Assembly (NCBI GenBank): GCA_949316235.1
Contig: OX438758.1
Location: forward strand, 4,311,731 to 4,375,730
Source of the DNA: Oegoconia quadripuncta
Taxonomy: Eukaryota; Arthropoda; Insecta; Lepidoptera; Autostichidae
Length of the DNA: 64,000 nucleotides
Reading direction: 5' to 3'
Every line of letters starts with the position of its first letter. Position 1 is the first letter of the stretch. Positions 1 through 64,000 of the stretch are shown in pieces. Below the pieces are notes generated by a model. The model was not told the origin of the DNA. It saw only the letters and a program-made list of their open reading frames with translations, and did not search any database. The position numbers were made by a program, and so were the translations under genes.

Positions 1-527
1 GTACTTAATGCGCCACAAACTATATCGTGTCTTTCTATTAGAGCACTATTTCTTTTCTTTTTTAAATATTTGAATTTTAAGTATTTTAAAAGACGCCTTA
101 GTGAAATATTGCTGAAATCAAGCAACATATCGTCTGAATTGGCAGCTTGTAATATTTTATTTAGTGTTGGCGTCTCACCCTTCAAATAAAACTCGTTTTT
201 CCTTATGCATGACTTGTCAAAACCATCAACACTCTCAATGAGATTAGGACGCTTTTTTAACGGAGCAGGCGGCTTCACTGTATCGCTTTCTTTATACTCG
301 TTGATTACACGGTAGACACTAGTCTTTCCAATACCTAAAATGTCGGCAGTTTTCTTTTTCATGTCCGTTTTGGCCCGATATACGTCAGTAGGCCACGTTT
401 CTTGTACTTATTTATAAACGTTCACAATCATAATTTTTTCGTTTTCCGTAATATGCGATGACTTACGCCTCTTACGTGGTGAACTAAAGTGTTTAAATGA
501 CTTTGAAGTCGATGGGCCCGGTTTCAT
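1..527 (-). pseudogene. Tc1/mariner-IS630-type transposase, N-terminal part, cut by window edge
   Basis: The frame opens at ATG 527-525 and runs off the left edge. It begins MKPGPSTSK and a basic KRRK patch. A helix-turn-helix stretch follows (DILGIGKTSVYRVINEY). Next comes the spacer typical of insect IS630-like transposases, with a segment reading LRRLLKYLKFKY and ending near ALIERHDIV, just before the DDE core would start. One in-frame TAA (408-410) interrupts it at about codon 40, so the copy is probably dead. The catalytic domain lies outside the window. Family membership is inferred from domain order. Confidence 0.6.
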
Positions 528-616
528 ATCGCTTTAATATTGGTTAAGTCACTATTTGTTAATTATTAAATGACTTTGAAGTCGATGGGCCCGGTTTCAT
601 GTCGCTTTAATATTGG
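494..616. repeat. 50-bp direct duplication at the transposase start
   Basis: A segment starting AAATGACTTTGAAGTCGATG occurs at about 494-543 and again at about 567-616 with one difference (CATATC versus CATGTC). It copies the 5' end of the transposase frame, including its ATG. It may be part of a terminal repeat or a small local duplication. Confidence 0.75.
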
Positions 617-1903
617 TAATTATAACCACACTTTGTTCAGAAAAACTAAACAAAAAGTTAACAACTTGGACCAAAAACTAACTAATAGTAGTAACGTAGT
701 TAAAACAAACAACGAACAAGCAGAAATATCAAAAAAAATTGTAAACAAACTGTTTTTGTTTACATGATTTGATCCATCCTAGTACGATGGTTGAGTCACA
801 TCAATGCATGTGTGAATCGATTTGAAGACGCAATGAATTTGTAACCTTTTTAGCTAATTGTGTTGCCAGAAGAGCGCCACAAAGCTCTAATCGTGGCATG
901 GTTAGCCTTTGTTTTAATGGCGCCACTTTACTTTTAGCCAATAACAAATGAACACTGACCTGCCCAATGCTGGAGACTTAACGTATGTATATGCATGCTG
1001 AATATGCCTTTATTGAAGCGTCACTAAATGCATGCAACCCAATTTTAATGGGATTATCACATCGACACTTTGGGGTAGAAAGGTTGTATAAACCATTTTA
1101 CCCAAAAATGAGTCATGAATGCAGTCTTATTCAGAATTTTCCGCTCTATTGATTGGTCTATATGACGCCTTCAAATTCGCAAAAAAATGGTTTTTACGGC
1201 CCAGATGATTTCAACGTCTAAACAATGGTTTTGTTGTAATTTATGACGTAAGAACCAAAAAAATATTATTGCTCTAACCATTTGGAGTAACGCAAAATTT
1301 TTAAAAAGTTCAGGTTGTAAAGGACGGTACATTTGAGTCAAGTATGGCGTACTAACAAAGTAACAAATTGCGCTTGGTTGTAAAAACCAAGTTCAATAGC
1401 ATTTCGATTTACAGCCTTTTTACTCCATACGTTTAGTACAATTTGGTTTTTACACCCTGAGCTCAAGTAGATCAACTGACGGTAAAGTAGTTACATCAGG
1501 TTACATCCATCCGGAACAGATTCGTGAAGTGCATATTGGCTTTTACATCCTCATACAATTATTACAAATACATTGAAAAGTACTTACTCCCTTCGAAAAA
1601 ATACCTACTTTAGAAACCAAACTCTGCCGAGAGCCGCCTTGGCGCCTCAAGACTCGTCATAGTAATTTTAGACGTTATGATTGCTAAATAATAAGGTTCA
1701 TTATGCAATAGTTACGGGTCTCCTTCATACAATAGAGTGAGATAGATAGTGGTCAAATAGCTTCGTTTCAACAATCGTTTTCTCAAGAGGCCGGCCGGCG
1801 TGGTTCAGTTGTAAACAGATAGCCGTACGTAGCGTCGTATTGTGAATTTGTTAAACTTCTTTGATAAATAGCAAGGTGATGGTGTAACTTATCGAGTGTC
1901 GCG
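617..1903. other. Intergenic, no gene recognised
   Basis: AT-rich sequence without a convincing reading frame or recognisable repeat boundary. The last 100 bases precede the first exon of the next gene and presumably hold its promoter, but I see no clear TATA box there. Confidence 0.5.
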
Positions 1904-2125
1904 ATGGAAAACAACCTGAATTCATTATTTAAAAGAAGAAGAGTACTTCAATCACTATTAAAACGACTAAATCGAACGCCAGAAAGGTAAGGAAAGTTAT
2001 ACCTACTTTTTTTACTTTAGCTTCCTTTTAAGTGTAAGTAGGTTTTAATTATTAGGTACCGATGTGTAACTCAGTGTTCATAACTTATCTAGCCCGGTGT
2101 GGCATGACTGCTGAATTTAGTGTAG

Positions 2126-2385
2126 AATAAAATCATCATCATTATCATCCTGGCGTGGTCCCGGTTCTGCTCTCGCGCACGAGGGCCCGGGGTCCGCCTT
2201 GAACATGGTCCAGGGTTTGGCAGATTAGGTAATTACAGTGGAGCGACTGCCATCCTACCTCCGTGACCCTGATACCAGGAGAACCTGATCAGATTGGATC
2301 ATGGTTACACATTCAGTCGCCTGAATGTGCAGGTTTCCTCACGATGTTTTCCCTCACCGTAAGAGCATCGGTTAGCATTCAACTA
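2126..2385. repeat. Lepidopteran-type short interspersed repeat in intron 1
   Basis: The stretch contains CCTGGCGTGGTCCCGG and GGTTTCCTCACGATGTTTTC followed by CCTCACCGTAAGAGC. These phrases recur in a repeat very common in moth genomes. It lies within the intron between the first two exons of the surrounding gene. The class (SINE or other) is not settled. Confidence 0.6.
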
Positions 2386-2390
2386 ATGTA

Positions 2391-2535
2391 CATTTTTTTT
2401 TTTTATTAAAAACTGGTATCGCATTTGACTACAATCTCACCTGATGGAAAGTGATGAGGTAGCCGAAGATGTATCACGCGCACCCAGTAAATGCCTATTC
2501 ACTCTAGAATTGATGATGGCCGCGGGGGAGTGTTA
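2391..2535. repeat. Second interspersed repeat fragment in the same intron
   Basis: After a T-run the sequence reads CAATCTCACCTGATGG, AAGTGATGAGG and CGAAGATG. This resembles a widespread lepidopteran retroelement tail (CACCTGATGGTAAGTGATG). It directly abuts the preceding repeat, so the intron has grown by successive insertions. Confidence 0.45.
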
Positions 2536-3525
2536 GAATAAAATGAAGGTCATTTAAAAAACGGCGACTTAGTTCCAATTATTAGTAGCCACCGTCGCCG
2601 GGTCAGATAAGTTTTTGGCGCTATAAATAATTTGTTTAGTTACATATTATAGTGTTATCAATATTAACACCTGTCTAATAATAATATGCCTAAGTATATA
2701 TTATTTGAATAGGTTATTTTTTTAGATAATAGTTATAAGTACCCAAATAACCGTGGTCGTAACGAACACCAGTCGAGATACATGGTTTATACACCCTTTT
2801 TGGTTTCTATATTTATTTAGTTTTAACGGTTTTAGTGGTTTATACGACGTAGTTTACTACTGGTCAAGGCTTTTACTTCCTACTCACTTTTTGCCTCCGA
2901 AAGAAAAGTGTCTTCAACATTATAATTTATTTTTGAATATTCAGATGAATAAATTTAAATAAATTAGTTGGCGCCTATCGGGATCATCACCGAGATCCTC
3001 CCACTCTCTTTGCCACCACTCTGACTACTGTTAGAGGTGGATGCCATGAATGATAAAAGCACTTCAATAATTATTATTATGTGAACCCGCAGTTGACTAT
3101 TATGAAGTATTTTTTACTTACAGATTGAATCACAAACTACAAGGTGAGATAGGCATTTACAAAAGCATTGATAAAAATCGCAATGATGTAAATCAGTGCA
3201 CAGACATCATAGAAGAAAGTGATACAGAAAGCCCACCGAAAAGAAAAAAAGTTATAAAAGAAAATATCATAATACATAGCAGCAGCGAAAGTGACTTCAA
3301 TACTTCTACAATATCTGTACCCCGATCAAATACATCTTTCTTTGTAGACGAGAATGTTGGTGGTCCGAACAGTCCATTAAAAAGTACTGATGAAAAGAAG
3401 CAAAATAAAGTTAATATTATTTCTATCGAAGTAATAAAACATGGGAACAGTACTAAACCCACGTGTTTGGAGCCACTTGTACAACCATACCAGTATTTTT
3501 ACGACCCACCTGCAGTAGCAGTAGC

Positions 3526-3567
3526 AGGGCTGGGCATCGCTAGAAGTATCTAGCGATGCCCAGCCCT
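3526..3567. repeat. Perfect 19-bp inverted repeat with 4-nt loop
   Basis: Left arm 3526-3544 (AGGGCTGGGCATCGCTAGA) is the exact reverse complement of 3549-3567, separated by AGTA. It sits exactly where the reading frame of the surrounding gene changes. The right arm belongs to a diverged minisatellite unit, so the left arm looks like an inverted copy of it. Confidence 0.95.
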
Positions 3568-3940
3568 CAGATTCGAACTCCCTGCGTCCTGATGAAACCC
3601 CGTGCTTGACGACGATGTACCCATCTACTGCTTCCGACGACGCTCAGCTCTCAGCTTCGTGCTCCCTGCTTCCTGACGAAACTCCTTTATTGACGACGAG
3701 CTACCCACCTGCTGCTTCCGACGACGCTCAGCCCTCAGCTTCGTGCTCCCTGCTTCCTGACGAAACTCCGTTATTGACGACGAGCTACCCACCTGCTGCT
3801 TCTGACAACGCTCAGCCCTCAGCTTCGTGCTCCCTGCTTCCTGACGAAACTCCTTTATTGACTACGAGCTACCCACCTGCTGCTTCCGACGACGCTCAGC
3901 CCTCAGCTTCGAGCTCCCTGCGTCCTGATGACAAAGGAAC
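3552..3940 (+). repeat. 84-bp coding minisatellite
   Basis: Units encode a 28-residue repeat built on SYPPAASDDAQPSASCSLLP. Unit starts (TAC codon) fall at 3618, 3702, 3786 and 3870, spaced exactly 84 bp, and a diverged partial unit precedes them from about 3552. Being a multiple of three, the array can vary in copy number without breaking the frame. Confidence 0.95.
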
Positions 3941-6007
3941 TCCAGAAATGAAGCAACATACAAAACGTAAAAGATCATCGTTTAAAAGGTCCTTATACGT
4001 TGAATTATTGTCAGAAGATGAATTAATGGATTTTAGTGCAGGAAGTTCCGATGAGTGGTCCTGTAATGAATCTGAAACGAGCAATAGTCCTAAGAAAAAA
4101 AAGACGAAACGTAGTAAAAAGCAAACCAACGAAAACAATGTTGAAAGTATAGATAATCGGAAGAAGAAAAAAACAATTCATAAAAGAAAGCAGCGGAAAC
4201 AAAGACGGAGGTAAAAGCTACGAAAACAGAAAAGGAAAATCTGAACCAGACAAAACTATGGGACATAATCCTTGTAAGCCGGATAAGTGTAAAAGGGGTT
4301 GTTATGATATATCCGAAGAAAAAAGAAATTGCATTTTCAATTTCTACTGGAGCTTAGATCCCCAGAGGAAAAAAGACTGGCTCGTCAATTGTACTCGCTT
4401 AGTTCCAGTATCACGCACAAGAACACCTCATGAAAGCAGGAGAAGTCTTACTTATGAATATTTTATCAACGATGGTGAAGATCGTAAGAAGGTGTGTCAA
4501 AAGTTTTTACTTGAAACCCTCAATGTAACTCAGAAATTTTTACTGTACACTCTGTCGCATTCTAAAGAAGGCATGGCCCAAAATGACTTGAGGACACGCA
4601 ATGTTCCTGCTAAATATTCTTCCGATGATAAAGAATATGTGAAGATGTTCATTGAAGAGCTACCTGCAGTGCCTTCGCACTACACCTGGAAGCGATCAAG
4701 TAAGGTATACCTTCCTCAGGAACTCAAAAACGTTACTAATTTGTATAGAATTTACCAGAAACAGTGTGAAAGTAATGATAAGCAACCTGTCGGAGAATCG
4801 GTTTTTAGGATGATATTCAACAATGAATACAATATCAGTTTTCATACGCCAAAGAAAGATAAATGTTTTTTTGTGTACAAAAGCAGAGCGCAATGAGGAC
4901 ATGAGTGAAGCAGAAAAAAAGAACTTAGATACGCATTGTAAAGAAAAGGAATCTATGTACAAAAGATTTTCAGCTCACCAAAAATTCAATAGTCTCAAAA
5001 ATGACACACTGACCACAAGCTTTGATCTGCAGAAGGTGCTAACCACACCTCATGGAGATAGCATGCTATTAGGATATTCCAGAAAATATGCAGTATTTAA
5101 TTTCACTCTGTACGAAAGTGGGACTCAAAATGGATATTGCTATGTATGGGGAGAATGTGATGCGAAACGGGGCAGCCAGGAAATTGCTACATGTTTATAT
5201 AGATACTTTAAAGAAGTTGATAATAGAAAGGTGAAACATTTGATTCTTTACTGTGATTCTTGTGTGGGACAAAACAAGAACAAGGTAGTCTTGTCTGTTG
5301 TTAATCAGTTCCTCAAGCAATCTACATGCTTACAGAATATTCAAATAAATTTTTTGCTGCCCGGACATACGTATATGCCCGTAGATTCAATGCATGCAAC
5401 AATTGAAAAGGAAGTTCAAAAGCTCACAGTATGGAGCCCCTCACAATGGCTACCTTACATTTCCTCAGCACGAAAACGTCCTCAACCCTACCAAGTCAAT
5501 ATTTTGGAACATGAGGACTTCATCAACTGGGAAGAACTTGCATCTAAAACTTTCACAAAAGAAACACAAAAAAAAATTAAAATCCAACAAATGAGGATTG
5601 CGACGTTTAAAAAAAGAATTACAAATAAAGTAGAAATTAAGTACTCAATGTGTGAAGACGCACTCGAAGAAACAATCAATCTTTGTGAAGGATCTACAAA
5701 AAGCAAAAAGGGAAAGGGGAAAGGGAAAGGAACAGGAAGATTCAAAGGAAAAGGTAGAGGAAGAATTCACGATAAAGTCGACGACACAAATAGCGAACAA
5801 AGTTCCATCCAAGGAGAAGAATTGGTATTGGGAAAGTTGTATGACCGTCGGCTACCCATTTCAACTGCAAAATACAACGATTTGAAACGTTTGTGTGAAA
5901 AGGGAATCATACCAAAACCATATCAACATGAATATTTGAATTTACCTCATGAATCTTTACAAGACTGCCTTATAGATACAGATGAAGACGATGAAGACGA
6001 AAATTAA

Positions 6008-6787
6008 TATAAATATTTATATTCATTTTCGTCTTGGTTCTTTTATTAATTTTTATCTTGGTCATTTAACACACAGTCAAAGTTTTATATTGTAGTTAGA
6101 AAGAATAAGATGTTGCTCAGAGCAACTTTAATTATTAAGGACGTACAAATAATTGTGAACTAGGTAAATTGGTACTTTTAATTTGTTTGTTATTTGTAAT
6201 TTATCATTGTTTATTATCATATCAGTGATTTATTCCTTGCTTAGATGTGTCAAAGCACGACTCTAGTACAAGATCCAATTACCTTCCTAGATTTAAATAG
6301 TGCCAGACTGTTGCCCGGCTTAAATAGAACTTATCCTAAAGTAAACAGAAGTTTAGACTGATTATTGCTTAACTTTGATCTCAATAATTGTTCTTTGAAT
6401 AGTATTATTATAACTGTTAAACTAAATAATCGTAATTCGTTGCGGCAATTCCAATATTTCACTCTATTTTAAGGTAACTACTTATATGCTTTTAACGTTA
6501 TAATTACTGTCACATTAAAGTTGTGTTAACGTTTTCCTTAATAAAAACAACTTCGTTTAACAAAAAGACTGTTTTATTTTGTACCCTGTTTTTAGTAAAT
6601 TCATTATTTTCAAAATTTGTTAACTGATTACGATTGGAATTAGTTCACACATAGGTACCAGTACCGTGCAGTATTTAAATACTTATAGTGGTTTTTGTTA
6701 CCCAAGTTTATCGTAAGAAATGTAAAATTACTATAAATTGAGCATAGTTTTGTTACTGTTTTTGTTGAACTTTGTCTTGTTACGAGT
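6008..6787. other. AT-rich intergenic
   Basis: Holds the 3' flank of the preceding gene (AATAAA-like signal near 6540) and the upstream region of the next transposon. The 5' terminal repeat of that transposon was not located. No further gene is seen. Confidence 0.45.
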
Positions 6788-8070
6788 ATGCCTAATTACT
6801 CTAACGAAGAGTACGCCGATATGGTGATGGCATGTTGCGGCCAATGGCGTTGCGCGTGAAGCCCGACGGATTTATCAATCAAGATATCCCAATAGGAGAC
6901 TACCCCATCATGAGACATTTTCAACGACTTGCCGTCGTTTCAGAGAGACTGGGAACCTACATCACCAAGAACCTCGTGTTAATGTGAGGGAACACAATGT
7001 TGCAGTCGATAATACTCTTATTAAAATTAAGTTTTAGAGTGAAGTGGTAGCGATGCAGACTTTTGATCCGACGGTCCTGGGTTCGATTCCCAGTCGTTTT
7101 GTAACATTTGTATGAAAACAAAATGTTTGCTCTCGGATGAGTACTTTGTGTATGTGATCGTATGTATCCTAAGGAACTCACGACACGAGATGACATTGTG
7201 TCATTTGTTTTTTTATATTTTTTATCTGCTAGATGTTGTCTTTTACTGACTAGTGTTTCGAATCGCAAACTGATTAAAATAAGTAACAATTTTACAAGTA
7301 CTTCGAGCAAAACGAATCCCGCTACATTTGTATCAAACTTAAAACAATTACTTGTTACAGGTATCCAGGATGGTGATCCTGCTCGACGTTTGGAATTCTG
7401 TCGGTTTTTACTACATACCGATGTTGATGATGGCGAATTTTTAAAACGTATCCTTTGGACGGATGAGTCATCATTTGACAGAGAAGGCATAACATATTTA
7501 CATAATTTGCACCACTGGGCACCCAAAGGGCAAAATCCACACGTAAAGCGACAACGGGGATTTCAGCAAAGATTTAGCGTCAATGTTTGGGCGGGTGTGA
7601 TTGGTAGGAACCTCATCGGACCTCATTATCTACCAGATCGTCTGACGGGGCCTGCCTATTTGGAATTCTTAGAAACTGTTTTGCCCGAATTTATGGCTGA
7701 CCTGCCGATATTTGAAGAAGACGTACCCATTGCCTTCCAACACGACGGTTGCACGGCTCATTTTCAGCGAGAAGTTCGCGAATTCCTAAATAATTCTTTT
7801 CCCAATTCTTGGATAGGCAGAGGCAGCTCGATACCTTGGCCCGCCCGGTCACCAGATCTAACTCCGTTGGATTTTTACGTCTGGGGCCGGGCCAAAGAAT
7901 TAGTTTATTTCACGGAAGTGCCCTCAAGAGAAGTATTAATTCAAAGAATTAACTCCGCATTTGAAACAATGAAAGAGGAAATGCGGATGGCAACAACCAC
8001 TACAGAAATAAGAAAAAGGTGTCGAGCTTGCATTCGCAACAGAGGTTCCCATTTTGAGCAAAACTGGTAA
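6788..8070 (+). pseudogene. DD41D-type Tc1/mariner transposase, interrupted
   Basis: The N-terminal helix-turn-helix (DUF4817-like) starts MPNYSNEEYADM at 6788 but is out of frame within about 20 codons. After an insertion the frame resumes near 7360 and continues to 8070. The catalytic part shows WTDES, then QHDGCTAH, then SPDLTPLDFYVWG. I count 41 residues between the second and third aspartates, the spacing of the DD41D group rather than classical mariner (34) or Tc1. The C-terminus ends GSHFEQNW. The element is dead because of the N-terminal frameshift and the insertion. Confidence 0.7.
7035..7165 (+). mobile_element. tRNA-derived SINE head inside the transposase
   Basis: A box-A-like stretch (GAAGTGGTAGCGATGCAG) is followed about 35 nt later by a perfect box B (GGTTCGATTCC). 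These are RNA polymerase III promoter elements. It does not fold as a complete tRNA, and an insect-SINE-like body (TTTGTATGAAAACAAAATG, CTCGGATGAGT) follows. It lies in a roughly 340-bp insertion that splits the surrounding transposase. Confidence 0.6.
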
Positions 8071-8367
8071 TTAAAGTATTTAATTATGAAAATAAATAAT
8101 TACATTGATATGATTGTTTTATTGATCTAACCAAACGAAACACAGTTCAGAAAAAAGAGATCATTTGCACGTTCAGACAAGGGCAGATTTTATTAGATCT
8201 TTTGGTTCTGGTTCTGTCAACAAATTTAAGTTTATAAAGTAATGTGAACAAATTGAATTCCAAATTTTAGAGCAATTGCTTTTTTTGATAACATGTAGAA
8301 GTGTCATAAAACACAGAAGTACCTAGTACCGTTAGGAAGAACATAAAATAGCAGATGGTACCGCTAG

Positions 8368-9090
8368 GTCGTTCACGTTCCAAAATTAAAAATGCATTTT
8401 AAAATGTATTGCGTTTTAAAAATACAATAAATAAAAAATGCTTTTAAATTAAAAAAAAACATAGAGAAATTGACCTCTCTGACGAAATCCTAACTTTTGA
8501 GGCATTTTTTTTCGGATTTCAATAAAGTATCTTACACCGTTAGAGAGGTAATAAACTACAAAACTTTATAAAAGAAAATGAAATTCTCAATACTTGTTAC
8601 TTTTTTTTAAAATTAATTTTGAAGTTGAATTTTATTTATTTATTTATTTAACACTTTATTGCATATATGTATAAGTATACAAACATACATTGAACAAACA
8701 TGGGACAGAAATTACAATACAATACAATAAAAGTCGTTCACGTTCCAAAATTAAAAATGCATTTTAAAATGTATTGCGTTTTAAAAATACAATAAATAAA
8801 AAATGCTTTTAAATTAAAAAAAAACTTAGAGAAATTGACCTCTCTGACGAAATCCTAACTTTTGAGGCATTTTTTTTCGGATTTCAATAAAGTATCTTAC
8901 ACCGTTAGAGAGGTAATAAACTACAAAACTTTATAAAAGAACATGAAATTCTCAATACTTGTTACTTTTTTTTTCAATTAATTTTGAAGTTGAATTTTAT
9001 TTATTTATTTAACACTTTATTGCATATATAAGTATACAAACATACATTGAACAAACATGGGACAGAAATTACAATACAATACAATAAAAT
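8368..9090. repeat. Tandem duplication, 365-bp unit, two copies
   Basis: Copies 8368-8732 and 8733-9090 start GTCGTTCACGTTCC and end CAATACAATACAATA. They differ by a few substitutions (AGAAAATG versus AGAACATG) and a short deletion in the TTTATTTA run. The shared tail (TTTATT repeats, AACACTTTATTGCA) resembles a lepidopteran LINE 3' end in reverse. The high identity implies a recent duplication. Confidence 0.9.
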
Positions 9091-9279
9091 ACAAATTTCA
9101 TTCATACGTTCCCTTTTGATTTATCAAAAAAACACATTTTTTCCAAATTTGTGGTGCAGATTGGAACAAAACGTGTCATTTTTATGAAGATGCATACGTT
9201 AGAGAATGCACCTGAAAAAAATAATACTTTTCTAATGAAAAATACAAAAGTTACAGGGTTTTAATTGCGATATTTTGGG

Positions 9280-9418
9280 GATTTTTAGAAAAAAATGGCT
9301 AAAAATCATATCTCCATAGCCGTAACTCTTTGTACCAGGGACTGTAGATGGAAATGTAGCAAATGACCCCACCAGCAACCCAAAAAAAATTGTCGGTCCA
9401 TGCGCCTAACACCCTGTA
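9280..9418. repeat. Possible Tc1/mariner terminal fragment
   Basis: The stretch ends GCGCCTAACACCCTGTA followed by TATATA. An outward CACCCTGTA end next to TA is a common terminal signature of Tc1/mariner-type elements and MITEs. The partner end was not found, so this is a candidate only. Its neighbours, 9091-9279 and 9419-9952, are AT-rich with no gene. Confidence 0.35.
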
Positions 9419-9952
9419 TATATACGTATATATACACAAATCTTATATCAATGGAAAAAAAATCAGCCCATAACTAAATATGTGAAGTTACCCTACGTTC
9501 AAAGTCTGTTTTAAAAAAGAAATATCGTTTACCTAAACACACGTGGGCTTGTGTACTACGAGACGAAATTTGGAAAGCGACAAGGAAACTATGCTCTTGG
9601 ATTTTCAAGCAATATAATTAAAGTTATAAATGAAGTCAAAATAACTTGTAAAGGTTGGTGTAAACAATGCAATGCGTATATAACAGTTGTAACTATTTGG
9701 CCCGTTGACAAAATTGCCTGCCTATACGACTTTTACCTGGACGTTGCAATCCACTGTATCCATGAAGCTGCTCATCATACTACTGTGAGTCAATTTTTGC
9801 CAAATCTTATACTATCTCATCACATTCTAAATCTCATCAAAGTGCAGTGAAGTTTAGTGATCCTATGTAAAATTTTATGTGTGCGAATTTGTAGACTCAT
9901 TTTATTTCTTTAATTTTATATACACAACACTGTTCCAAATCCTAGCCTATAT

Positions 9953-10510
9953 ATGTCCCTTTTCAAATTTGTTGAAGTAGTGGGAACTCCCAATTCAAAA
10001 TCCAACCTTAAAGGCGCCTTAGAAATGGCTGACAAAGTCACCCTTAGCTTTCTCACTAAGTTTATTAAATCATATAAAGGCGACAGAGAAAGACTAGCCG
10101 CCTTTCTCACAAATTGTGATAATGCTGTCTCTTTAGCCAGTGCCGAAAAGCAAACAACTTTATGTAAATTTATTATTTCCCAGCTAGAAGGCAAGGCGCA
10201 GTTAGCATGTAACCTTAAGAATTTTAGCACTTGGTCAGATTTAAAATATTTCCTAAGATCAAGCTTCGGAGAAAAAACATTCATCACATCTCCTTATTGA
10301 TCTCCAAAATTGTAGGCAACTACCATCCGAATCAGTAACTCAATATTCTTTGAGATTAGAGTCGTGCTTAACGCGATTGCAAGCCGATATCCAACATAAT
10401 TGCGCAGATAAAAAGGAATTAATAGGTAGGATCGCAGCAATGGATGACCTAGCTTTGAACACTTTTATTATGAGTCTAAACCCCAACTTTCCGTATATAC
10501 TGGTATTACA
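9953..10510 (+). pseudogene. Ty3/gypsy gag fragment
   Basis: The first frame (9953-10300) contains GDRERLAAFLTNCDNAVSL and LEGKAQLACNLKNFSTWSDL, the capsid-type gag signature of arthropod gypsy elements. It is continued in a different frame to about 10510 by a segment containing SLRLESCLTRLQADI and ELIGRIAAMDDLALNTF. A frameshift near 10280 separates the two. The fragment ends abruptly at the pogo terminal repeat; no zinc knuckle, protease or pol is seen. Confidence 0.75.
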
Positions 10511-11217
10511 ATATTATTATAGTACCCGCGGGTATTAAAGCCTGTCGGGTAATGAGGCCTAAATGTCAAAAATCACACTAAACAAAGGAGTTGACGCTCA
10601 ATGTTACACTCACACATGCATAGCGCGACTACAAACCGCCGCGAGGCGGCGGACGCGCGCTACCTCTCCCCCCCGCGTTAGTTTCGGCGAACACATTCTA
10701 ACGAGCGGCCGCACGGCATGAATTATAAAAATTGGCTCCAGTAAAATGTAAGTAATTCTTTAAATATTGCATTTATCTACCTGTATTGACTGTGTGTTTG
10801 TGTGTTAATGCATGCTTGTCCTATATTACCTAATTAAATGACGTGGTAGTTCTCCGATTTTTATTTATTTCGTTTTCTTTACGCACGTGGTCGGCGGAAA
10901 TTAAGGCCTACAAAAATTTTCAATAGGCCTTATTATACTCTTATTTTTATTCGACTGCAAAAATAGGGTTATGTTTTTCCAGTGTGTCTATTGTCTATCT
11001 TTTTCACAGCAACTGTTATACAGCCTTGTTAAGGTTACTTCCTGATGTGGGTATAGACTTGATTTTGCGAGTTTTTGGTTTTAGAAAAGTAATTAACTTT
11101 TATTGCATTATTGCATCTAAGTTTATTCGTTTTGATTGTTAAATTATTATTTTTAATTTTACTTATAGGTATACCTACCTATTCTACTTAATCTATTTAT
11201 GTCTATTTACAGTTCCT

Positions 11218-13287
11218 ATGGTCACGATGCCTCCCAAAAGAGCATTATGGTCAGAAGATGATCTCATCTCAGCTGTTAGAGCAGTACAAAGAGGAACTCT
11301 GAGTACGTATAAGGCTGCGGAAAGATATAAAGTTCCTAGACGAACAATCAGAAATCATCTGCAGACTGGCATTTTAAAGAAAACTTTGGGTCGTAAACCT
11401 ATATTGAGTCCGGAACAGGAAGCTGAACTTGTGAAAAGGATAATCAGGTATGCTGAAATAGGCTTGCCAGTCATACCGAGAATGCTGCGTCGATTGGTGT
11501 ATAAATATTGTGAGCAAAATGAGATAAAGCACAATTTTAGCGATGTTGGCAAATGCGCAGGTAAAGACTGGTTCAAGGCGTTCTTGAAAAGGAACCCTGA
11601 AATATCAGTGAGAAAAGCTCAATTTATGAACCCGGCTCGAGCCCAAAAACTTAATAGATTTATAGTTGATGATCACTTCGCAAAACTGAGGACTATCTAT
11701 GAGAACCTTGACTTACATGGTCATCCCGAAAGAATTTATAATATGGATGAGAAGGGATGCCGTCTAACAATTCACCACCAGCAAAGCGTTTTGGCCAAAA
11801 AAGGTGCAAAAAGGGTTCATTTGCAGTCTTCTGAACACGCTGAAAGTGTTACAATTGCAGGATGTGTGAATGCACTCGGTACTGCCATACCGCCAATGGC
11901 CATATTTAAGGGCAAACGGTTAAAGCCAGAACTATACGATAACTTGCCACCAGGATCATTGGTAGAAAAATCATCAAAGGGGTACATGACCAATGAACTT
12001 TTCAAGACATTTTTAAACCATCTGGCTAGATACAAAAGCGCGGGGCCATGCCTTTTGATATTTGATGGAGCAGCATGTCATTTAGATCTTTCCATTGTCG
12101 ATATTTCCGACTCTCTTAACATTTCGCTGTACTGCTTACCATCAAACACAACTCACGAACTGCAGCCCCTCGATAAATCCGTTTATCGATCTTTTGAACA
12201 TCACTGGGATGCTGAAGTGCTGTTATTCTTGGACCAAAACCGAGACAAAAAACTCACTAAAGCACGCTTTAATGTCATTCTTTCAAGAGTTTGGTCTAAA
12301 TGTATGACACACAGTAATATCATAAATGGCTTTAGCGCGACTGGCTTGTATCCCTTCAACCCACAGGCCATACCAGAAACGGCTTTTGCTCCATCAATTT
12401 TAACGGAGGTCCCAGCACCTGATGGTCAACAAGAGGATGTACCATCTCTTGATTATCCTCGAGCAAGAGCTCCAGAACCCGGTAATACTTCGCCATCTGT
12501 TTTGACAGACATTACGATGTCTGACCTCGACCAAGAGAATGTGTCACCTATTGATTATCCTCAGCTGAAGACTCCAGAACCTGGTTCTAGATCACCGTCA
12601 ATTTTAACACAGATCCCAATACCCGACGTCGCAAAAGAGAATGTGTCACCTGTTGATCGTCTTTTACCAAAGACTTCAGAACCCGGTAATAGACCACTAG
12701 CTAAACAATTGGCAACATCAACAGAACAGACGCCAAGGGAGCCAAGCACACAGAGTAGCTATTACCGCATAGTTTATGGTACAAGCTCCAGTTCAGACGA
12801 TTCTGAAGAAGATGAAGTGCCGCTTGCTCAGTTAAAAAATAATAAAGTTTATGATCTCATGCCCACACCAGTTAAAGTTCAAGAAAAAACACCGACTGTC
12901 AGACGAAAAGCCATTAATTATCGAGGTACTCCAGTCACAAAAGATCTGTTTAATAAATATATTGAACAGAAAAAAAATAATAAGGATAAGAATGATAACA
13001 AAAGTAAGAAAAATGAGAAGATCAATAAAGAAGGAAAGAAAGATAGAGCAGAAAAGATTAAATCTAAAAAGACTTCAAGTCCAAAGAAAGCTAAAATCGC
13101 ATCCGCAAGAAAGTCTATCACCAAAGATACTGCACAAAAGCAAGCGAGTTGGTACTGTCATGCCTGTCAAGTAGACAGCATGGACGATATGAGACAATGC
13201 TCGAAGTGCTCCAAGTGGTATCATGAAGAGTGTGTCGGGTTATCAGTGGATGATTCTGATGACTTCCAATGCCCTGATGGATGCTAA
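11218..13287 (+). CDS. pogo transposase with C-terminal PHD finger
   Basis: Uninterrupted 689 codons. The N-terminus holds a psq/CENP-B-type helix-turn-helix (about residues 15-50, STYKAAERYKVPRRTIRNHL). The DDE_1 core follows: YNMDEKG, LLIFDGAACHL and HELQPLDKSVY, with 35 residues between the second and third aspartates (DD35D). Three 34-residue tandem repeats (PSILT...ENVSP.DY...PEPG) occupy about residues 395-495. A lysine-rich linker precedes a final C4HC3 PHD-like finger (WYCHACQVDSMDDMRQCSKC, then WYHEEC). PHD fingers bind histone tails, which could guide target choice. Start may be codon 1 or the MPPKRALW methionine three codons later. It looks intact. Confidence 0.9.
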   Translation: MVTMPPKRALWSEDDLISAVRAVQRGTLSTYKAAERYKVPRRTIRNHLQTGILKKTLGRKPILSPEQEAELVKRIIRYAEIGLPVIPRMLRRLVYKYCEQNEIKHNFSDVGKCAGKDWFKAFLKRNPEISVRKAQFMNPARAQKLNRFIVDDHFAKLRTIYENLDLHGHPERIYNMDEKGCRLTIHHQQSVLAKKGAKRVHLQSSEHAESVTIAGCVNALGTAIPPMAIFKGKRLKPELYDNLPPGSLVEKSSKGYMTNELFKTFLNHLARYKSAGPCLLIFDGAACHLDLSIVDISDSLNISLYCLPSNTTHELQPLDKSVYRSFEHHWDAEVLLFLDQNRDKKLTKARFNVILSRVWSKCMTHSNIINGFSATGLYPFNPQAIPETAFAPSILTEVPAPDGQQEDVPSLDYPRARAPEPGNTSPSVLTDITMSDLDQENVSPIDYPQLKTPEPGSRSPSILTQIPIPDVAKENVSPVDRLLPKTSEPGNRPLAKQLATSTEQTPREPSTQSSYYRIVYGTSSSSDDSEEDEVPLAQLKNNKVYDLMPTPVKVQEKTPTVRRKAINYRGTPVTKDLFNKYIEQKKNNKDKNDNKSKKNEKINKEGKKDRAEKIKSKKTSSPKKAKIASARKSITKDTAQKQASWYCHACQVDSMDDMRQCSKCSKWYHEECVGLSVDDSDDFQCPDGC

Positions 13288-13423
13288 ACGAGGCAATTTA
13301 TTCACTTTTATAAGAATATTAAGCGTTATTATTGCTTTATTTCTATGATGATTGATCTCACATACCAATTTATAATGTTTAAGTTGATTTTTTAGATAAT
13401 TTAAATAGTAGGCCTTTTTACCC

Positions 13424-13840
13424 TTTTTTTTTTTTTTTTTTTTTCGAGGGGAAACGCATTTACGCGTTCAACCCGCCGCCAACGGGGATCGGCGGCGGGG
13501 ATATGTGGGACTCCCCGCTCCAGATCGGAGCGGGACTACCCACTAAAACCCCCCGGCGACCTTCCTCGGCAGTAGGGAGGACCTGGGAACGCATAAGCGG
13601 CTCCAGGTCCCCCCCCGCCTCGCCTCCCCTCACAAGAGGAGGCCCATTCCCGGAGGGCGGCTAAACGCACGCCCTCCACGGGGGGCGCTGTCGAGCCTCA
13701 AACCGCGATCAGCCGGCGGTATGAGGCGCGACAGGGCCCGATGCGACGACACCCCCCCCGGTCGCTCCGGGGGGTGTCATCCTCTCCCGGGTCGCGTCCG
13801 GCGGCTACATCGCCCCGAAGATGTAGCCGCCCGCGACCCC
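13424..13840 (-). mobile_element. 5'-truncated non-LTR retrotransposon tail nested in pogo
   Basis: A GC-rich block in AT-rich surroundings starts with a T-run (the poly(A) tail of a minus-strand insertion) and CGAGGGGAAACG. It is bounded by the duplicated target AGGCCTTTTTACCC (13410-13423 and 13841-13854). Only the 3' untranslated end is present. It contains GC hairpins such as GGCGGCTACATC...GATGTAGCCGCC. The orientation is set by the poly(A). It must be younger than the pogo insertion. Confidence 0.85.
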
Positions 13841-14141
13841 AGGCCTTTTTACCCTACCCTATTATAATAAGGCCTAAAGACAGGGTTTTAAAAAATGTTA
13901 AATATTGTTTTAGTTTTGGGCAGAAGATGCCATTTTTTGTTAAAATTTTGTAGTCATATAAGTAAATGACTGATAACTAATAAAACTTGTTGATTATGAT
14001 GGATATTTTTCATTTTATTACAAATCTCCCTTAGCTAGGCCTTAATACCCGCGGGTACTTAGTTCTCAATATGATAATTGACTTTATTATTTATGTCATA
14101 TATTTATTACATTGGTTCTCAGTGAGATCTTACATTTACAG

Positions 14142-14300
14142 ACAGCCCTACACGATGACGACATTTTATGCCAACTTCAACATTCAGACATCGATCTCTC
14201 CGATGCTGATGACAATGAGGATACCACTTTCACACCACGACCTGAAGAAGCCAAAAAATATAAAGTACTTCATCTTTCAGCTCTTCAGACAAGGAAATAG
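14142..14300 (+). pseudogene. Possible acidic N-terminal exon of a transposase
   Basis: Following TTTACAG, the frame reads TALHDDDILCQLQHSDIDLS and continues acidic to a stop at 14300. Acidic N-termini like this occur in piggyBac-type transposases, but no partner exon is visible. The surrounding 14060-14790 has no other gene. Confidence 0.25.
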
Positions 14301-14794
14301 GTGTCATGCTCTGCAGCAGAGCCACCATAATAGAAACTGATCAATTATATCTTAAAATGATGTACGTTAAACGAACGTAATGTACATATGCCAATTAACG
14401 CTGTACGTACACTAGGTAACGATATAATCGACATTGATTGTGGCACTGGCATACTCTCTAGCAGAGCCACAAAGTACACATACTCAGGAAAGATAAAAGC
14501 TGCTGTTTTTTAATGAAAACTCTTGTACGAATAGTTTTTATTACGTACGTGTTCAAAAATATCAGTATTAGACAGTGCTTTTATTTATTTTAGCTTTACT
14601 AATTTTTTTTTAAGATTTTCACTTTATGTTACAGTTATTTTTTAATAATTTTTTCATGAGATTTTCCATGGATACATGGATAATAATTCGACGTAGTCGT
14701 TTTCGGGTTGACGTTGATTTCTGGGATATCCTGCATAAATATAGGTCAGTATTATTACAGAAAACATATACCATAATTTTATTTTTTATTTCAG

Positions 14795-15624
14795 CACCAG
14801 ACTGTCAAAAGCGCTGGAAGAAAATCCGTGATAGTTATAGACGATCATTAAATATAAGAAAAGATGGTAAAAGTGGTTGTGCCAGAGTAAAGGCTAAGCC
14901 CATAAAATTTTAAAAAGAATTGGAATTTCTAAAAAAATATCTTGTGCAAGAAAATTCCCAAGTCTCAAATCTAGATGACTCATCAACATACTCTATAAAT
15001 GATGATTCGCAATCTATACAGTCACCATTACAAGCCAACTCACCAGTATCACGACCGGGTTCTGTATCACGGTCTCCATCACATACACCAAATATTTCAC
15101 AACAGCCTAGAGCATCGGAAATATTATCCCGTTACATTGAGGCTAAAAAGGAAGAGGACTCTACGGATTATTTTTTTAAAAGCATGGCAAGTAAAGTCAA
15201 AGGAATGCCTAACAAAATAAAGGCAGAAATTGAACGCAAGATCTTCCAGATAGTTAATGACGCAGAATTAAAATTGACAGAACAAGAAGAAGTTAATTTG
15301 TTATATTCACAATGTCACAATTACGAAACCGAAAAAAACGCCACCTACATGCCTTCAAACATGAGCAACTTTCAGGCTTCGAGAAGATCAGCACCATACA
15401 CGTACACGCCATCATCCGTCAATAATAATAGTACTGAGATAACCGGTGCACCTCTTCCCAATTACGAAACCGAAAAAAACAACATGTACACGCCATCAAA
15501 CATGAGCAACTTTCAGGCCGCCAGAAGATCAGCACCATACACATACACGCCATCATCCGTCAGTAATGATGAAACTGAAATAACAGATGCACCTTTCACT
15601 GATTACGAGATTACGAAAAACTAA
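14795..15624 (+). pseudogene. MADF-BESS protein, C-terminal portion with a nonsense codon
   Basis: After acceptor TTTCAG (14791-14794) the frame reads DCQKRWKKIRDSYRR, the last helix of a MADF (Myb/SANT-like) domain. A TAA (14911-14913) interrupts it, and the same frame continues as KELEFLKKYL. A BESS-like motif follows (DYFFKSMASKVKGMPNKIKA onward, about 15163-15260), a protein-interaction module typical of MADF proteins. The C-terminus contains a 47-residue (141-bp) tandem repeat starting NYETEKN at 15318 and 15459. The N-terminal half of the MADF domain is missing. Such proteins accompany Harbinger transposases or act as transcription regulators. Confidence 0.65.
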
Positions 15625-15805
15625 CGCCGTCGCCATAAGCCACCATATATCAATAATTAATTAATAATAATTGTGAAATCGACAGAATATGTGATTTTTT
15701 TAAGTTTCTTAACATTCCTGATTTTGTTACTTTAGCTAAAAATTATTAAGTGTAATAAAAAAGAGCTTGCCTATCTACAATAATGTTGTTATTTTATAAC
15801 TGAAA

Positions 15806-16283
15806 CTAGCGACCCGCCCCGGCTTCGCACAGGTGGAATGCTGATACTAAATATACTCCAGATGTCTTTATATATATACAACGTTAACAGCTTTTTTGTC
15901 ATTAGACAATAGGTACAAACATCCGGTGAGTCAAGTGGAAGAGACGAGTCGAGTCGGAAAGTCGAGTAGATGAGTCGAGTCGATGAATCGAGTCGCTCAA
16001 TCAAGCCGGTGAGTCGAGTCGCTGAGTTGAGTGGATGAGTCCAGTTGAGTCGACGAGATACGGCCATTTAAAATGAAGAAAACCAATTATCTTCTATTCC
16101 CGTGGGAATTTCGTTACAAAATGTATCCTATAACACTCCCGTAACCAAGACGAATCTAATGACACCTCATATATCAAAATCTATCAAGCCGTTTAGGCTA
16201 CAGAGGGCGACAAAGAAACAGACATACATACATACATACGTACATACATACACTCGAAAAACAGTCCTTCAGCAGCCGGGTAA
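15806..16283. repeat. Interspersed repeat beginning ACTAGCGACCCGCCCCGG
   Basis: The start ACTAGCGACCCGCCCCGGCT, followed by TCGCAC, is the signature of a very common lepidopteran repeat. Its downstream half (about 16085-16283) holds GGGAATTTCGTTACAAAATG, AGCCGTTTAGGCTACAG and a (CATA)n run ending CACTCGAAAAAC. A second copy of that half is at 16915-17165 in the same orientation. Confidence 0.6.
15915..16058. repeat. Degenerate GAGTCGAGTCG minisatellite
   Basis: Many imperfect copies of an 11-20 bp unit built on GAGTCGAGTCG with GTGAT or GATGA spacers. The complementary form is found at 17168-17275, on the other side of the repeat cluster. Confidence 0.8.
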
Positions 16284-16887
16284 AAAAATTAATTATTAAA
16301 TAAACAAAAAACCCGACTGATAAGAGAACTAATGTTGCAAAATATCGCAGCCGAGGACTTATTATTATTATTATTTAATAATAGGCGAGCAGCCACAGGC
16401 TGATATGCCTATATCTAAGCTGGTGTGTATCACTCAGTTCATGTCATGATCGTTTTAGTCACTTCACTTAATGTCTTTCACTATTTAAACACCTATCAAG
16501 TCTGTTTTTAAAACTGTTCACTGATGGAGCATCAACTACTTCCTGTGGCAATTTATTCCATAGTGTTAAAACGCGATTGTTGAGGATATGATAACCAACA
16601 TTGGTGTTGGATCTCCAACGAGCTAGCTGTTTATCATTGTCATGCCGTGGACGATGAACAACACTCGGTCTAAATATGGCAGGAAGGTCAGGGTAGTTTT
16701 ATTTGCATGATAGGTTCTTAAAAGTTTCGATGAGGTCACCTCGGTTATGGCGATCTTGCAGTGAAGGTAATTTAAGGATCGCAACAATTAACAATCAACA
16801 ACAACTCTGTTTGTCCCCCGCTGCGATATTTTGCAACTTTGGTTCTCTTATCAGTCGGGTTTTTTGTTTATTTAATAATTAATTTTT
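16284..16887. repeat. 68-bp inverted repeat pair enclosing a LINE fragment
   Basis: Arm 16284-16351 (AAAAATTAATTATTAAATAA onward, ending ATATCGCAGC) and arm 16820-16887 are reverse complements with two mismatches in 68. The cruciform-capable arms enclose the LINE remnant at 16358-16815. Confidence 0.9.
16358..16815 (-). mobile_element. CR1-like LINE 3' fragment (reverse transcriptase C-terminus)
   Basis: The minus strand encodes LPSLQDRHNRGDLIETFKNL and then, in another frame, NNRVLTLWNKLPQEVVDAPS followed by VNSFKNRLD. This is the conserved end of CR1-type reverse transcriptase ORFs. The (ATT)n run at 16358-16380 would be its 3' tail. It is 5'-truncated and frameshifted. Confidence 0.75.
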
Positions 16888-16899
16888 ATTTCAAACTTT

Positions 16900-17166
16900 T
16901 TCAAATACCTCTTCTTCCCGTTGGAATTTCGTTATAAAAAGTACTCTATAACACTTCCATGATCAAGACGAATCTAACTATACCTCGTACATCAAAATCC
17001 ATCAAGCCGTTTAGGCTACAGAGGGCGACAAAGAAACATACATACATACATACATACATACATACATACATACATACATACATACATGCATTCATACATA
17101 CATACATGCATTCATACATACATACACTCGAAAAACATTACCCTCCTCCTTCGGCAGTCGGGTAAA
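16900..17166. repeat. Second interspersed repeat copy with (CATA)n microsatellite
   Basis: Repeats the 16085-16283 unit (GGAATTTCGTTATAAAAAG, AGCCGTTTAGGCTACAGAGG) with an expanded CATA run at about 17036-17125, containing CATTCATA variants, and the same ending CACTCGAAAAAC...GTCGGGTAAA. Confidence 0.85.
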
Positions 17167-17167
17167 A

Positions 17168-17275
17168 AAAACCGACTCGACTCGCCTCACCGACTCGACT
17201 TGATTCATCCACTCGACTAACCGGCTTGACTCATACACTCGACTTGTCGACTCGACACGCCGACTCGAATCACAG
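17168..17275. repeat. CGACTCGACTC minisatellite, inverted relative to 15915-16058
   Basis: Degenerate units such as CCGACTCGACTCGCCTCA and CCACTCGACTAACCGG are the complement of the left array. No gene is seen between here and 17508. Confidence 0.8.
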
Positions 17276-17508
17276 ATTCATGCGTCTGTACCCTGTTGCA
17301 TCAAGCAAGGCTATAAAACACGTCAAACTGACAGAAGGAATTAATGATGCATTGTTGTAAGCACTGTCTAAATATGCACAAAATTAGATAAGTTCATTAA
17401 CAGATGTAAAACAGATTAGAGACCAAAGTCACTTCTCTATTTATTTGTAAAAAAGCGAAAGCAAAAGAGTACAAACTCTTAAGTACCTAGTACATTAGCA
17501 TTACTTAC

Positions 17509-17831
17509 CTAAGACAGAGAGATAACCGCTCTTCAATCGAGATAGTGGGCCTGTAATTAGTTTTTTGTTTTTCTATATATGGTCGCAACACATTTAATAA
17601 GTTTTGAAACTTTTGGTAGTCCATTTTGTAATAATCATAAAACTTTTCTGGATAGTTGGCAATGTGGTCAAAAGACAAAGTATGAAATTCACCATGAATT
17701 CTTCTATTTCTCCATAAATTATGCACCCAAATACTCCTGTGTGATGTCTTCTTTTTAATTTTATTTTTGTAAACTTCTTCCTCTTCCTCTTCTGCAAGAA
17801 GTCCGATTATAACAAGATCCCAGTCTATCAT
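17509..17831 (-). CDS. PIF/Harbinger transposase, first exon only
   Basis: The frame starts MIDWDLVIIGLLAEEEEEE and contains SIWVHNLWRNRRIHGEFHTL, YPEKFYDYYKMDYQKFQNLL and RPTISIEERLSLCL. This matches the N-terminal region preceding the DDE_Tnp_4 core of Harbinger transposases. It ends at a good donor (CTTAG|GTAAGT, exon end 17509). No downstream exon with the catalytic residues is visible to the left, where repeats take over, so the element is internally truncated. Its right terminus is at about 18197. Confidence 0.65.
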
Positions 17832-17889
17832 TATATTTTCAATCGAGCACTCGACCGAACTGCATCAATTCTAAACGAAGTCTGGACGG

Positions 17890-18200
17890 AAATAGTAGAG
17901 AAGTCGCCACAGCGGCCTCAGGCTGCGCCTCGCGGCGTCGCGCTGCGTCGCGCGGCACCGTGAGACGCAGCACCGCTCTTGCACGCCGCGCGTACCGGCG
18001 ATGCACCGCTGCGTCACGATACGTCGCGCTACGCCGCGAGGCACCTCGAGGCGCAGTGCTGCGTGGTGCAACGTAATCTGAATTCTCACAATGTAATGTG
18101 TATCTTTTCGTGTAGTGAATAAAGTATATTCTGAGTCGCTCTATGAAAAATGTGCGCGCAGCGTCGCGTCGCGTCGCGTCTCGGTGTGAACTGACCCTAA
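17890..18200. mobile_element. Harbinger terminal region with CG-rich subterminal repeats
   Basis: Repeated CGTCGCG, CGCCGCG and GAGGCGCAG motifs run through 17925-18065 and 18155-18180. The block ends GGTGTGAACTGACCC at 18197, followed by TAA. A terminus of the type GGGTCAGTTCACACC beside a TWA target is typical of Harbinger elements. The opposite terminus was not found. Confidence 0.6.
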
Positions 18201-18930
18201 GGCTAAAACAGCAATTTTGTGGAAACGTTTTGCAGCATCGTGTCTGTTTCTTACATTTTGCAATGATTTCAAGTTCGGTATAAGAGGTGGTTCACACGTA
18301 TCGTCATCTTGCATTGAAGAAACAATAACTTTGTTTCGCATGACAATAGGATATTGGTTTTGCATTTGTGAAGCTAGTTCTTTCGTTTTATGAGAAGACA
18401 ACTTGATAGAAATATGATTCATACTTCAAAAATTCACTTTATCAAACAAACATGTTAACGTGACACTCTCACTATTGCATTCGGTTGTGATATTAATATT
18501 ACCATTGCACTCTTTACATGTGCCTATACACTTCACATGGTAATCATCAGTCACAGAGCTATTTTTAAAAGTCCAAACACAACGATTAGTTGTGTAACGC
18601 CAAATCCATTCACTAAAAATATTAGTCCATTTTGATTTAGGCATCCTGTTTCGTCTTTTAGGTTTAATTCTAGGTTTATTAATATCATATCTTTTGCCAG
18701 TTACCAGTGTAAGCTTCACGTTGTGCCACGAATCACGGTCTACTATAAATGACTCCACGTCAATGCGATTATTAACGCTGTCACTACTAGAACTTTCATA
18801 ATCCTTAACGTTTACAGATTCAGCACTGTTTGAATCTTCATCATCTTGCAGGTTTGAATCACCAGAAAAATTAACAAAGTGTCTCTTTGCAGAATAGATA
18901 TAAGGCTTTCGGTGACATACGAAACGACAA
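18199..18930 (-). pseudogene. Cysteine-bearing transposase-like N-terminal relic, family unknown
   Basis: One minus-strand frame stays open except for a single TGA at 18426-18428. It starts with an acidic serine-rich segment. It then reads ESFIVDRDSWHNVKLTLV, a basic patch (KPKRRNRMPK), IFSEWIWRYTTNRCVWTFK and the metal-site-like CIGTCKEC. After the stop it has PIVMRNKVIVSS and EPPLIPNLKSLQNVRN. Similar arrangements occur in uncharacterised aphid and moth proteins, possibly transposon-derived; I cannot name the family. Its C-terminal side is cut by the Harbinger terminus at 18197. Confidence 0.5.
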
Positions 18931-18946
18931 ATTCTTGCTTATATCC

Positions 18947-21193
18947 TTAACACTAGAAAGACCGAAGTCGTCCAATTGACGATTTTGTGAAGTAAAATGG
19001 TAATATTTTTAAAGTTACGGCTTGTTGCAATATGTCACTCTGTGACTTTTAATATTTTGTGGTTTTAAACACCCAGTTAATGTATAACGTTGTTATCTTA
19101 ATTAGTTCTGGAAATACAACGAGTAATACCTACAAAGACCACTATCGTCAAAATGACGCAATACAAAGGGCTCGGTTCAATTTGATAGGTACTTGAGGGT
19201 AGAAATATTTTGTTTACATTATCGCTCAATATATTGTTGTGCTAGCTTATTGTTCGACCAGTGTGAATATCTTCCTGGTGTGTAAGGAGGTAATTTTGTA
19301 TTCGTCGCCTTTTATTTTCATAAAATCGATTTGAGTGCTCGTAGAAATCTGTCTGAAGTTGAAATACAGAGACAACTGCAAAATCTTCGGAATTTGCGTA
19401 GCTCAGAGTCTGAATCGGGTGGAGAAGACAGTGTTGATGCATTTGATATCGCAGATAGGGACTACATACCTGTGATCAGAAACCGATTGTTGTCGGACAG
19501 TTCAGATTCAAGTGAAGATATTCAAATAGAATCACAAGTGGCGTGGTTCCTAGTCGTCGCAATATCGGATTGAGAAGCAGGCGTAGAGGAGGGCGAGGTG
19601 GACGCGGTGGGAGTTCTTCCAATCGACAATCGGAACTACCTGCTACAGGTGATACTTTGATCGCAAGTGATGGCACCGAATGGAAGTGTATAGCACATAC
19701 TCAGAGTGGAAGCCAGAGCAGACGGCGTAGTTGTCAAAACGTGCTTCGGGAAATACCAGGCCCAACCCCCTACGCAAAACGATTCGTTGAAAATGGTAAG
19801 GTGATTACTGCTTGGCGCCTCTTCCTTGATGACACTACTCTTCGACTCATAAAGCTTTTGCTGCTTTTATCGCATATGCACGCGGTGCTTATAGTTCTAG
19901 CCAAGTAGATTTAGATCTGATGTGGTCGAAACTTTGGGGCCCATCTGTATTCCGCGAAACGCTGAGCAAGAACCGATTCAAAGAAATTATGAAATATATG
20001 CGTTTTGATGAGCGCTCTCCAAGATCTTCGCGACTTGCAACGGATAAATTTGCACTAGCGTCAGCAATTTGGAATAAGTTTATTGAAAAATGTATATTGT
20101 GCTATATGTATACCGGGTGAAAACTGGACTGACGATGAACAGTTATTTCCATCCAAAACACGATGTCCCTTTACGCAATATATAGCAAATAAACCTGACA
20201 AGTTCGGCATAAAGTTTTGGCTTTTGGTTGATGTCGAAACCAAATATCTATGTAATGGATTTCCGTATTTAGGCCGCGATCAAGATCGTACAAGTAAGTC
20301 ATTACCAGAACACGTGATCTTGAAACTTCTACAACCGTACATGAAAAAAGGCCGCAATATCACCACAGACAATTTTTTTACCTCTAAAAAACTGGCAGAT
20401 AAACTGAAAGTCGAACAAACAAGCATAGTTGGTACAATGAGACGTGCAAGAAGGGAAATACCAACGGTGTGCATAACCATTCGTACCCAACGTTATGATT
20501 CCTTTATTTTGAAGACAGATACTGATACTACCCTATTTATCAGGGAAAACCTAATAAAAATGATATGATTCTCAGCACTCTACACCAGACTGTTCAAATT
20601 GGTGCAGGGGAAAAGAAAATTCCCGAAACTGTGGAATTTTATAATGCAACAAAATTTGGTGTTGATATTTTGGACCAAATGGTACGAAAATACTCCGTAA
20701 GAGCTGGTACTCGTAGATGGCCCATGCACATATTTTATAATATTTTAGATATAGCTGTTATCAACTCGTGGGTTATTTATAGAAAAATTACTCAAAATAA
20801 TATTTTTCGCCACAGTTTCATACTCCAACTCGTTTCTGAGTTACGAGCCGAACATGTAAAAAGTCGTCAAGGCCCAACTCGTATAATGACTGATCCTGAA
20901 AATGAGAACATAGAGGTAGAAGACACGAGGTCGAATAAAAGACGAACTTGTCAAATAAATATAAAATGTAAAAGAAATAAAACGTCTTACTTTTGTGATA
21001 CATGTAAGAAAGCAGTTTGTGGAAAATGTATAAAAAAATATTTAAAAAAAACATAATTTGTACAAAATGGGTCTCTGATAATTAAAAGTTTTTAAATAAA
21101 TAATTCTGTTTTTCTTTAATATACATAACAATAATTTGACATTAACGTCAATAGATATCGTAACGTCAATATGACGATCTTGGTCTTTCTAGG
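18947..21193 (+). mobile_element. Degenerate piggyBac element
   Basis: The left end has TTAA (18947-18950) followed by CACTAGAAAGACC...TTGACG, the classic piggyBac terminus. The right end (to about 21192) reads CGTCAATATGACGATCTTGG then TCTTTCTAG. It is the complement of the left one with about six mismatches in 31. No TTAA follows it, so the right target copy is mutated or lost. The 5' flank to 19330 is noncoding. Confidence 0.8.
19331..21056 (+). pseudogene. piggyBac transposase, several frameshifts
   Basis: The frame changes at least four times (pieces 19331-19573, 19543-19908, 19920-20120, 20083-20568, 20565-21056). The acidic N-terminus has SSESESGGEDSVDAFD; an RGGRGGRGG stretch follows. 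Catalytic aspartates can be placed at WTDDEQ, TTDNFFTS and GVDILDQMVRKYS. The C-terminal cysteine-rich domain is present (YFCDTCKKAVCGKC). The domains are complete in order but the gene cannot be translated as one protein. Confidence 0.85.
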
Positions 21194-21635
21194 TAGGACA
21201 CGAATGCCGCAGGCTGATTATGTATCGTTAGCAGATATTTTGCAGACAACAACAGTTGCGCAGTTATCGCGCGATCGATTGTAAATCGTCCGAACAAAAC
21301 GTTTTCTATAGACGTGTTGCGCTGCTGTTGTCCGCTAGTTGTCAAATGCATTTTTAAGCGGTATAACTAGCGCCACTAGCAGTCTGTGAGCAACAGGTGA
21401 ACTAATACAGAAATGTCAAGTGGTTTCTTTACATCGATGGTTCGGCTCAATATTAACGAAATTAGGAAAAAAAGTTCATTAAGTGGGCGTCAAATAGCAC
21501 ACGAAAGCCAACTTTCAAATAATGAAGTCACTCGCTTGCAACAAGTAAGTATTAATAAGTAGTAATTTTTGTTTTGTAGGTTATGCTGTTCCTATAAGAT
21601 TCAATTACAATTAATTGCAACTGCTTTAGATTACA

Positions 21636-23295
21636 ATGGAGCACCGTGTGTCGATTTCGCAGCTCGAGGAACTCCTCGACCACTTGGCTGCACATCCAGC
21701 TCTAGCCAAGGGCGTTGGTCTTGGTGCAAGGTCGAAAGAAACCATAGACCGCGAATGGAATGACCTTGCCCAAAAATTAAATGCGCATGGCTCCGGTGCA
21801 TCTAAAACTGGTCAGCGGTGGAAACGAGTGAGTTTTTTATCTATTTCATTTATAATAATATTCTTTATTTTACATAATATTATTATGTGTGTGACTGTGT
21901 AACCAACAAAAAGCAAAATACTAATAGATTTTGTCTTTGCATCCAGTATTGGGCTGATATAAAACATAAAACCAAGTCAAGGGCCGCGGCTAAGCGGCGG
22001 GACGCCTCTGGCACGGGTTGGGGCCTTCCACCCCAAGAAGATCTGTCGGAGACGGACCAGAAAATCTTGGTATAATCGGAGAAGCTGCCGTATTTGGGGA
22101 CCATCTGTTGATGGTCCCCACGGCACACGGTGTTCCGTGTGCCTGTTTTTGTCAGTAACTATGTGCAATAATAAAAATGTTATGAATGTATTTCGACTAA
22201 ACAAATACTACAATGCTTGTTGTTTGCTTGCAGGAACTTGACATGAACCTCGGGACATATCACCTGACAATATTATTATTATAAGTGGGCAAGGTAATTT
22301 CTATTGAAATCTATCCAACTACATTCTTTGTTTTTTATATAAAATGAAACATATTTTATTTTAGGAGCAGAAAAAGTTATTAGTGGATCTGAACCTCTAA
22401 TTATTTCCCCATCAAAAAATGGACAAACCGCCAAATGTAAGTTAGAACTATTTATTCCACACCATACCATTCATATTAATCAATAACATATTGTTGCAGC
22501 CATTATGAAAACAGCATTGGCAGATGATGCTCCATCTGATGCATCAAATGTGCATGTTTCGGTATTGGAATCAGGTGAGAATAATTGTTTAACATGTTTA
22601 ATTGAAACTGTAATAGTAATACTACAATACATGGTAGTCTAATCTTGCATTAATATTTCATTTTAGATGCAGCTAGTCCTGCTATGCGCTCCAGGCCCCA
22701 ACTCAAGCGTACACTTTTTCCGAATCCAAACTCTAAAAAGTCAGGTAAGTGTAACATCAATTCGCTCATATTTTAAGACATTAGAAATTAGTAGAAATTT
22801 CTATTAATGAAGCACAATTTTATGATTAACAGTTTGCTATCCAAAAACATTGTCTTTGCTTGTTAGTTTTGTTTGCAGAAATCAGGTTTCTGTCATTAAA
22901 AAATATTTTTTTTTTTAATCATTTACAAGGAATATTGTAGGTATAAGTAACCTTGAAAGATTTTATGTGTTCTAACTAGGAATCGAACCTAGGACCTTGC
23001 GCAATGCCACTATGCCATAAGGACCATTTGTATATTTAACATCAATTACTTCATAAAATGGCGCAAAAAGCTAGTTTAGATTTATTATTGTTACAGAGAT
23101 CGAACTAAAGTTACAAAAGTCGAGTCTGCTTGGGTTGTGGAACTGGAGACGAGGCGAGTCGCAGCAGAGGAAAAATTAGCCGATGCTGCGAAGATAATAG
23201 CAGAAGCTGCTCGCACTAATGCCGAAAGTGCTCGCATGTTCATAGAATGTGCCAAGATGCATTGTGAAATAATGCTTCACCTGACACAAACATAA
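21636..23295 (+). pseudogene. Harbinger-associated Myb/SANT-like protein, spliced
   Basis: Exon 1 (from 21636) encodes VSISQLEELLDHLAAHP and GASKTGQRWKR, a Myb/SANT-like DNA-binding domain, and ends at GTGAGT. Exon 2 begins YWADIKHKTKSRAAAKRRD after ATCCAG (about 21948). Later exons have matching phases: about 22365-22438, 22500-22573, 22668-22743 and 23098-23295. The last encodes an alanine/glutamate coiled coil (ETRRVAAEEKLADAAKII). Single-base frameshifts occur near 22068 and in the final exon. In Harbinger elements this protein helps bring the transposase to the ends; the transposase itself lies convergently on the other strand. Confidence 0.7.
22960..23030 (-). mobile_element. tRNA-derived SINE remnant in an intron
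   Basis: On the minus strand, TGGCATAGTGGCATTGCG (box A) and GGTTCGATTCCTAG (box B) are about 20 nt apart. The intervening sequence does not make a full cloverleaf, so this is a degenerate pol III promoter rather than a tRNA gene. Confidence 0.5.
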
Positions 23296-23557
23296 AAAAA
23301 AATGTTCCCTATAATCTCTCTTATCTATCCCACTTAAAATAAATTTAATTTTAATTTAAGAAATAAATAACTATAGAATTACGCAGTCATTTATTATTTA
23401 CTTACAAAATTCCTTCTTTATTAAACGAGTATTTTCCCTATCTACTTATTATAACTTGATACTTACAGTTTTGTATTTAACATAATTTAGAAAATACAAA
23501 AATAAACATTTTAGTTGAATAACCCCCTCCCCTTTTTACAAATTACAAATACAAAAT

Positions 23558-23751
23558 ATCGCACTAATATTATAAATGTGAAAGTGTGTGTATGTATGTT
23601 TGTTACCTCTTCACGCCTAAATGGCTGGACGAATTTGGATGAAATTTGGTTGGTAGACAGATTGTAACTTGGATTAACATATAAACTAAATTTTGTGCTG
23701 AACCGATTTCGATGAAATTTTCCACGCGAACGAATCGCGGGCAACAGCTAG
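23558..23751 (+). repeat. Short repeat with Helitron-like 3' end
   Basis: It starts TAATATTATAAATGTGAAAG and ends with the hairpin CGCGAACGAATCGCG followed by GGCAACAGCTAGT. A hairpin a few bases before CTAG is the Helitron terminal signature, and this unit resembles non-autonomous Helitrons common in Lepidoptera. It abuts the 3' end of the Harbinger transposase. 23296-23557 is AT-rich without a gene. Confidence 0.6.
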
Positions 23752-24527
23752 TAATACAATATAAAGTACATCTCATCTATTCCTCCACAGTCGTGGCACA
23801 ATAATATTCCTCTGATGTCTGCCACCTTCAAGCTGTTGACTTCCCTCTGAACATCATTTGCTGTTAATTCAGGTACAGGAAGCCGGTGCCTGTTGGCAAT
23901 ATTATGCAACACAGCACATGCATTAACAATCTTGGCGACAACATTGTGGTTGTAATACAGTACTCTATGTGCCAGCAAACACCTCCAACGAGCCTTTAAC
24001 ACCCCTATGCACCTCTCAACAGTATTCCTTGCCCGACAATGAACATTTGTGTAGTGCTCTTCTGCACTTTCAGGTACGGCATTCACGATTGGTGTTAGAA
24101 GCCATGGCCTCAAGGGGTACCCAGAGTCATCTGTAAAGAGTTGAGAACAATAAAGAAATTGAAAGAAAACAATCTATGTATTATTGATTACATTAAAAAA
24201 GAAAAGAGCAGTGCCAGTCTAGTGGTTGTTAACTTCCTTAGGGCATAACTACTTCAAAAGTAAAACAATCTTGTTATATATGAACACACCAAGAAACCAA
24301 ACACTTTCACCATTTTGATGAAGCTGCTGCATATGATTATGTATTTCCGAATGTTTCCATACATACGCATCATGGGTACCACCAAATGTTGCATTGATAT
24401 TTAAAATAGTAGATCGCTGTCACAGATTCAAAAAAGTAAGAATAGCATTGAATATTCAGTTATTGCTTGAAAATGAAAAATAGTTGTACATTGAACTAAA
24501 CACTTACAATTTGAACATTCCTGGAAT
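23748..24527 (-). pseudogene. Harbinger transposase, 3' half, split by the Polinton
   Basis: Three exons run leftwards: 24508-24527 (SRNVQI, ending at donor GTAAGT), about 24290-24413 (NATFGGTHDAYVWKHSEIHN, second catalytic aspartate) and 23748-24130 (DSGYPLRPWLLTPI, third acidic residue, then RARNTVERCIGVLKARWRCL and VLHNI). This is the DDE_Tnp_4 core of a PIF/Harbinger transposase. The first catalytic aspartate lies 15 kb away at 39496-39602, because the Polinton inserted into the exon coding FFNRKHYHSR. The apparent C-terminus ends within the neighbouring Helitron-like repeat. Confidence 0.85.
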
Positions 24528-24533
24528 GATAGT
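24528..24533. repeat. Polinton target-site duplication, left copy
   Basis: GATAGT, identical to 39490-39495. With one copy removed together with 24534-39489, the flanking Harbinger exon reads through in frame (Arg-Lys-His-Tyr-His-Ser-Arg), which proves the insertion. Six-base duplications are the Polinton hallmark. Confidence 0.97.
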
Positions 24534-24620
24534 AGTAGTAGGGATTCAACGGTTCTGGACCACGCCAGTTTTCTGGTCCATCACTCCACCCCCTGCTCGC
24601 AAAAAGGGCTTCACATATGC

Positions 24621-24770
24621 TCGCGGTATGTGTGTAATAAAGTTTATTCACGGTTAAATTCGCGCTTAGATTCGCGCTTAGATTCGCGGTATGTGTGTAA
24701 TAAAGTTTATTCACGGTTAAATTCGCGCTTAGATTCGCGGTATGTGTAATAAACTTTATTCACGTGTGAC
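24621..24770. repeat. Terminal iterons in the left repeat
   Basis: Three units start TCGCGGTATGTGT at 24621, 24684 and 24735, each with TTTATTCACGGTTAAATTCG or a variant. The first carries an extra 12-bp TCGCGCTTAGAT. The right end has a single version (39433-39475). Tandem units near the terminus could bind the replication initiator or terminal protein; this is inference. Confidence 0.8.
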
Positions 24771-24948
24771 ATGTCGTGGTCCTCTCACAGAATTGATCGA
24801 GGGACAGATTGAGAGCGGCACGGTTGCATTGTTATGGAATCATGGTAATAAAATTAATTCACTGTTTGATTGGGAACGCTCGCGAACGCTCTTTGAATCA
24901 TGGGTGGTCCGGCGAGTAGAGTCCGAACAAAAGCGTACTTATTCTTAG
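24769..24948 (+). CDS. Small conserved ORF in the Polinton repeat, hypothetical
   Basis: About 60 codons beginning VTCRGPLTELIEGQIESG and ending VESEQKRTYS. Two further copies are in the right repeat (minus strand, ending 38807 and 39120), because that arm carries a 313-bp duplication. The body is conserved in all three while the upstream start differs. No family is recognised. It may be noncoding repeat sequence that happens to be open. Confidence 0.3.
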   Translation, partial: TCRGPLTELIEGQIESGTVALLWNHGNKINSLFDWERSRTLFESWVVRRVESEQKRTYS

Positions 24949-25224
24949 AAAGTTTCTATAGCAGCGGCATTTCTTTGTGAAATATTTTTTTATCGTAAGT
25001 ATTAATTTTACGTTGCTGGGTAGAGTCCAAACAAAAGCGTGGTAATTGTGTATTATTGTTGTATGTACATTTTACGATTATTGCTGTTTCAAAATGGAGT
25101 ATCCCGTCCTTACCTTAAATTTTTTTCATGGTTATTGCCACAAAGTTTCTATAGAAACGGTATTTCTTTGTTGTGAAATGAGTTTTTGCTACGTTGACTT
25201 GTCAAAACAGGATCTCGTGTGACA

Positions 25225-25293
25225 TATATAAGAGCGCTAAGGCCTACGTCTCTCTACACAGTTCGAGAGATACCAGTTGACAAAGCATCTACT
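25225..25293 (+). promoter_or_regulatory. TATA promoter and leader of the left terminal gene
   Basis: TATATAAG at 25225-25232. An initiator-like CACAGTTCG about 32 nt downstream (25257-25265), then a short leader and ATG at 25294. The same arrangement is mirrored at 38523-38530 in the right repeat. Confidence 0.7.
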
Positions 25294-26111
25294 ATGGTGA
25301 GTTTAATTATTTAATTTTACCTATTTTTCTCAATTGTGTTGTGTTGTGTGTGTTTCAATATGTATACGTAGTGTTTCCAAACTGTTATAAAACAATTCCT
25401 AACATCTGAACCTAAATTATCCGAGTCGTTAATGATTTCTCAGTGAATTCTCGATGTCGCTAAGTTTGTCCCTATTCTAATTTAACTATACTCTCTTGTT
25501 TCAGTGTGTGTTATATTGTTCTAATGTATAATCGTTAATTAATCAATTATAGTGCGCCTCGATGAATAGGGCTCTGTGAGCATCGTGGTTTTTTGGAAAA
25601 ACTAAGTCATACGCTAACCCAATATTTAAACTTGTTTCAGACATCAATTCCCGAGTGTGATTACACATTTAAGAACTATTATTTTCCTGCCTCTCCTGAT
25701 TTAAGTGATGATGAAACTCGCGGTTCTCCCACATTAAAGGCCAAGCAAAATACCGCAAAGAGAAGCATTGATGCTTTTTTTGAGAAGCCGAAGAAAAAGA
25801 AGGTCAGAACGCACTCTTCAAATGTGGCCCAGGCTAACGGAGAGGGAACATCATACATTTCATCAAATAACGACGATGGATCCACTGCGAGCCATCTCAT
25901 TAAAATAGAAGTGTATGAGATGAAAAAATTGAAAGATGTTCTACCCATTGATTACTGGAAATACGCAGATGTACGTGTTAAATATTACATCACATCAGAA
26001 GAGGACAAAAATTATCAAAATACCAGAGATTTAATTTATAATATAACAAAACAGGTGGCAAATAGGAAGGGCTGCACAAAATATTTCATAGAAACCGATA
26101 AGAAACAATAA
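25294..26111 (+). CDS. Terminal-repeat gene, copy 1: 157-residue basic protein, two exons
   Basis: Exon 1 coding part is just the ATG (25294-25296), followed at once by donor GTGAGT. Acceptor TTTCAG ends at 25640 and exon 2 is 25641-26111; the phases agree and give 157 residues. The protein starts TSIPECDYTFKNYYF and has an acidic DLSDDETR segment. It then has KRSIDAFFEKPKKKKVR (residues 41-57), which combines a PCNA-box-like IxxFF with an SV40-type nuclear localisation signal. Its C-terminal half (VYEMKKLKDVLPIDYW...) is of unknown fold. I recognise no family. It is probably a nuclear protein expressed from its own TATA promoter, possibly early. Confidence 0.7.
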
Positions 26112-26143
26112 CACCTTACCTATTGTTACCACTCTTACTACCT

Positions 26144-26370
26144 TATTTCACCTGGAGTATACAGTCCGACCGATAGTAGACTATCTAATTCTAAATCTAA
26201 TGAAGAAGTAATTAGTTTATATTTAGTTGATAATATATAATTACAAAATAAAATAATTTTTTTTTTCACTTATAATTATAGTATTTTATTTTTCTATAGC
26301 TTTATATTAAAAATGGGAGGGGGAAATAAATGAAAGAGTTTGTTATCATCATCATTGTAATATATTATTT
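26144..26370. other. AT-rich spacer inside the left repeat
   Basis: Contains TTTATTTTT/AATAAA-like signals usable by transcripts converging from both sides. No gene is seen. Confidence 0.4.
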
Positions 26371-26811
26371 CTAAAATAAGGTTGTAAACATTCTATTTAT
26401 CAAAATGTCATTATACAGAGGTATATCACAAAAACATCTAATAAAGTCTAACATACTCATACCCATATATTTAAAGTATAGATATACTAAACAGTATTCA
26501 CCACAAACAGAAGTTAAATGACTTTGAAGCTTTTCATTGTTGTATAACCATTTTCGAGTATTCCTGTTTAGAAACATTCTATGGTAACCGGTAGGCTTTC
26601 TCCCAAATGAATCAAAATATTCACCAACACCATTTTCATCAATATTAATAGCCACCCAATGTGATCCAGGTTTTGTATCGGGATCTAAGTTAGAAATAAA
26701 GTAAGTCGGCACTTCTATGTACATCGGAATTCTGTTAGCAGCGAACACATTAAATTCTAGATGTGGATTAATATCTTTCATACATAGCCCTATTTCTCGG
26801 GTATTCATCAT
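26371..26811 (-). CDS. Adenain-like cysteine protease
   Basis: 146 residues. The catalytic order His-Asp/Glu-Cys is visible: GSHWVAINIDENG, then EYFDSFGRKP, then SVCGEYCLVYLY. This matches the C5 (adenovirus-type) protease found in Polintons, which cleaves virion precursor proteins during maturation. The length is short but typical for Polinton versions. The reading frame is intact. It is the last gene of the minus-strand cluster, about 100 nt beyond the major capsid gene. Confidence 0.85.
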   Translation of the reverse strand: MMNTREIGLCMKDINPHLEFNVFAANRIPMYIEVPTYFISNLDPDTKPGSHWVAINIDENGVGEYFDSFGRKPTGYHRMFLNRNTRKWLYNNEKLQSHLTSVCGEYCLVYLYFKYMGMSMLDFIRCFCDIPLYNDILINRMFTTLF

Positions 26812-26915
26812 GAAACAAATCGAACATACTTACATTGAGGTATACTAAAAAGAAAGTGATGATAAATGTTACATGAATTTCAATTTATAATAAAAAGTTT
26901 AATGTTACCCTTTAA

Positions 26916-28229
26916 TTAACTATTATAATCTACACTTACATCTCTATTCTTATTAATTTCAATAACATTGTCAAACTCAGCGTACACAATGCAGTTAAGA
27001 GTTTTGGTGAGTGCTGATTCAAATTGGACTTCTATTCTAACACACCCATGTCTTATTAAATTCCAATGTGAATTCGAGTTTGCAGATAGATCGGGAGTTA
27101 AATCAAATGCCATTAAGCAATATCCATTTGCATAGTCCTCTATCGATATGGAATTTCCTTCATTTAAAAAGTGGATACCAGTCCCAGTAAATAATGTGTG
27201 GTAACTACTCGTAAACACACCACTTTCGTATGATGGCATCAGAGTTTTAGAAGGTATTTGCTGACCATCTACATACAAGCTAAATACATTTATATCATGA
27301 TTATGGAAATTAAATGGATTGGTATTAAAAGTACCGTTAAAAGCTATATTGTCAATAAACCCGATAATACATCTTTTTGGTACCTGCCCAAGAAATACGT
27401 TATCAAGTCTTTTTCCACGTATTCCTGAGGGGATAGTCAAAACTTTTACTTCAGCACGAGTAATTGGATATTTAGCAGTAGTAGTGGATAAAACTTTTTG
27501 ATGGGCAATTAAAACTGATGGATTTATTCTTGCCTTACGTAATATAAGAGTGGCACCATCAATTTGAACTTTGCATTTAGAATCTTGGGATGATGACATT
27601 AGATTAAAGGAGTCCTTATTACGCACTAATTTAACGCGTATTTCTACACCATTTATAAGAAATTTTTCTTGATTAAAGAGATCACCGTGTAAATGTCCAA
27701 TCATTTCAACTACTTTTCCATCTTTTACTCGTTGATACCTTTTGATGAACCCTTCGTTAGTATCATCACATGAATCCATCTTAGATGCTGTGTCTTCGTA
27801 CCACATACCACAAGTCAGATGTGATTGTTTTGCCGCAGGTCCATAATTAAGTAGAGTTTCAACATAAGACCGATATGCATATGTGTTGTTAGGAGGTGAT
27901 ACAAGTTTTTGATTTAAGTATACATCTAGTTGGTTAAAAAGTGAATGCAACCAATTATTTACAGGTGCCACTTTAACACTAGTAGAAGCAGCGGTAGAAT
28001 CTATGTTGACTATTTTAGCTTTAACATGAAGCAGAGTGTGTGACAAATCAATGTAGTCATCACCAGTTCCTGGCATAACAAACTCAATCGGCCCTTCATC
28101 ACTTAGAGATGATATTGGTGTACAGTGAATCCATTGTCCACTTTCAATACTTGTCTGTGTTGATGGAAGTGCAAAAAGATCCAACTCTGATTTAACACAC
28201 TCACAAGAATGATTATGTAAGAACGACAT
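26916..28229 (-). CDS. Major capsid protein (double jelly-roll type)
   Basis: 437 residues without interruption. The start (MSFLHNHSCECVKSELDLFA), the GDDYIDLSHTLLHVKAKIV strand-rich segment and the C-terminal AEFDNVIEINKNRDV match the Polinton capsid family. Insect genome annotations often list it as an F54H12.2-like uncharacterised protein. Its role would be the hexagonal shell of a virion. The start codon lies 2 nt after the stop of the upstream small virion-type gene, suggesting coordinated expression. Confidence 0.85.
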   Translation of the reverse strand: MSFLHNHSCECVKSELDLFALPSTQTSIESGQWIHCTPISSLSDEGPIEFVMPGTGDDYIDLSHTLLHVKAKIVNIDSTAASTSVKVAPVNNWLHSLFNQLDVYLNQKLVSPPNNTYAYRSYVETLLNYGPAAKQSHLTCGMWYEDTASKMDSCDDTNEGFIKRYQRVKDGKVVEMIGHLHGDLFNQEKFLINGVEIRVKLVRNKDSFNLMSSSQDSKCKVQIDGATLILRKARINPSVLIAHQKVLSTTTAKYPITRAEVKVLTIPSGIRGKRLDNVFLGQVPKRCIIGFIDNIAFNGTFNTNPFNFHNHDINVFSLYVDGQQIPSKTLMPSYESGVFTSSYHTLFTGTGIHFLNEGNSISIEDYANGYCLMAFDLTPDLSANSNSHWNLIRHGCVRIEVQFESALTKTLNCIVYAEFDNVIEINKNRDVSVDYNS

Positions 28230-28231
28230 AG

Positions 28232-28678
28232 TTAATCCGAAAATATATCTTTTATGTAATTTTTCTTCTTCTGAACCCCTCTTCGCTTAGATGCTTTCAA
28301 TGAAATGATTGGTTTCTTTACACGTCTTTTGATTTTATACCCGGAACCAGACATAAGTGAATCGATTTTATCATCCGCTTTTCGTTTTAAATTAGCAGCT
28401 GCATTTTTGAGACGAGACTTAATAGATTCCTCCATTGGTTGTGTCCTAATCATATCTGATAATAACCCTACACCTGCGCTTAATGCCTCTTTTCCAACGG
28501 CTTTGGCACCACTCGCTAAGAGTGGAAATACAGATCTAAACAGTCCTCCTAAAAAACTTCCAATGCCATGACCACGCTGATAAGGTATACCTCGATATAT
28601 AATACCCACACCTGAACCAGCTTGGTGAGAATAATAATGATGGTAAGGACAAAGTATGTTATCACGTTTATGATTCAT
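28232..28678 (-). CDS. Small glycine-rich, basic virion-type protein
   Basis: 148 residues. A glycine/hydrophobic stretch (GIGSFLGGLFRSVFPLLASG, residues about 40-59) is followed by an amphipathic segment and a lysine/arginine-rich tail (KIKRRVKKPI, KASKRRGVQKKKNY). The pattern is like the pX/pVI-type core or membrane-active minor virion proteins of Polintons and adenoviruses. Its start overlaps the upstream stop as ATGA (28675-28678). Confidence 0.7.
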   Translation of the reverse strand: MNHKRDNILCPYHHYYSHQAGSGVGIIYRGIPYQRGHGIGSFLGGLFRSVFPLLASGAKAVGKEALSAGVGLLSDMIRTQPMEESIKSRLKNAAANLKRKADDKIDSLMSGSGYKIKRRVKKPIISLKASKRRGVQKKKNYIKDIFSD

Positions 28679-29532
28679 TTTATTCGCATAAAATGAAGTT
28701 TAATACATGAAGTTCCAAATTGGAATGGTACTCTATTACCAATGCTGGTTCTTATATCTATTTCTATGGTATCAAATTCTCTACGCATGACTGGAAGATA
28801 ATGAATAGGAGATAATATATGCATTTTGTATGCACCATAAATGTATTTTGATGGATCTAGTGGAATGATTCTAAATAACGAGCTCATCACATCCCCCACA
28901 ATTTGTGGATGGATAATATCAGAATAAATAAACAGTTGTGAAGGCAATCCCAATTGTAAATTCGTTGGGTATATTGCATGTGGCTTTGTTATTAAATTTG
29001 TATAAGGCTCAAAGCCAAGTTGAAGACTTAGCGTAGGGGATAAGACCAACGATGATACATTGTTAGTTAATTTCGTAACAGTAATAAGTTTCGAGTTGTC
29101 ATCAATTTCAAATTTCACTTGGTTACGTAAGAGGTTATTTTCATTGAATACTTTTAGAAAATTATTGATGTGGTCATAAGTAAAAGATGGGATTTGAGAT
29201 TTGTATTCCACTGGTATTAACGATGGATCATCATAATAGTAGTTTTCATTCAGATCAATACGACTGTGAGACTTATCTTCTACAGATACTGCATCATTAC
29301 TCTTGTAATCTCCTTCTACTATGGCTTTTTGCTTGATGAAGAGAATATTCTCATTTTCTTGAACATTAAATATCGAGCAGGGATAATGAAATTCAGCTAA
29401 CCCGACAACCCATTCACCCTCCAATTGAACAGTTTTAGGTAGCTTTGTTATGAAGTTAGCTGTTGTGTTTTGAGGGAAATATATAGTTGAACTGTTGCTT
29501 GGTAAAGTAAGATAAAAGCTATCTTCTATCAT
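28675..29532 (-). CDS. Penton-like minor capsid protein
   Basis: About 285 residues from the methionine at 29532 (MIEDSFYLTLPSNSS). An in-frame start 10 codons earlier (29562) is possible, but 29532 makes an ATGA overlap with the integrase stop and is preferred. Motifs include YFPQNTTANFITKLPK and EGEWVVGLAEFHYP, a pattern I associate with the single jelly-roll vertex protein of Polintons. The frame is intact. The assignment rests on family resemblance and gene position next to the capsid gene. Confidence 0.65.
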   Translation of the reverse strand: MIEDSFYLTLPSNSSTIYFPQNTTANFITKLPKTVQLEGEWVVGLAEFHYPCSIFNVQENENILFIKQKAIVEGDYKSNDAVSVEDKSHSRIDLNENYYYDDPSLIPVEYKSQIPSFTYDHINNFLKVFNENNLLRNQVKFEIDDNSKLITVTKLTNNVSSLVLSPTLSLQLGFEPYTNLITKPHAIYPTNLQLGLPSQLFIYSDIIHPQIVGDVMSSLFRIIPLDPSKYIYGAYKMHILSPIHYLPVMRREFDTIEIDIRTSIGNRVPFQFGTSCIKLHFMRIK

Positions 29533-30618
29533 ATTAACTCCAAGTTTGATGCTGATATCCAACTATTGAATTTATTAGGATATCCTTTCCATTTGACAAA
29601 CACTTCCTTTCTGTTACCAAAACGACGAGTGCATATTATTTTATCGATTTTATATTTAATGGTGGGGTCATAGATTACTTTTTGTAGTTCCCTACCATAA
29701 AACGTACCCACTATTGGTTCGTTTTTAAGATCTTTTAAATTGTAAACAACCCAAGGAAATCTTTTAACAATAGATGATATTATAAATATTTCATCCGACC
29801 CATTTGTTTCATACCCTTTTTGAAAAATGTGTTTATATTTCGTTATTCTAACATGATCACCTACTTTAAATGATGAACGATCACTTATATGCTCATTATT
29901 GTCCTTATCATATAAATTAGACCATACTGCCATTATATTATTCGAATTCACATCACTAGGACACATTTTAATACTGGAATGTACACTGTGATTGTAAGAA
30001 TGTAATAATTCTTGTAAAATATCAATATATCTATATGTATTATTATGAGTGAAATATCGCCACATTTTCATTTTAAGTGTTCTCTGAAATCTTTCTACAA
30101 TACTAGCTTTGATATCAGGATTGTTCGTTGTATAGTAATTAATATTTTTCCTTTTGAGGAATTGATTTACATCTTTTGAAACAAATTCGGTACCTTTATA
30201 TCGGATTGTATATGTCTAGGAGTAGCCCCTGCTTCAGTAAATATGCTTTCGAAACATGTCTTAACAGTTTCAGAATTTTTTTTCTTCATAGGCCTTGCAA
30301 AAGCGTACTTACTAAATACATCAATGACACAGAGAATATAATTAAAGCCATCATTATATTTATTGTATGTTCGCATATCACTTAAATCCGCTTGCCATAG
30401 CTCATTTAAATTAGATAAAATATATTTGTTCCTAGGAAATTAACAGGTTTGTGCAAAGTATAAGTTTCTTGAGATTGTAACCACTTCTTTACATTCTGTC
30501 TGTTCATTTTCCCTTGCATAGCTTTTACTAATTTGTTAACACTGCTATATCCAGCCGGGTGAGAGACATCATAATATATGTTATTTATATCATCTAGTTG
30601 GGGTTCCATCTCTCCCAA
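29529..30618 (-). pseudogene. Retroviral-type integrase with chromodomain, two frameshifts
   Basis: Three frames cover the gene. 30618-30406 holds the N-terminal region (VNKLVKAMQGKMNRQNVKKW). The next frame (to about 30200) has the first catalytic Asp (ELWQADLSDMR) and FSKYAFARPMKKKN, with the second Asp at IQSD. The last (about 30200-29529) has the catalytic Glu (ASIVERFQRTLK) and a C-terminal chromodomain (EVFVKWKGYPNKFNSWI). Single-base shifts lie near 30440 and near 30200. The integrase would insert the element and make the 6-bp duplication. As read here it cannot be made as one protein, so either this copy needs help in trans or the assembly has errors. Confidence 0.85.
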
Positions 30619-31364
30619 TCTAATTTTCTTTTATGTAGCAAGTCACCACGTCTTCGCTTTGGTGTTTTATGTTTGTCTACTAAATCGTCTTTGTTAAAAT
30701 CAGCCGAATCAAGGTTGTTTATGTATTCAAGCGTTTCTGGGTTACTTATACAAGTTAATGGTATTTTTATGTCCCTTAGAGCTGAAGCGAACTTTTCCCA
30801 ACCTGATGGTTTTGGGCGTCGTAACGGTCGTAGGACATCATTAATTAAATCTACAATATTACTGCGAGGAACAATTTCATTATTGATTATGACTTTACCT
30901 TCACCATCCCAAGTAATGGCATTTCCTTCTGACAATATACCTTCTAATAATAGTTCACCCTTTTTTTTATATGTTTTTGGTATAAATTTAAACAAATAAC
31001 TTGGGGTATAACGTGATACTATATGATTTTCCTTTACTACGTCTTCTTCTGTTGTTGATAATTTTGGAACTACTGCATTATCATTATTTTCTTCCTTTTT
31101 AATACTATTAAAAACTGCATTGATAGGGGCATCTGTAACTATTGGTAATGTAATGGGATGACGTTCTGTACCAGCAAAATGTAAATATCTTTGTAAGATT
31201 TGTAAATATTGCATCCATTTCTCACGGTCTTCAATTTTACTATTTAAGATTTTATTCATCTCTTCATCGAGACGGGACAATGGTTTTTCAGGAACGTTAT
31301 CACTGTGTCTAATCCTATCAATGACATGAGGTTCCACAAGTATCATTTTCTTTGTGTTCTCCAT
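30594..31364 (-). CDS. Polinton hypothetical protein
   Basis: 256 residues, uninterrupted. Visible are HVIDRIRHSDNVPEKPLSRL near the start, a central region ending VPRSNIVDLINDVLRPLRRP, and a basic C-terminus (KTPKRRRGDLLHKRKLDWE). It overlaps the integrase start by about 25 nt and begins 1-2 nt after the preceding gene. Proteins of this kind occur between the capsid and ATPase genes in other Polintons, but I know of no assigned function. Confidence 0.55.
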   Translation of the reverse strand: MENTKKMILVEPHVIDRIRHSDNVPEKPLSRLDEEMNKILNSKIEDREKWMQYLQILQRYLHFAGTERHPITLPIVTDAPINAVFNSIKKEENNDNAVVPKLSTTEEDVVKENHIVSRYTPSYLFKFIPKTYKKKGELLLEGILSEGNAITWDGEGKVIINNEIVPRSNIVDLINDVLRPLRRPKPSGWEKFASALRDIKIPLTCISNPETLEYINNLDSADFNKDDLVDKHKTPKRRRGDLLHKRKLDWERWNPN

Positions 31365-31365
31365 T

Positions 31366-31695
31366 TTACTTATTCAAAAACGAACTTAATAATCCACTAA
31401 GAACAGAACCTAAAATTATGGGTAAGAATGCTCCACCTTTCTGTATAATAATTCGTTTTCGGGAGTTACTTTTACCCTTAGATACTAATTTTCTCAACAA
31501 AGTTTTGTATTTACTCAACTTGGATTTATCTCTATCCTTCAGAGGAATTTTACCATTCAAAATATTATAAATACATTCACATAAACAATTTATTTCTTCA
31601 TTGCGACATACTTTCAACAAGGCTGTACAATACTTAGGTTTAAGCGTATGCAAAGCTTTTAGTAATTCAAGATGCGTCGTCACTCTACCAACCAT
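31366..31695 (-). CDS. Small Polinton protein, paralogue A
   Basis: 109 residues. ELLKALHTLKPKYCTALL, INCLCECIYNILNGKIPL, a basic middle and a hydrophobic C-terminus (GGAFLPIILGSVLSGLLSSF) that could be membrane-active. It resembles a small protein recurrently found in Polintons. The neighbouring gene at 31750-31974 has the same N-terminal plan, so the two arose by duplication. Confidence 0.55.
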   Translation of the reverse strand: MVGRVTTHLELLKALHTLKPKYCTALLKVCRNEEINCLCECIYNILNGKIPLKDRDKSKLSKYKTLLRKLVSKGKSNSRKRIIIQKGGAFLPIILGSVLSGLLSSFLNK

Positions 31696-31749
31696 TGTAA
31701 CCGACTAATAATAATAATATTTTGAGGCTGTTATTATTATAAGGAAACA

Positions 31750-31974
31750 CTATGCAATATTTCTTGAAAAAAAGCAATGTAACTTCAAGAAACTACATTT
31801 TGATTGCCGCACCCCTTTTATAGGGATTTCAATGAAAGTATCTACAATACTTTCACATATACGATTTATTTTATCTTCACTACATTTTTTCAATAAAGCT
31901 TTGCGATATTTCGGTGTGAGTACTTGTAAAGCTAGTGATAATTCCTGATCTTGTGGTACTGCTTCTTCAGGCAT
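31750..31974 (-). CDS. Small Polinton protein, paralogue B, shortened
   Basis: 74 residues: ELSLALQVLTPKYRKALLKK and INRICESIVDTFIEIPIKG align with paralogue A, but the hydrophobic C-terminal segment is absent and the last 25 residues look unrelated. This suggests truncation. Its ATG overlaps the stop codon of the ATPase gene (TAATG, 31972-31976). Confidence 0.5.
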   Translation of the reverse strand: MPEEAVPQDQELSLALQVLTPKYRKALLKKCSEDKINRICESIVDTFIEIPIKGVRQSKCSFLKLHCFFSRNIA

Positions 31975-32636
31975 TATCGACCACTAACTGATATTTGATT
32001 ACGGTGTGTATCATATTTATAACCCTTTTTCGGCAAATAAACTACACAGTTTTCATCCGAGGGAAAGAGTTTACTCTTAAAACGACACATATCATTTGTA
32101 TTTTGTTTTAAATCAATCATTAGATAACCATGTGCTTCTGCTGTAGCGTCCTTATAAGCTTCTTCGACGAATTTGGAATTATCTGGCATTACTTGACGTG
32201 CTAAATGACGTATTTGTGCTCTATCTCTAGGATTTTTGAAGAAAATTATGTAACTCGAATTTAAGGAAATATCGCGTTGCCCTCTACCTTGGTGAAATAA
32301 ATTTTGTGTTATATAAAACACACTAAGATTTCTATGATGACTACCTTTAGTGAAAATATCTACAATGCGGGCATCGGATTCTCGCATAAGATCATCTATT
32401 ATCAGTAATTGTGGTAGCTTACCATCAAACATGCTTAACTCAGGGCTACCCTGTTTATAATCAACATTGTTCAAATTATATAAAGGTTGCATTTCATCGT
32501 AACACCATAATATCCGTTCAAAGTCACTGTTACAAATATCTTTTGCATATTTTAAGAAATTGGTAACAAAGTTAGATTTACCACAACCACTTGGGCCTGC
32601 TACAATAGCTGTGAAAGGATGGATGAAATGAAACAT
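31974..32636 (-). CDS. FtsK/HerA-type DNA-packaging ATPase
   Basis: 220 residues, intact. Walker A is AIVAGPSGCGKSNFV (about residues 10-24), Walker B is LPQLLIIDDLM, and an FtsK-like NLSVFYITQNLFHQG segment follows. This is the A32-type genome-packaging ATPase of Polintons and related viruses, which drives DNA into the capsid. It is immediately followed by paralogue B. Confidence 0.85.
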   Translation of the reverse strand: MFHFIHPFTAIVAGPSGCGKSNFVTNFLKYAKDICNSDFERILWCYDEMQPLYNLNNVDYKQGSPELSMFDGKLPQLLIIDDLMRESDARIVDIFTKGSHHRNLSVFYITQNLFHQGRGQRDISLNSSYIIFFKNPRDRAQIRHLARQVMPDNSKFVEEAYKDATAEAHGYLMIDLKQNTNDMCRFKSKLFPSDENCVVYLPKKGYKYDTHRNQISVSGR

Positions 32637-32896
32637 TTTTTTATTTTGTTACAATTTAACGTGTAACCTATAAAGCTCTGTGTTTAGGAATGGGGTTAAA
32701 CAAAATAGGAAGTCTCTTATAAAGTCACTCAGTAATTTTATTATATAAATTACATTTAGAAATCACACAATTTAAAATATACTTACAATAATGAAAATTA
32801 ATTAAAAATTTCAAATACAGTTTTACAATTCAAATAATTAAAATAATCTTACAATAATGATATTATACTAATAGTGGTACTTAAAATGTATATACA
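32637..32896. other. AT-rich spacer between ATPase and polymerase genes
   Basis: No gene. It would hold the promoter of the ATPase-to-protease cluster and the 3' end of the polymerase transcript. Confidence 0.4.
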
Positions 32897-35800
32897 TTAT
32901 TTAATACTGTAATGACCCCAAGCAAAAGTATCTGTAGAGATAGGTATAAAATATCTCTTAGTGTCATTATAAGATAAACATATCTTGTTTATTTTCTGAG
33001 TGAAAATAGTATGCTTTAAACTTCTTATTCTATACATTTCCGAAATTTGGATTTCGTTATGAAATAAACATTTTTTATAATTTTCCATTAACATTTTTTT
33101 CGTAACATTTTTGTTTACGCCTTTAGCTTTAGCGGTTACCTTATTTTCAACATCTATACAATACATTTTAGATCGCAAACCAACAAACTCTTTAAATATC
33201 TTTCCATTGTTTTCATCCTTAAAATATCCCAACTTTTTTTTATTTAACAGTGGAATACCAAAGACATTGTTAGATGGATAATCTGAAGTATCAAAATAAT
33301 TGTATATATCAAGTGCTATATCTGTGTAAAAGTTATCAGTAAAGATATGATAAATTAAACTATCCGTGTCTGTATAGAGTAACTTTACTTTATTGTTATA
33401 TTTTGGTTTAATATAATTATAATGAAAATTGTACATAAGAGTTTTTGAAATGTCCAATATGCAAAAACCTAAATAAATAGGTTTATTGTAGAATAATTTC
33501 GTTTTGTGTAATTGAACAGCAACTAGTGACTCAGAAAATATTGAAAGGCTATGGAATTCCGGTCGGGCTATCAGGCTTTGCACACCTTGAGTTTTACCAC
33601 GATTTTCCCAATGTGTTAATAATTTTACATTAACTCGTTTTTCTATGTTTTCCATAGTCTTACCAAACACAGAATTATTCATAAGTTTGTAAAAATCTTT
33701 GTCAAAATCAGTTTTTGCTAAAGTTCTCAATTCTGTGTTTAAATCTATGTACTTTTTTAGCCAGGGACTTTGTTTAAACTGTAAAATTCTGTGGACTTTG
33801 AGCAATTTCATACCTAATTGCAAACATTGTATAAGATTTCTATAATGTATAACATAATTCTTTTTGTTATATAAATTAGGAACTAATTTCTTATCTTTAC
33901 TATTACCTATAACAATATTTTCAGGACATAAGGGGAAATCTGAATGTAAATCATGAATGTTTTCAGGATAATGGAGATCGACCTCCAATATATATCCAAC
34001 ATCAGATGTAAGTGATACATGAAAATCAGTATTTGCACTAACCCATTTGAAATCTCCTACAGGTAAGTATTGTGACATTGCCCATCCATAAAGGTTATTT
34101 GCATCAAAATACATCAAATAAGATTTTGGTAAATCTGAATTGAAATCTTTGAGATATTCATTATTAGCCTTTCCATATCTATTACAGCATTGTGATACAC
34201 CCCCTCTTATACCAGATTTCACAAACGCTAACTTATCGAAATCAGTCAACAATTCTAATTCAATTTTTGTGTATTTCAACATCGCATCCCAACTTAACCC
34301 CGGAGCTGTGTAATATTGAGTTGGATCTAAATCATAAGTTTCAATACACACTTCACGGAAATTTTCAAAGATATCGGTTAATAGCATAACATCGGTTTTC
34401 AAGTATAGATTTGAATAATCTAACATATTTTGACATTTAAAATGTTTCCAAACATCTAAAGCATGTTTATAATCATTATCAGATACACATGTATCAGTCA
34501 AAGAACTGTAAAATTGATCCTGCGTGGGAAGTGATGTGACCTGCAACGACTCATATGAGTTAATAAATTCATATGGAAATACACCTTTTTTTATTAATCT
34601 CTGAAAATCAGTTTTCTCAGGAAATTGTTTTCTTAACTCTTTCAATTGTTTTTCTTTAAGATTTTTTGCCAAACTATCTAAACTACTGGACATAAACTTG
34701 AAAGAATCCAAAAACCTTAAAAATATTGAATGACCATTTATAAATATTTTTTTAGAAAATGAAATGTACTTTTCTTTACTTTGTGGGATAATTTCTATTT
34801 CACCATCCATAAAGTTAAGTGCATGAACAATAAAATGAGCATCATAATTACTCAAGTTATGAAACAAAATTGGAATGAAGAAAGGTACACGATATTTAGA
34901 ACTACATATTTTATGAGCTACCCCCCTAAACTTTCCAGTATTCCAATCAAAATCTAGATCGGTATCATTATTATCTAATCGAGTCTCGCATATATAACAT
35001 AACTCTGATTGACTAATTTTCAATTGATCAGCATCAGTTAATGGTTGGGGTCGTTTTTGAAAGCAATTCCTTTTTTGTATCTCGGATAAGTCTTTATATA
35101 AACTTTCCATAAATACTTTTGCACAGTCTGGTCCAGTATATGTTCGATACTTGGAAAGGGAATCATCATAGGAACATTTTATATAGTAACCATAGCTATA
35201 CACTTCATGCTCATGTATTGATCGGGTGTATGATTTTAATGGATTAGGATCACATGATTTAATCGGTTTCAAAATGGCTTCCAAATCTGCATATATAACA
35301 AAGGGTAATTTTAACTTTCGTTGGAATTTATCGAAGGTAATTTTATCATTACTTATTTCTTGACCAAACCAATTCTTAGTCTTTTTATTCATTCCAGGTA
35401 ATTCTGTAACTATTTGTGCACAATCTTTTGTTTGATGGTTTGTTAACCTTTCTCTGGTAGTAAAATATAATAAACAACCATCACAAATATGTATCGCTTT
35501 CTCCTGGTTAGTGACTTGTTTATTTACCAAACGTGACATGTTTTTAATGTAACAATAATGGTTATCGGAACCATTTACTAAGTATAACAAGTTTACATGG
35601 GTTTCTTTACGAGACTTGGTAAAGTACAAAGGACCCACAATAGTATTTTTCTTAGTATCTTTGTTGTAATCCAAACCAAAAACATTAATGCTTATATTGT
35701 TTTGTTTTTCAACTCTACTTATATCTTTTAACTTCACTGGGAATTGAATACCATTAAAGTTCAATTTATTCTCATGTCTAATATAAGATGATACCCGATC

Positions 35801-37449
35801 TAAGTGAGTATTAACTGGATACATTGCGGAGAGTAAAGCCCACTTTAAACATTGTTGGTCTCTATTTTTTACATTTATTACAGCTTTCTTGTGTTTAATA
35901 TCTATCGGTAAATCGATATATGTCGAGCCACGTAAGGGGTTAAATTGATTAATATTCATTTCTAAAAACTTTATTTCCCGCAAAGACCAACCACTATCTT
36001 TTTTCTCAAAGTCAGTCATCCTTGTTTTAATATTTTCCATCAATGTATTGAAGTAAATATCTAAATTTTCACCTAAGCAAAGTGACCAGTTATTTGTTTG
36101 AAAGTCAAATGAATTTTTAATGTCTTTAGTTTCCTGTACAAAGTCCGCATGAACTATAAAGTTGACTTTAATAGTAGTCAGCTCCCTCAAACACTCTTCT
36201 ACAAGAAATAAAATAGTTTCCCTCACTGATTTTATGAACAATTCCGGGGTTTGTAAAACATTATTATCATTGGAAAGAGGTGAAGTTATTCTGTAGGTTA
36301 ATATTCTAGAACCAAAAGCTGTAGAAATAATACTAACATTATCGAGATTATGTTCTTGAACGAAAACCTTTTCTTTGTGTGATTTACTCCGCAAGTGGTT
36401 AGTGAAATATCTTCGACTCACCGTGTGATTACATATTCCACATGTTATGGGGTCCACCACCACATTTGAAGGTCCAGCACTGCTAGTCGATCTGCTCGTA
36501 GATGTCGACGCGTTGTTGTTATTCACGACATTGATATACTCAGTGCAACTAGATGACTCATTTGCTTCTTGTGTGCGACGCGATTTCGATGCAACTTGTA
36601 CACTCGATTGCACCTTTCTTTTCCCCCCGGTTTGATTACTTGCACTGTAATAGAACACACAATATTAGTATTAGAGTTATAATAATGAAATAACACAATC
36701 AAAATTGCTTTCATAATACCCACATTAAGGATTACACAGCTTACAATATGCCTGCATTTGTAATACACCATCAATTTCATCAATGTTCTCAGTAGTCGCA
36801 TCACTTCTTATTTTATGCCCACTACAAGGAGTAAAATATGGTATAATATCTGGGTCCTCTATCATGAAATTAGGAAGTTTATGACTAATGTACCACAGCC
36901 TAATGAAATTATGAAATTTGTTTAGAAGAAACGATTTGTCTAATGACATAATTTCCTGAGTCGATAAAGACAACATTGTGTATTAGTTTTGAGACGTTAC
37001 TTGTAACAAAATGAGGTAAAGACACTACTAACAATCGTTTATGTAGTAACGTCGTTCACCCCACTACTCATACCATCAATGTACTTGGGTTAACTTTGAA
37101 ATATTTGTAAACTGTGTCCTATTACTCATAAAATATCATTCAAATTTGTATAACACTAATAGATAATGAGAACTATCTTATTACATAAGAACGAGAGTTC
37201 AAGTTTGCATAAATTCAATAGATAATGAGAGAGCTTCATCACAAATCACATAATATAATTAAACTGTGTGTTCCTGGACGAATTAAAGATAGTACAAGTT
37301 ACTTACGGTTCAGGTGGTACTTGGTTTACAGCATCACTGAGCTCACAGAGATCGTAGAGTTGTTGATCTATATTTCTTTGTTCTGCCTCGATACATAGTT
37401 GATATAATTGCTCATCAAATATTGGGTTGTTGAGATCGAAATGTGCCAT
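32897..37449 (-). CDS. Protein-primed DNA polymerase B, two exons
   Basis: Exon 1 is 37307-37449 (MAHFDLNNPIFDEQLYQLC...), ending at donor CC|GTAAGT. The 662-nt intron ends TATTACAG at 36645. Exon 2 is 32897-36644. Phases agree and give 1,296 residues. A C2H2 finger (CGICNHTVSRRYFTNHLRSK) lies at about 116-137 and a second zinc motif (CDGCLLYFTTRERLTNH) at about 440-455. Exonuclease motifs: YADLEA, HNLSNYDAHF, YLKTDVMLL. Polymerase motifs: DANNLYGWAM, KLMNNSVFGK, YTDTDSLIY. All catalytic residues are present, so the enzyme looks functional. It would replicate the linear element from a protein primer at the terminal repeats. Confidence 0.9.
36725..36976 (-). CDS. Small ORF within the polymerase intron, doubtful
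   Basis: 83 codons starting MLSLSTQEIMSLDKSFLL and ending AYCKLCNP. It lies inside the intron inferred for the polymerase gene and contains a GTAAGC that could be a donor. No family is recognised. It may be an alternative exon, a separate small zinc-binding protein (CxxC), or chance. Confidence 0.25.
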   Translation of the reverse strand: MLSLSTQEIMSLDKSFLLNKFHNFIRLWYISHKLPNFMIEDPDIIPYFTPCSGHKIRSDATTENIDEIDGVLQMQAYCKLCNP

Positions 37450-37571
37450 CGTGTTAACACTGAATAAGGGACTACCACTAATAAAGGTCTTTGGTTTTTA
37501 GACTACCACTAACAAACTTCAGTCAATGGCTGATTAGGAATGACTCTCAGTTTACTTGAGTTGAAACCCTC

Positions 37572-37579
37572 ATTATATA
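37572..37579 (-). promoter_or_regulatory. TATA box upstream of the polymerase gene
   Basis: On the minus strand TATATAAT is followed by GAGGGTTTCAACTC. The ATG at 37449 is about 120 nt further. The box sits just inside the inner edge of the right terminal repeat, so it is unique to the polymerase side. Confidence 0.55.
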
Positions 37580-37643
37580 GTCGATTTTAAGTAGCATGGC
37601 GGGGGGTCATTAGGTAGTAAGAGTGGTAACAATAGGTAAGGTG

Positions 37644-38461
37644 TTATTGTTTCTTATCGGTTTCTATGAAATATTTTGTGCAGCCCTTCCTAGTTGCCAC
37701 CTGTTTTGTTATATTATAAATTAAATCTCTGGTATTTTGATAATTTTTGTCCTCTTCTGATGTGATGTAATATTTAACACGTACATCTGCGTATTTCCAG
37801 TAATCAATGGGTAGAACATCTTTCAATTTTTTCATCTCATACACTTCTATTTTAATGAGATGGCTCGCAGTGGATCCATCGTCGTTATTTGATGAAATGT
37901 ATGATGTTCCCTCTCCGTTAGCCTGGGCCACATTTGAAGAGTGCGTTCTGACCTTCTTTTTCTTCGGCTTCTCAAAAAAAGCATCAATGCTTCTCTTTGC
38001 GGTATTTTGCTTGGCCTTTAATGTGGGAGAACCGCGAGTTTCATCATCACTTAAATCAGGAGAGGCAGGAAAATAATAGTTCTTAAATGTGTAATCACAC
38101 TCGGGAATTGATGTCTGAAACAAGTTTAAATATTGGGTTAGCGTATGACTTAGTTTTTCCAAAAAACCACGATGCTCACAGAGCCCTATTCATCGAGGCG
38201 CACTATAATTGATTAATTAACGATTATACATTAGAACAATATAACACACACTGAAACAAGAGAGTATAGTTAAATTAGAATAGGGACAAACTTAGCGACA
38301 TCGAGAATTCACTGAGAAATCATTAACGACTCGGATAATTTAGGTTCAGATGTTAGGAATTGTTTTATAACAGTTTGGAAACACTACGTATACATATTGA
38401 AACACACACAACACAACACAATTGAGAAAAATAGGTAAAATTAAATAATTAAACTCACCAT
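37644..38461 (-). CDS. Terminal-repeat gene, copy 2
   Basis: Mirror image of the left copy: ATG at 38461-38459, donor immediately after it, exon 2 at 37644-38114, 157 residues. The only protein difference seen is Thr instead of Asn in KQVA(N/T)RKGC. Promoter TATATAAG is at 38530-38523. Both copies are transcribed toward the element's interior. Confidence 0.7.
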
Positions 38462-38522
38462 AGTAGATGCTTTGTCAACTGGTATCTCTCGAACTGTGTA
38501 GAGAGACGTAGGCCTTAGCGCT

Positions 38523-38530
38523 CTTATATA
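38523..38530 (-). promoter_or_regulatory. TATA box of the right terminal gene
   Basis: Minus-strand TATATAAG, the mirrored counterpart of 25225-25232, with identical downstream initiator and leader. Confidence 0.7.
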
Positions 38531-38697
38531 TGTCACACGAGATCCTGTTTTGACAAGTCAACGTAGCAAAAACTCATTTCACAACAAAGAAATACCGTTT
38601 CTATAGAAACTTTGTGGCAATAACCATGAAAAAAATTTAAGGTAAGGACGGGATACTCCATTTTGAAACAGCAATAATCGTAAAATGTACATACAAC

Positions 38698-39323
38698 AAT
38701 AATACACAATTACCACGCTTTTGTTTGGACTCTACCCAGCAACGTAAAATTAATACTTACGATAAAAAAATATTTCACAAAGAAATGCCGCTGCTATAGA
38801 AACTTTCTAAGAATAAGTACGCTTTTGTTCGGACTCTACTCGCCGGACCACCCATGATTCAAAGAGCGTTCGCGAGCGTTCCCAATCAAACAGTGAATTA
38901 ATTTTATTACCATGATTCCATAACAATGCAACCGTGCCGCTCTCAATCTGTCCCTCGATCAATTCTGTGAGAGGACCACGACATGTCACATATGGAACCG
39001 CGAATTTATCAATAATACACAATTACCACGCTTTTGTTTGGACTCTACCCAGCAACGTAAAATTAATACTTACGATAAAAAAATATTTCACAAAGAAATG
39101 CCGCTGCTATAGAAACTTTCTAAGAATAAGTACGCTTTTGTTCGGACTCTACTCGCCGGACCACCCATGATTCAAAGAGCGTTCGCGAGCGTTCCCAATC
39201 AAACAGTGAATTAATTTTATTACCATGATTCCATAACAATGCAACCGTGCCGCTCTCAATCTGTCCCTCGATCAATTCTGTGAGAGGACCACGACATGTC
39301 ACATATGGAACCGCGAATTTATT
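38698..39323. repeat. 313-bp tandem duplication in the right terminal repeat
   Basis: Units begin AATAATACACAATTACCACG at 38698 and 39011 and appear essentially identical. Each holds one copy of the small ORF and the CTTTTGTTTGGACTCTACCC segment. The left repeat has only one copy, so this arose after, or escaped, repeat homogenisation. Confidence 0.9.
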
Positions 39324-39489
39324 ACGCAACGAAGCGCGATGATTATTCCGCGAGCACCGTGATATCTCACATATGGCCGAACGATATCTGTCATTGAACC
39401 GAACCAAGCCACCCACACATCCGCCGATAATAACCGCGAATCTAAGCGTGAATTTAACCGTGAATAAATTGAATTGAATCCCTACTACT

Positions 39490-39495
39490 GATAGT
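39490..39495. repeat. Polinton target-site duplication, right copy
   Basis: GATAGT, matching 24528-24533. Confidence 0.97.
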
Positions 39496-39602
39496 GCTTC
39501 CGATTAAAAAATCTTTCTTCATGATCTGTTGGCCTCACCAATGCGACATGTGTGCCATCAATGCAGCCCAAGACACCAGGAAAGCCAAATTTATTTGAAA
39601 AT
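39496..39602 (-). pseudogene. Harbinger transposase, 5' exon piece with first catalytic Asp
   Basis: After acceptor TTTGCAG (39603-39609 on the minus strand) the frame reads FSNKFGFPGVLGCIDGTHVA and continues to FFNRKHY, where the Polinton interrupts it. GCIDGTHV is the first DDE motif of DDE_Tnp_4 transposases. It is the missing partner of 23748-24527. Upstream N-terminal exons were not identified with confidence; a short coding-like patch (KWPGHSYMDDLRLYREKG) lies near 39735-39805. Confidence 0.85.
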
Positions 39603-39809
39603 CTGCAAAGTAATAAAGTTCTTAGTGCATTAACAAATTCAATTAATTTAAAAATCATAACTTCTATAGCGACAAATTAGGTAATGTTAGGTATAAGTAA
39701 TAAAACCTAATAATACCACAGACCACACACATATGGGCCTTTCTCTGTAAAGTCTCAAATCGTCCATATAACTATGTCCCGGCCATTTTTTAAATCTGTT
39801 TATTCAAGT

Positions 39810-40580
39810 TACATTTAAAGGCCGCCAAAATTTCGTACGATTTTACGAGTTACGGACGATTTTTTGAAAATGCGCGACAGGGGACTGTTTAAATTACAAG
39901 GGGACTGGTTTTATGATTGAAAAAACTTATTATTATTTGAATAAAATGTTTATTTCTTTGTTTTAAGTGTATCAAAATTAAACCAATATAAAGGTGTTAC
40001 GCCTAGACCGAACATACTCATTTACTGTTAATGTGTTATAGAAGGAACGGTGGTTTGGTGAAGGAATAAAAGATAGCTTTGTACTTATATTGTAATAATT
40101 TAATGCACACTTCACTTACACTATAATACACTAGCACTTTTTACACTTGGTGATGTTTCCACTTCAAAAATCAGAGGTAGACTGATCGTCGACAAGAAAG
40201 GGGCGCGCCAAGTTGACAACTCCCACCACCAAAGGCTTCTGGTCCCCACCAGAATCAACTCTTTTCGGTCAGACAACTACTCTTTATATTAACAGCGCCA
40301 TCTTTACACGATCAGTGTACCTACTATTAAGGAGAGGTCGAGAAGCCCTAGACAAGAGTTGAGGGGGTGAAGCAGAGGTAAGAAAGTTTGCAAGCGCGGA
40401 GGGCCGCCCGCGCGGCGCACTTGGTACATTCTTCGGCACAATTATACAGTATAGACATAATCAGTATGTAACCACTTTGAATATCGAATTTATGTTTTAC
40501 ATATTAGTAGGTGAACAATTTTTCTTTATGGTATTATTTCAGTGTAACTAACTTCTCACATTTGATTGATAATTGTATAC
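39810..40580. other. Unassigned sequence between Harbinger and gypsy
   Basis: AT-rich with a GC-rich patch near 40200-40440. No coding frame is recognised. It may contain the right Harbinger terminus and older LTR fragments, but I could not define boundaries. Confidence 0.4.
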
Positions 40581-40584
40581 CTAC

Positions 40585-40870
40585 TAAAAGGAGATGAATC
40601 CAGAAGACGTAATTAACTGTTTATAATAAAATTTATTATCCACCGGAATGATAGGTAACAAACAATACAAGACGATATCGCTCGGGACGCCACGTGTGCG
40701 ATCGGTAGCGCTGGTCTGTACTTCACGGCGGCGAAGCTCCAACTACTCGCCCCACGGCGCGGGCGATGGCGGGCGGTGCATGTGGCAGGGGCGGTGAGGC
40801 CGCGAGGGGCCGCACTATGCGGCGCACAACTCGTGCAGGCACATAGCGCCATCTCTTGGTAGCTCTTGCA
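40585..40870 (-). repeat. 3' LTR of the gypsy element
   Basis: Read on the minus strand it starts TGCAAGAGCTACCAAGAG and ends CATCTCCTTTTA. It contains a GC-rich block that is open in one frame but is not a gene. Confidence 0.85.
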
Positions 40871-40949
40871 GTCGACCGTCCTGATGATGCTGTGAGCCCC
40901 GCACAGCTCTTAAGCCGCTTAGGCTAATAACAATGGTTAACACACTCCT

Positions 40950-41230
40950 TAAAGTGCACCAGATGGTCCGCTTATGAAAGCCTGCATCGAATTGCCATTA
41001 AGAGGTTTCTGAAAACCTTCTTATGCACCGGATGGTCCGCTCATGAAAGCCTGCATCAAATTGTCTTCAACAGGCTTCTCAAAGACTTCTTAAAGTGCAC
41101 CAGATGGTCCGCTCATAAAAGCCTACATCGAATTGTCTTCAACAGGCTTCTCAAAGCCTTCTTAAAGTGCACCAGATGGTCCGCTCATAAAAGCCTGCAT
41201 CGAATTGTCATCAAACAGGCTTCTGAAAGC
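40950..41230. repeat. Tandem repeat, about 70 bp by four, in the 3' region
   Basis: Units centred on CACCAGATGGTCCGCTCATG and GCCTGCATCGAATTG recur at about 40961, 41030, 41102 and 41174, spaced 69-72 bp. It lies between the end of pol and the 3' LTR. Confidence 0.9.
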
Positions 41231-41793
41231 CTACGTTGACGAAAGTCGACGTTATGAACCGCCTTCGAAGGCTTCCATACAAAATGTTTAAGAAGATATT
41301 ATCTTCTGTCAAAGGCCTTGTGCCAACCGTGCACACATCAAAAGCAAAATACAAGGCAATATAGAACAACACCACATCATGTGGTATAAGCCAATCCGAA
41401 TAGGATATCAAAAACATCTCAATGACACATCACCTCTTAAAGTGATGACAAGTCAATTTGACTAATTATGAGAAATCAAATAGCGAGCACATATTAAAAT
41501 CAATGTATTATTTTAATGCAATACTTATAAGTATTCCAATGTATGATAATATAAAAGAAAACATAAAAGCTTGGTTCTCAATCCAAACAGTATCCATACA
41601 TTCTGTCAGTTCTTAATCTAACTAAACTATGCTTATTTTTGATAAGTATTTCTATGTATGGCAACCATAATGGTATAATTTTCAATAGACAATATAATTA
41701 GTCATACAAATATTATAAACAAAACTTCAATTTCTAATTTTAAACAATGATTAAACCTTCTAAGATGCCACAATCTTAAAGGAAATTCAATAA

Positions 41794-44205
41794 TTAGTCA
41801 GAGTCTGAACAAGCATTTGAATTAAAGGGTTTTAGGTTATCCCTCGCGAAAATATTTTCGTAAGTGCGACCACGTGTGCTAGAACTCTTAACAACATACC
41901 TATCATGGGGTAGCACCTTAACAACAACGTAAGGACCATCGTAGCGAGGCATAAGTTTACCACTTCGCAAGCCCTTTTTAATAATTTTACGTTGCGCTAG
42001 TACGAGTTGCCCTGGTTTAAAAGGAGGTTCTGTTCGTCTTTTTTGATCGAACGTGACTTTATTGCGTTGTGCTATATCCTTAGAACGGGTGGCAGCAGAC
42101 TCGCGTATCTCGTCAATATTAGTCGAACGTATTGGCACTATTAAATCACCAGCAAGACGCGGGCGAAAACCATACAATAACTCTAACGGAGCCTTACCAG
42201 TTGTACAGTTAGTGTTGGAGTTTAGTCCCAACTGTACCTTCGGAATGTACTGCTCCCAATTATTCTGATCGTCCCCTACGTAAGCGATGAGTGCATCGAG
42301 TATGGTGCGATTAAAACGCTCGATTTGGCCGTTTGCCCTTGGGCTAGCCACAGCGTTCATCACGTGTTTAATTTGTCGTTCTAAGCAATAGTTTTTGAAC
42401 ATATGACAGGCAAATGCCTTACCTCTATCGCTAATAACGCGACTTGGCAGCCCAAACGTCTTAATAAACTGATCTAAAGCCTTTAGAGCACTTACACATC
42501 CAGTATCCCGAACCGCTTCAATCCATATAAAGCGTGTGAATGCATCTATGATGGCAAAGATGTACATTTTACCGGATGGACTCTTACAAAATGGGCCAAG
42601 GTGATCGATGTGGATGGTATGGAATGGCACAGCTACTTTTTCTATTGGATGTAATAGACCGACCTTTCGCCCTGTTGGTTTTTTTGCATACTGGCAAGAT
42701 ATACAACCACGAACATATTTTTGAATAAAACGGCGCATGTTGCTAAACCAATATTTAGTCTTAATAGCGCCATAAGTTTTGTTGAAATTGACATGCCCGT
42801 TATCGTCATGAAAAGTTTGCATGAGAGACCACCGTGATTGTCGTGGCACTACAACTTTATTCTCTCCGTTGACTCTCCTAAAAAGAATACCTTTCTCCAA
42901 ATAATAATCAATACCTAAACCCTGCGTATTATCCTTAGAGAGTTCATCTTGTAACTGCGATATGATCGCCTGAATGGAATCGTCGCCACGTTGCATGCTT
43001 TCGAATAAGTCGCTCCCAGCTGTGCACCGCATTACCGTGTGAATAGGATTCCGGCTCAGGGCATCTACGTGAGCCATCGATTTCCCGGCCCGATACTCAA
43101 CATCAAAATTGAAACCCTGAACTTCTAACCACCACCGGGCTATTCGTGGATTTAAATCTCGTTTAGTCCAGGTCCACCGAACAGCATTACAATCAGTAAC
43201 GATGACAAATTTGATACCACTGACGTATACTTTAAATTTTTGCAAGCTCATCACTACCGCCAGCGTCTCAAGTTCAAAACTATGGTAGTTTTGTTCAGCT
43301 AAATTAGTCTGCCGACTCGCGTATGCAACAGGTTTCCACACGCCATCAGGTTGTTTTTGAACCAGTATTCCACCTAATCCAATTTTGGAAGCGTCAGTAT
43401 GGATTTGGGTTTCAAACTCGGGGTTAAACAGAGCAAGAACTGGTTGACTAACTAAAACTGATTTAATCATTTCAAATGCCCTTTTTTGTTCCTCGCCCCA
43501 AACCCAGGCATGGTCCTTTTTAGTAAGTAAAGTGATTGGATGTGCAATAGTAGCAAAATTACGTACATATTTTCGGAAATAGTTAGCTAGTCCCATGAAC
43601 TGTCTAACTTGATGGACATTTTCTGGTGTCGGAAAATTACGCACAGCATTCAGTTTATGTGGTGCTGGTCTCACTTCTCCATTACATACCTCGTGTCCCA
43701 AATATTCCACGGTTGGTACCAGAAAAGAACACTTATCTAACCGGAGAGTCATACCAGCCTCACGTATCCGTTCTAAAACAGCTCTAAGACGCTCTAAAGC
43801 ATCATTGTACTTCTCAGCATAAATTAATATGTCATCTAAGTATGCTGTTGCAAATTTGAATTTCAGTGGCCCTAAAATGTCATCCATCGCACGCTGGAAG
43901 ACAGCGGGCGCGTTAACTAGGCCGAAGCTCATACGCGTATACTGATAATGACCGTCTGGTGTAATAAACGCAGTCAATGGTTTACTAGCATCATCTAATT
44001 GAATACAAAAATACGCGGACATAACGTCGAGACACGAGAATATTTGTTGTTTCGATAGACGGTCAAGTTGGTCCTGAATGAGTGGCAATGGATACCGTTC
44101 TTTCTTCGTTATTTTATTTAAAGCACGGTAGTCCACACACATCCGCTTCTCTCCTGTTTTCTTAGCGACCAACAAGACCGGACTAGCATAGGACGAATTA
44201 GCCAC
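41794..44205 (-). pseudogene. gypsy pol: reverse transcriptase, RNase H, integrase
   Basis: 803 codons. The RT has VCVDYRALNKITKKERYPLP-type motifs and the YLDDILIY active site; RNase H has IHTDASKIGLGG and DALSRNP at its end. The integrase has an HHCC finger (HVNFNKTYGAIKTKYW, CISCQYAK) and the triad IHIDHLGPF, VISDRGKAF and NGQIERFNRT. The frame begins within the RT because of a one-base shift at 44206-44212; upstream RT residues are in the gag-protease frame. Every domain is otherwise intact. Confidence 0.9.
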
Positions 44206-44210
44206 CTCAA

Positions 44211-46631
44211 TTATCCTTTACGTAACAAATCAGAAACAATAGAACGTACTAACTCCCTATCCTCTGCAGACATTCGGTAAGGACGATAATATACGGGTTT
44301 GGTATCCGTCAATTCAATTTTCATCTTAACATCACATTTACCTACTTTTTCTCCATCATCAGAAAAACAATCAGAATATTCTTTCAAAATACCTTCTAGT
44401 TCTGCAAGGACAGAGGGCTCTATACCTGTACCTATCTTATAACATTTTCTATCATCAGTGGTAACCGTAGCACGTACGACACATGTATTAGGTGGTAGAG
44501 TTATCACCTCTTTGCTTAAATTAACCACATTTACCACAGCTCGACCTTCTACGATTTCAGTAACGTGTTCAGGGATCAGAATTTCGCACCTAGGTTTTAA
44601 ATGTTCTGTATTTTGTAGTGATATGGGACCTTCAACGCCAGCACTAGACAGCACAATTTTATTGACGCCGGGTCGCAAATTAATATCATGAAGCGTGTTT
44701 AATTTAACGCGCTCAATGTCTTCATGAACACACGGTAACGCAGACAAATGATTGGCGTTGTACATTTTCAAAGTATCAGGCGTTTTAATAACATATACGT
44801 TAGGGTATTCTGTGAACGGTTGACCTATAATTATACCTATGTCTTGTGCATTATCAGGTACTATATAAGCCCTTAATCCGTCACAGTTGGCCTCATCAGC
44901 TGATATGTTCACTAAGGTCTCCCCATATGGTATTATTTTTGAACCGCCAAAACCCTTTATAATACTATCACTAGCGCATTTAATTACATCTAATTGCAAT
45001 TGTTTAGACACACTCTCAGATATTGTAATACATGAGCTGCCAAAATCAACAAAAGCACGCACAGGCGTGTTATTCACCTTAGCAGTTAAATAGTATTTAG
45101 AACTACCAGTTGAGTCCCTTATAACATGCACACTTTGTGTCGTACTTGGTTTTGAGGCGGTATTACCTGCATTGCGACTCTTTAGTTTCAAGCATTCGTC
45201 TTTAATGTGGCCCATTTTATTACAATATGAACACTTTCTCATTTTTATAAAACAATTATTATCACTATGACCACTTTTACTGCAAAATGAACAATATTTG
45301 GTAGATTTATCTCGAATCTTATAGGTGCAGTGTGCGGCAGTATGTCCCCTTTGCTTACAGGTATGACATTTTAATTTTCCTCGATTATTATTACTATTGT
45401 TAAATGTAGTACCACCGGTACCGTATTGAAACTTTTGATTAGTAGCTACAGCTGATGTTCTTAACGATGACAAATAATTTAGCAATGTATTTGGGTCGCG
45501 ACAACCCGCCGATATAGCGCCGACTTCAACGAGTTGACTACCAATAGTACCAATTATGGCCTCTGTCACTAAACACGGGGGAACACCACACGCATTCCCC
45601 AGCGCTAATTTATCATAGTAAAATTGTAAATAGTCGACGTCAGGTTGCCTAACCACGTTAACCAAGTCTCTCAACATATTCAATTTACTCTTGTGGGATG
45701 GAAAAGCCGTTAACAGTTTAGCCTTAAAATCTGGCCATGAGAAATTTATATCTTGAAGTTGGTCATACCACCGACGAGCATAACCCCTCAATTTAGACGA
45801 ACAATTAAATTGTAAGGTTTTTTCATCCCACCCGTACATATTCGAAATGCCTTCTACTTTACGTAACCATATTTCCATCGTAATTAGAGAATGTTGCGGA
45901 TCAAACTCCGGCACGGGATCGTTGCGACCCACATACCTGATAGAACCATTATTATTATTAAAAGAATTGTCCACATACGCTAAGTCCAGTGAAGAACAGG
46001 TTGGCAGCGGCGCGGCGCGAGGCGCAGACGCCGGCACGGCCTGTAACGGCGTGCAGGTCGCCGTGAGCTGCGCGAGCCCAGACGTGCTGACAGTGGGCGG
46101 CGGCGGCACAAGCTCGGCCACGTTCGCCGCGGGCGGCGGCACAAGCTCGCTCGCGCTTGCCGCGGGCGGCGCACTCGCCGACATACCTGATACCGAGGAC
46201 GCCCTTACCGACGACAACATGGACGGTAGCGGTGCGATAGTCACACTCGCCAATCCTCCCGAAGATGCCTCCCCGTAGATACGAGTGGAAGGCAGGGGAC
46301 GTAATGGCTGATCAATAGCACCCATCGACGGCGGTGGCAGTGCTCTTGTTCCACCACACTTCGACACTTGATCACTGCGGAGATTCCCATACGAACGGGT
46401 CGTAGGCGTATGATCCGGAAGCGGCGGCGTCATAGTGCCGTCGTCTGTTCTGGTTCGACAAGGGTGGCGATTGTAACGCTCGCCGTGATCACGGAACACT
46501 TCATTTTCCAACGTTTCCAATCGCTGGGCTAACCGGCGATTTTCTATCTCCAATAACAAACGTCGGCGCAAACGGTTTTCTTTCTCGTCGTCATTACGTC
46601 GACGTTTTTTATGTGAACCCATAATGTACAC
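44211..46631 (-). CDS. gypsy gag-protease and start of RT
   Basis: 806 codons from MYIMGSHKKRRRNDDEKENR. A coiled/basic N-terminus and an Ala/Pro-rich segment precede the capsid-type region (MYGWDEKTLQFNCSSKLRGY). Three CCHC knuckles follow: CHTCKQRGHTAAHC, CSFCSKSGHSDNNC and CSYCNKMGHIKDEC. The protease active site reads VDFGSSCITIS, with Phe where most families have Ser or Thr. The frame ends VYYRPYRMSAEDRELVRS... with a stop in the RT, one base out of register with the next frame. Confidence 0.85.
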   Translation of the reverse strand: MYIMGSHKKRRRNDDEKENRLRRRLLLEIENRRLAQRLETLENEVFRDHGERYNRHPCRTRTDDGTMTPPLPDHTPTTRSYGNLRSDQVSKCGGTRALPPPSMGAIDQPLRPLPSTRIYGEASSGGLASVTIAPLPSMLSSVRASSVSGMSASAPPAASASELVPPPAANVAELVPPPPTVSTSGLAQLTATCTPLQAVPASAPRAAPLPTCSSLDLAYVDNSFNNNNGSIRYVGRNDPVPEFDPQHSLITMEIWLRKVEGISNMYGWDEKTLQFNCSSKLRGYARRWYDQLQDINFSWPDFKAKLLTAFPSHKSKLNMLRDLVNVVRQPDVDYLQFYYDKLALGNACGVPPCLVTEAIIGTIGSQLVEVGAISAGCRDPNTLLNYLSSLRTSAVATNQKFQYGTGGTTFNNSNNNRGKLKCHTCKQRGHTAAHCTYKIRDKSTKYCSFCSKSGHSDNNCFIKMRKCSYCNKMGHIKDECLKLKSRNAGNTASKPSTTQSVHVIRDSTGSSKYYLTAKVNNTPVRAFVDFGSSCITISESVSKQLQLDVIKCASDSIIKGFGGSKIIPYGETLVNISADEANCDGLRAYIVPDNAQDIGIIIGQPFTEYPNVYVIKTPDTLKMYNANHLSALPCVHEDIERVKLNTLHDINLRPGVNKIVLSSAGVEGPISLQNTEHLKPRCEILIPEHVTEIVEGRAVVNVVNLSKEVITLPPNTCVVRATVTTDDRKCYKIGTGIEPSVLAELEGILKEYSDCFSDDGEKVGKCDVKMKIELTDTKPVYYRPYRMSAEDRELVRSIVSDLLRKG

Positions 46632-46822
46632 ACTTTAACACGACGAACACACACAACACACTTTTTAGTCACAAAACAAAAACAAGACGAGCACGCTAGG
46701 TACCTACTACGACCTACGAGTAGTTATATTTTAAACAGCAATCACTTTTATTGGTAAAACTTGGCTTTACGGAATTATTTAAAACTTGTATTTAGTGAGC
46801 TAAGTCCATCGCACTTCTGAGT

Positions 46823-47107
46823 TAAAAGGAGATGAATCCAGAAGACGTAATTAACTGTTTATAATAAAATTTATTACCACCGGAATGATAGGTAACAAAC
46901 AATACAAGACGATATCGCTCGGGACGCCACGTGTGCGATCGGTAGCGCTGGTCTGTACTTCACGGCGGCGAAGCTCCAACTACTCGCCCCACGGCGCGGG
47001 CGATGGCGGGCGGTGCATGTGGCAGGGGCGGTGAGGCCGCGAGGGGCCGCACTATGCGGCGCACAACTCGTGCAGGCACATAGCGCCATCTCTTGGTAGC
47101 TCTTGCA
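46823..47107 (-). repeat. 5' LTR of the gypsy element
   Basis: Near-identical to the 3' LTR. The internal sequence starting ACTCAGAAGTGCGATGG next to its inner edge is where a primer-binding site should lie; I cannot name the tRNA. Confidence 0.85.
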
Positions 47108-47881
47108 CTACACAGTTTTACTTTTTATTTTCAATTTTCATATAAACTATTTTATCCACAAATTCCAAATATAATTATTGCAACTATAGGCAGGTAGGTA
47201 GGTAGGTAAAACAAAAACAAGTAATTTCATTAAATAGATGATTTATTTGCAGTATTACATAATACTATAAAAAAAATTATCCATCCATTTAATGTTTTTA
47301 CAAATCATATTTGTATATTATATTTTTATTTATATGTCGGAGATAGCGATAAATTAGCGATGTAATGTAGAATGTGGACGGTCGTATTACTATCAAAATC
47401 TAGCATTCGCAAAAGAGACTTAGGCGTAGTTATGTTACTATCTTGAAGCAAACTTTCAACAAACTGAAGAGGTTCAAATAGAGTATCATTTGAGTTTGAT
47501 GTGCAGTTCTCTTTATTACTTTGAGCTTCATTGGGGTCTCGTATAGCCATACCACGACTGTGCCGGGCGTCCACTATCTCTGGTAAAATACACTCCATGT
47601 AGAATGTTACTAATTTTTCTTCCATTTTTTCACGCCAAAAGTTCATCATCTCTTTGGATATATTCTGTTTTTAAATGTTGATTATCACCAGCCCAAATTG
47701 CAAAGATACATATTTTTCGTTGCGTCACGTGGAGCTGGCCCTGTATTTGAAAGAACCAATTACTGTTGCGATTTAAGACATATGTATTTTTCTTTTTGTC
47801 ATATCTGTATAATTGGATTTTATTTTCTTTTATTGCTTCTTCTATTCCTTTTTTGTAGGCTGTGATTGGACATTTCACCTC

Positions 47882-48493
47882 TACAATACAATACAATACA
47901 AATACTCTTTATTGCGCAAAATAATTTACAATAATTTTGATGATAACAATAGAACACAATTAGGCGGTCTTATCACTAAAAGCGATCTCTTCCAGACAAC
48001 CCACAGCGGGACATTTGTAGGTAGAAAAACAGGTAGGGTGCATGCATAAATATAATAATAATATCATATTAATTGACTTAATTATATAAATAAATAAATA
48101 AATAAATATATATATATATATATAAATAAATATGTAGAAATACTTAATAATTAGTATAAAACACAATCACTAGAAGCACTTATAGATAGTCAACTAATGT
48201 TCACGAGGCGGGAGTCAACGAAAAGAAAAAATTCAGAGACCTAAGTAGTGGTTTTTGACTTGACATTTAAAAATATTTAATGATTGAGCCTTCCTAATAG
48301 ATTCCGGCAAAGAGTTCCACAGACGAGTGGCTTGCAGTCTGAAGGACTGGCTATAGAATTTTGTTAAGTTAGGAGGGACGTAGAGACGAAGATTTTCGGA
48401 AGAACGGAGAGGGCGATTATGAGAAGCGGAAAGTAATTTGAACCAATTTTTGAGATAGAAAGGTGTCCTTGGATCGAACAACACTGAATACAA
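47882..48493 (-). mobile_element. LINE 3' fragment inserted in the YqaJ exon
   Basis: Minus-strand ORF fragment FDPRTPFYLKNWFKLLSASH, LQATRLWNSLPESIRKAQSL and NIFKCQVKNHYL is the C-terminus of a Jockey/R1-like reverse transcriptase ORF. Its 3' end is CTTTATTGCG complement with a (TTGTA)n tail at 47882-47900. ATTGTA borders both sides. Removing it rejoins GEDTIV with EVKCP. A (TAAA)n/(TA)n microsatellite lies at 48086-48130. Confidence 0.8.
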
Positions 48494-50408
48494 TTGTGTC
48501 TTCGCCTATTATTCCATCTGGCGTTGCACCAATGAAAGGATATTTAGTGTCGACAAATAATCCGCAAGGATCAATGGAAACATCTTGTTTGGCCAGCTGT
48601 TCAAGCGCCAGCTTCTCATTTTCTATTCCATGAGCAATGGAGACAACATGAGACAAATTTTCTTTATACAAAAGGGATTGTACTAAATTTTTGCAACTCG
48701 TACTATTCTTTCTTTTTACAATTCGTCCAAAGTTAGATGCAGTGACCATGTTTCGTCTCCGTTCCAACCAATCACTACAATCACGTTGTAAAACTGTATC
48801 TTTTTGTATTTGGTCTCTGTTACAAGTCAAAACTTTCAAATTTTGGAGAAACTTTCTCAAGATTATTTTGGGACATATCCGGGGCAGTACTGTTTTGACC
48901 ATAATCATTTTGAATCTTTTTTTCGCTTTTATTGTGTGTTCTGTTTTTCTTGTAGGGATGTCTTCGATTCCATTCTCGTTTTTTGTTACGTTTTTCTTCC
49001 AATTTCTTCAGTCCACTCCTTGGACTTCTGCCAAGCCACTTTTTCTGCATCTTGTATTTTGGTAACCCAGTATTGTAGGATACTACTGCTGCGGCACACC
49101 TTCCTTGATAGGACCGCCTTGTGGAAAAATTGATTCTTTTTCCACCAACCATTTTGGCAATGTCACTATTAAATCTTTCAGCAGCGTTCGTCTCTACATC
49201 TTCTAATAAGCTTTGTGATTTGGAAGCTACAGAACTAATAATCACTTTCATTCGAAACCAGAACGTGGAATTAGTTTGTTCCATGGCATTCAGTAAACTC
49301 TTTTCTTGTTTGCAGTAGTAATCTTTGCATTTGCGGTGATCACCAAATGCGTGTAGAACAGAGTTCTGGATATCACCATGTAAGTCTTCTATAGCTTGTT
49401 TTGAAGATTTTTCACCTCCCTGTACTGAATTTCGTTTTTCTTTTATTGAGCAAACTATAACTTTTCTTACGGTAATCATTTTTTTATCTGTCAATAATTT
49501 TCTGTACGTTAATGGATACTTGCAGTCTTTTGCTAAAGCTCGCAATTTGTTACATAAGTTTCGAAGAATGTGGTTTCTACATTCAATTTTTATGACAGTA
49601 GTCTCAGGATACGGTTTAGTAGCTAAAATTTTTGCGTAAGTTGCTGAATCACCATCCGCAATAAGCCTCTGGTATATGACGTTATACATCTCAATCGACT
49701 GTTTAAACCCTTCACATATGATTTCAGCTTCCATTCCTGAAGATGATCCACTGTAGTTTTTATAGCAGACATGTTCTTTTGCAGCTAAGCCTTTTTTTTG
49801 GGCACGTGCGCATAGTAGACAGTATTTATTTTTCACGGCGATAAACAATACTTCGCCAAATCTACGACCGATTATTGCTGCAGCGCCAGAAAGAGCCCTA
49901 TAATTATTACCATAAGATCTTGTACACCAACATCCGTCAGCATACACATCTACTAAAGCAGTGCCATTTTTATCTACTCTTCCTTCGGCTATAGCAGCTA
50001 GTCGTTCTCGCTCGTTAGCTTCTTCCATTGTTTCAGCAGCTGTTGCCTCCCATTCATTATAAACTTTATCCTGTATTTTTGAAAAAAAATTGTCTGAAAA
50101 TATGGGTATGTTCAACGACGATCCTATTTCTTCAAATTGGCAGAAGCCTACTCCTGCTGAAATTATTCCTATTACTGCGCCAACATTTGAATCCACATTA
50201 TCAGTTTGATCTGGATCCTCTGAGTCTATAAAGAAAGCCGCGCCACACAAATCACATTTGAATTTAAATTTAGATATCAAACCAACTCTCTTTTCTCCTA
50301 CTAAACTTAAGCATTGAGATCCACAATTAAATAACGCGTTATGATTTGCAACCTGCTTCAATTTGTTGAAAAAATATGTTATGTTCAATATTCTTCGCCC
50401 AGTAACTA

Positions 50409-51931
50409 CACTCAAGGGCACATTTAACCGGCCACTTACATTTTTTCAATTCCCTTAAAATTCAGTCAAATTTCTATGAATTTTGTTCTAATATTAAATA
50501 AAGTGGAATTACACGAACATAAATGAAACATGTGTAAGTTGTGAAATGGTTTATTTAAGACAAAAAAAGTAAAAGTCACTTTAAACGAAAAGTGTACCCT
50601 AAATTGACGAATTAATAATGCGCATTCCCTCCCCTGGCCCTAATGACCTCTTGCAACCGATTTGAAAGTCCATCCATTATGTCTTGGATGTCGCTCTGCG
50701 GAATGTTTTCCCACTCCTCGACTGCTGCAGCTCTTAGCTCACCGATGGTGCTTGGAGCTGGTGAACGACTCCGGATTCGTCTTTTGAGGTTATCCCACAC
50801 GTGCTCTATGGGATTCAGGTCAGGACTTCGAGCTGGCCATGGTAATCGCTGAATATTGACGGCGTCCAAGTACTCAGTAACAACTCTCGCGGTGTGTGCA
50901 CGGGCATTGTCGTGCATTAAAACAAAATTATCGCCTATGAATGGCGCAAAAGGTAGCACATGTGGTTCTAGGACTTCTGTCACGTACCTGTGAGCATTAA
51001 CACTGCCCCTCTCAAAGATTACCAGCTCTGTACGGGCGTCGTAAGATATGCCACCCCATACCATTATGGAGCCCCCCTGGTAACCCACGATTTCGACCAC
51101 AGCACATTCAGCAAACCTTTCTCCGCGGCGCCTGTACACGCGCTGACGTCCATCAGGACCTCGTAGAGCGATTCTTGATTCATCTGAGAAGAGAACCATC
51201 TTCCATTGTTCCGAAGTCCAATTTGCATGTTCTTGGGCAAATCTAAGCCTCGCTCTTCTGTGAGTTGCAGTCAATTCTGGGACTCGAGCTGGTCGAAATG
51301 CTCTCCGATCTCGCTCTGCTAACCGTCTTCTTATTGTTCGTAGGCTTACACTCACATTTCGAACTTCGAACAATCGGCCACGAGCCTCAGAAGCTGTTGT
51401 GAACCGATTTCGCAGAACATTCGAGACGATGTAACGATCATCCCTTTCCGATGTACACCGTCTTCGACCTTGCCCTGGTCTTCTTGTATAGGAACCGGTC
51501 TCTCTATAACGCCGGATGGCATCTTGAATAGTGGTTCGTGGATATCCAAGCATTCGTCCAATCCTACGCTGGCTAAACCCAGCGTCTGCAAGTGCCACAG
51601 CCCTAGCTGCTCCAGCTGCGTCCAATGGCATTTTTGGGTGTAAACGTAATCACAACACCCTAGAAACTTCTTTTTAATCAAAGAAATGGTATGACAAAGT
51701 CTTAAAACAAGTGTATCCGTTACACAAACAGAATAGCAAGGATGTCAAAATGCGACTAAACTGATTATTGTTGAATAAGAACCAAAAAAGTGAATACACC
51801 GCGGGTATAATTGTTCCGTTTAATGCAGATATACCCACCATCAAGTTACGCCTAGCAATAAAATCGTAAGTTAACATAAACAAACGATATGGCTTAAGAT
51901 ACGAGTGGACGGTTAAATGTGCCCCTGAGTG
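50409..51931 (-). mobile_element. Apparently intact Tc1 element inside the Mutator-like gene
   Basis: Termini are CACTCAAGGGCACATTTAAC at 50409 and its complement with few mismatches ending at 51931, each flanked by TA (50407-50408 and 51932-51933). The insertion splits codons between CCCTATAAAA and GTTACTGGG of the surrounding exon. Length 1,523 bp. Confidence 0.92.
50612..51631 (-). CDS. Tc1-like transposase, DD34E
   Basis: 339 uninterrupted residues. The paired helix-turn-helix region covers about residues 1-110 (GFSQRRIGRMLGYPRTTIQD, then FTTASEARGRLFEV). Catalytic residues: LFSDESR, LMHDNARAH and SPDLNPIEHVWDNLK, with exactly 34 residues between the second Asp and the Glu. WGGIS is also present. 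With matching TIRs and TA duplications it could be active. Confidence 0.93.
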   Translation of the reverse strand: MPLDAAGAARAVALADAGFSQRRIGRMLGYPRTTIQDAIRRYRETGSYTRRPGQGRRRCTSERDDRYIVSNVLRNRFTTASEARGRLFEVRNVSVSLRTIRRRLAERDRRAFRPARVPELTATHRRARLRFAQEHANWTSEQWKMVLFSDESRIALRGPDGRQRVYRRRGERFAECAVVEIVGYQGGSIMVWGGISYDARTELVIFERGSVNAHRYVTEVLEPHVLPFAPFIGDNFVLMHDNARAHTARVVTEYLDAVNIQRLPWPARSPDLNPIEHVWDNLKRRIRSRSPAPSTIGELRAAAVEEWENIPQSDIQDIMDGLSNRLQEVIRARGGNAHY

Positions 51932-52309
51932 TATTTTATAGGGTTCTTCTTTTTCCGGTGAAATAACATAACTTTTATCAGATTCTCTGTAACAAAAGAC
52001 AATTAAAAATTAAAATAATCTGCAATATTATTCGGATATGACATTGCTGGGCAAAAATTACTGGGATAGTTTGAGAAATTAAAAAAAAACACTAACAATA
52101 TTTAATCGCTTTTACTTACACGTCACAAGTAGCAGTTGCATGTGACGCAACTTTATCAAATATACTGGTAGACTCTTGACCAACGATGATTTCTCTGAAA
52201 TAAATTGTATTTCATGTATATTATTTATTGGGTTAATTATTAACTTAAAAACCCAATGTAACCAATTTAACGAAAAATTACTGCATATGATAATACAAAC
52301 TACCACGTT

Positions 52310-52380
52310 TAGGAAGTGTGGGATGCCCCCCGGCTAGGTGCAGGCCTATGTCCAGCCGTGGTCTAATACGGGAAGTCAGG
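52310..52380. repeat. Lepidopteran repeat fragment in an intron
   Basis: AGTGTGGGATGCCCCCCGGC and GGCCTATGTCCAGCCGTGG form a phrase common in moth retroelement 3' ends. Confidence 0.45.
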
Positions 52381-53328
52381 TAAAACAATATCAGTAAGGA
52401 ATATCAATAATTTATAATTACGTACCCATTTGGTACATAAATATTTGGTAAAGTAATATTTGGTTCAACTGGTATCAAATCAACAAGTGGAGAACTGGCG
52501 ACTGACCTGAAATAAAAAAAACAATGTTAGGTACCTACTTGATCAACATCAAAACAGCGGTGACGGGCGGCCTGGAATTTATATTTCATATATACCTACA
52601 TTGTAATTGTAATGCATCTGTTGAGTAAATAAATAATAATAATAAAATATTTGAGAAAAACAGAAAAACTTACTCAAACACTGTTGGAGTACTAGGTGCT
52701 TCATTTTCTTCTTTATTATATTTGCGCTTTTTCGACCTGTAAAATAACACAATACTATTAATACATAATAAAATCCACATAAAAATTACATTATCCCAAA
52801 AAAAAGGTGAATAGAGAAGAGTTATTTTGAAAAATTATTCAGATTTACATTTTTGTAACCATAAACCTTGTGTAATTTACCAAACCACCCGCCCGCCTGT
52901 ACTGTAATTGGTTATTTATACCGTGGATAAACTATGTAGTCAAGCGGACCGGGCGGCAGCTAGCGCAGCCTTATTCTATTACCGACTCTATTCCTATAAT
53001 CATAAAGTGCTAGTATTGAAGTCAACGTTTTTATTTTGGTTGAATTTACATTTATTACTAATGTTATTTGAACTTAATTAGAGCACAATTATTATTATAG
53101 GTTTTATTACCCAAACATTCCATCATTTCGTTGAGTATTTCTTCGTTTTCTTGTCCCAATTTTGCTCAGTAATTTAGTACGTTTGTTTCCCATTGTCAGC
53201 GACAATTATAATTATACTTGTCAATAGTTCACTGTGACATCAAAAAATTAATAATTTACTTGAACCTCCGGAACAGTAAATTTTGTCCAAAAAAGTAATT
53301 TTTAGAGGATCGTCCAGCGAGCAGAGCG

Positions 53329-55500
53329 TCACAGAGACAACGTCACGGAAGGGCGTCTGAACGCGGACTGAACGTACAAGTCGTTCGATACTTGCTCTGG
53401 GATGGGATAGGAATCAGGCGTTGTGATAGCATTTAAACGTCGATAATCAACACAGACTCTGATCTCGCCATTCGGTTTTGGGACTAAAACAGCAGGTGCA
53501 GCCCAGGGAGTTGGGCGTGCTTCAATGATATTTTCATTGACCATCTTTTCGACCTCTTTTTGCAGAATCTCTCTACGAGGTGGTGACAGACGATAAGGTG
53601 GAACAGCAATTGGTCCCTTGGTTCCAGTATCTATGGTATGTTCAACATCTTTGGCAGGTTGTCCATTAGGAATGAATACATCTTGGTTCTGCCTCAGCAA
53701 TGCTTCAAGCTGTTTATGTTCATTATGGTTGAGCACTTCATTCGGAGGCAAATCAATGTCTAGCAGATTTATACCGATGTCGCGAGGATCTGGGAACAAA
53801 TTCTGTGAACGTGGAGATAATTCTACTTCTTGCAGATGCACGTTCATTTGAGCGTCTCTAAGCATGTAATTCCACCGTGATTGAGGCGAAAATCCGTCAA
53901 AGACCTTGTTTTCGGACTTGGATGTGTTCGGCTCAAGACGTCTCAGTTTCGGATACGTTGTTGCGCTCTCGACCTCAGCTGTCGCTGCCTCTTCGGGAAT
54001 GCTTCTTCCGAAGGATGCCAATGATATCGGCGTTGCTGCGTTTTCTGAGTTGTTGCGATGTGGGAAGCTCTCAGGTACGTTCTGAACCTTTTCTTCAAAT
54101 CTCGCGAAGTCCTCAGTGAACAATTCGTTAACAACATGATCGTCATAGAATTGCCAGCTGAACTGTGCCAAATTGAGGATCATCCCAGCAGTTTCAAGAA
54201 ATCCTATCCCCAGGAGCGTTTTGTTATGCTTCGCCTCCGGGAGCACGAGGAAGGTTGTGGGAATGGTACGTCCACACAGTTTCACATCAACCTGTGTCAC
54301 TAAGACAGGTTGTATCTTTGATATGCCATCAGCCATGCTAAGGTTAACTTGTTCCTTTCTAAAAGCGTAACCTTGTTCCAGAAGTTGTCTGTAAAGGGTG
54401 TAGGAAGCAACGCTTGTTTTTGCACCAGTATCAACATAAGCGTACCCATTCATGCCAGTAATCTCAATGAATAGCACTGGCCGAGGCTTGATGCAGGTTT
54501 TGACGTTGAGTGCACAGAAACTGATATTTTCATGCTTAACATTTTTCAGGGTCTTGCCAGCACATGTCGCGCAGTTGGTGCGGACAACGCCGGGTGCACC
54601 GCAGCCGTAGCATGAAACCTTAGGACCAGATGTAGATGGGCCCTGTTCAATGAGTGGAGCAGATTCTTGATTGGCTACTGCGTTCTTCTCGTTTCTCATC
54701 TTCTTTCGACATACTTCAGAGGTATGGCCGGTATTTTTGCAGTAACCGCACTTGACTTTTCCAGGACGAGGTGCTTGATTAGTTTCCGCGGGCTTAGACG
54801 ATGTAGAAGAGACTTTTCTTTGCCCTTTTTCTTCAGCAATTTTTTCTTGGAGAACTTTTTCTACACCTCTAGCAGATTCGACCAACTGATCAAAAGTAGT
54901 TGCTGAGTTACGGGGAATTTTATCGCGAATTTCCCACCGTAGCAGCATATACACCATGTCCATTTGTTGAGTCTCCGGATGTTTCGGCGCTGGTAGAAAT
55001 GAGAAGGGCGTTCTCTTTTTAGCAATGAAGTCTTCTGTCTTTTCATTTTCTTCTTGCTTGATTCCGAAAAGCTCGTTATAAAGCAAGTATGTTGGTGTCT
55101 TCGGTGCGTATTTTTGTCTCAGCTTGTCCTCAAAATCTTTATAGGTACTGGCGGAATATTTCTCGCCGTTCCACCAGTTACTCGCTTCGTCGGTGAGCAA
55201 TAATGGCAAGAGTAGCCAGAAAGGATTCCACTGAGTCTTTATTTCCACTAAATCGAGCAGTACAATCGACTAAGGTCTTCTTCTTCTGACTGTGTATGGA
55301 TCTGATAAGCTCCCGTTGATGTTGCTTTTGCGCCTCCAGCCAGGATGTGAATTGCTCGTTGCTCATCGCCATCTTCGGTTCTTCCTCCTCAATCTTCGTC
55401 TTGAAGTAGCAGCTAGTAGTTCGTCCGGAACGCGTAACGTAGAACTTCGGTGCGTTTTTCTTCTCCGCCAGAGTGGATTCTTCTTCAGGCCACGAGTTGG
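53329..55500 (-). pseudogene. Truncated gypsy gag-protease-RT
   Basis: The gag start (MSNEQFTSWLEAQKQHQREL, about 55366) is in one frame and its continuation (LLTDEASNWWNGEKYSASTY) in another, with a frameshift near 55190. Two zinc knuckles (CGYCKNTGHTSEVC, CYGCGAPGVVRTNC), a retropepsin site (YAYVDTGAKTSVAS) and the first RT motifs (PWAAPAVLVPKPNGEIRVCV, then SYPIPE) follow. The sequence diverges from RT right after SYPIPE, near 53400, so the rest of pol and the 3' LTR are missing. Region 53200-53328 has no gene. Confidence 0.8.
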
Positions 55501-55510
55501 AGCGCCACTT

Positions 55511-55722
55511 TGTAATAGCTTCTCCCGAAGCTGTCGTCTGGCGGAGAGGCGTTGAAGTAAAACGTCCAAACTTGTACTATTACTGACTTTTATTAAAGGA
55601 AAGAAAGAGATAGACGATGGATACAAGGCGAGACTGACTGGTGAACTGTGGGCGGATTAAGTAGGTATGGTAACGTAAGTAACGTTGTAAGTTTACTAGG
55701 TACTAAACACAGGTGTCTCACA
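55511..55722 (-). repeat. 5' LTR of the truncated gypsy, with primer-binding site
   Basis: 212 bp with TGT...ACA ends on either strand (TGTAATAGC at 55511, GTGTCTCACA at 55722). Just inside, the minus strand reads TGGCGCTCCAACTCGTGGCC (about 55490-55509), a tRNA-complementary primer-binding site as in other gypsy elements. Confidence 0.75.
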
Positions 55723-56003
55723 GTGTGGGAGCGCCTGCCCTATTTCGTCCCACGAAGTGGAAGCGATTTTTCTATTTATCTAGAACAGAACTGTCCCAAA
55801 AATGGTCCCACGTAGTGGAAGCCAAAATCGGAAGCAGGCCTGTATTCTAAAATCTGAATTAAAAATCGAGGTGACTGGCCACAGGTCATGATTTGCAGAG
55901 AACACTTCGATAGCGCGATGTAAAATGCAAGTTACGCCATCTAGTGACAACTCTGTGTAACTAATGCATGGTTCGGGTTACTTTAGTAACTTATTGGTAA
56001 TCT
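55723..56003. other. Short intergenic with duplicated TCCCACGNAGTGGAAGC motif
   Basis: The motif occurs at about 55754 and 55806. Otherwise no gene. It may contain the first exon of the P-element-like gene that follows, but I could not identify it. Confidence 0.4.
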
Positions 56004-58910
56004 GTGGTTCGGGTTCGGGTCGATGTATTTGGTTTGGCGTGTTACAGTAGGATTTATCGCACTTTTTGTGTTTACAGCTTCCCTAAGAATTCAGAATTAA
56101 GGAATATATGGAAAACTTTTTGCAATAATAAGCGAACCTGGGATCCCAAGCGGACCAGTGTAATTTGCTCAACCCATTTTCTGTCATCCGATTTTCAAGT
56201 CCTTCCAAACAAAAGGAGGATATTAGCGGAGAATTCAATACCAAGTTTAATACCAGACTGCATTTGTGTCGTAAGTGTTCTAAGTATTCTCCGTGTAAAA
56301 ATAAACTCACAGAATTGCATCTCAGTGTTAAATTTATTTTCCAGAGTCATTCATTACCCATTCAACTATCTTACAACACTGCTGGATCTAAAAGTTCTGC
56401 TACGCCTAACGTGTTCGCAACTTTCGGTGAATCATCATCTCAACAACAACACGTAAGTCACTTATGTTTCCAGAACAATTTATAAAAAAACAAACTTGGT
56501 TTTATTGAGTTTAATAATATTTTTTATATTTATATTTCTATTTTACATACATCTCATTAAATATATTCGTTTCCAGGTTCAATCGACAGTCGTTATTGAA
56601 AAATGTGTTCCAAAGTCTACATCGCATACCGAAACTCTTACCCCAAGAAAAAGAAAAATGCAAAATCAAATAGACAATCAAAAGAAGAAAATAAAGCGAC
56701 TCCAAGCTAAAAATCTTTTTTTGAATAAAAAAGTTGCTAGTTTGCAAGAAATTCTTCAGGGTCTCGATGAAAAATCATTAATCGATAAAGAAGAAAAAAT
56801 GATTCTTGAAACATTGGCATTGAAGAAAAGGAACTGATTCAGCGCCAACAGAAGAAAAGTCAAAGCGGCAAACTGTCAAAGGCTAAATTTTCACCAGAAC
56901 TGAGATGCTTCGCTTTAACCCTCCACTTTTACTCACCAAAAGCTTATAAATACGTCCGCAAAACTTTTGGAACATGTTTGCCACATCCACGTACTCTGAC
57001 TAAATGGTACAGTACTATTGATGGTCAACCAGGCTTCACTAAGGAGGCATTAGTAGCCTTAAAACATAAAGCGGATGCCAATTCAGATAACATAATTTAC
57101 GCCACTTTGATTTTCGATGAAATGAAAATAATGTCTAAAATAGAAAGTCCACCTAATAGTAACAGACAATTCGGTTATGTTAATTATGGGTTCGACTTAG
57201 TTACGGATAATTCGGACGAAGCTACGGACGTCCTGGTGTTTTTATTAGTAGGCATAAATGCTTCTTGGAAGGTTCCAATTGGTTTCTTTTTAGTAACAGG
57301 CACAAGTGCAAATTTAAAGGCACAGCTGGTAACTAAAGCATTTGAACTGGTTCATGAAACGGGAATTCAGATTAAAGCATTGACTTGTGACGGCGCAAAA
57401 GCAAATCTAGCTATGGCTTCAGAGTTAGGTTGCTGCTTAGATGCAAAAAAGTTGCAAACTACGATATTAGATCCTACTACGGGACAACAAGTTTATTTTT
57501 TTTTGGATCCCAGTCATATGTTGAAGTTGATTCGTAATACTTTTGGTGACTATAAATGTCTTTTTGACAATGATGGGAACAAAATTGATTGGCAATATAT
57601 AGAAACATTACACAAAGTACAAAAGGAAGAATTATTTTTTATGGCAAATAAATTGAGGACAAATCACATTTATTTCAAATCAGAAATAATGAACGTCCGT
57701 CTGGCAGCACAATTGTTCAGCGCCAGTGTTGCTGATGCACTTGTATTTTGTGAAACCAAGTTAGGTTTGCCAGAATTTGACGGTTCTGCTGCAACTGCAA
57801 AATTTATTTTGCTCATAAACGATGTTTTTGATATCTTGGATTCGCGGTCTCGGCAACATCGTTTCAAAAGGGCATTGAACAATGAAAATTTTGAAAAGGC
57901 TTTTCAAAAATTGGACGAAGCACAAAAAGTTTTGATGAATTTGTCGGCCTATGTTAAAAAGCGTAATGGTGAGGTAAGCAAAATGAATTTATTAAATTCT
58001 CCACGGTATACAGGTTTTCTAGGGTTTTTGATCTGTATGGATAGAGAGTGCAAAATCTATATTTCAAGATCTAGTACAAAATACTCGAAACGGTCTTCGT
58101 TACATGCCTCTCCACAGAGTAAGCCAGGACCATATTGAACTTTTTTTTTCAAATGTGAGAAGTCATGGTGGTCATTGCGATAATCCGACGGCCTACCAGT
58201 TTGAAGCAATTTATAAAAAACTTCTTGTCAATACACAGTTAATACAAACTGGCAATGGGACCAACTGCATACCACTAGAAAAAATTTCTATACTACACAC
58301 ATCCGCAATTCAAAAAATTAATGCATCATCTGTTCGGGAATATGGCAATGACAACACTGATGATGATACAATCAATTTTCAAAATGTTGTTGATGATTTA
58401 ATGGATGAAATAGAGACGCAAACATTCTTATCTCCTTTTGGCGAAAAAGTTGTTGAGTATATAGCAGGTTTTGTTGTTTTTTCTTTATCCACAAAAATCA
58501 AATGTAACACTTGCATTAAAGGTATACACGGGCCAGTTGATAAGAACAGCTTAATACACCAAAAAAGCAGAGGCAAGTTACAACATGCTTCAAAAGAGGT
58601 AATAAACATTTGTCGAGTTTGCGAAAGGGAGATAAGACAGCGATTAGGGGAAAATAATAAACCTACACGATCTTGCGGTACAAATCAGATTGTGCCAAAA
58701 GTATTGAAGAAATTCATTGGAAGAGATTTATTCCCGTTCATTACCTATCATTCCTATGAAAATGATTTTACAGACCATAATTTGGAACTTGCAAGATTAA
58801 TCATGGAAAAATACATCAACACCAGAATTTCTTTTTTAATGAAAAAATCGAACCCAAAGAAATGTATTCGTCAAATATATACAAAATTAATTCATTTTAA
58901 AAACCAATGA
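56004..58910 (+). pseudogene. P-element-type transposase with THAP domain remnant
   Basis: THAP part: SFPKNSELRNIWKTFCNNKR and SVICSTHFLSSDF, ending NSIPSLIPD; the first zinc cysteines are missing or altered. Exons with agreeing phases: to 56270, 56345-56452 and 56577 onward, joined at GTAAGT and CAG sites. A coiled coil follows (RKRKMQNQIDNQKKKIKRLQ). The catalytic region has LIFDEMKIMSK, GFFLVTGTSANLKAQLVTKA, LTCDGAKANL and FFLDPSHMLKLIRNTFGDY. The C-terminal part reads QDHIELFFSNVRSHGG. Frameshifts lie near 56822 and 58036, so the copy is dead. Related to THAP9 and Drosophila P. Confidence 0.85.
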
Positions 58911-59322
58911 ACTTCTTCTTATCACTATTTTGCACGCAGAGACGTAATCAACTATGCTCCAATTCATGTGTTCTGCTCTTTTAATTCGACTGATTAATTT
59001 TAAAATAGTTGTTTCTGCTACTAATATTTACGTAGGTATGTGACACGTTCTCTAATGGAAGTCCTTGTGAATTTACGATATCATATAGGTACCTAAAATT
59101 TTGTTACTTCAAAGTTGAGAAATTTAAACAAACTCTATTTATTTCCCCGCTTTTTGGAAACTACACTTCCATTGGCAACATTACGCAAGTGTCAAGTACA
59201 TGTCACCGACATGTCATCGAGCGTTTAGCGATTCACTTTTGACAGAGCGCTTGTTTGAAGACATTCCATCTACTAAGTTATTAATCTAAGAATCAACTAT
59301 TGTGTTTCTTAAATATAAATAA
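58911..59322. other. AT-rich intergenic
   Basis: 3' flank of the P-like element. No gene or clear terminal repeat seen. Confidence 0.4.
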
Positions 59323-59570
59323 CTAGCTGACCCGGCGAACTTTGTTCCGCCTTAGAGGTAATAAATGAGCAGATTTTTGATTTTTTTGTATATGGGTTGC
59401 ACTCTTCAGTGAAGTACCTTATGCAGTTGCACTAACCCTACACTTACCCAACATCTACCCTATACCTATTCTACAGCTACGCTAAATCTACAAAAAAAGA
59501 TAAAAAGTACTTATCCTATGTCAGTCTCCTGGTTCTAAGCTACCTCCATCCTATACCTAATAATTATTAT
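59323..59570. repeat. Interspersed repeat starting ACTAGCTGACCCGGCGAAC
   Basis: ACTAGCTGACCCGGCGAACT followed by TTGTTCCGCC is the reverse form of a Helitron-like lepidopteran repeat end (compare CAGCTAGT at 23751). The body is AT- and CTAC-rich. The far end is not defined. Confidence 0.5.
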
Positions 59571-60061
59571 TAGAAATTAAGTAATAATTGTATAACCAAG
59601 CAATAAGATAAATAAATATAATTATTTATAGTTACGTAAAATGTTTCAGTTTGTCACCTTTATTCCTTCTTCCAACATTGAAATTTATCGATATTCCTGC
59701 ATCGACAGTTGAGTCGAGCCCTATTTACGTTAAAAACGTGGCAATGTGTGAGTTGTGACCCATCCGTACACGTATTGTTGCTGTCATTGATTCATTTTTA
59801 TGTGTTAGTGTCGTCATTATAGTGTTGTTTTTGTATGTGAGTATGTGGAACTGCACTTGTGTGCAAATTCCCCCCCGCAAAAAACGCCAGAACTCTTTGA
59901 ATAGAGTAAAATCGCTAAGCCTACTCCCTTCCGGGACGGAAGCCCGCGTTGCTCTAAGGGCCAAGGTATCCAACTTCCCTCATACCATTTCTGTTTGTTC
60001 TCTCAAAAACTCTTGTTAGCTATTTCTGGTTATTAAACAGCTTCCATTTACACATTATTTC

Positions 60062-60702
60062 AGTATTGGGCAGAAAAAAAGTGTGCACTGAAAAGGAATT
60101 GCAGTGAACATGCCGCTTCCATGAGACGTACCGGTGGTGGTGTAGATAATAGTCTGCCATCGCTATCACCCTTAGATTTAAGATTGGTGGAGGTCATGGG
60201 TGGTTGTGGCTTTGCTGTGCGAGATAGTCAGCTTGCTGTGGAACCTTTCCCTCAATCAGTATGTACTAAAATAGTACTTATTAATAAATTTTTAGTCAGC
60301 TAATTAGAATAAAAACGTTCCAAAGTAAATTATTTTAGTCGTCATCATCATATAACTTTGAGATATATTTTTTGATTAAAATTCACACAACTAAAGTAAA
60401 GTAGTTTTTAATGTATAAACGACAAAATTGACAGACTTTTTATTACTGTGATTGTACATAAATTATGTTTTTAATCATAGAATGAAAATTATTTTCATTT
60501 ACAGATTTCTCGGACGAGTACCCCAGCACCATCAGATGAAGCCGAGAGGGGAGATGTAATAATTAGGCGTCCATTAACATCTCAGGAAAACGAAATACCT
60601 GCAGAACCACCTATTATATCAGAAATTTCAATTGCTGCCAGATCAACAACAACACCTCAGCCTCAGCACATACCTACACAATCCCAGTCTCAGCCACTAC
60701 AG
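60062..60702 (+). pseudogene. Partial Harbinger-type Myb/SANT-like gene
   Basis: One exon (about 60062-60259) encodes YWAEKKCALKRNCSEHAASM and LSPLDLRLVEVMGGCGFAVR, ending at donor TCA|GTATGT. The next (about 60506-60702) follows TTACAG and encodes ISRTSTPAPSDEAERGDVII and a Gln/Pro-rich stretch, ending before GTAAGT. The order YWA-exon then proline-rich exon parallels the gene at 21636-23295. The DNA-binding first exon and the coiled-coil last exon were not found; a mariner element follows. The 59571-60061 flank has no recognised gene. Confidence 0.5.
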
Positions 60703-60823
60703 TGTAAGTCGTCAAATGTTTTTAATTATAAACTTCAATGTATACAGGATATAATTAGAGTAAAATGATGTACATTCAGTGTACTAAGTATCGGGAATTT
60801 GTCAATAAAACAAAAAATACAAA

Positions 60824-61897
60824 TTATTCATCTAAATTTATTTTATCGCCTTCAAAGTAGGCCCCATCGCTTGCAATACAACATCTCCACCGCTTCACCC
60901 AGTCTTCCATACATTTTTCATAGGCTATTTGCGGTATGGCCTTTAGTTCATTCAGCGAATTTTCTTTTATGGCTTCTATCGACTCAAAACGTTTTCCTCG
61001 AAGTGGTAATTTTAACTTGGGAAATAAAAAAAAGTCAGACGGAGCCATATCAGGTGAATACGGTGCTTGGTCGAGAACTTTTGTTGAATTTTTCGCTAAA
61101 AACTCTTTCACTATAATGGCTGTGTGTGATGGTGCATTATCATGGTGCAGCATCCATGAGTTGTGTTGCCACAAATCTGGACGTTTTCGGCGGATACTCT
61201 CACGCAAACGCTTCATGACGCCTAAATAATATTCTTTATTCACTGTTTCTCCCTCTGGAAGGAATTCGGAGTGAACCACACCACGGTAGTCAAAAAAAAC
61301 TGTCAGCATCACCTTGATTTTGGAGCGACTTTGCCGCGGTTTTTTGGGTTTCGGCTCGTTTTCGAGACGCCATTCTGAAGACTGTTGGCTTGTTTGCATG
61401 TCGTACTCATAAACCCATGTCTCGTCGCCAGTTATTATACGTTTCATAAAGGTCGGATCCGTAGAAGCTCGGGAAACCATGTCTTCAGCGACATGCTTTC
61501 GCTGCGCTTTTTGAACAAAATTGAGCTCTTTTGGAACTAGTCGAGCGGCGACGCGTTTCATGCCTAAAATGTCAATGAGAATGTTGTGGACGGACTTAAA
61601 AGATATGTTCACCTCACTAGCCAACTCTCTCAGCCTCATACGTCGATTTTCGAGCACTAGCTTCTTGATTCTGTCGATGTTTTCTTTGGTCGTAGCGGTT
61701 GAAGGTCTACCAGAACGAGGCAAGTCTACTACTACTTCTCGGCCTTCTTTAAAAGCCTTATACCATTCATAAGCCCTTGTTTTCGATATACACGATTCGC
61801 CGTAGGTATTTCGCAACATTTTTAGTGATTCACCACATGAAATATCATTTGAAACACAAAATTTAAGGCACACTCTTTGTTCAACAATATTTTCCAT
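60824..61897 (-). CDS. mariner transposase, DD34D
   Basis: 357 uninterrupted residues from MENIVEQRVCLKFCVSNDIS. The N-terminus is the mariner paired helix-turn-helix (SCISKTRAYEWYKAFKEGRE; LRELASEVNISFKSVHNIL). The core has ITGDETWVYEYD, HHDNAPSHT and YSPDMAPSDFFLFP, with 34 residues between the last two aspartates, the classic mariner spacing. WVPKEL-type linker is represented by RLVPKEL. The ORF is intact. Terminal repeats should lie near 60780 and 61965, but I could not pair them, so activity is uncertain. Confidence 0.9.
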   Translation of the reverse strand: MENIVEQRVCLKFCVSNDISCGESLKMLRNTYGESCISKTRAYEWYKAFKEGREVVVDLPRSGRPSTATTKENIDRIKKLVLENRRMRLRELASEVNISFKSVHNILIDILGMKRVAARLVPKELNFVQKAQRKHVAEDMVSRASTDPTFMKRIITGDETWVYEYDMQTSQQSSEWRLENEPKPKKPRQSRSKIKVMLTVFFDYRGVVHSEFLPEGETVNKEYYLGVMKRLRESIRRKRPDLWQHNSWMLHHDNAPSHTAIIVKEFLAKNSTKVLDQAPYSPDMAPSDFFLFPKLKLPLRGKRFESIEAIKENSLNELKAIPQIAYEKCMEDWVKRWRCCIASDGAYFEGDKINLDE

Positions 61898-61979
61898 TGT
61901 AAAAATCGCCGAGGACTCAAAACTATGACCAACAAAAAGTGTAGTTTAAGGGGCTGCCAAAAGAAAAAATACCTATTCA

Positions 61980-62595
61980 CAAGCCACGCCTCCTGTGGTC
62001 GCGGAGGTGCCCTCCCCTCAATATGTGTCATCTAGTAAGCAAGTTACGTAAGTATAATTAGTTCGATACTCAAAGATGCGAAATCTGTCATCTAGTAAGC
62101 ATAGCTTGAACTAACATAGTACTGGCTATGTAACGCCATCTTAGGTAATTAGTTCGATACTCAAAGACGCGAACCTTGGCCCGTAAATAAAAAAATCGAT
62201 CTTGTAATTGAGTTCGCGTCTCAGTCTCAGTATTTTTTTTTGATAATGTTTTAATATGCAATAGATTCTCAAGCGCCAACTTGAGGTTATCTCAATTTTA
62301 AGAACGGTTTATTAATACGGGCCCTAGTGAATAACGTGTGTGGTGAAAAGAACACAGGAAGTGTGGAGTCGCTAAGGATTATTTATTTAGATTTTTTTAT
62401 TATTATGATTTTCAATTATAATCTAGAATTGACCGGAATGAGAACATAGTAAGTGTAGAGATTATTTAATTTTATTAAAATTTTATTTATATTTTATTGT
62501 AGGTAGGTACACACAACAGTTACAGAAATATGCAATGTAAAGGAAGTTAACAAAGGCGAACTCAACTCCGATCACTCATCAAAATCGGTTAACAA
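61980..62595. other. Intergenic with short direct duplications
   Basis: TGTCATCTAGTAAGCA occurs at 62025 and 62086, and TTAGTTCGATACTCAAAGA at about 62058 and 62149. These are spaced repeats from local rearrangement. No gene. Confidence 0.5.
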
Positions 62596-62639
62596 TTGAG
62601 GAAAATACACAAAAACAAAAAAAATTGTTGCGGTTTTAT

Positions 62640-62990
62640 TGCATATAATAGGTATCATGGCCAAGCAGTCAGCCTAATGAAATCATATCTACGTGATCGA
62701 ATTCAGAGGGTTGATGTCAATGGAGAGAGATCATCAGGATCTGCAGTTAGCATGGGCGTACCGCAGGGTTCAATACTGGGACCATTCCTACTTTTAGTTT
62801 ATATCAACGATTTACCTCACCTGCCTAAGGAAAGACAGGAGATCGTATTGTTTGCTGATGACACTTCTTTAATATTTAAAGTTGACCGATATCAATTAGC
62901 ATATGACGAAGTGAATAATGCTGTCTCAAAAATAGTCGAATGGTTCACAGTCTATAACTTGCTCCTTAATGAGTACAAAACGAAATGTTT
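62640..62990 (+). pseudogene. Non-LTR reverse transcriptase fragment
   Basis: Contains SYLRDRIQRVDVNGERSSGS, the RT motif GVPQGSILGPFLLLVYINDL and the catalytic FADDTSLIF. This matches a Jockey/CR1-type RT. It stops abruptly near 62990, where it is fused to the reverse strand of a Mutator-like fragment. Endonuclease and the rest are missing. Confidence 0.8.
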
Positions 62991-63170
62991 TATACGAGCG
63001 CTTGCACCAGCATCCATCTACTTCAACATCTATCATTGCCACGCCATCTTTATTTACTCTGCCTTCCTTGATTGCCGCCTCTCTCTCTCTCTTACCCGCT
63101 TTTCTCATTTCCTCCAACGCCGTAAACTCCCATTCATTACATACTTGATCATGAGATTTATTAAATATAT
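62990..63170 (-). pseudogene. Mutator-like transposase fragment
   Basis: Minus strand reads MEEMRKAGKREREAAIKEGR and VNKDGVAMIDVEVDGCWCKR, clearly homologous to the segment of the 48820-50406 exon that has EGRVDKNGTALVDVYADGCW. It is a diverged second member of the family in this window. Confidence 0.75.
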
Positions 63171-63173
63171 ACT

Positions 63174-64000
63174 ACTCAAAACAAAATAAGGGCCACAAGG
63201 TATTTTGTCTGTACCATGAAAATAATAAAACCAATATATATTTTTTGTCTCCATAACGAAATAATGTTGTTTTTACCATGTAGACCAATAAATTTATTCA
63301 AATAATAATGATTAAAAAGTTTATTTGCTTTTGAAAGAAAAAAACATATTTTAGGTTAAAAATAAAAACAATGTAAAGTTACTGAAAACAAAAGGAAATA
63401 CTCCATGCTCGTCTTTTAGTAACGGGTATGCCCCCCTCGTTTAGTTACGCACTCCTGAAGCCTGGAGTGCATGCTCTCAATCAAATGCCTGACATTTTCC
63501 ATTGGAATCTCTTCCCAGGCCCTTTTCACAGCGTTGATGAGTTGCTGTTGGTTGTGGATTTCCTGATCACCGTCTCTAACTCTTCGTTTCAACTGATCCC
63601 ACATGTGCTCTATTGGATTTAAGTCCGGACTGTTCGCCGGACGGAATTTGAGAGTCTTCCAGTACAAATCGAGTCGCTTGAGCCGTGTGTGCACGAGCAT
63701 TGTCTTGCATCAAGATGAATCCAGGACCCGCTCGCTGTGCAAATGGGATCACATGTGGTCTGACAACTTCCTCAATATACCGCTGAGCAGTAACAGTACC
63801 CTCATTTAAAATAGCGAGCTCAGTTTTGCCGTGTAAGCTTATCCCGCCCCAAATCATTACATTTGGACCACCAAAACGATCGACTTCATGGATGCAGGCT
63901 TCTGAAAATCTCTCGCCGCGTCTTCTCCATACTCTAATACGCCGATCGTCGTTAAAAAATTTTACTTTGCATTCGTCTGTGAAGAGCACCATGCCCCATT
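63174..64000 (-). pseudogene. Tc1-like transposase, partial, frameshifted, cut by window edge
   Basis: The frame entering from the right edge has MVLFTDECK, RRRGERFSEACIHEVDRFGG, VMIWGGISLHGKTEL and QDNARAHTAQATRFV. A shift near 63660 moves to a frame with SPDLNPIEHMWDQLKRRVRD and ends GGHTRY at 63416. It is a DD34E-type Tc1 transposase. A possible left terminus (CTACTCAAAACAAAATAAGG) is at about 63170-63190. The N-terminal part is outside the window. Confidence 0.8.

Follow-up and report, generated by a model that had tools for sequence, protein, structure and literature searches.

This locus raises the question of what has split a Harbinger transposase exon in the 64,000-nucleotide stretch analyzed here (the window), and whether the inserted DNA has copies elsewhere in the genome. 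The termini, target-site duplication (TSD) and gene content of positions 24534–39489 (14,956 bp) support a structurally complete Polinton (Maverick) element lying within that exon. The hexamer GATAGT is found on both sides, at positions 24528–24533 and 39490–39495, and the two ends of the element display the identical 16-bp terminus AGTAGTAGGGATTCAA; both features had been claimed in a first-pass annotation and both were found as described. Terminal inverted repeats, a 6-bp TSD and AGTAGT ends, i.e. (AGT)2, are together the Polinton hallmark. The window contains 34 inverted 16-mer pairs that are 5–25 kb apart and have a flanking 6-bp direct repeat, and a non-palindromic hexamer is present only at the element's ends. 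The other 33 pairs pass automatically because they are inside the arms and the hexamer is palindromic.

The left terminal inverted repeat (TIR) arm is at positions 24534–26146 (1,613 bp, plus strand) and the right arm is at positions 37609–39489 (1,881 bp, minus strand). These lengths agree with the inverted repeats of 1.6–1.9 kb reported earlier, but colinearity is limited to 1,382 bp, i.e. positions 24765–26146 and 37609–38990. The arms are mismatched at one internal position, 26062, and at one position near the inner edge, 26144. Their outer ends are unlike each other: the outer 231 bp of the left arm has 56-bp direct repeats with a spacing of 63 bp, and the outer part of the right arm displays a 313-bp tandem duplication (38697–39009 and 39010–39322). 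A scan of the 24–40 kb region against Rfam gave no match, and no relatives were found in the plasmid collection searched.

The Harbinger DDE exon is on the minus strand, with its upstream part at positions 39490–39676 and its downstream part at 24498–24533, where the inner end is approximate. On the same strand are a middle exon recognized by eye (approximately 24282–24404), whose frame is open, and a last exon at 23748–24173. The last exon matches PF13359 with 60.4 bits (DDE_Tnp_4 positions 81–158, E-value = 2.1e-16) and identifies the gene as a DDE_Tnp_4 transposase. Removal of the element together with one TSD gives a single open exon frame, in agreement with the first-pass annotation. The joined peptide matches PF13359 with an E-value of 1.9e-4 and 21.5 bits, which is below the cut-off of 24.8, and the right piece when unjoined has no family match. 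The empty exon, whose presence elsewhere in the genome had been proposed as a check, is found uninterrupted at five other places with 99% identity over the whole 225-nt joined query and a length difference of one base. A Myb/SANT-like gene, a candidate second Harbinger gene, was seen by eye at about 21.6–23.3 kb. No convincing inverted pair representing Harbinger's own TIRs was found between 20.9–21.8 and 39.6–41.0 kb, and these ends may lie elsewhere.

The following genes of the element are all on the minus strand. The major capsid protein (MCP) gene is at positions 26916–28229 and its product has 2,393 relatives. A structure model (pLDDT 76.6) compares well in Foldseek with the capsid proteins of PBCV-1 (3.5e-15), Sputnik (4.7e-15) and mavirus (7e-14), and a PDB search at the sequence level gave no meaningful match. 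As judged from the model, an MCP with a double jelly-roll fold is present, and its gene is open in the window copy. A probable Ulp1/adenain-type cysteine protease is encoded at 26371–26811, with a weak match to the cysteine protease S273R (E-value = 0.0033) that spans the H and C regions. The reading frame at 28232–28678 encodes a small glycine-rich, basic protein, which may be pVI- or pX-like, to judge from its position, and for which no usable family match was found. Adjacent to it at 28675–29562 is a 295-codon frame, one gene away from the MCP; its position fits a penton, i.e. a single jelly-roll minor capsid protein, and it is probably one, with no usable family match. The probable packaging ATPase (31974–32636) has a Walker A sequence, GPSGCGKS, seen by eye, and weak P-loop matches, those from Pfam being under the cut-off. 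Between the ATPase and the integrase is a 256-aa protein (30594–31364) that has no family match, and a 109-aa small protein is at 31366–31695. By eye, positions 31750–31983 look like a partial second copy of the 109-aa protein. A PHROGs search gave nothing usable.

The protein-primed polymerase (pPolB) appears to be spliced. Its main exon is at positions 32897–36644 and a putative exon 1 is at 37307–37449 (both minus strand), with TATATAA at 37579. The putative intron between them (36645–37306, 662 bp) has the donor CC|GTAAGT and the acceptor TTACAG|T in phase. The exon-1 peptide matches the N-termini of relatives with a best score that was reached by none of 300 shuffles, and this favors the two-exon model. 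An 83-codon open reading frame inside the intron (36725–36976, minus strand) was considered as the N-terminus and rejected; it is unlike the N-termini of relatives and its score was reached by 20 of 100 shuffles. Among 7,978 scored candidates, 7,906 are relatives of pPolB at E ≤ 0.001, and some of these are named DNA-directed DNA polymerase or carry PF03175, a family to which the window protein itself gave no match. The capsid fold, the polymerase family, the integrase core and the (AGT)2 ends agree with those of Polintons, with weak support for the ATPase, the protease and the penton. The first-pass statement that nearly all open reading frames are intact is correct for most, but not for the integrase, which is in three frames, and possibly not for the short fragment at 31750–31983.

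The element is not alone. The terminal 16-mer has 100 exact occurrences in the genome, compared with 0 for a control, and these form 46 end pairs, of which 19 span 15,065–15,073 bp. A full-length, sharply bounded copy is therefore not the uncommon find it had been taken for. Exact 6-bp duplications flank all 44 elements tested (44 of the 46 pairs were read); these represent 41 distinct hexamers, each copy is at its own genome position, and the target sites show a weak NNC(A/G)TN preference. When 29 other arms were set against the window's left arm, 27 of the 28 comparable ones differ at position 26062 only and one (L002) differs at 26062 and at the arm-junction base 26144; the arms were taken from the best 40 of 379 candidates by score, which favors identical copies. 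Over 1,500 bp of the core there are only seven variable sites in 28 copies, the window included, and 17 copies are identical. A second family (B, 93%) has at least 101 copies. The near identity of arms and core pieces between copies points to a recent burst. We consider it highly probable (about 0.87) that a lepidopteran-type Polinton family was amplified very recently in this genome and that the window element is one of its copies.

The copies might have arisen by repeated germ-line infection with virions, in an exogenous adintovirus-like phase, rather than by copying within the cell lineage. The open double jelly-roll capsid gene in the window copy, the wide distribution of the capsid family and the coexistence of two families of near-identical copies are in keeping with this, and many copies of one length would fit a freshly arrived lineage. 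However, no relatives were found in viral_contigs, a collection that may lack insect viruses, and intracellular spread yields the same pattern. Infection is the less probable route, though a serious contender.

The integrase gene of the window copy occupies positions 29529–30630 (minus strand) in three frames, 29529–30215, 30167–30439 and 30406–30630. The core matches PF00665 with 35.0 bits (cut-off 32.6) and the chromodomain has an E-value of 1.4e-8, identifying an rve integrase; the two domains are in different frames, and the frame is interrupted in at least two separate places. The comparison of open frames across copies covered an integrase piece and the TIR gene. With the best 150 of 497 integrase candidates scored, a 368-aa frame without a stop is found in 46 of 48 other copies of the window's family (A), and family B displays a 363-aa frame in 98 of 101 copies. 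The breaks could be a sequencing or assembly error in a copy as intact as its sisters, as the open frame in those sisters and the nearly unmutated state of the compared pieces of the window copy would suggest. This appears unlikely in view of the number of separate breaks and of the two other family A copies that are also defective, one with a stop and one with a 191-aa frame. If the frame is truly broken, the copy could move on only with integrase supplied in trans by a sister.

Each arm carries a gene (TIR gene), and with the best 150 of 406 candidates scored such genes are found in facing pairs, one per arm, in both families. The left copy (25294–26111, plus strand) encodes a predicted 157 aa protein. 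A TATA box is at position 25225, exon 1 consists of the ATG alone (25294–25296), and a putative intron of 344 bp (25297–25640) precedes exon 2 (25641–26111); from its sequence the gene thus looks spliced. The right copy (37644–38461, minus strand) has exon 1 at 38461–38459 and exon 2 at 38114–37644. The protein has 27 relatives, and it displays basic stretches and a PCNA-box-like motif. The pattern [ILMV]xxFF is present in 28 of 28 sequences and [ILMV][DE]xFF in 27, and the canonical PIP-box Q/N (Q/N-x-x-hydrophobic-x-x-aromatic-aromatic) is in 10 of the 28 and absent from the window's own protein. On the strength of this short motif we tentatively suggest, as something rather unlikely, that the protein links element DNA to the replication clamp of the host. 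An AlphaFold2 model has a pLDDT of 56 and a best Foldseek E-value of 0.48. A similarity to the designed protein 7ong (SAKe6BE-L1; E-value = 5.5e-6) was set aside; it has no single passing stretch and is likely an artefact of repeats or composition.

Rare outer-end variants common to both arms of one element number nine, compared with 0.63 expected and a maximum of five in 10,000 shuffles. Shared descent of elements also raises this concordance and is not removed by the shuffle. In each of the nine elements the two arms have the same uncommon outer segment, and several such segments are found in one element only. Arm-matched variants support the conclusion that one terminal arm has often served as template for the other. 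The arms could instead be alike simply because the insertions are young and the masters from which they descend were already paired, with no frequent arm copying; the core outside the arms is almost invariant as well, and shared descent was left in by the shuffle. Yet youth alone does not place a new variant in both arms, and copying is required at least in the ancestor of each variant, which makes this explanation improbable. The arms of the same element differ in 11 of 32 elements, the window included, and thus arm-to-arm copying is not universal or has been partly undone later. It is scarcely credible that errors of assembly, or free element DNA taken up into the assembly, account for the near-identical copies with their long stretches almost alike, given the duplication specific to each tested copy and the uninterrupted target in paralogous Harbingers.

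In our reading, element DNA is probably copied by its own protein-primed polymerase, with one arm frequently templating the other, and the rve-chromodomain integrase inserts it by a 6-bp staggered cut at weakly preferred sites. The window copy landed in the Harbinger exon, and further moves would depend on integrase in trans. A broader and more speculative proposal, which we regard as doubtful, is that some insect Polintons have a spliced regulatory TIR gene, retained as two copies through arm-to-arm copying in protein-primed replication, whose product takes over the sliding clamp of the host, and that an arrangement of this kind is behind a still active burst of two families with at least 150 copies in this genome. 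If so, the replication mechanism itself would have left a trace in the genome in the form of the arm-matched end variants. Dozens of near-identical family A copies, at least 100 of the second family, exact TSDs, an empty-site control and arm-paired variants make this a natural system for the questions of infection versus intracellular spread, of how arms stay alike and of integrase targeting.

Polintons are regarded as transposons and as viruses alike. According to PMC8097293, no particles of them have been seen, and 96% of the vertebrate loci in that study are eroded. In the same study, intact vertebrate Mavericks (12.7–24.6 kb) share with the window element the 6-bp TSD, the (AGT)2//(ACT)2 ends and the core genes. 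Their TIRs are 46–1,447 bp, a range that the window arms exceed. No introns are noted for them there, whereas the TIR gene and pPolB of the window look spliced; they mostly have two oppositely oriented modules, whereas the core genes of the window element are all on one strand. Polintons with jelly-roll capsids likewise have a double jelly-roll MCP with a probable penton one gene away (PMC4028283, in part). The Eupolintoviridae (formerly Adintoviridae) of class Polintoviricetes share pPolB, the integrase and the double jelly-roll capsid, a likeness by gene set (PMC12451622, in part). Sf Maverick 1 and 2 of Spodoptera frugiperda are likewise lepidopteran and have pPolB, ATPase, chromodomain integrase and protease; these genes are all on one strand in Sf Maverick 1, and the Sf Mavericks are transcribed in cells (PMC5803895, in the sections consulted). 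The term "inverted repeat" is absent from the main text of PMC5803895. The consulted sections give the gene list ATP, ORF2, INT, CAP, PRO, ORF6, ORF7 and ORF8, with ORF8, of 158 aa, as a candidate counterpart of the TIR protein, and in the window element the protease is last. The Sf CAP is described there as of PLA2 type in place of a PY capsid, whereas the window element has a double jelly-roll MCP.

The Polinton element occupies positions 24534–39489 (14,956 bp). The GATAGT duplication reported on either flank and the exact inverted terminal 16-mer, AGTAGTAGGGATTCAA, are both read in the sequence. Within the window, 34 inverted 16-mer pairs are spaced at 5–25 kb and have a matching outer hexamer; on inspection, this hexamer is palindromic in every pair but the GATAGT one, and the palindromic pairs lie within the arms. 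The first-pass annotation gave inverted repeats of 1.6–1.9 kb, and this holds for the arm lengths (1,613 and 1,881 bp), however the arms are colinear over only 1,382 bp. The colinear stretch has a single internal mismatch at 26062 and another at its inner edge, 26144. The outer parts are unlike: the left, protease-side arm displays 56-bp direct repeats and the right, polymerase-side arm a 313-bp tandem duplication.

The split Harbinger transposase frame closes, as had been described, when the element and one GATAGT are taken out, and gives the in-frame continuation HSRNVQIVSV. To the right of the element, the minus strand reads GVLGCIDGTHVALVRPTDHEERFFNRKHY. The joined peptide aligns with DDE_Tnp_4 positions 1–36 (E-value = 1.9e-4; 21.5 bits, below the cut-off of 24.8) and the right piece, unjoined, has no match at all. 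The middle exon at 24282–24404, recognised by eye, displays an open frame, and the last exon matches DDE_Tnp_4 positions 81–158 (E-value = 2.1e-16). A genome search with the joined 225 nt query gave 18 matches. Five at other places span positions 1–225 at 99% identity (224 bases, one short), one is 87% identical over 66–214, two correspond to the halves of the interrupted site in the window, and the remaining ten are weaker. Thus the uninterrupted exon, proposed by the first-pass annotation as a check, is present at five other places. These are paralogues and not the empty allele of the window locus. Two uninterrupted exons lie on the same strand of contig C10, 5.2 kb apart (9120262 and 9125510).

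The window contains other repeats. A Gypsy-type element at 40585–47107 has gag and pol frames (41794–46634) between two 286-bp repeats that are 99.65% alike (40585–40870 and 46823–47107). Pfam matches are to a DDE_1 transposon that carries a Psq domain together with a PHD match below cut-off (11143–13287), a piggyBac-type DDE_Tnp_1_7 (20059–20568), Mutator (48820–50445), Tc1-type (50612–51649), P element (56810–58138) and mariner-type (60824–61945) sequences. There is also a 365-bp tandem duplication, 96.7% alike, at 8368–9089.

The core genes of the Polinton are all on the minus strand. Of the gene set originally listed, the major capsid protein (MCP), the protein-primed polymerase (pPolB) and the integrase were matched, but sequence evidence for the protease, ATPase and penton is weak or lacking. 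The MCP has 2,393 relatives; among the best 120, the nearest named ones are lepidopteran (Plutella 77%, Parnassius 76%), with beetles lower (Aquatica 66%), which suggests that the element probably has a lepidopteran host. Its structure model (pLDDT 76.6) matches capsids of PBCV-1, Sputnik and mavirus. For pPolB, 7,906 of 7,978 scored candidates are relatives. The integrase displays an rve match (35.0 bits) and a chromodomain. It is spread over three separate minus-strand frames (29529–30215, 30167–30439 and 30406–30630), thus the gene is broken in at least two places.

The genome assembly is 622.6 Mb in 45 contigs, with the window at C17:4311731–4375730. The terminal 16-mer has 100 exact matches in it (53 plus, 47 minus) and the reversed control none. 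These form 46 facing pairs and eight single ends. Paired elements are 9,774–18,339 bp long; 19 of the 46 are 15,065–15,073 bp, 12 of them exactly 15,070. Target-site duplications match in all 44 of the pairs read, a set that excludes the C18 and C20 pairs (window 1, two-end fetch comparison 18, further reads 25 with one repeat, and one other). No partner end was found in two of 20 fetched stretches, loci L034 and L043. The 16-mer search located that of L034 further off; that of L043 was absent there too, nevertheless a facing TIR gene, the gene predicted in each terminal inverted repeat, is found at C8:11214856. By binomial comparison with window composition, uncorrected and with positions picked post hoc, position 3 of the duplication is C in 22/44 (4e-6), position 4 is A in 19/44 and G in 17/44 (0.001 for G), position 5 is T in 22/44 (0.008) and position 2 is A in 19/44 (0.07). 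This is a weak insertion-site preference, NNC(A/G)TN. A short copy of 11,425 bp at C5:26326066–26337490 has matching duplications (CGTATA). Its protease-side junction bases follow both arms, briefly in one, and it looks to have been rearranged before insertion.

The copies are closely similar. In 28 other arms (29 less L028, which was anchored on a rearranged stretch), position 26062 is C where the window has A; the only further difference is at 26144, the base of the arm junction, in L002. Across a 1,500 bp core in 28 copies including the window (excluding L002, which is a polymerase-side arm, and L022, which is rearranged), seven sites vary, three as singletons, and 17 copies are identical. 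At a butterfly mutation rate of 2.9e-9 per site per generation, a single private change among 28 arms corresponds to an age of about 9,000 generations with an upper bound of about 50,000; the absence of changes among 17 cores leads to a similar bound. These ages are rough, since they assume a star tree, the arm list is biased to identical copies (of 379 candidates, 40 were scored and 30 used as loci) and part of the core piece is coding sequence.

Frame intactness was compared for the integrase piece and the TIR gene. A 90-aa integrase core query, with 150 of 497 candidates scored, found the window (90-aa frame) and 48 other integrases of its family, family A (98%–100%). In 46 of these the frame is 368 aa long and no stop is reported in it; one has a 368-aa stretch with TAA and one is 191 aa. 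The window copy is therefore unusual in its broken integrase. A second family, family B (93%; e.g. C1:1089953–1103031), has at least 101 integrase matches, 98 with a 363-aa frame and three shorter (289, 294 and 320). All 101 have an identical score, which suggests, but does not prove, that family B went through a burst of its own.

The TIR protein search (150 of 406 candidates scored) gave 104 family A matches (96%–100%, one with TAA) and 46 family B matches (78%, with 188-aa frames free of stops). Counted by hand, the latter are 22 facing pairs and two singles; in 17 pairs the starts are 12,605–12,615 bp apart, and 20 of these 22 pairs flank a family B integrase match. Facing pairs occur in both families, thus one gene per arm is the rule among the copies listed. 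From these pairs, the family B genes probably also sit within terminal repeats. The families diverge more in the TIR gene (78%) than in the integrase core (93%).

The outermost arm segment is variable among elements. Both arms were fetched far enough for 33 of the 46 pairs, and 32 were compared, one (C5d) being unreadable. In 21 the two arms have the same outer segment, nine with a variant other than the commonest; shuffled partners gave a mean of 0.63 and a maximum of 5 such matches in 10,000 shuffles, which leave shared descent among elements in place. The other 11, the window included, are discordant. Element C14a (C14:19039365–19053695) has the exact 231-bp left end of the window copy on the opposite, polymerase-side arm, as if element ends can switch sides. 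The arms may be copied from each other during linear, protein-primed replication, which is known for adenovirus-like genomes; this would fit both the concordant variants and the C14a end.

The TIR protein has 27 relatives and no Pfam domain is found in any. A species is named for three of them, all lepidopteran (Maniola/Aphantopus, Pararge and Phthorimaea). Residues F47 and F48 are invariant in 28/28 sequences. The motif [ILMV][DE]xFF is present in 27/28, compared with 34/5,600 shuffles, 3/120 MCPs and 2/120 pPolBs; the relatives share ancestry, thus these counts are not independent. Mean top-residue fraction is 0.79 at residues 44–53, 0.41 at 1–40 and 0.64 at 82–145. The canonical PIP box, as outlined in PMC3973308, is Q/N-x-x-hydrophobic-x-x-aromatic-aromatic. 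By hand count the Q/N is present in 10/28 and absent from the window protein, which has a basic residue at +4 after the motif and is missing the TD of the PIP degron. A PCNA-box-like reading may be taken as a lead.

Lepidopteran Mavericks with chromodomain integrases are already known (PMC5803895). In literature judged mostly at listing level, no description was recognised of a gene in both Polinton arms or of a comparable insect burst; no priority is claimed, the original Polinton papers lying outside that literature.

From their sequence signals, the TIR gene and pPolB both look spliced. Signals of the TIR gene are TATATAAG at 25225, ATG/GTGAGT at 25294 and TTTCAG/ACA at 25641. In several relatives, seen by eye and uncounted, the open reading frame begins in the apparent intron end, with FQ or LQ right before the homologous part. 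The upstream pPolB exon (37449–37307) has donor CC/GTAAGT and acceptor TTACAG/T at 36645/36644, and the phases agree. Its 47-aa peptide was scored against the N-termini of 35 relatives of pPolB that are at least 1,200 aa long; the best score, 61, is reached in 0/300 shuffles and the mean score in 4/300. An 83-codon open reading frame is on the coding strand within the apparent pPolB intron (36725–36976). In intact vertebrate Mavericks, according to PMC8097293, no introns were observed, whereas two genes of the window Polinton look spliced.
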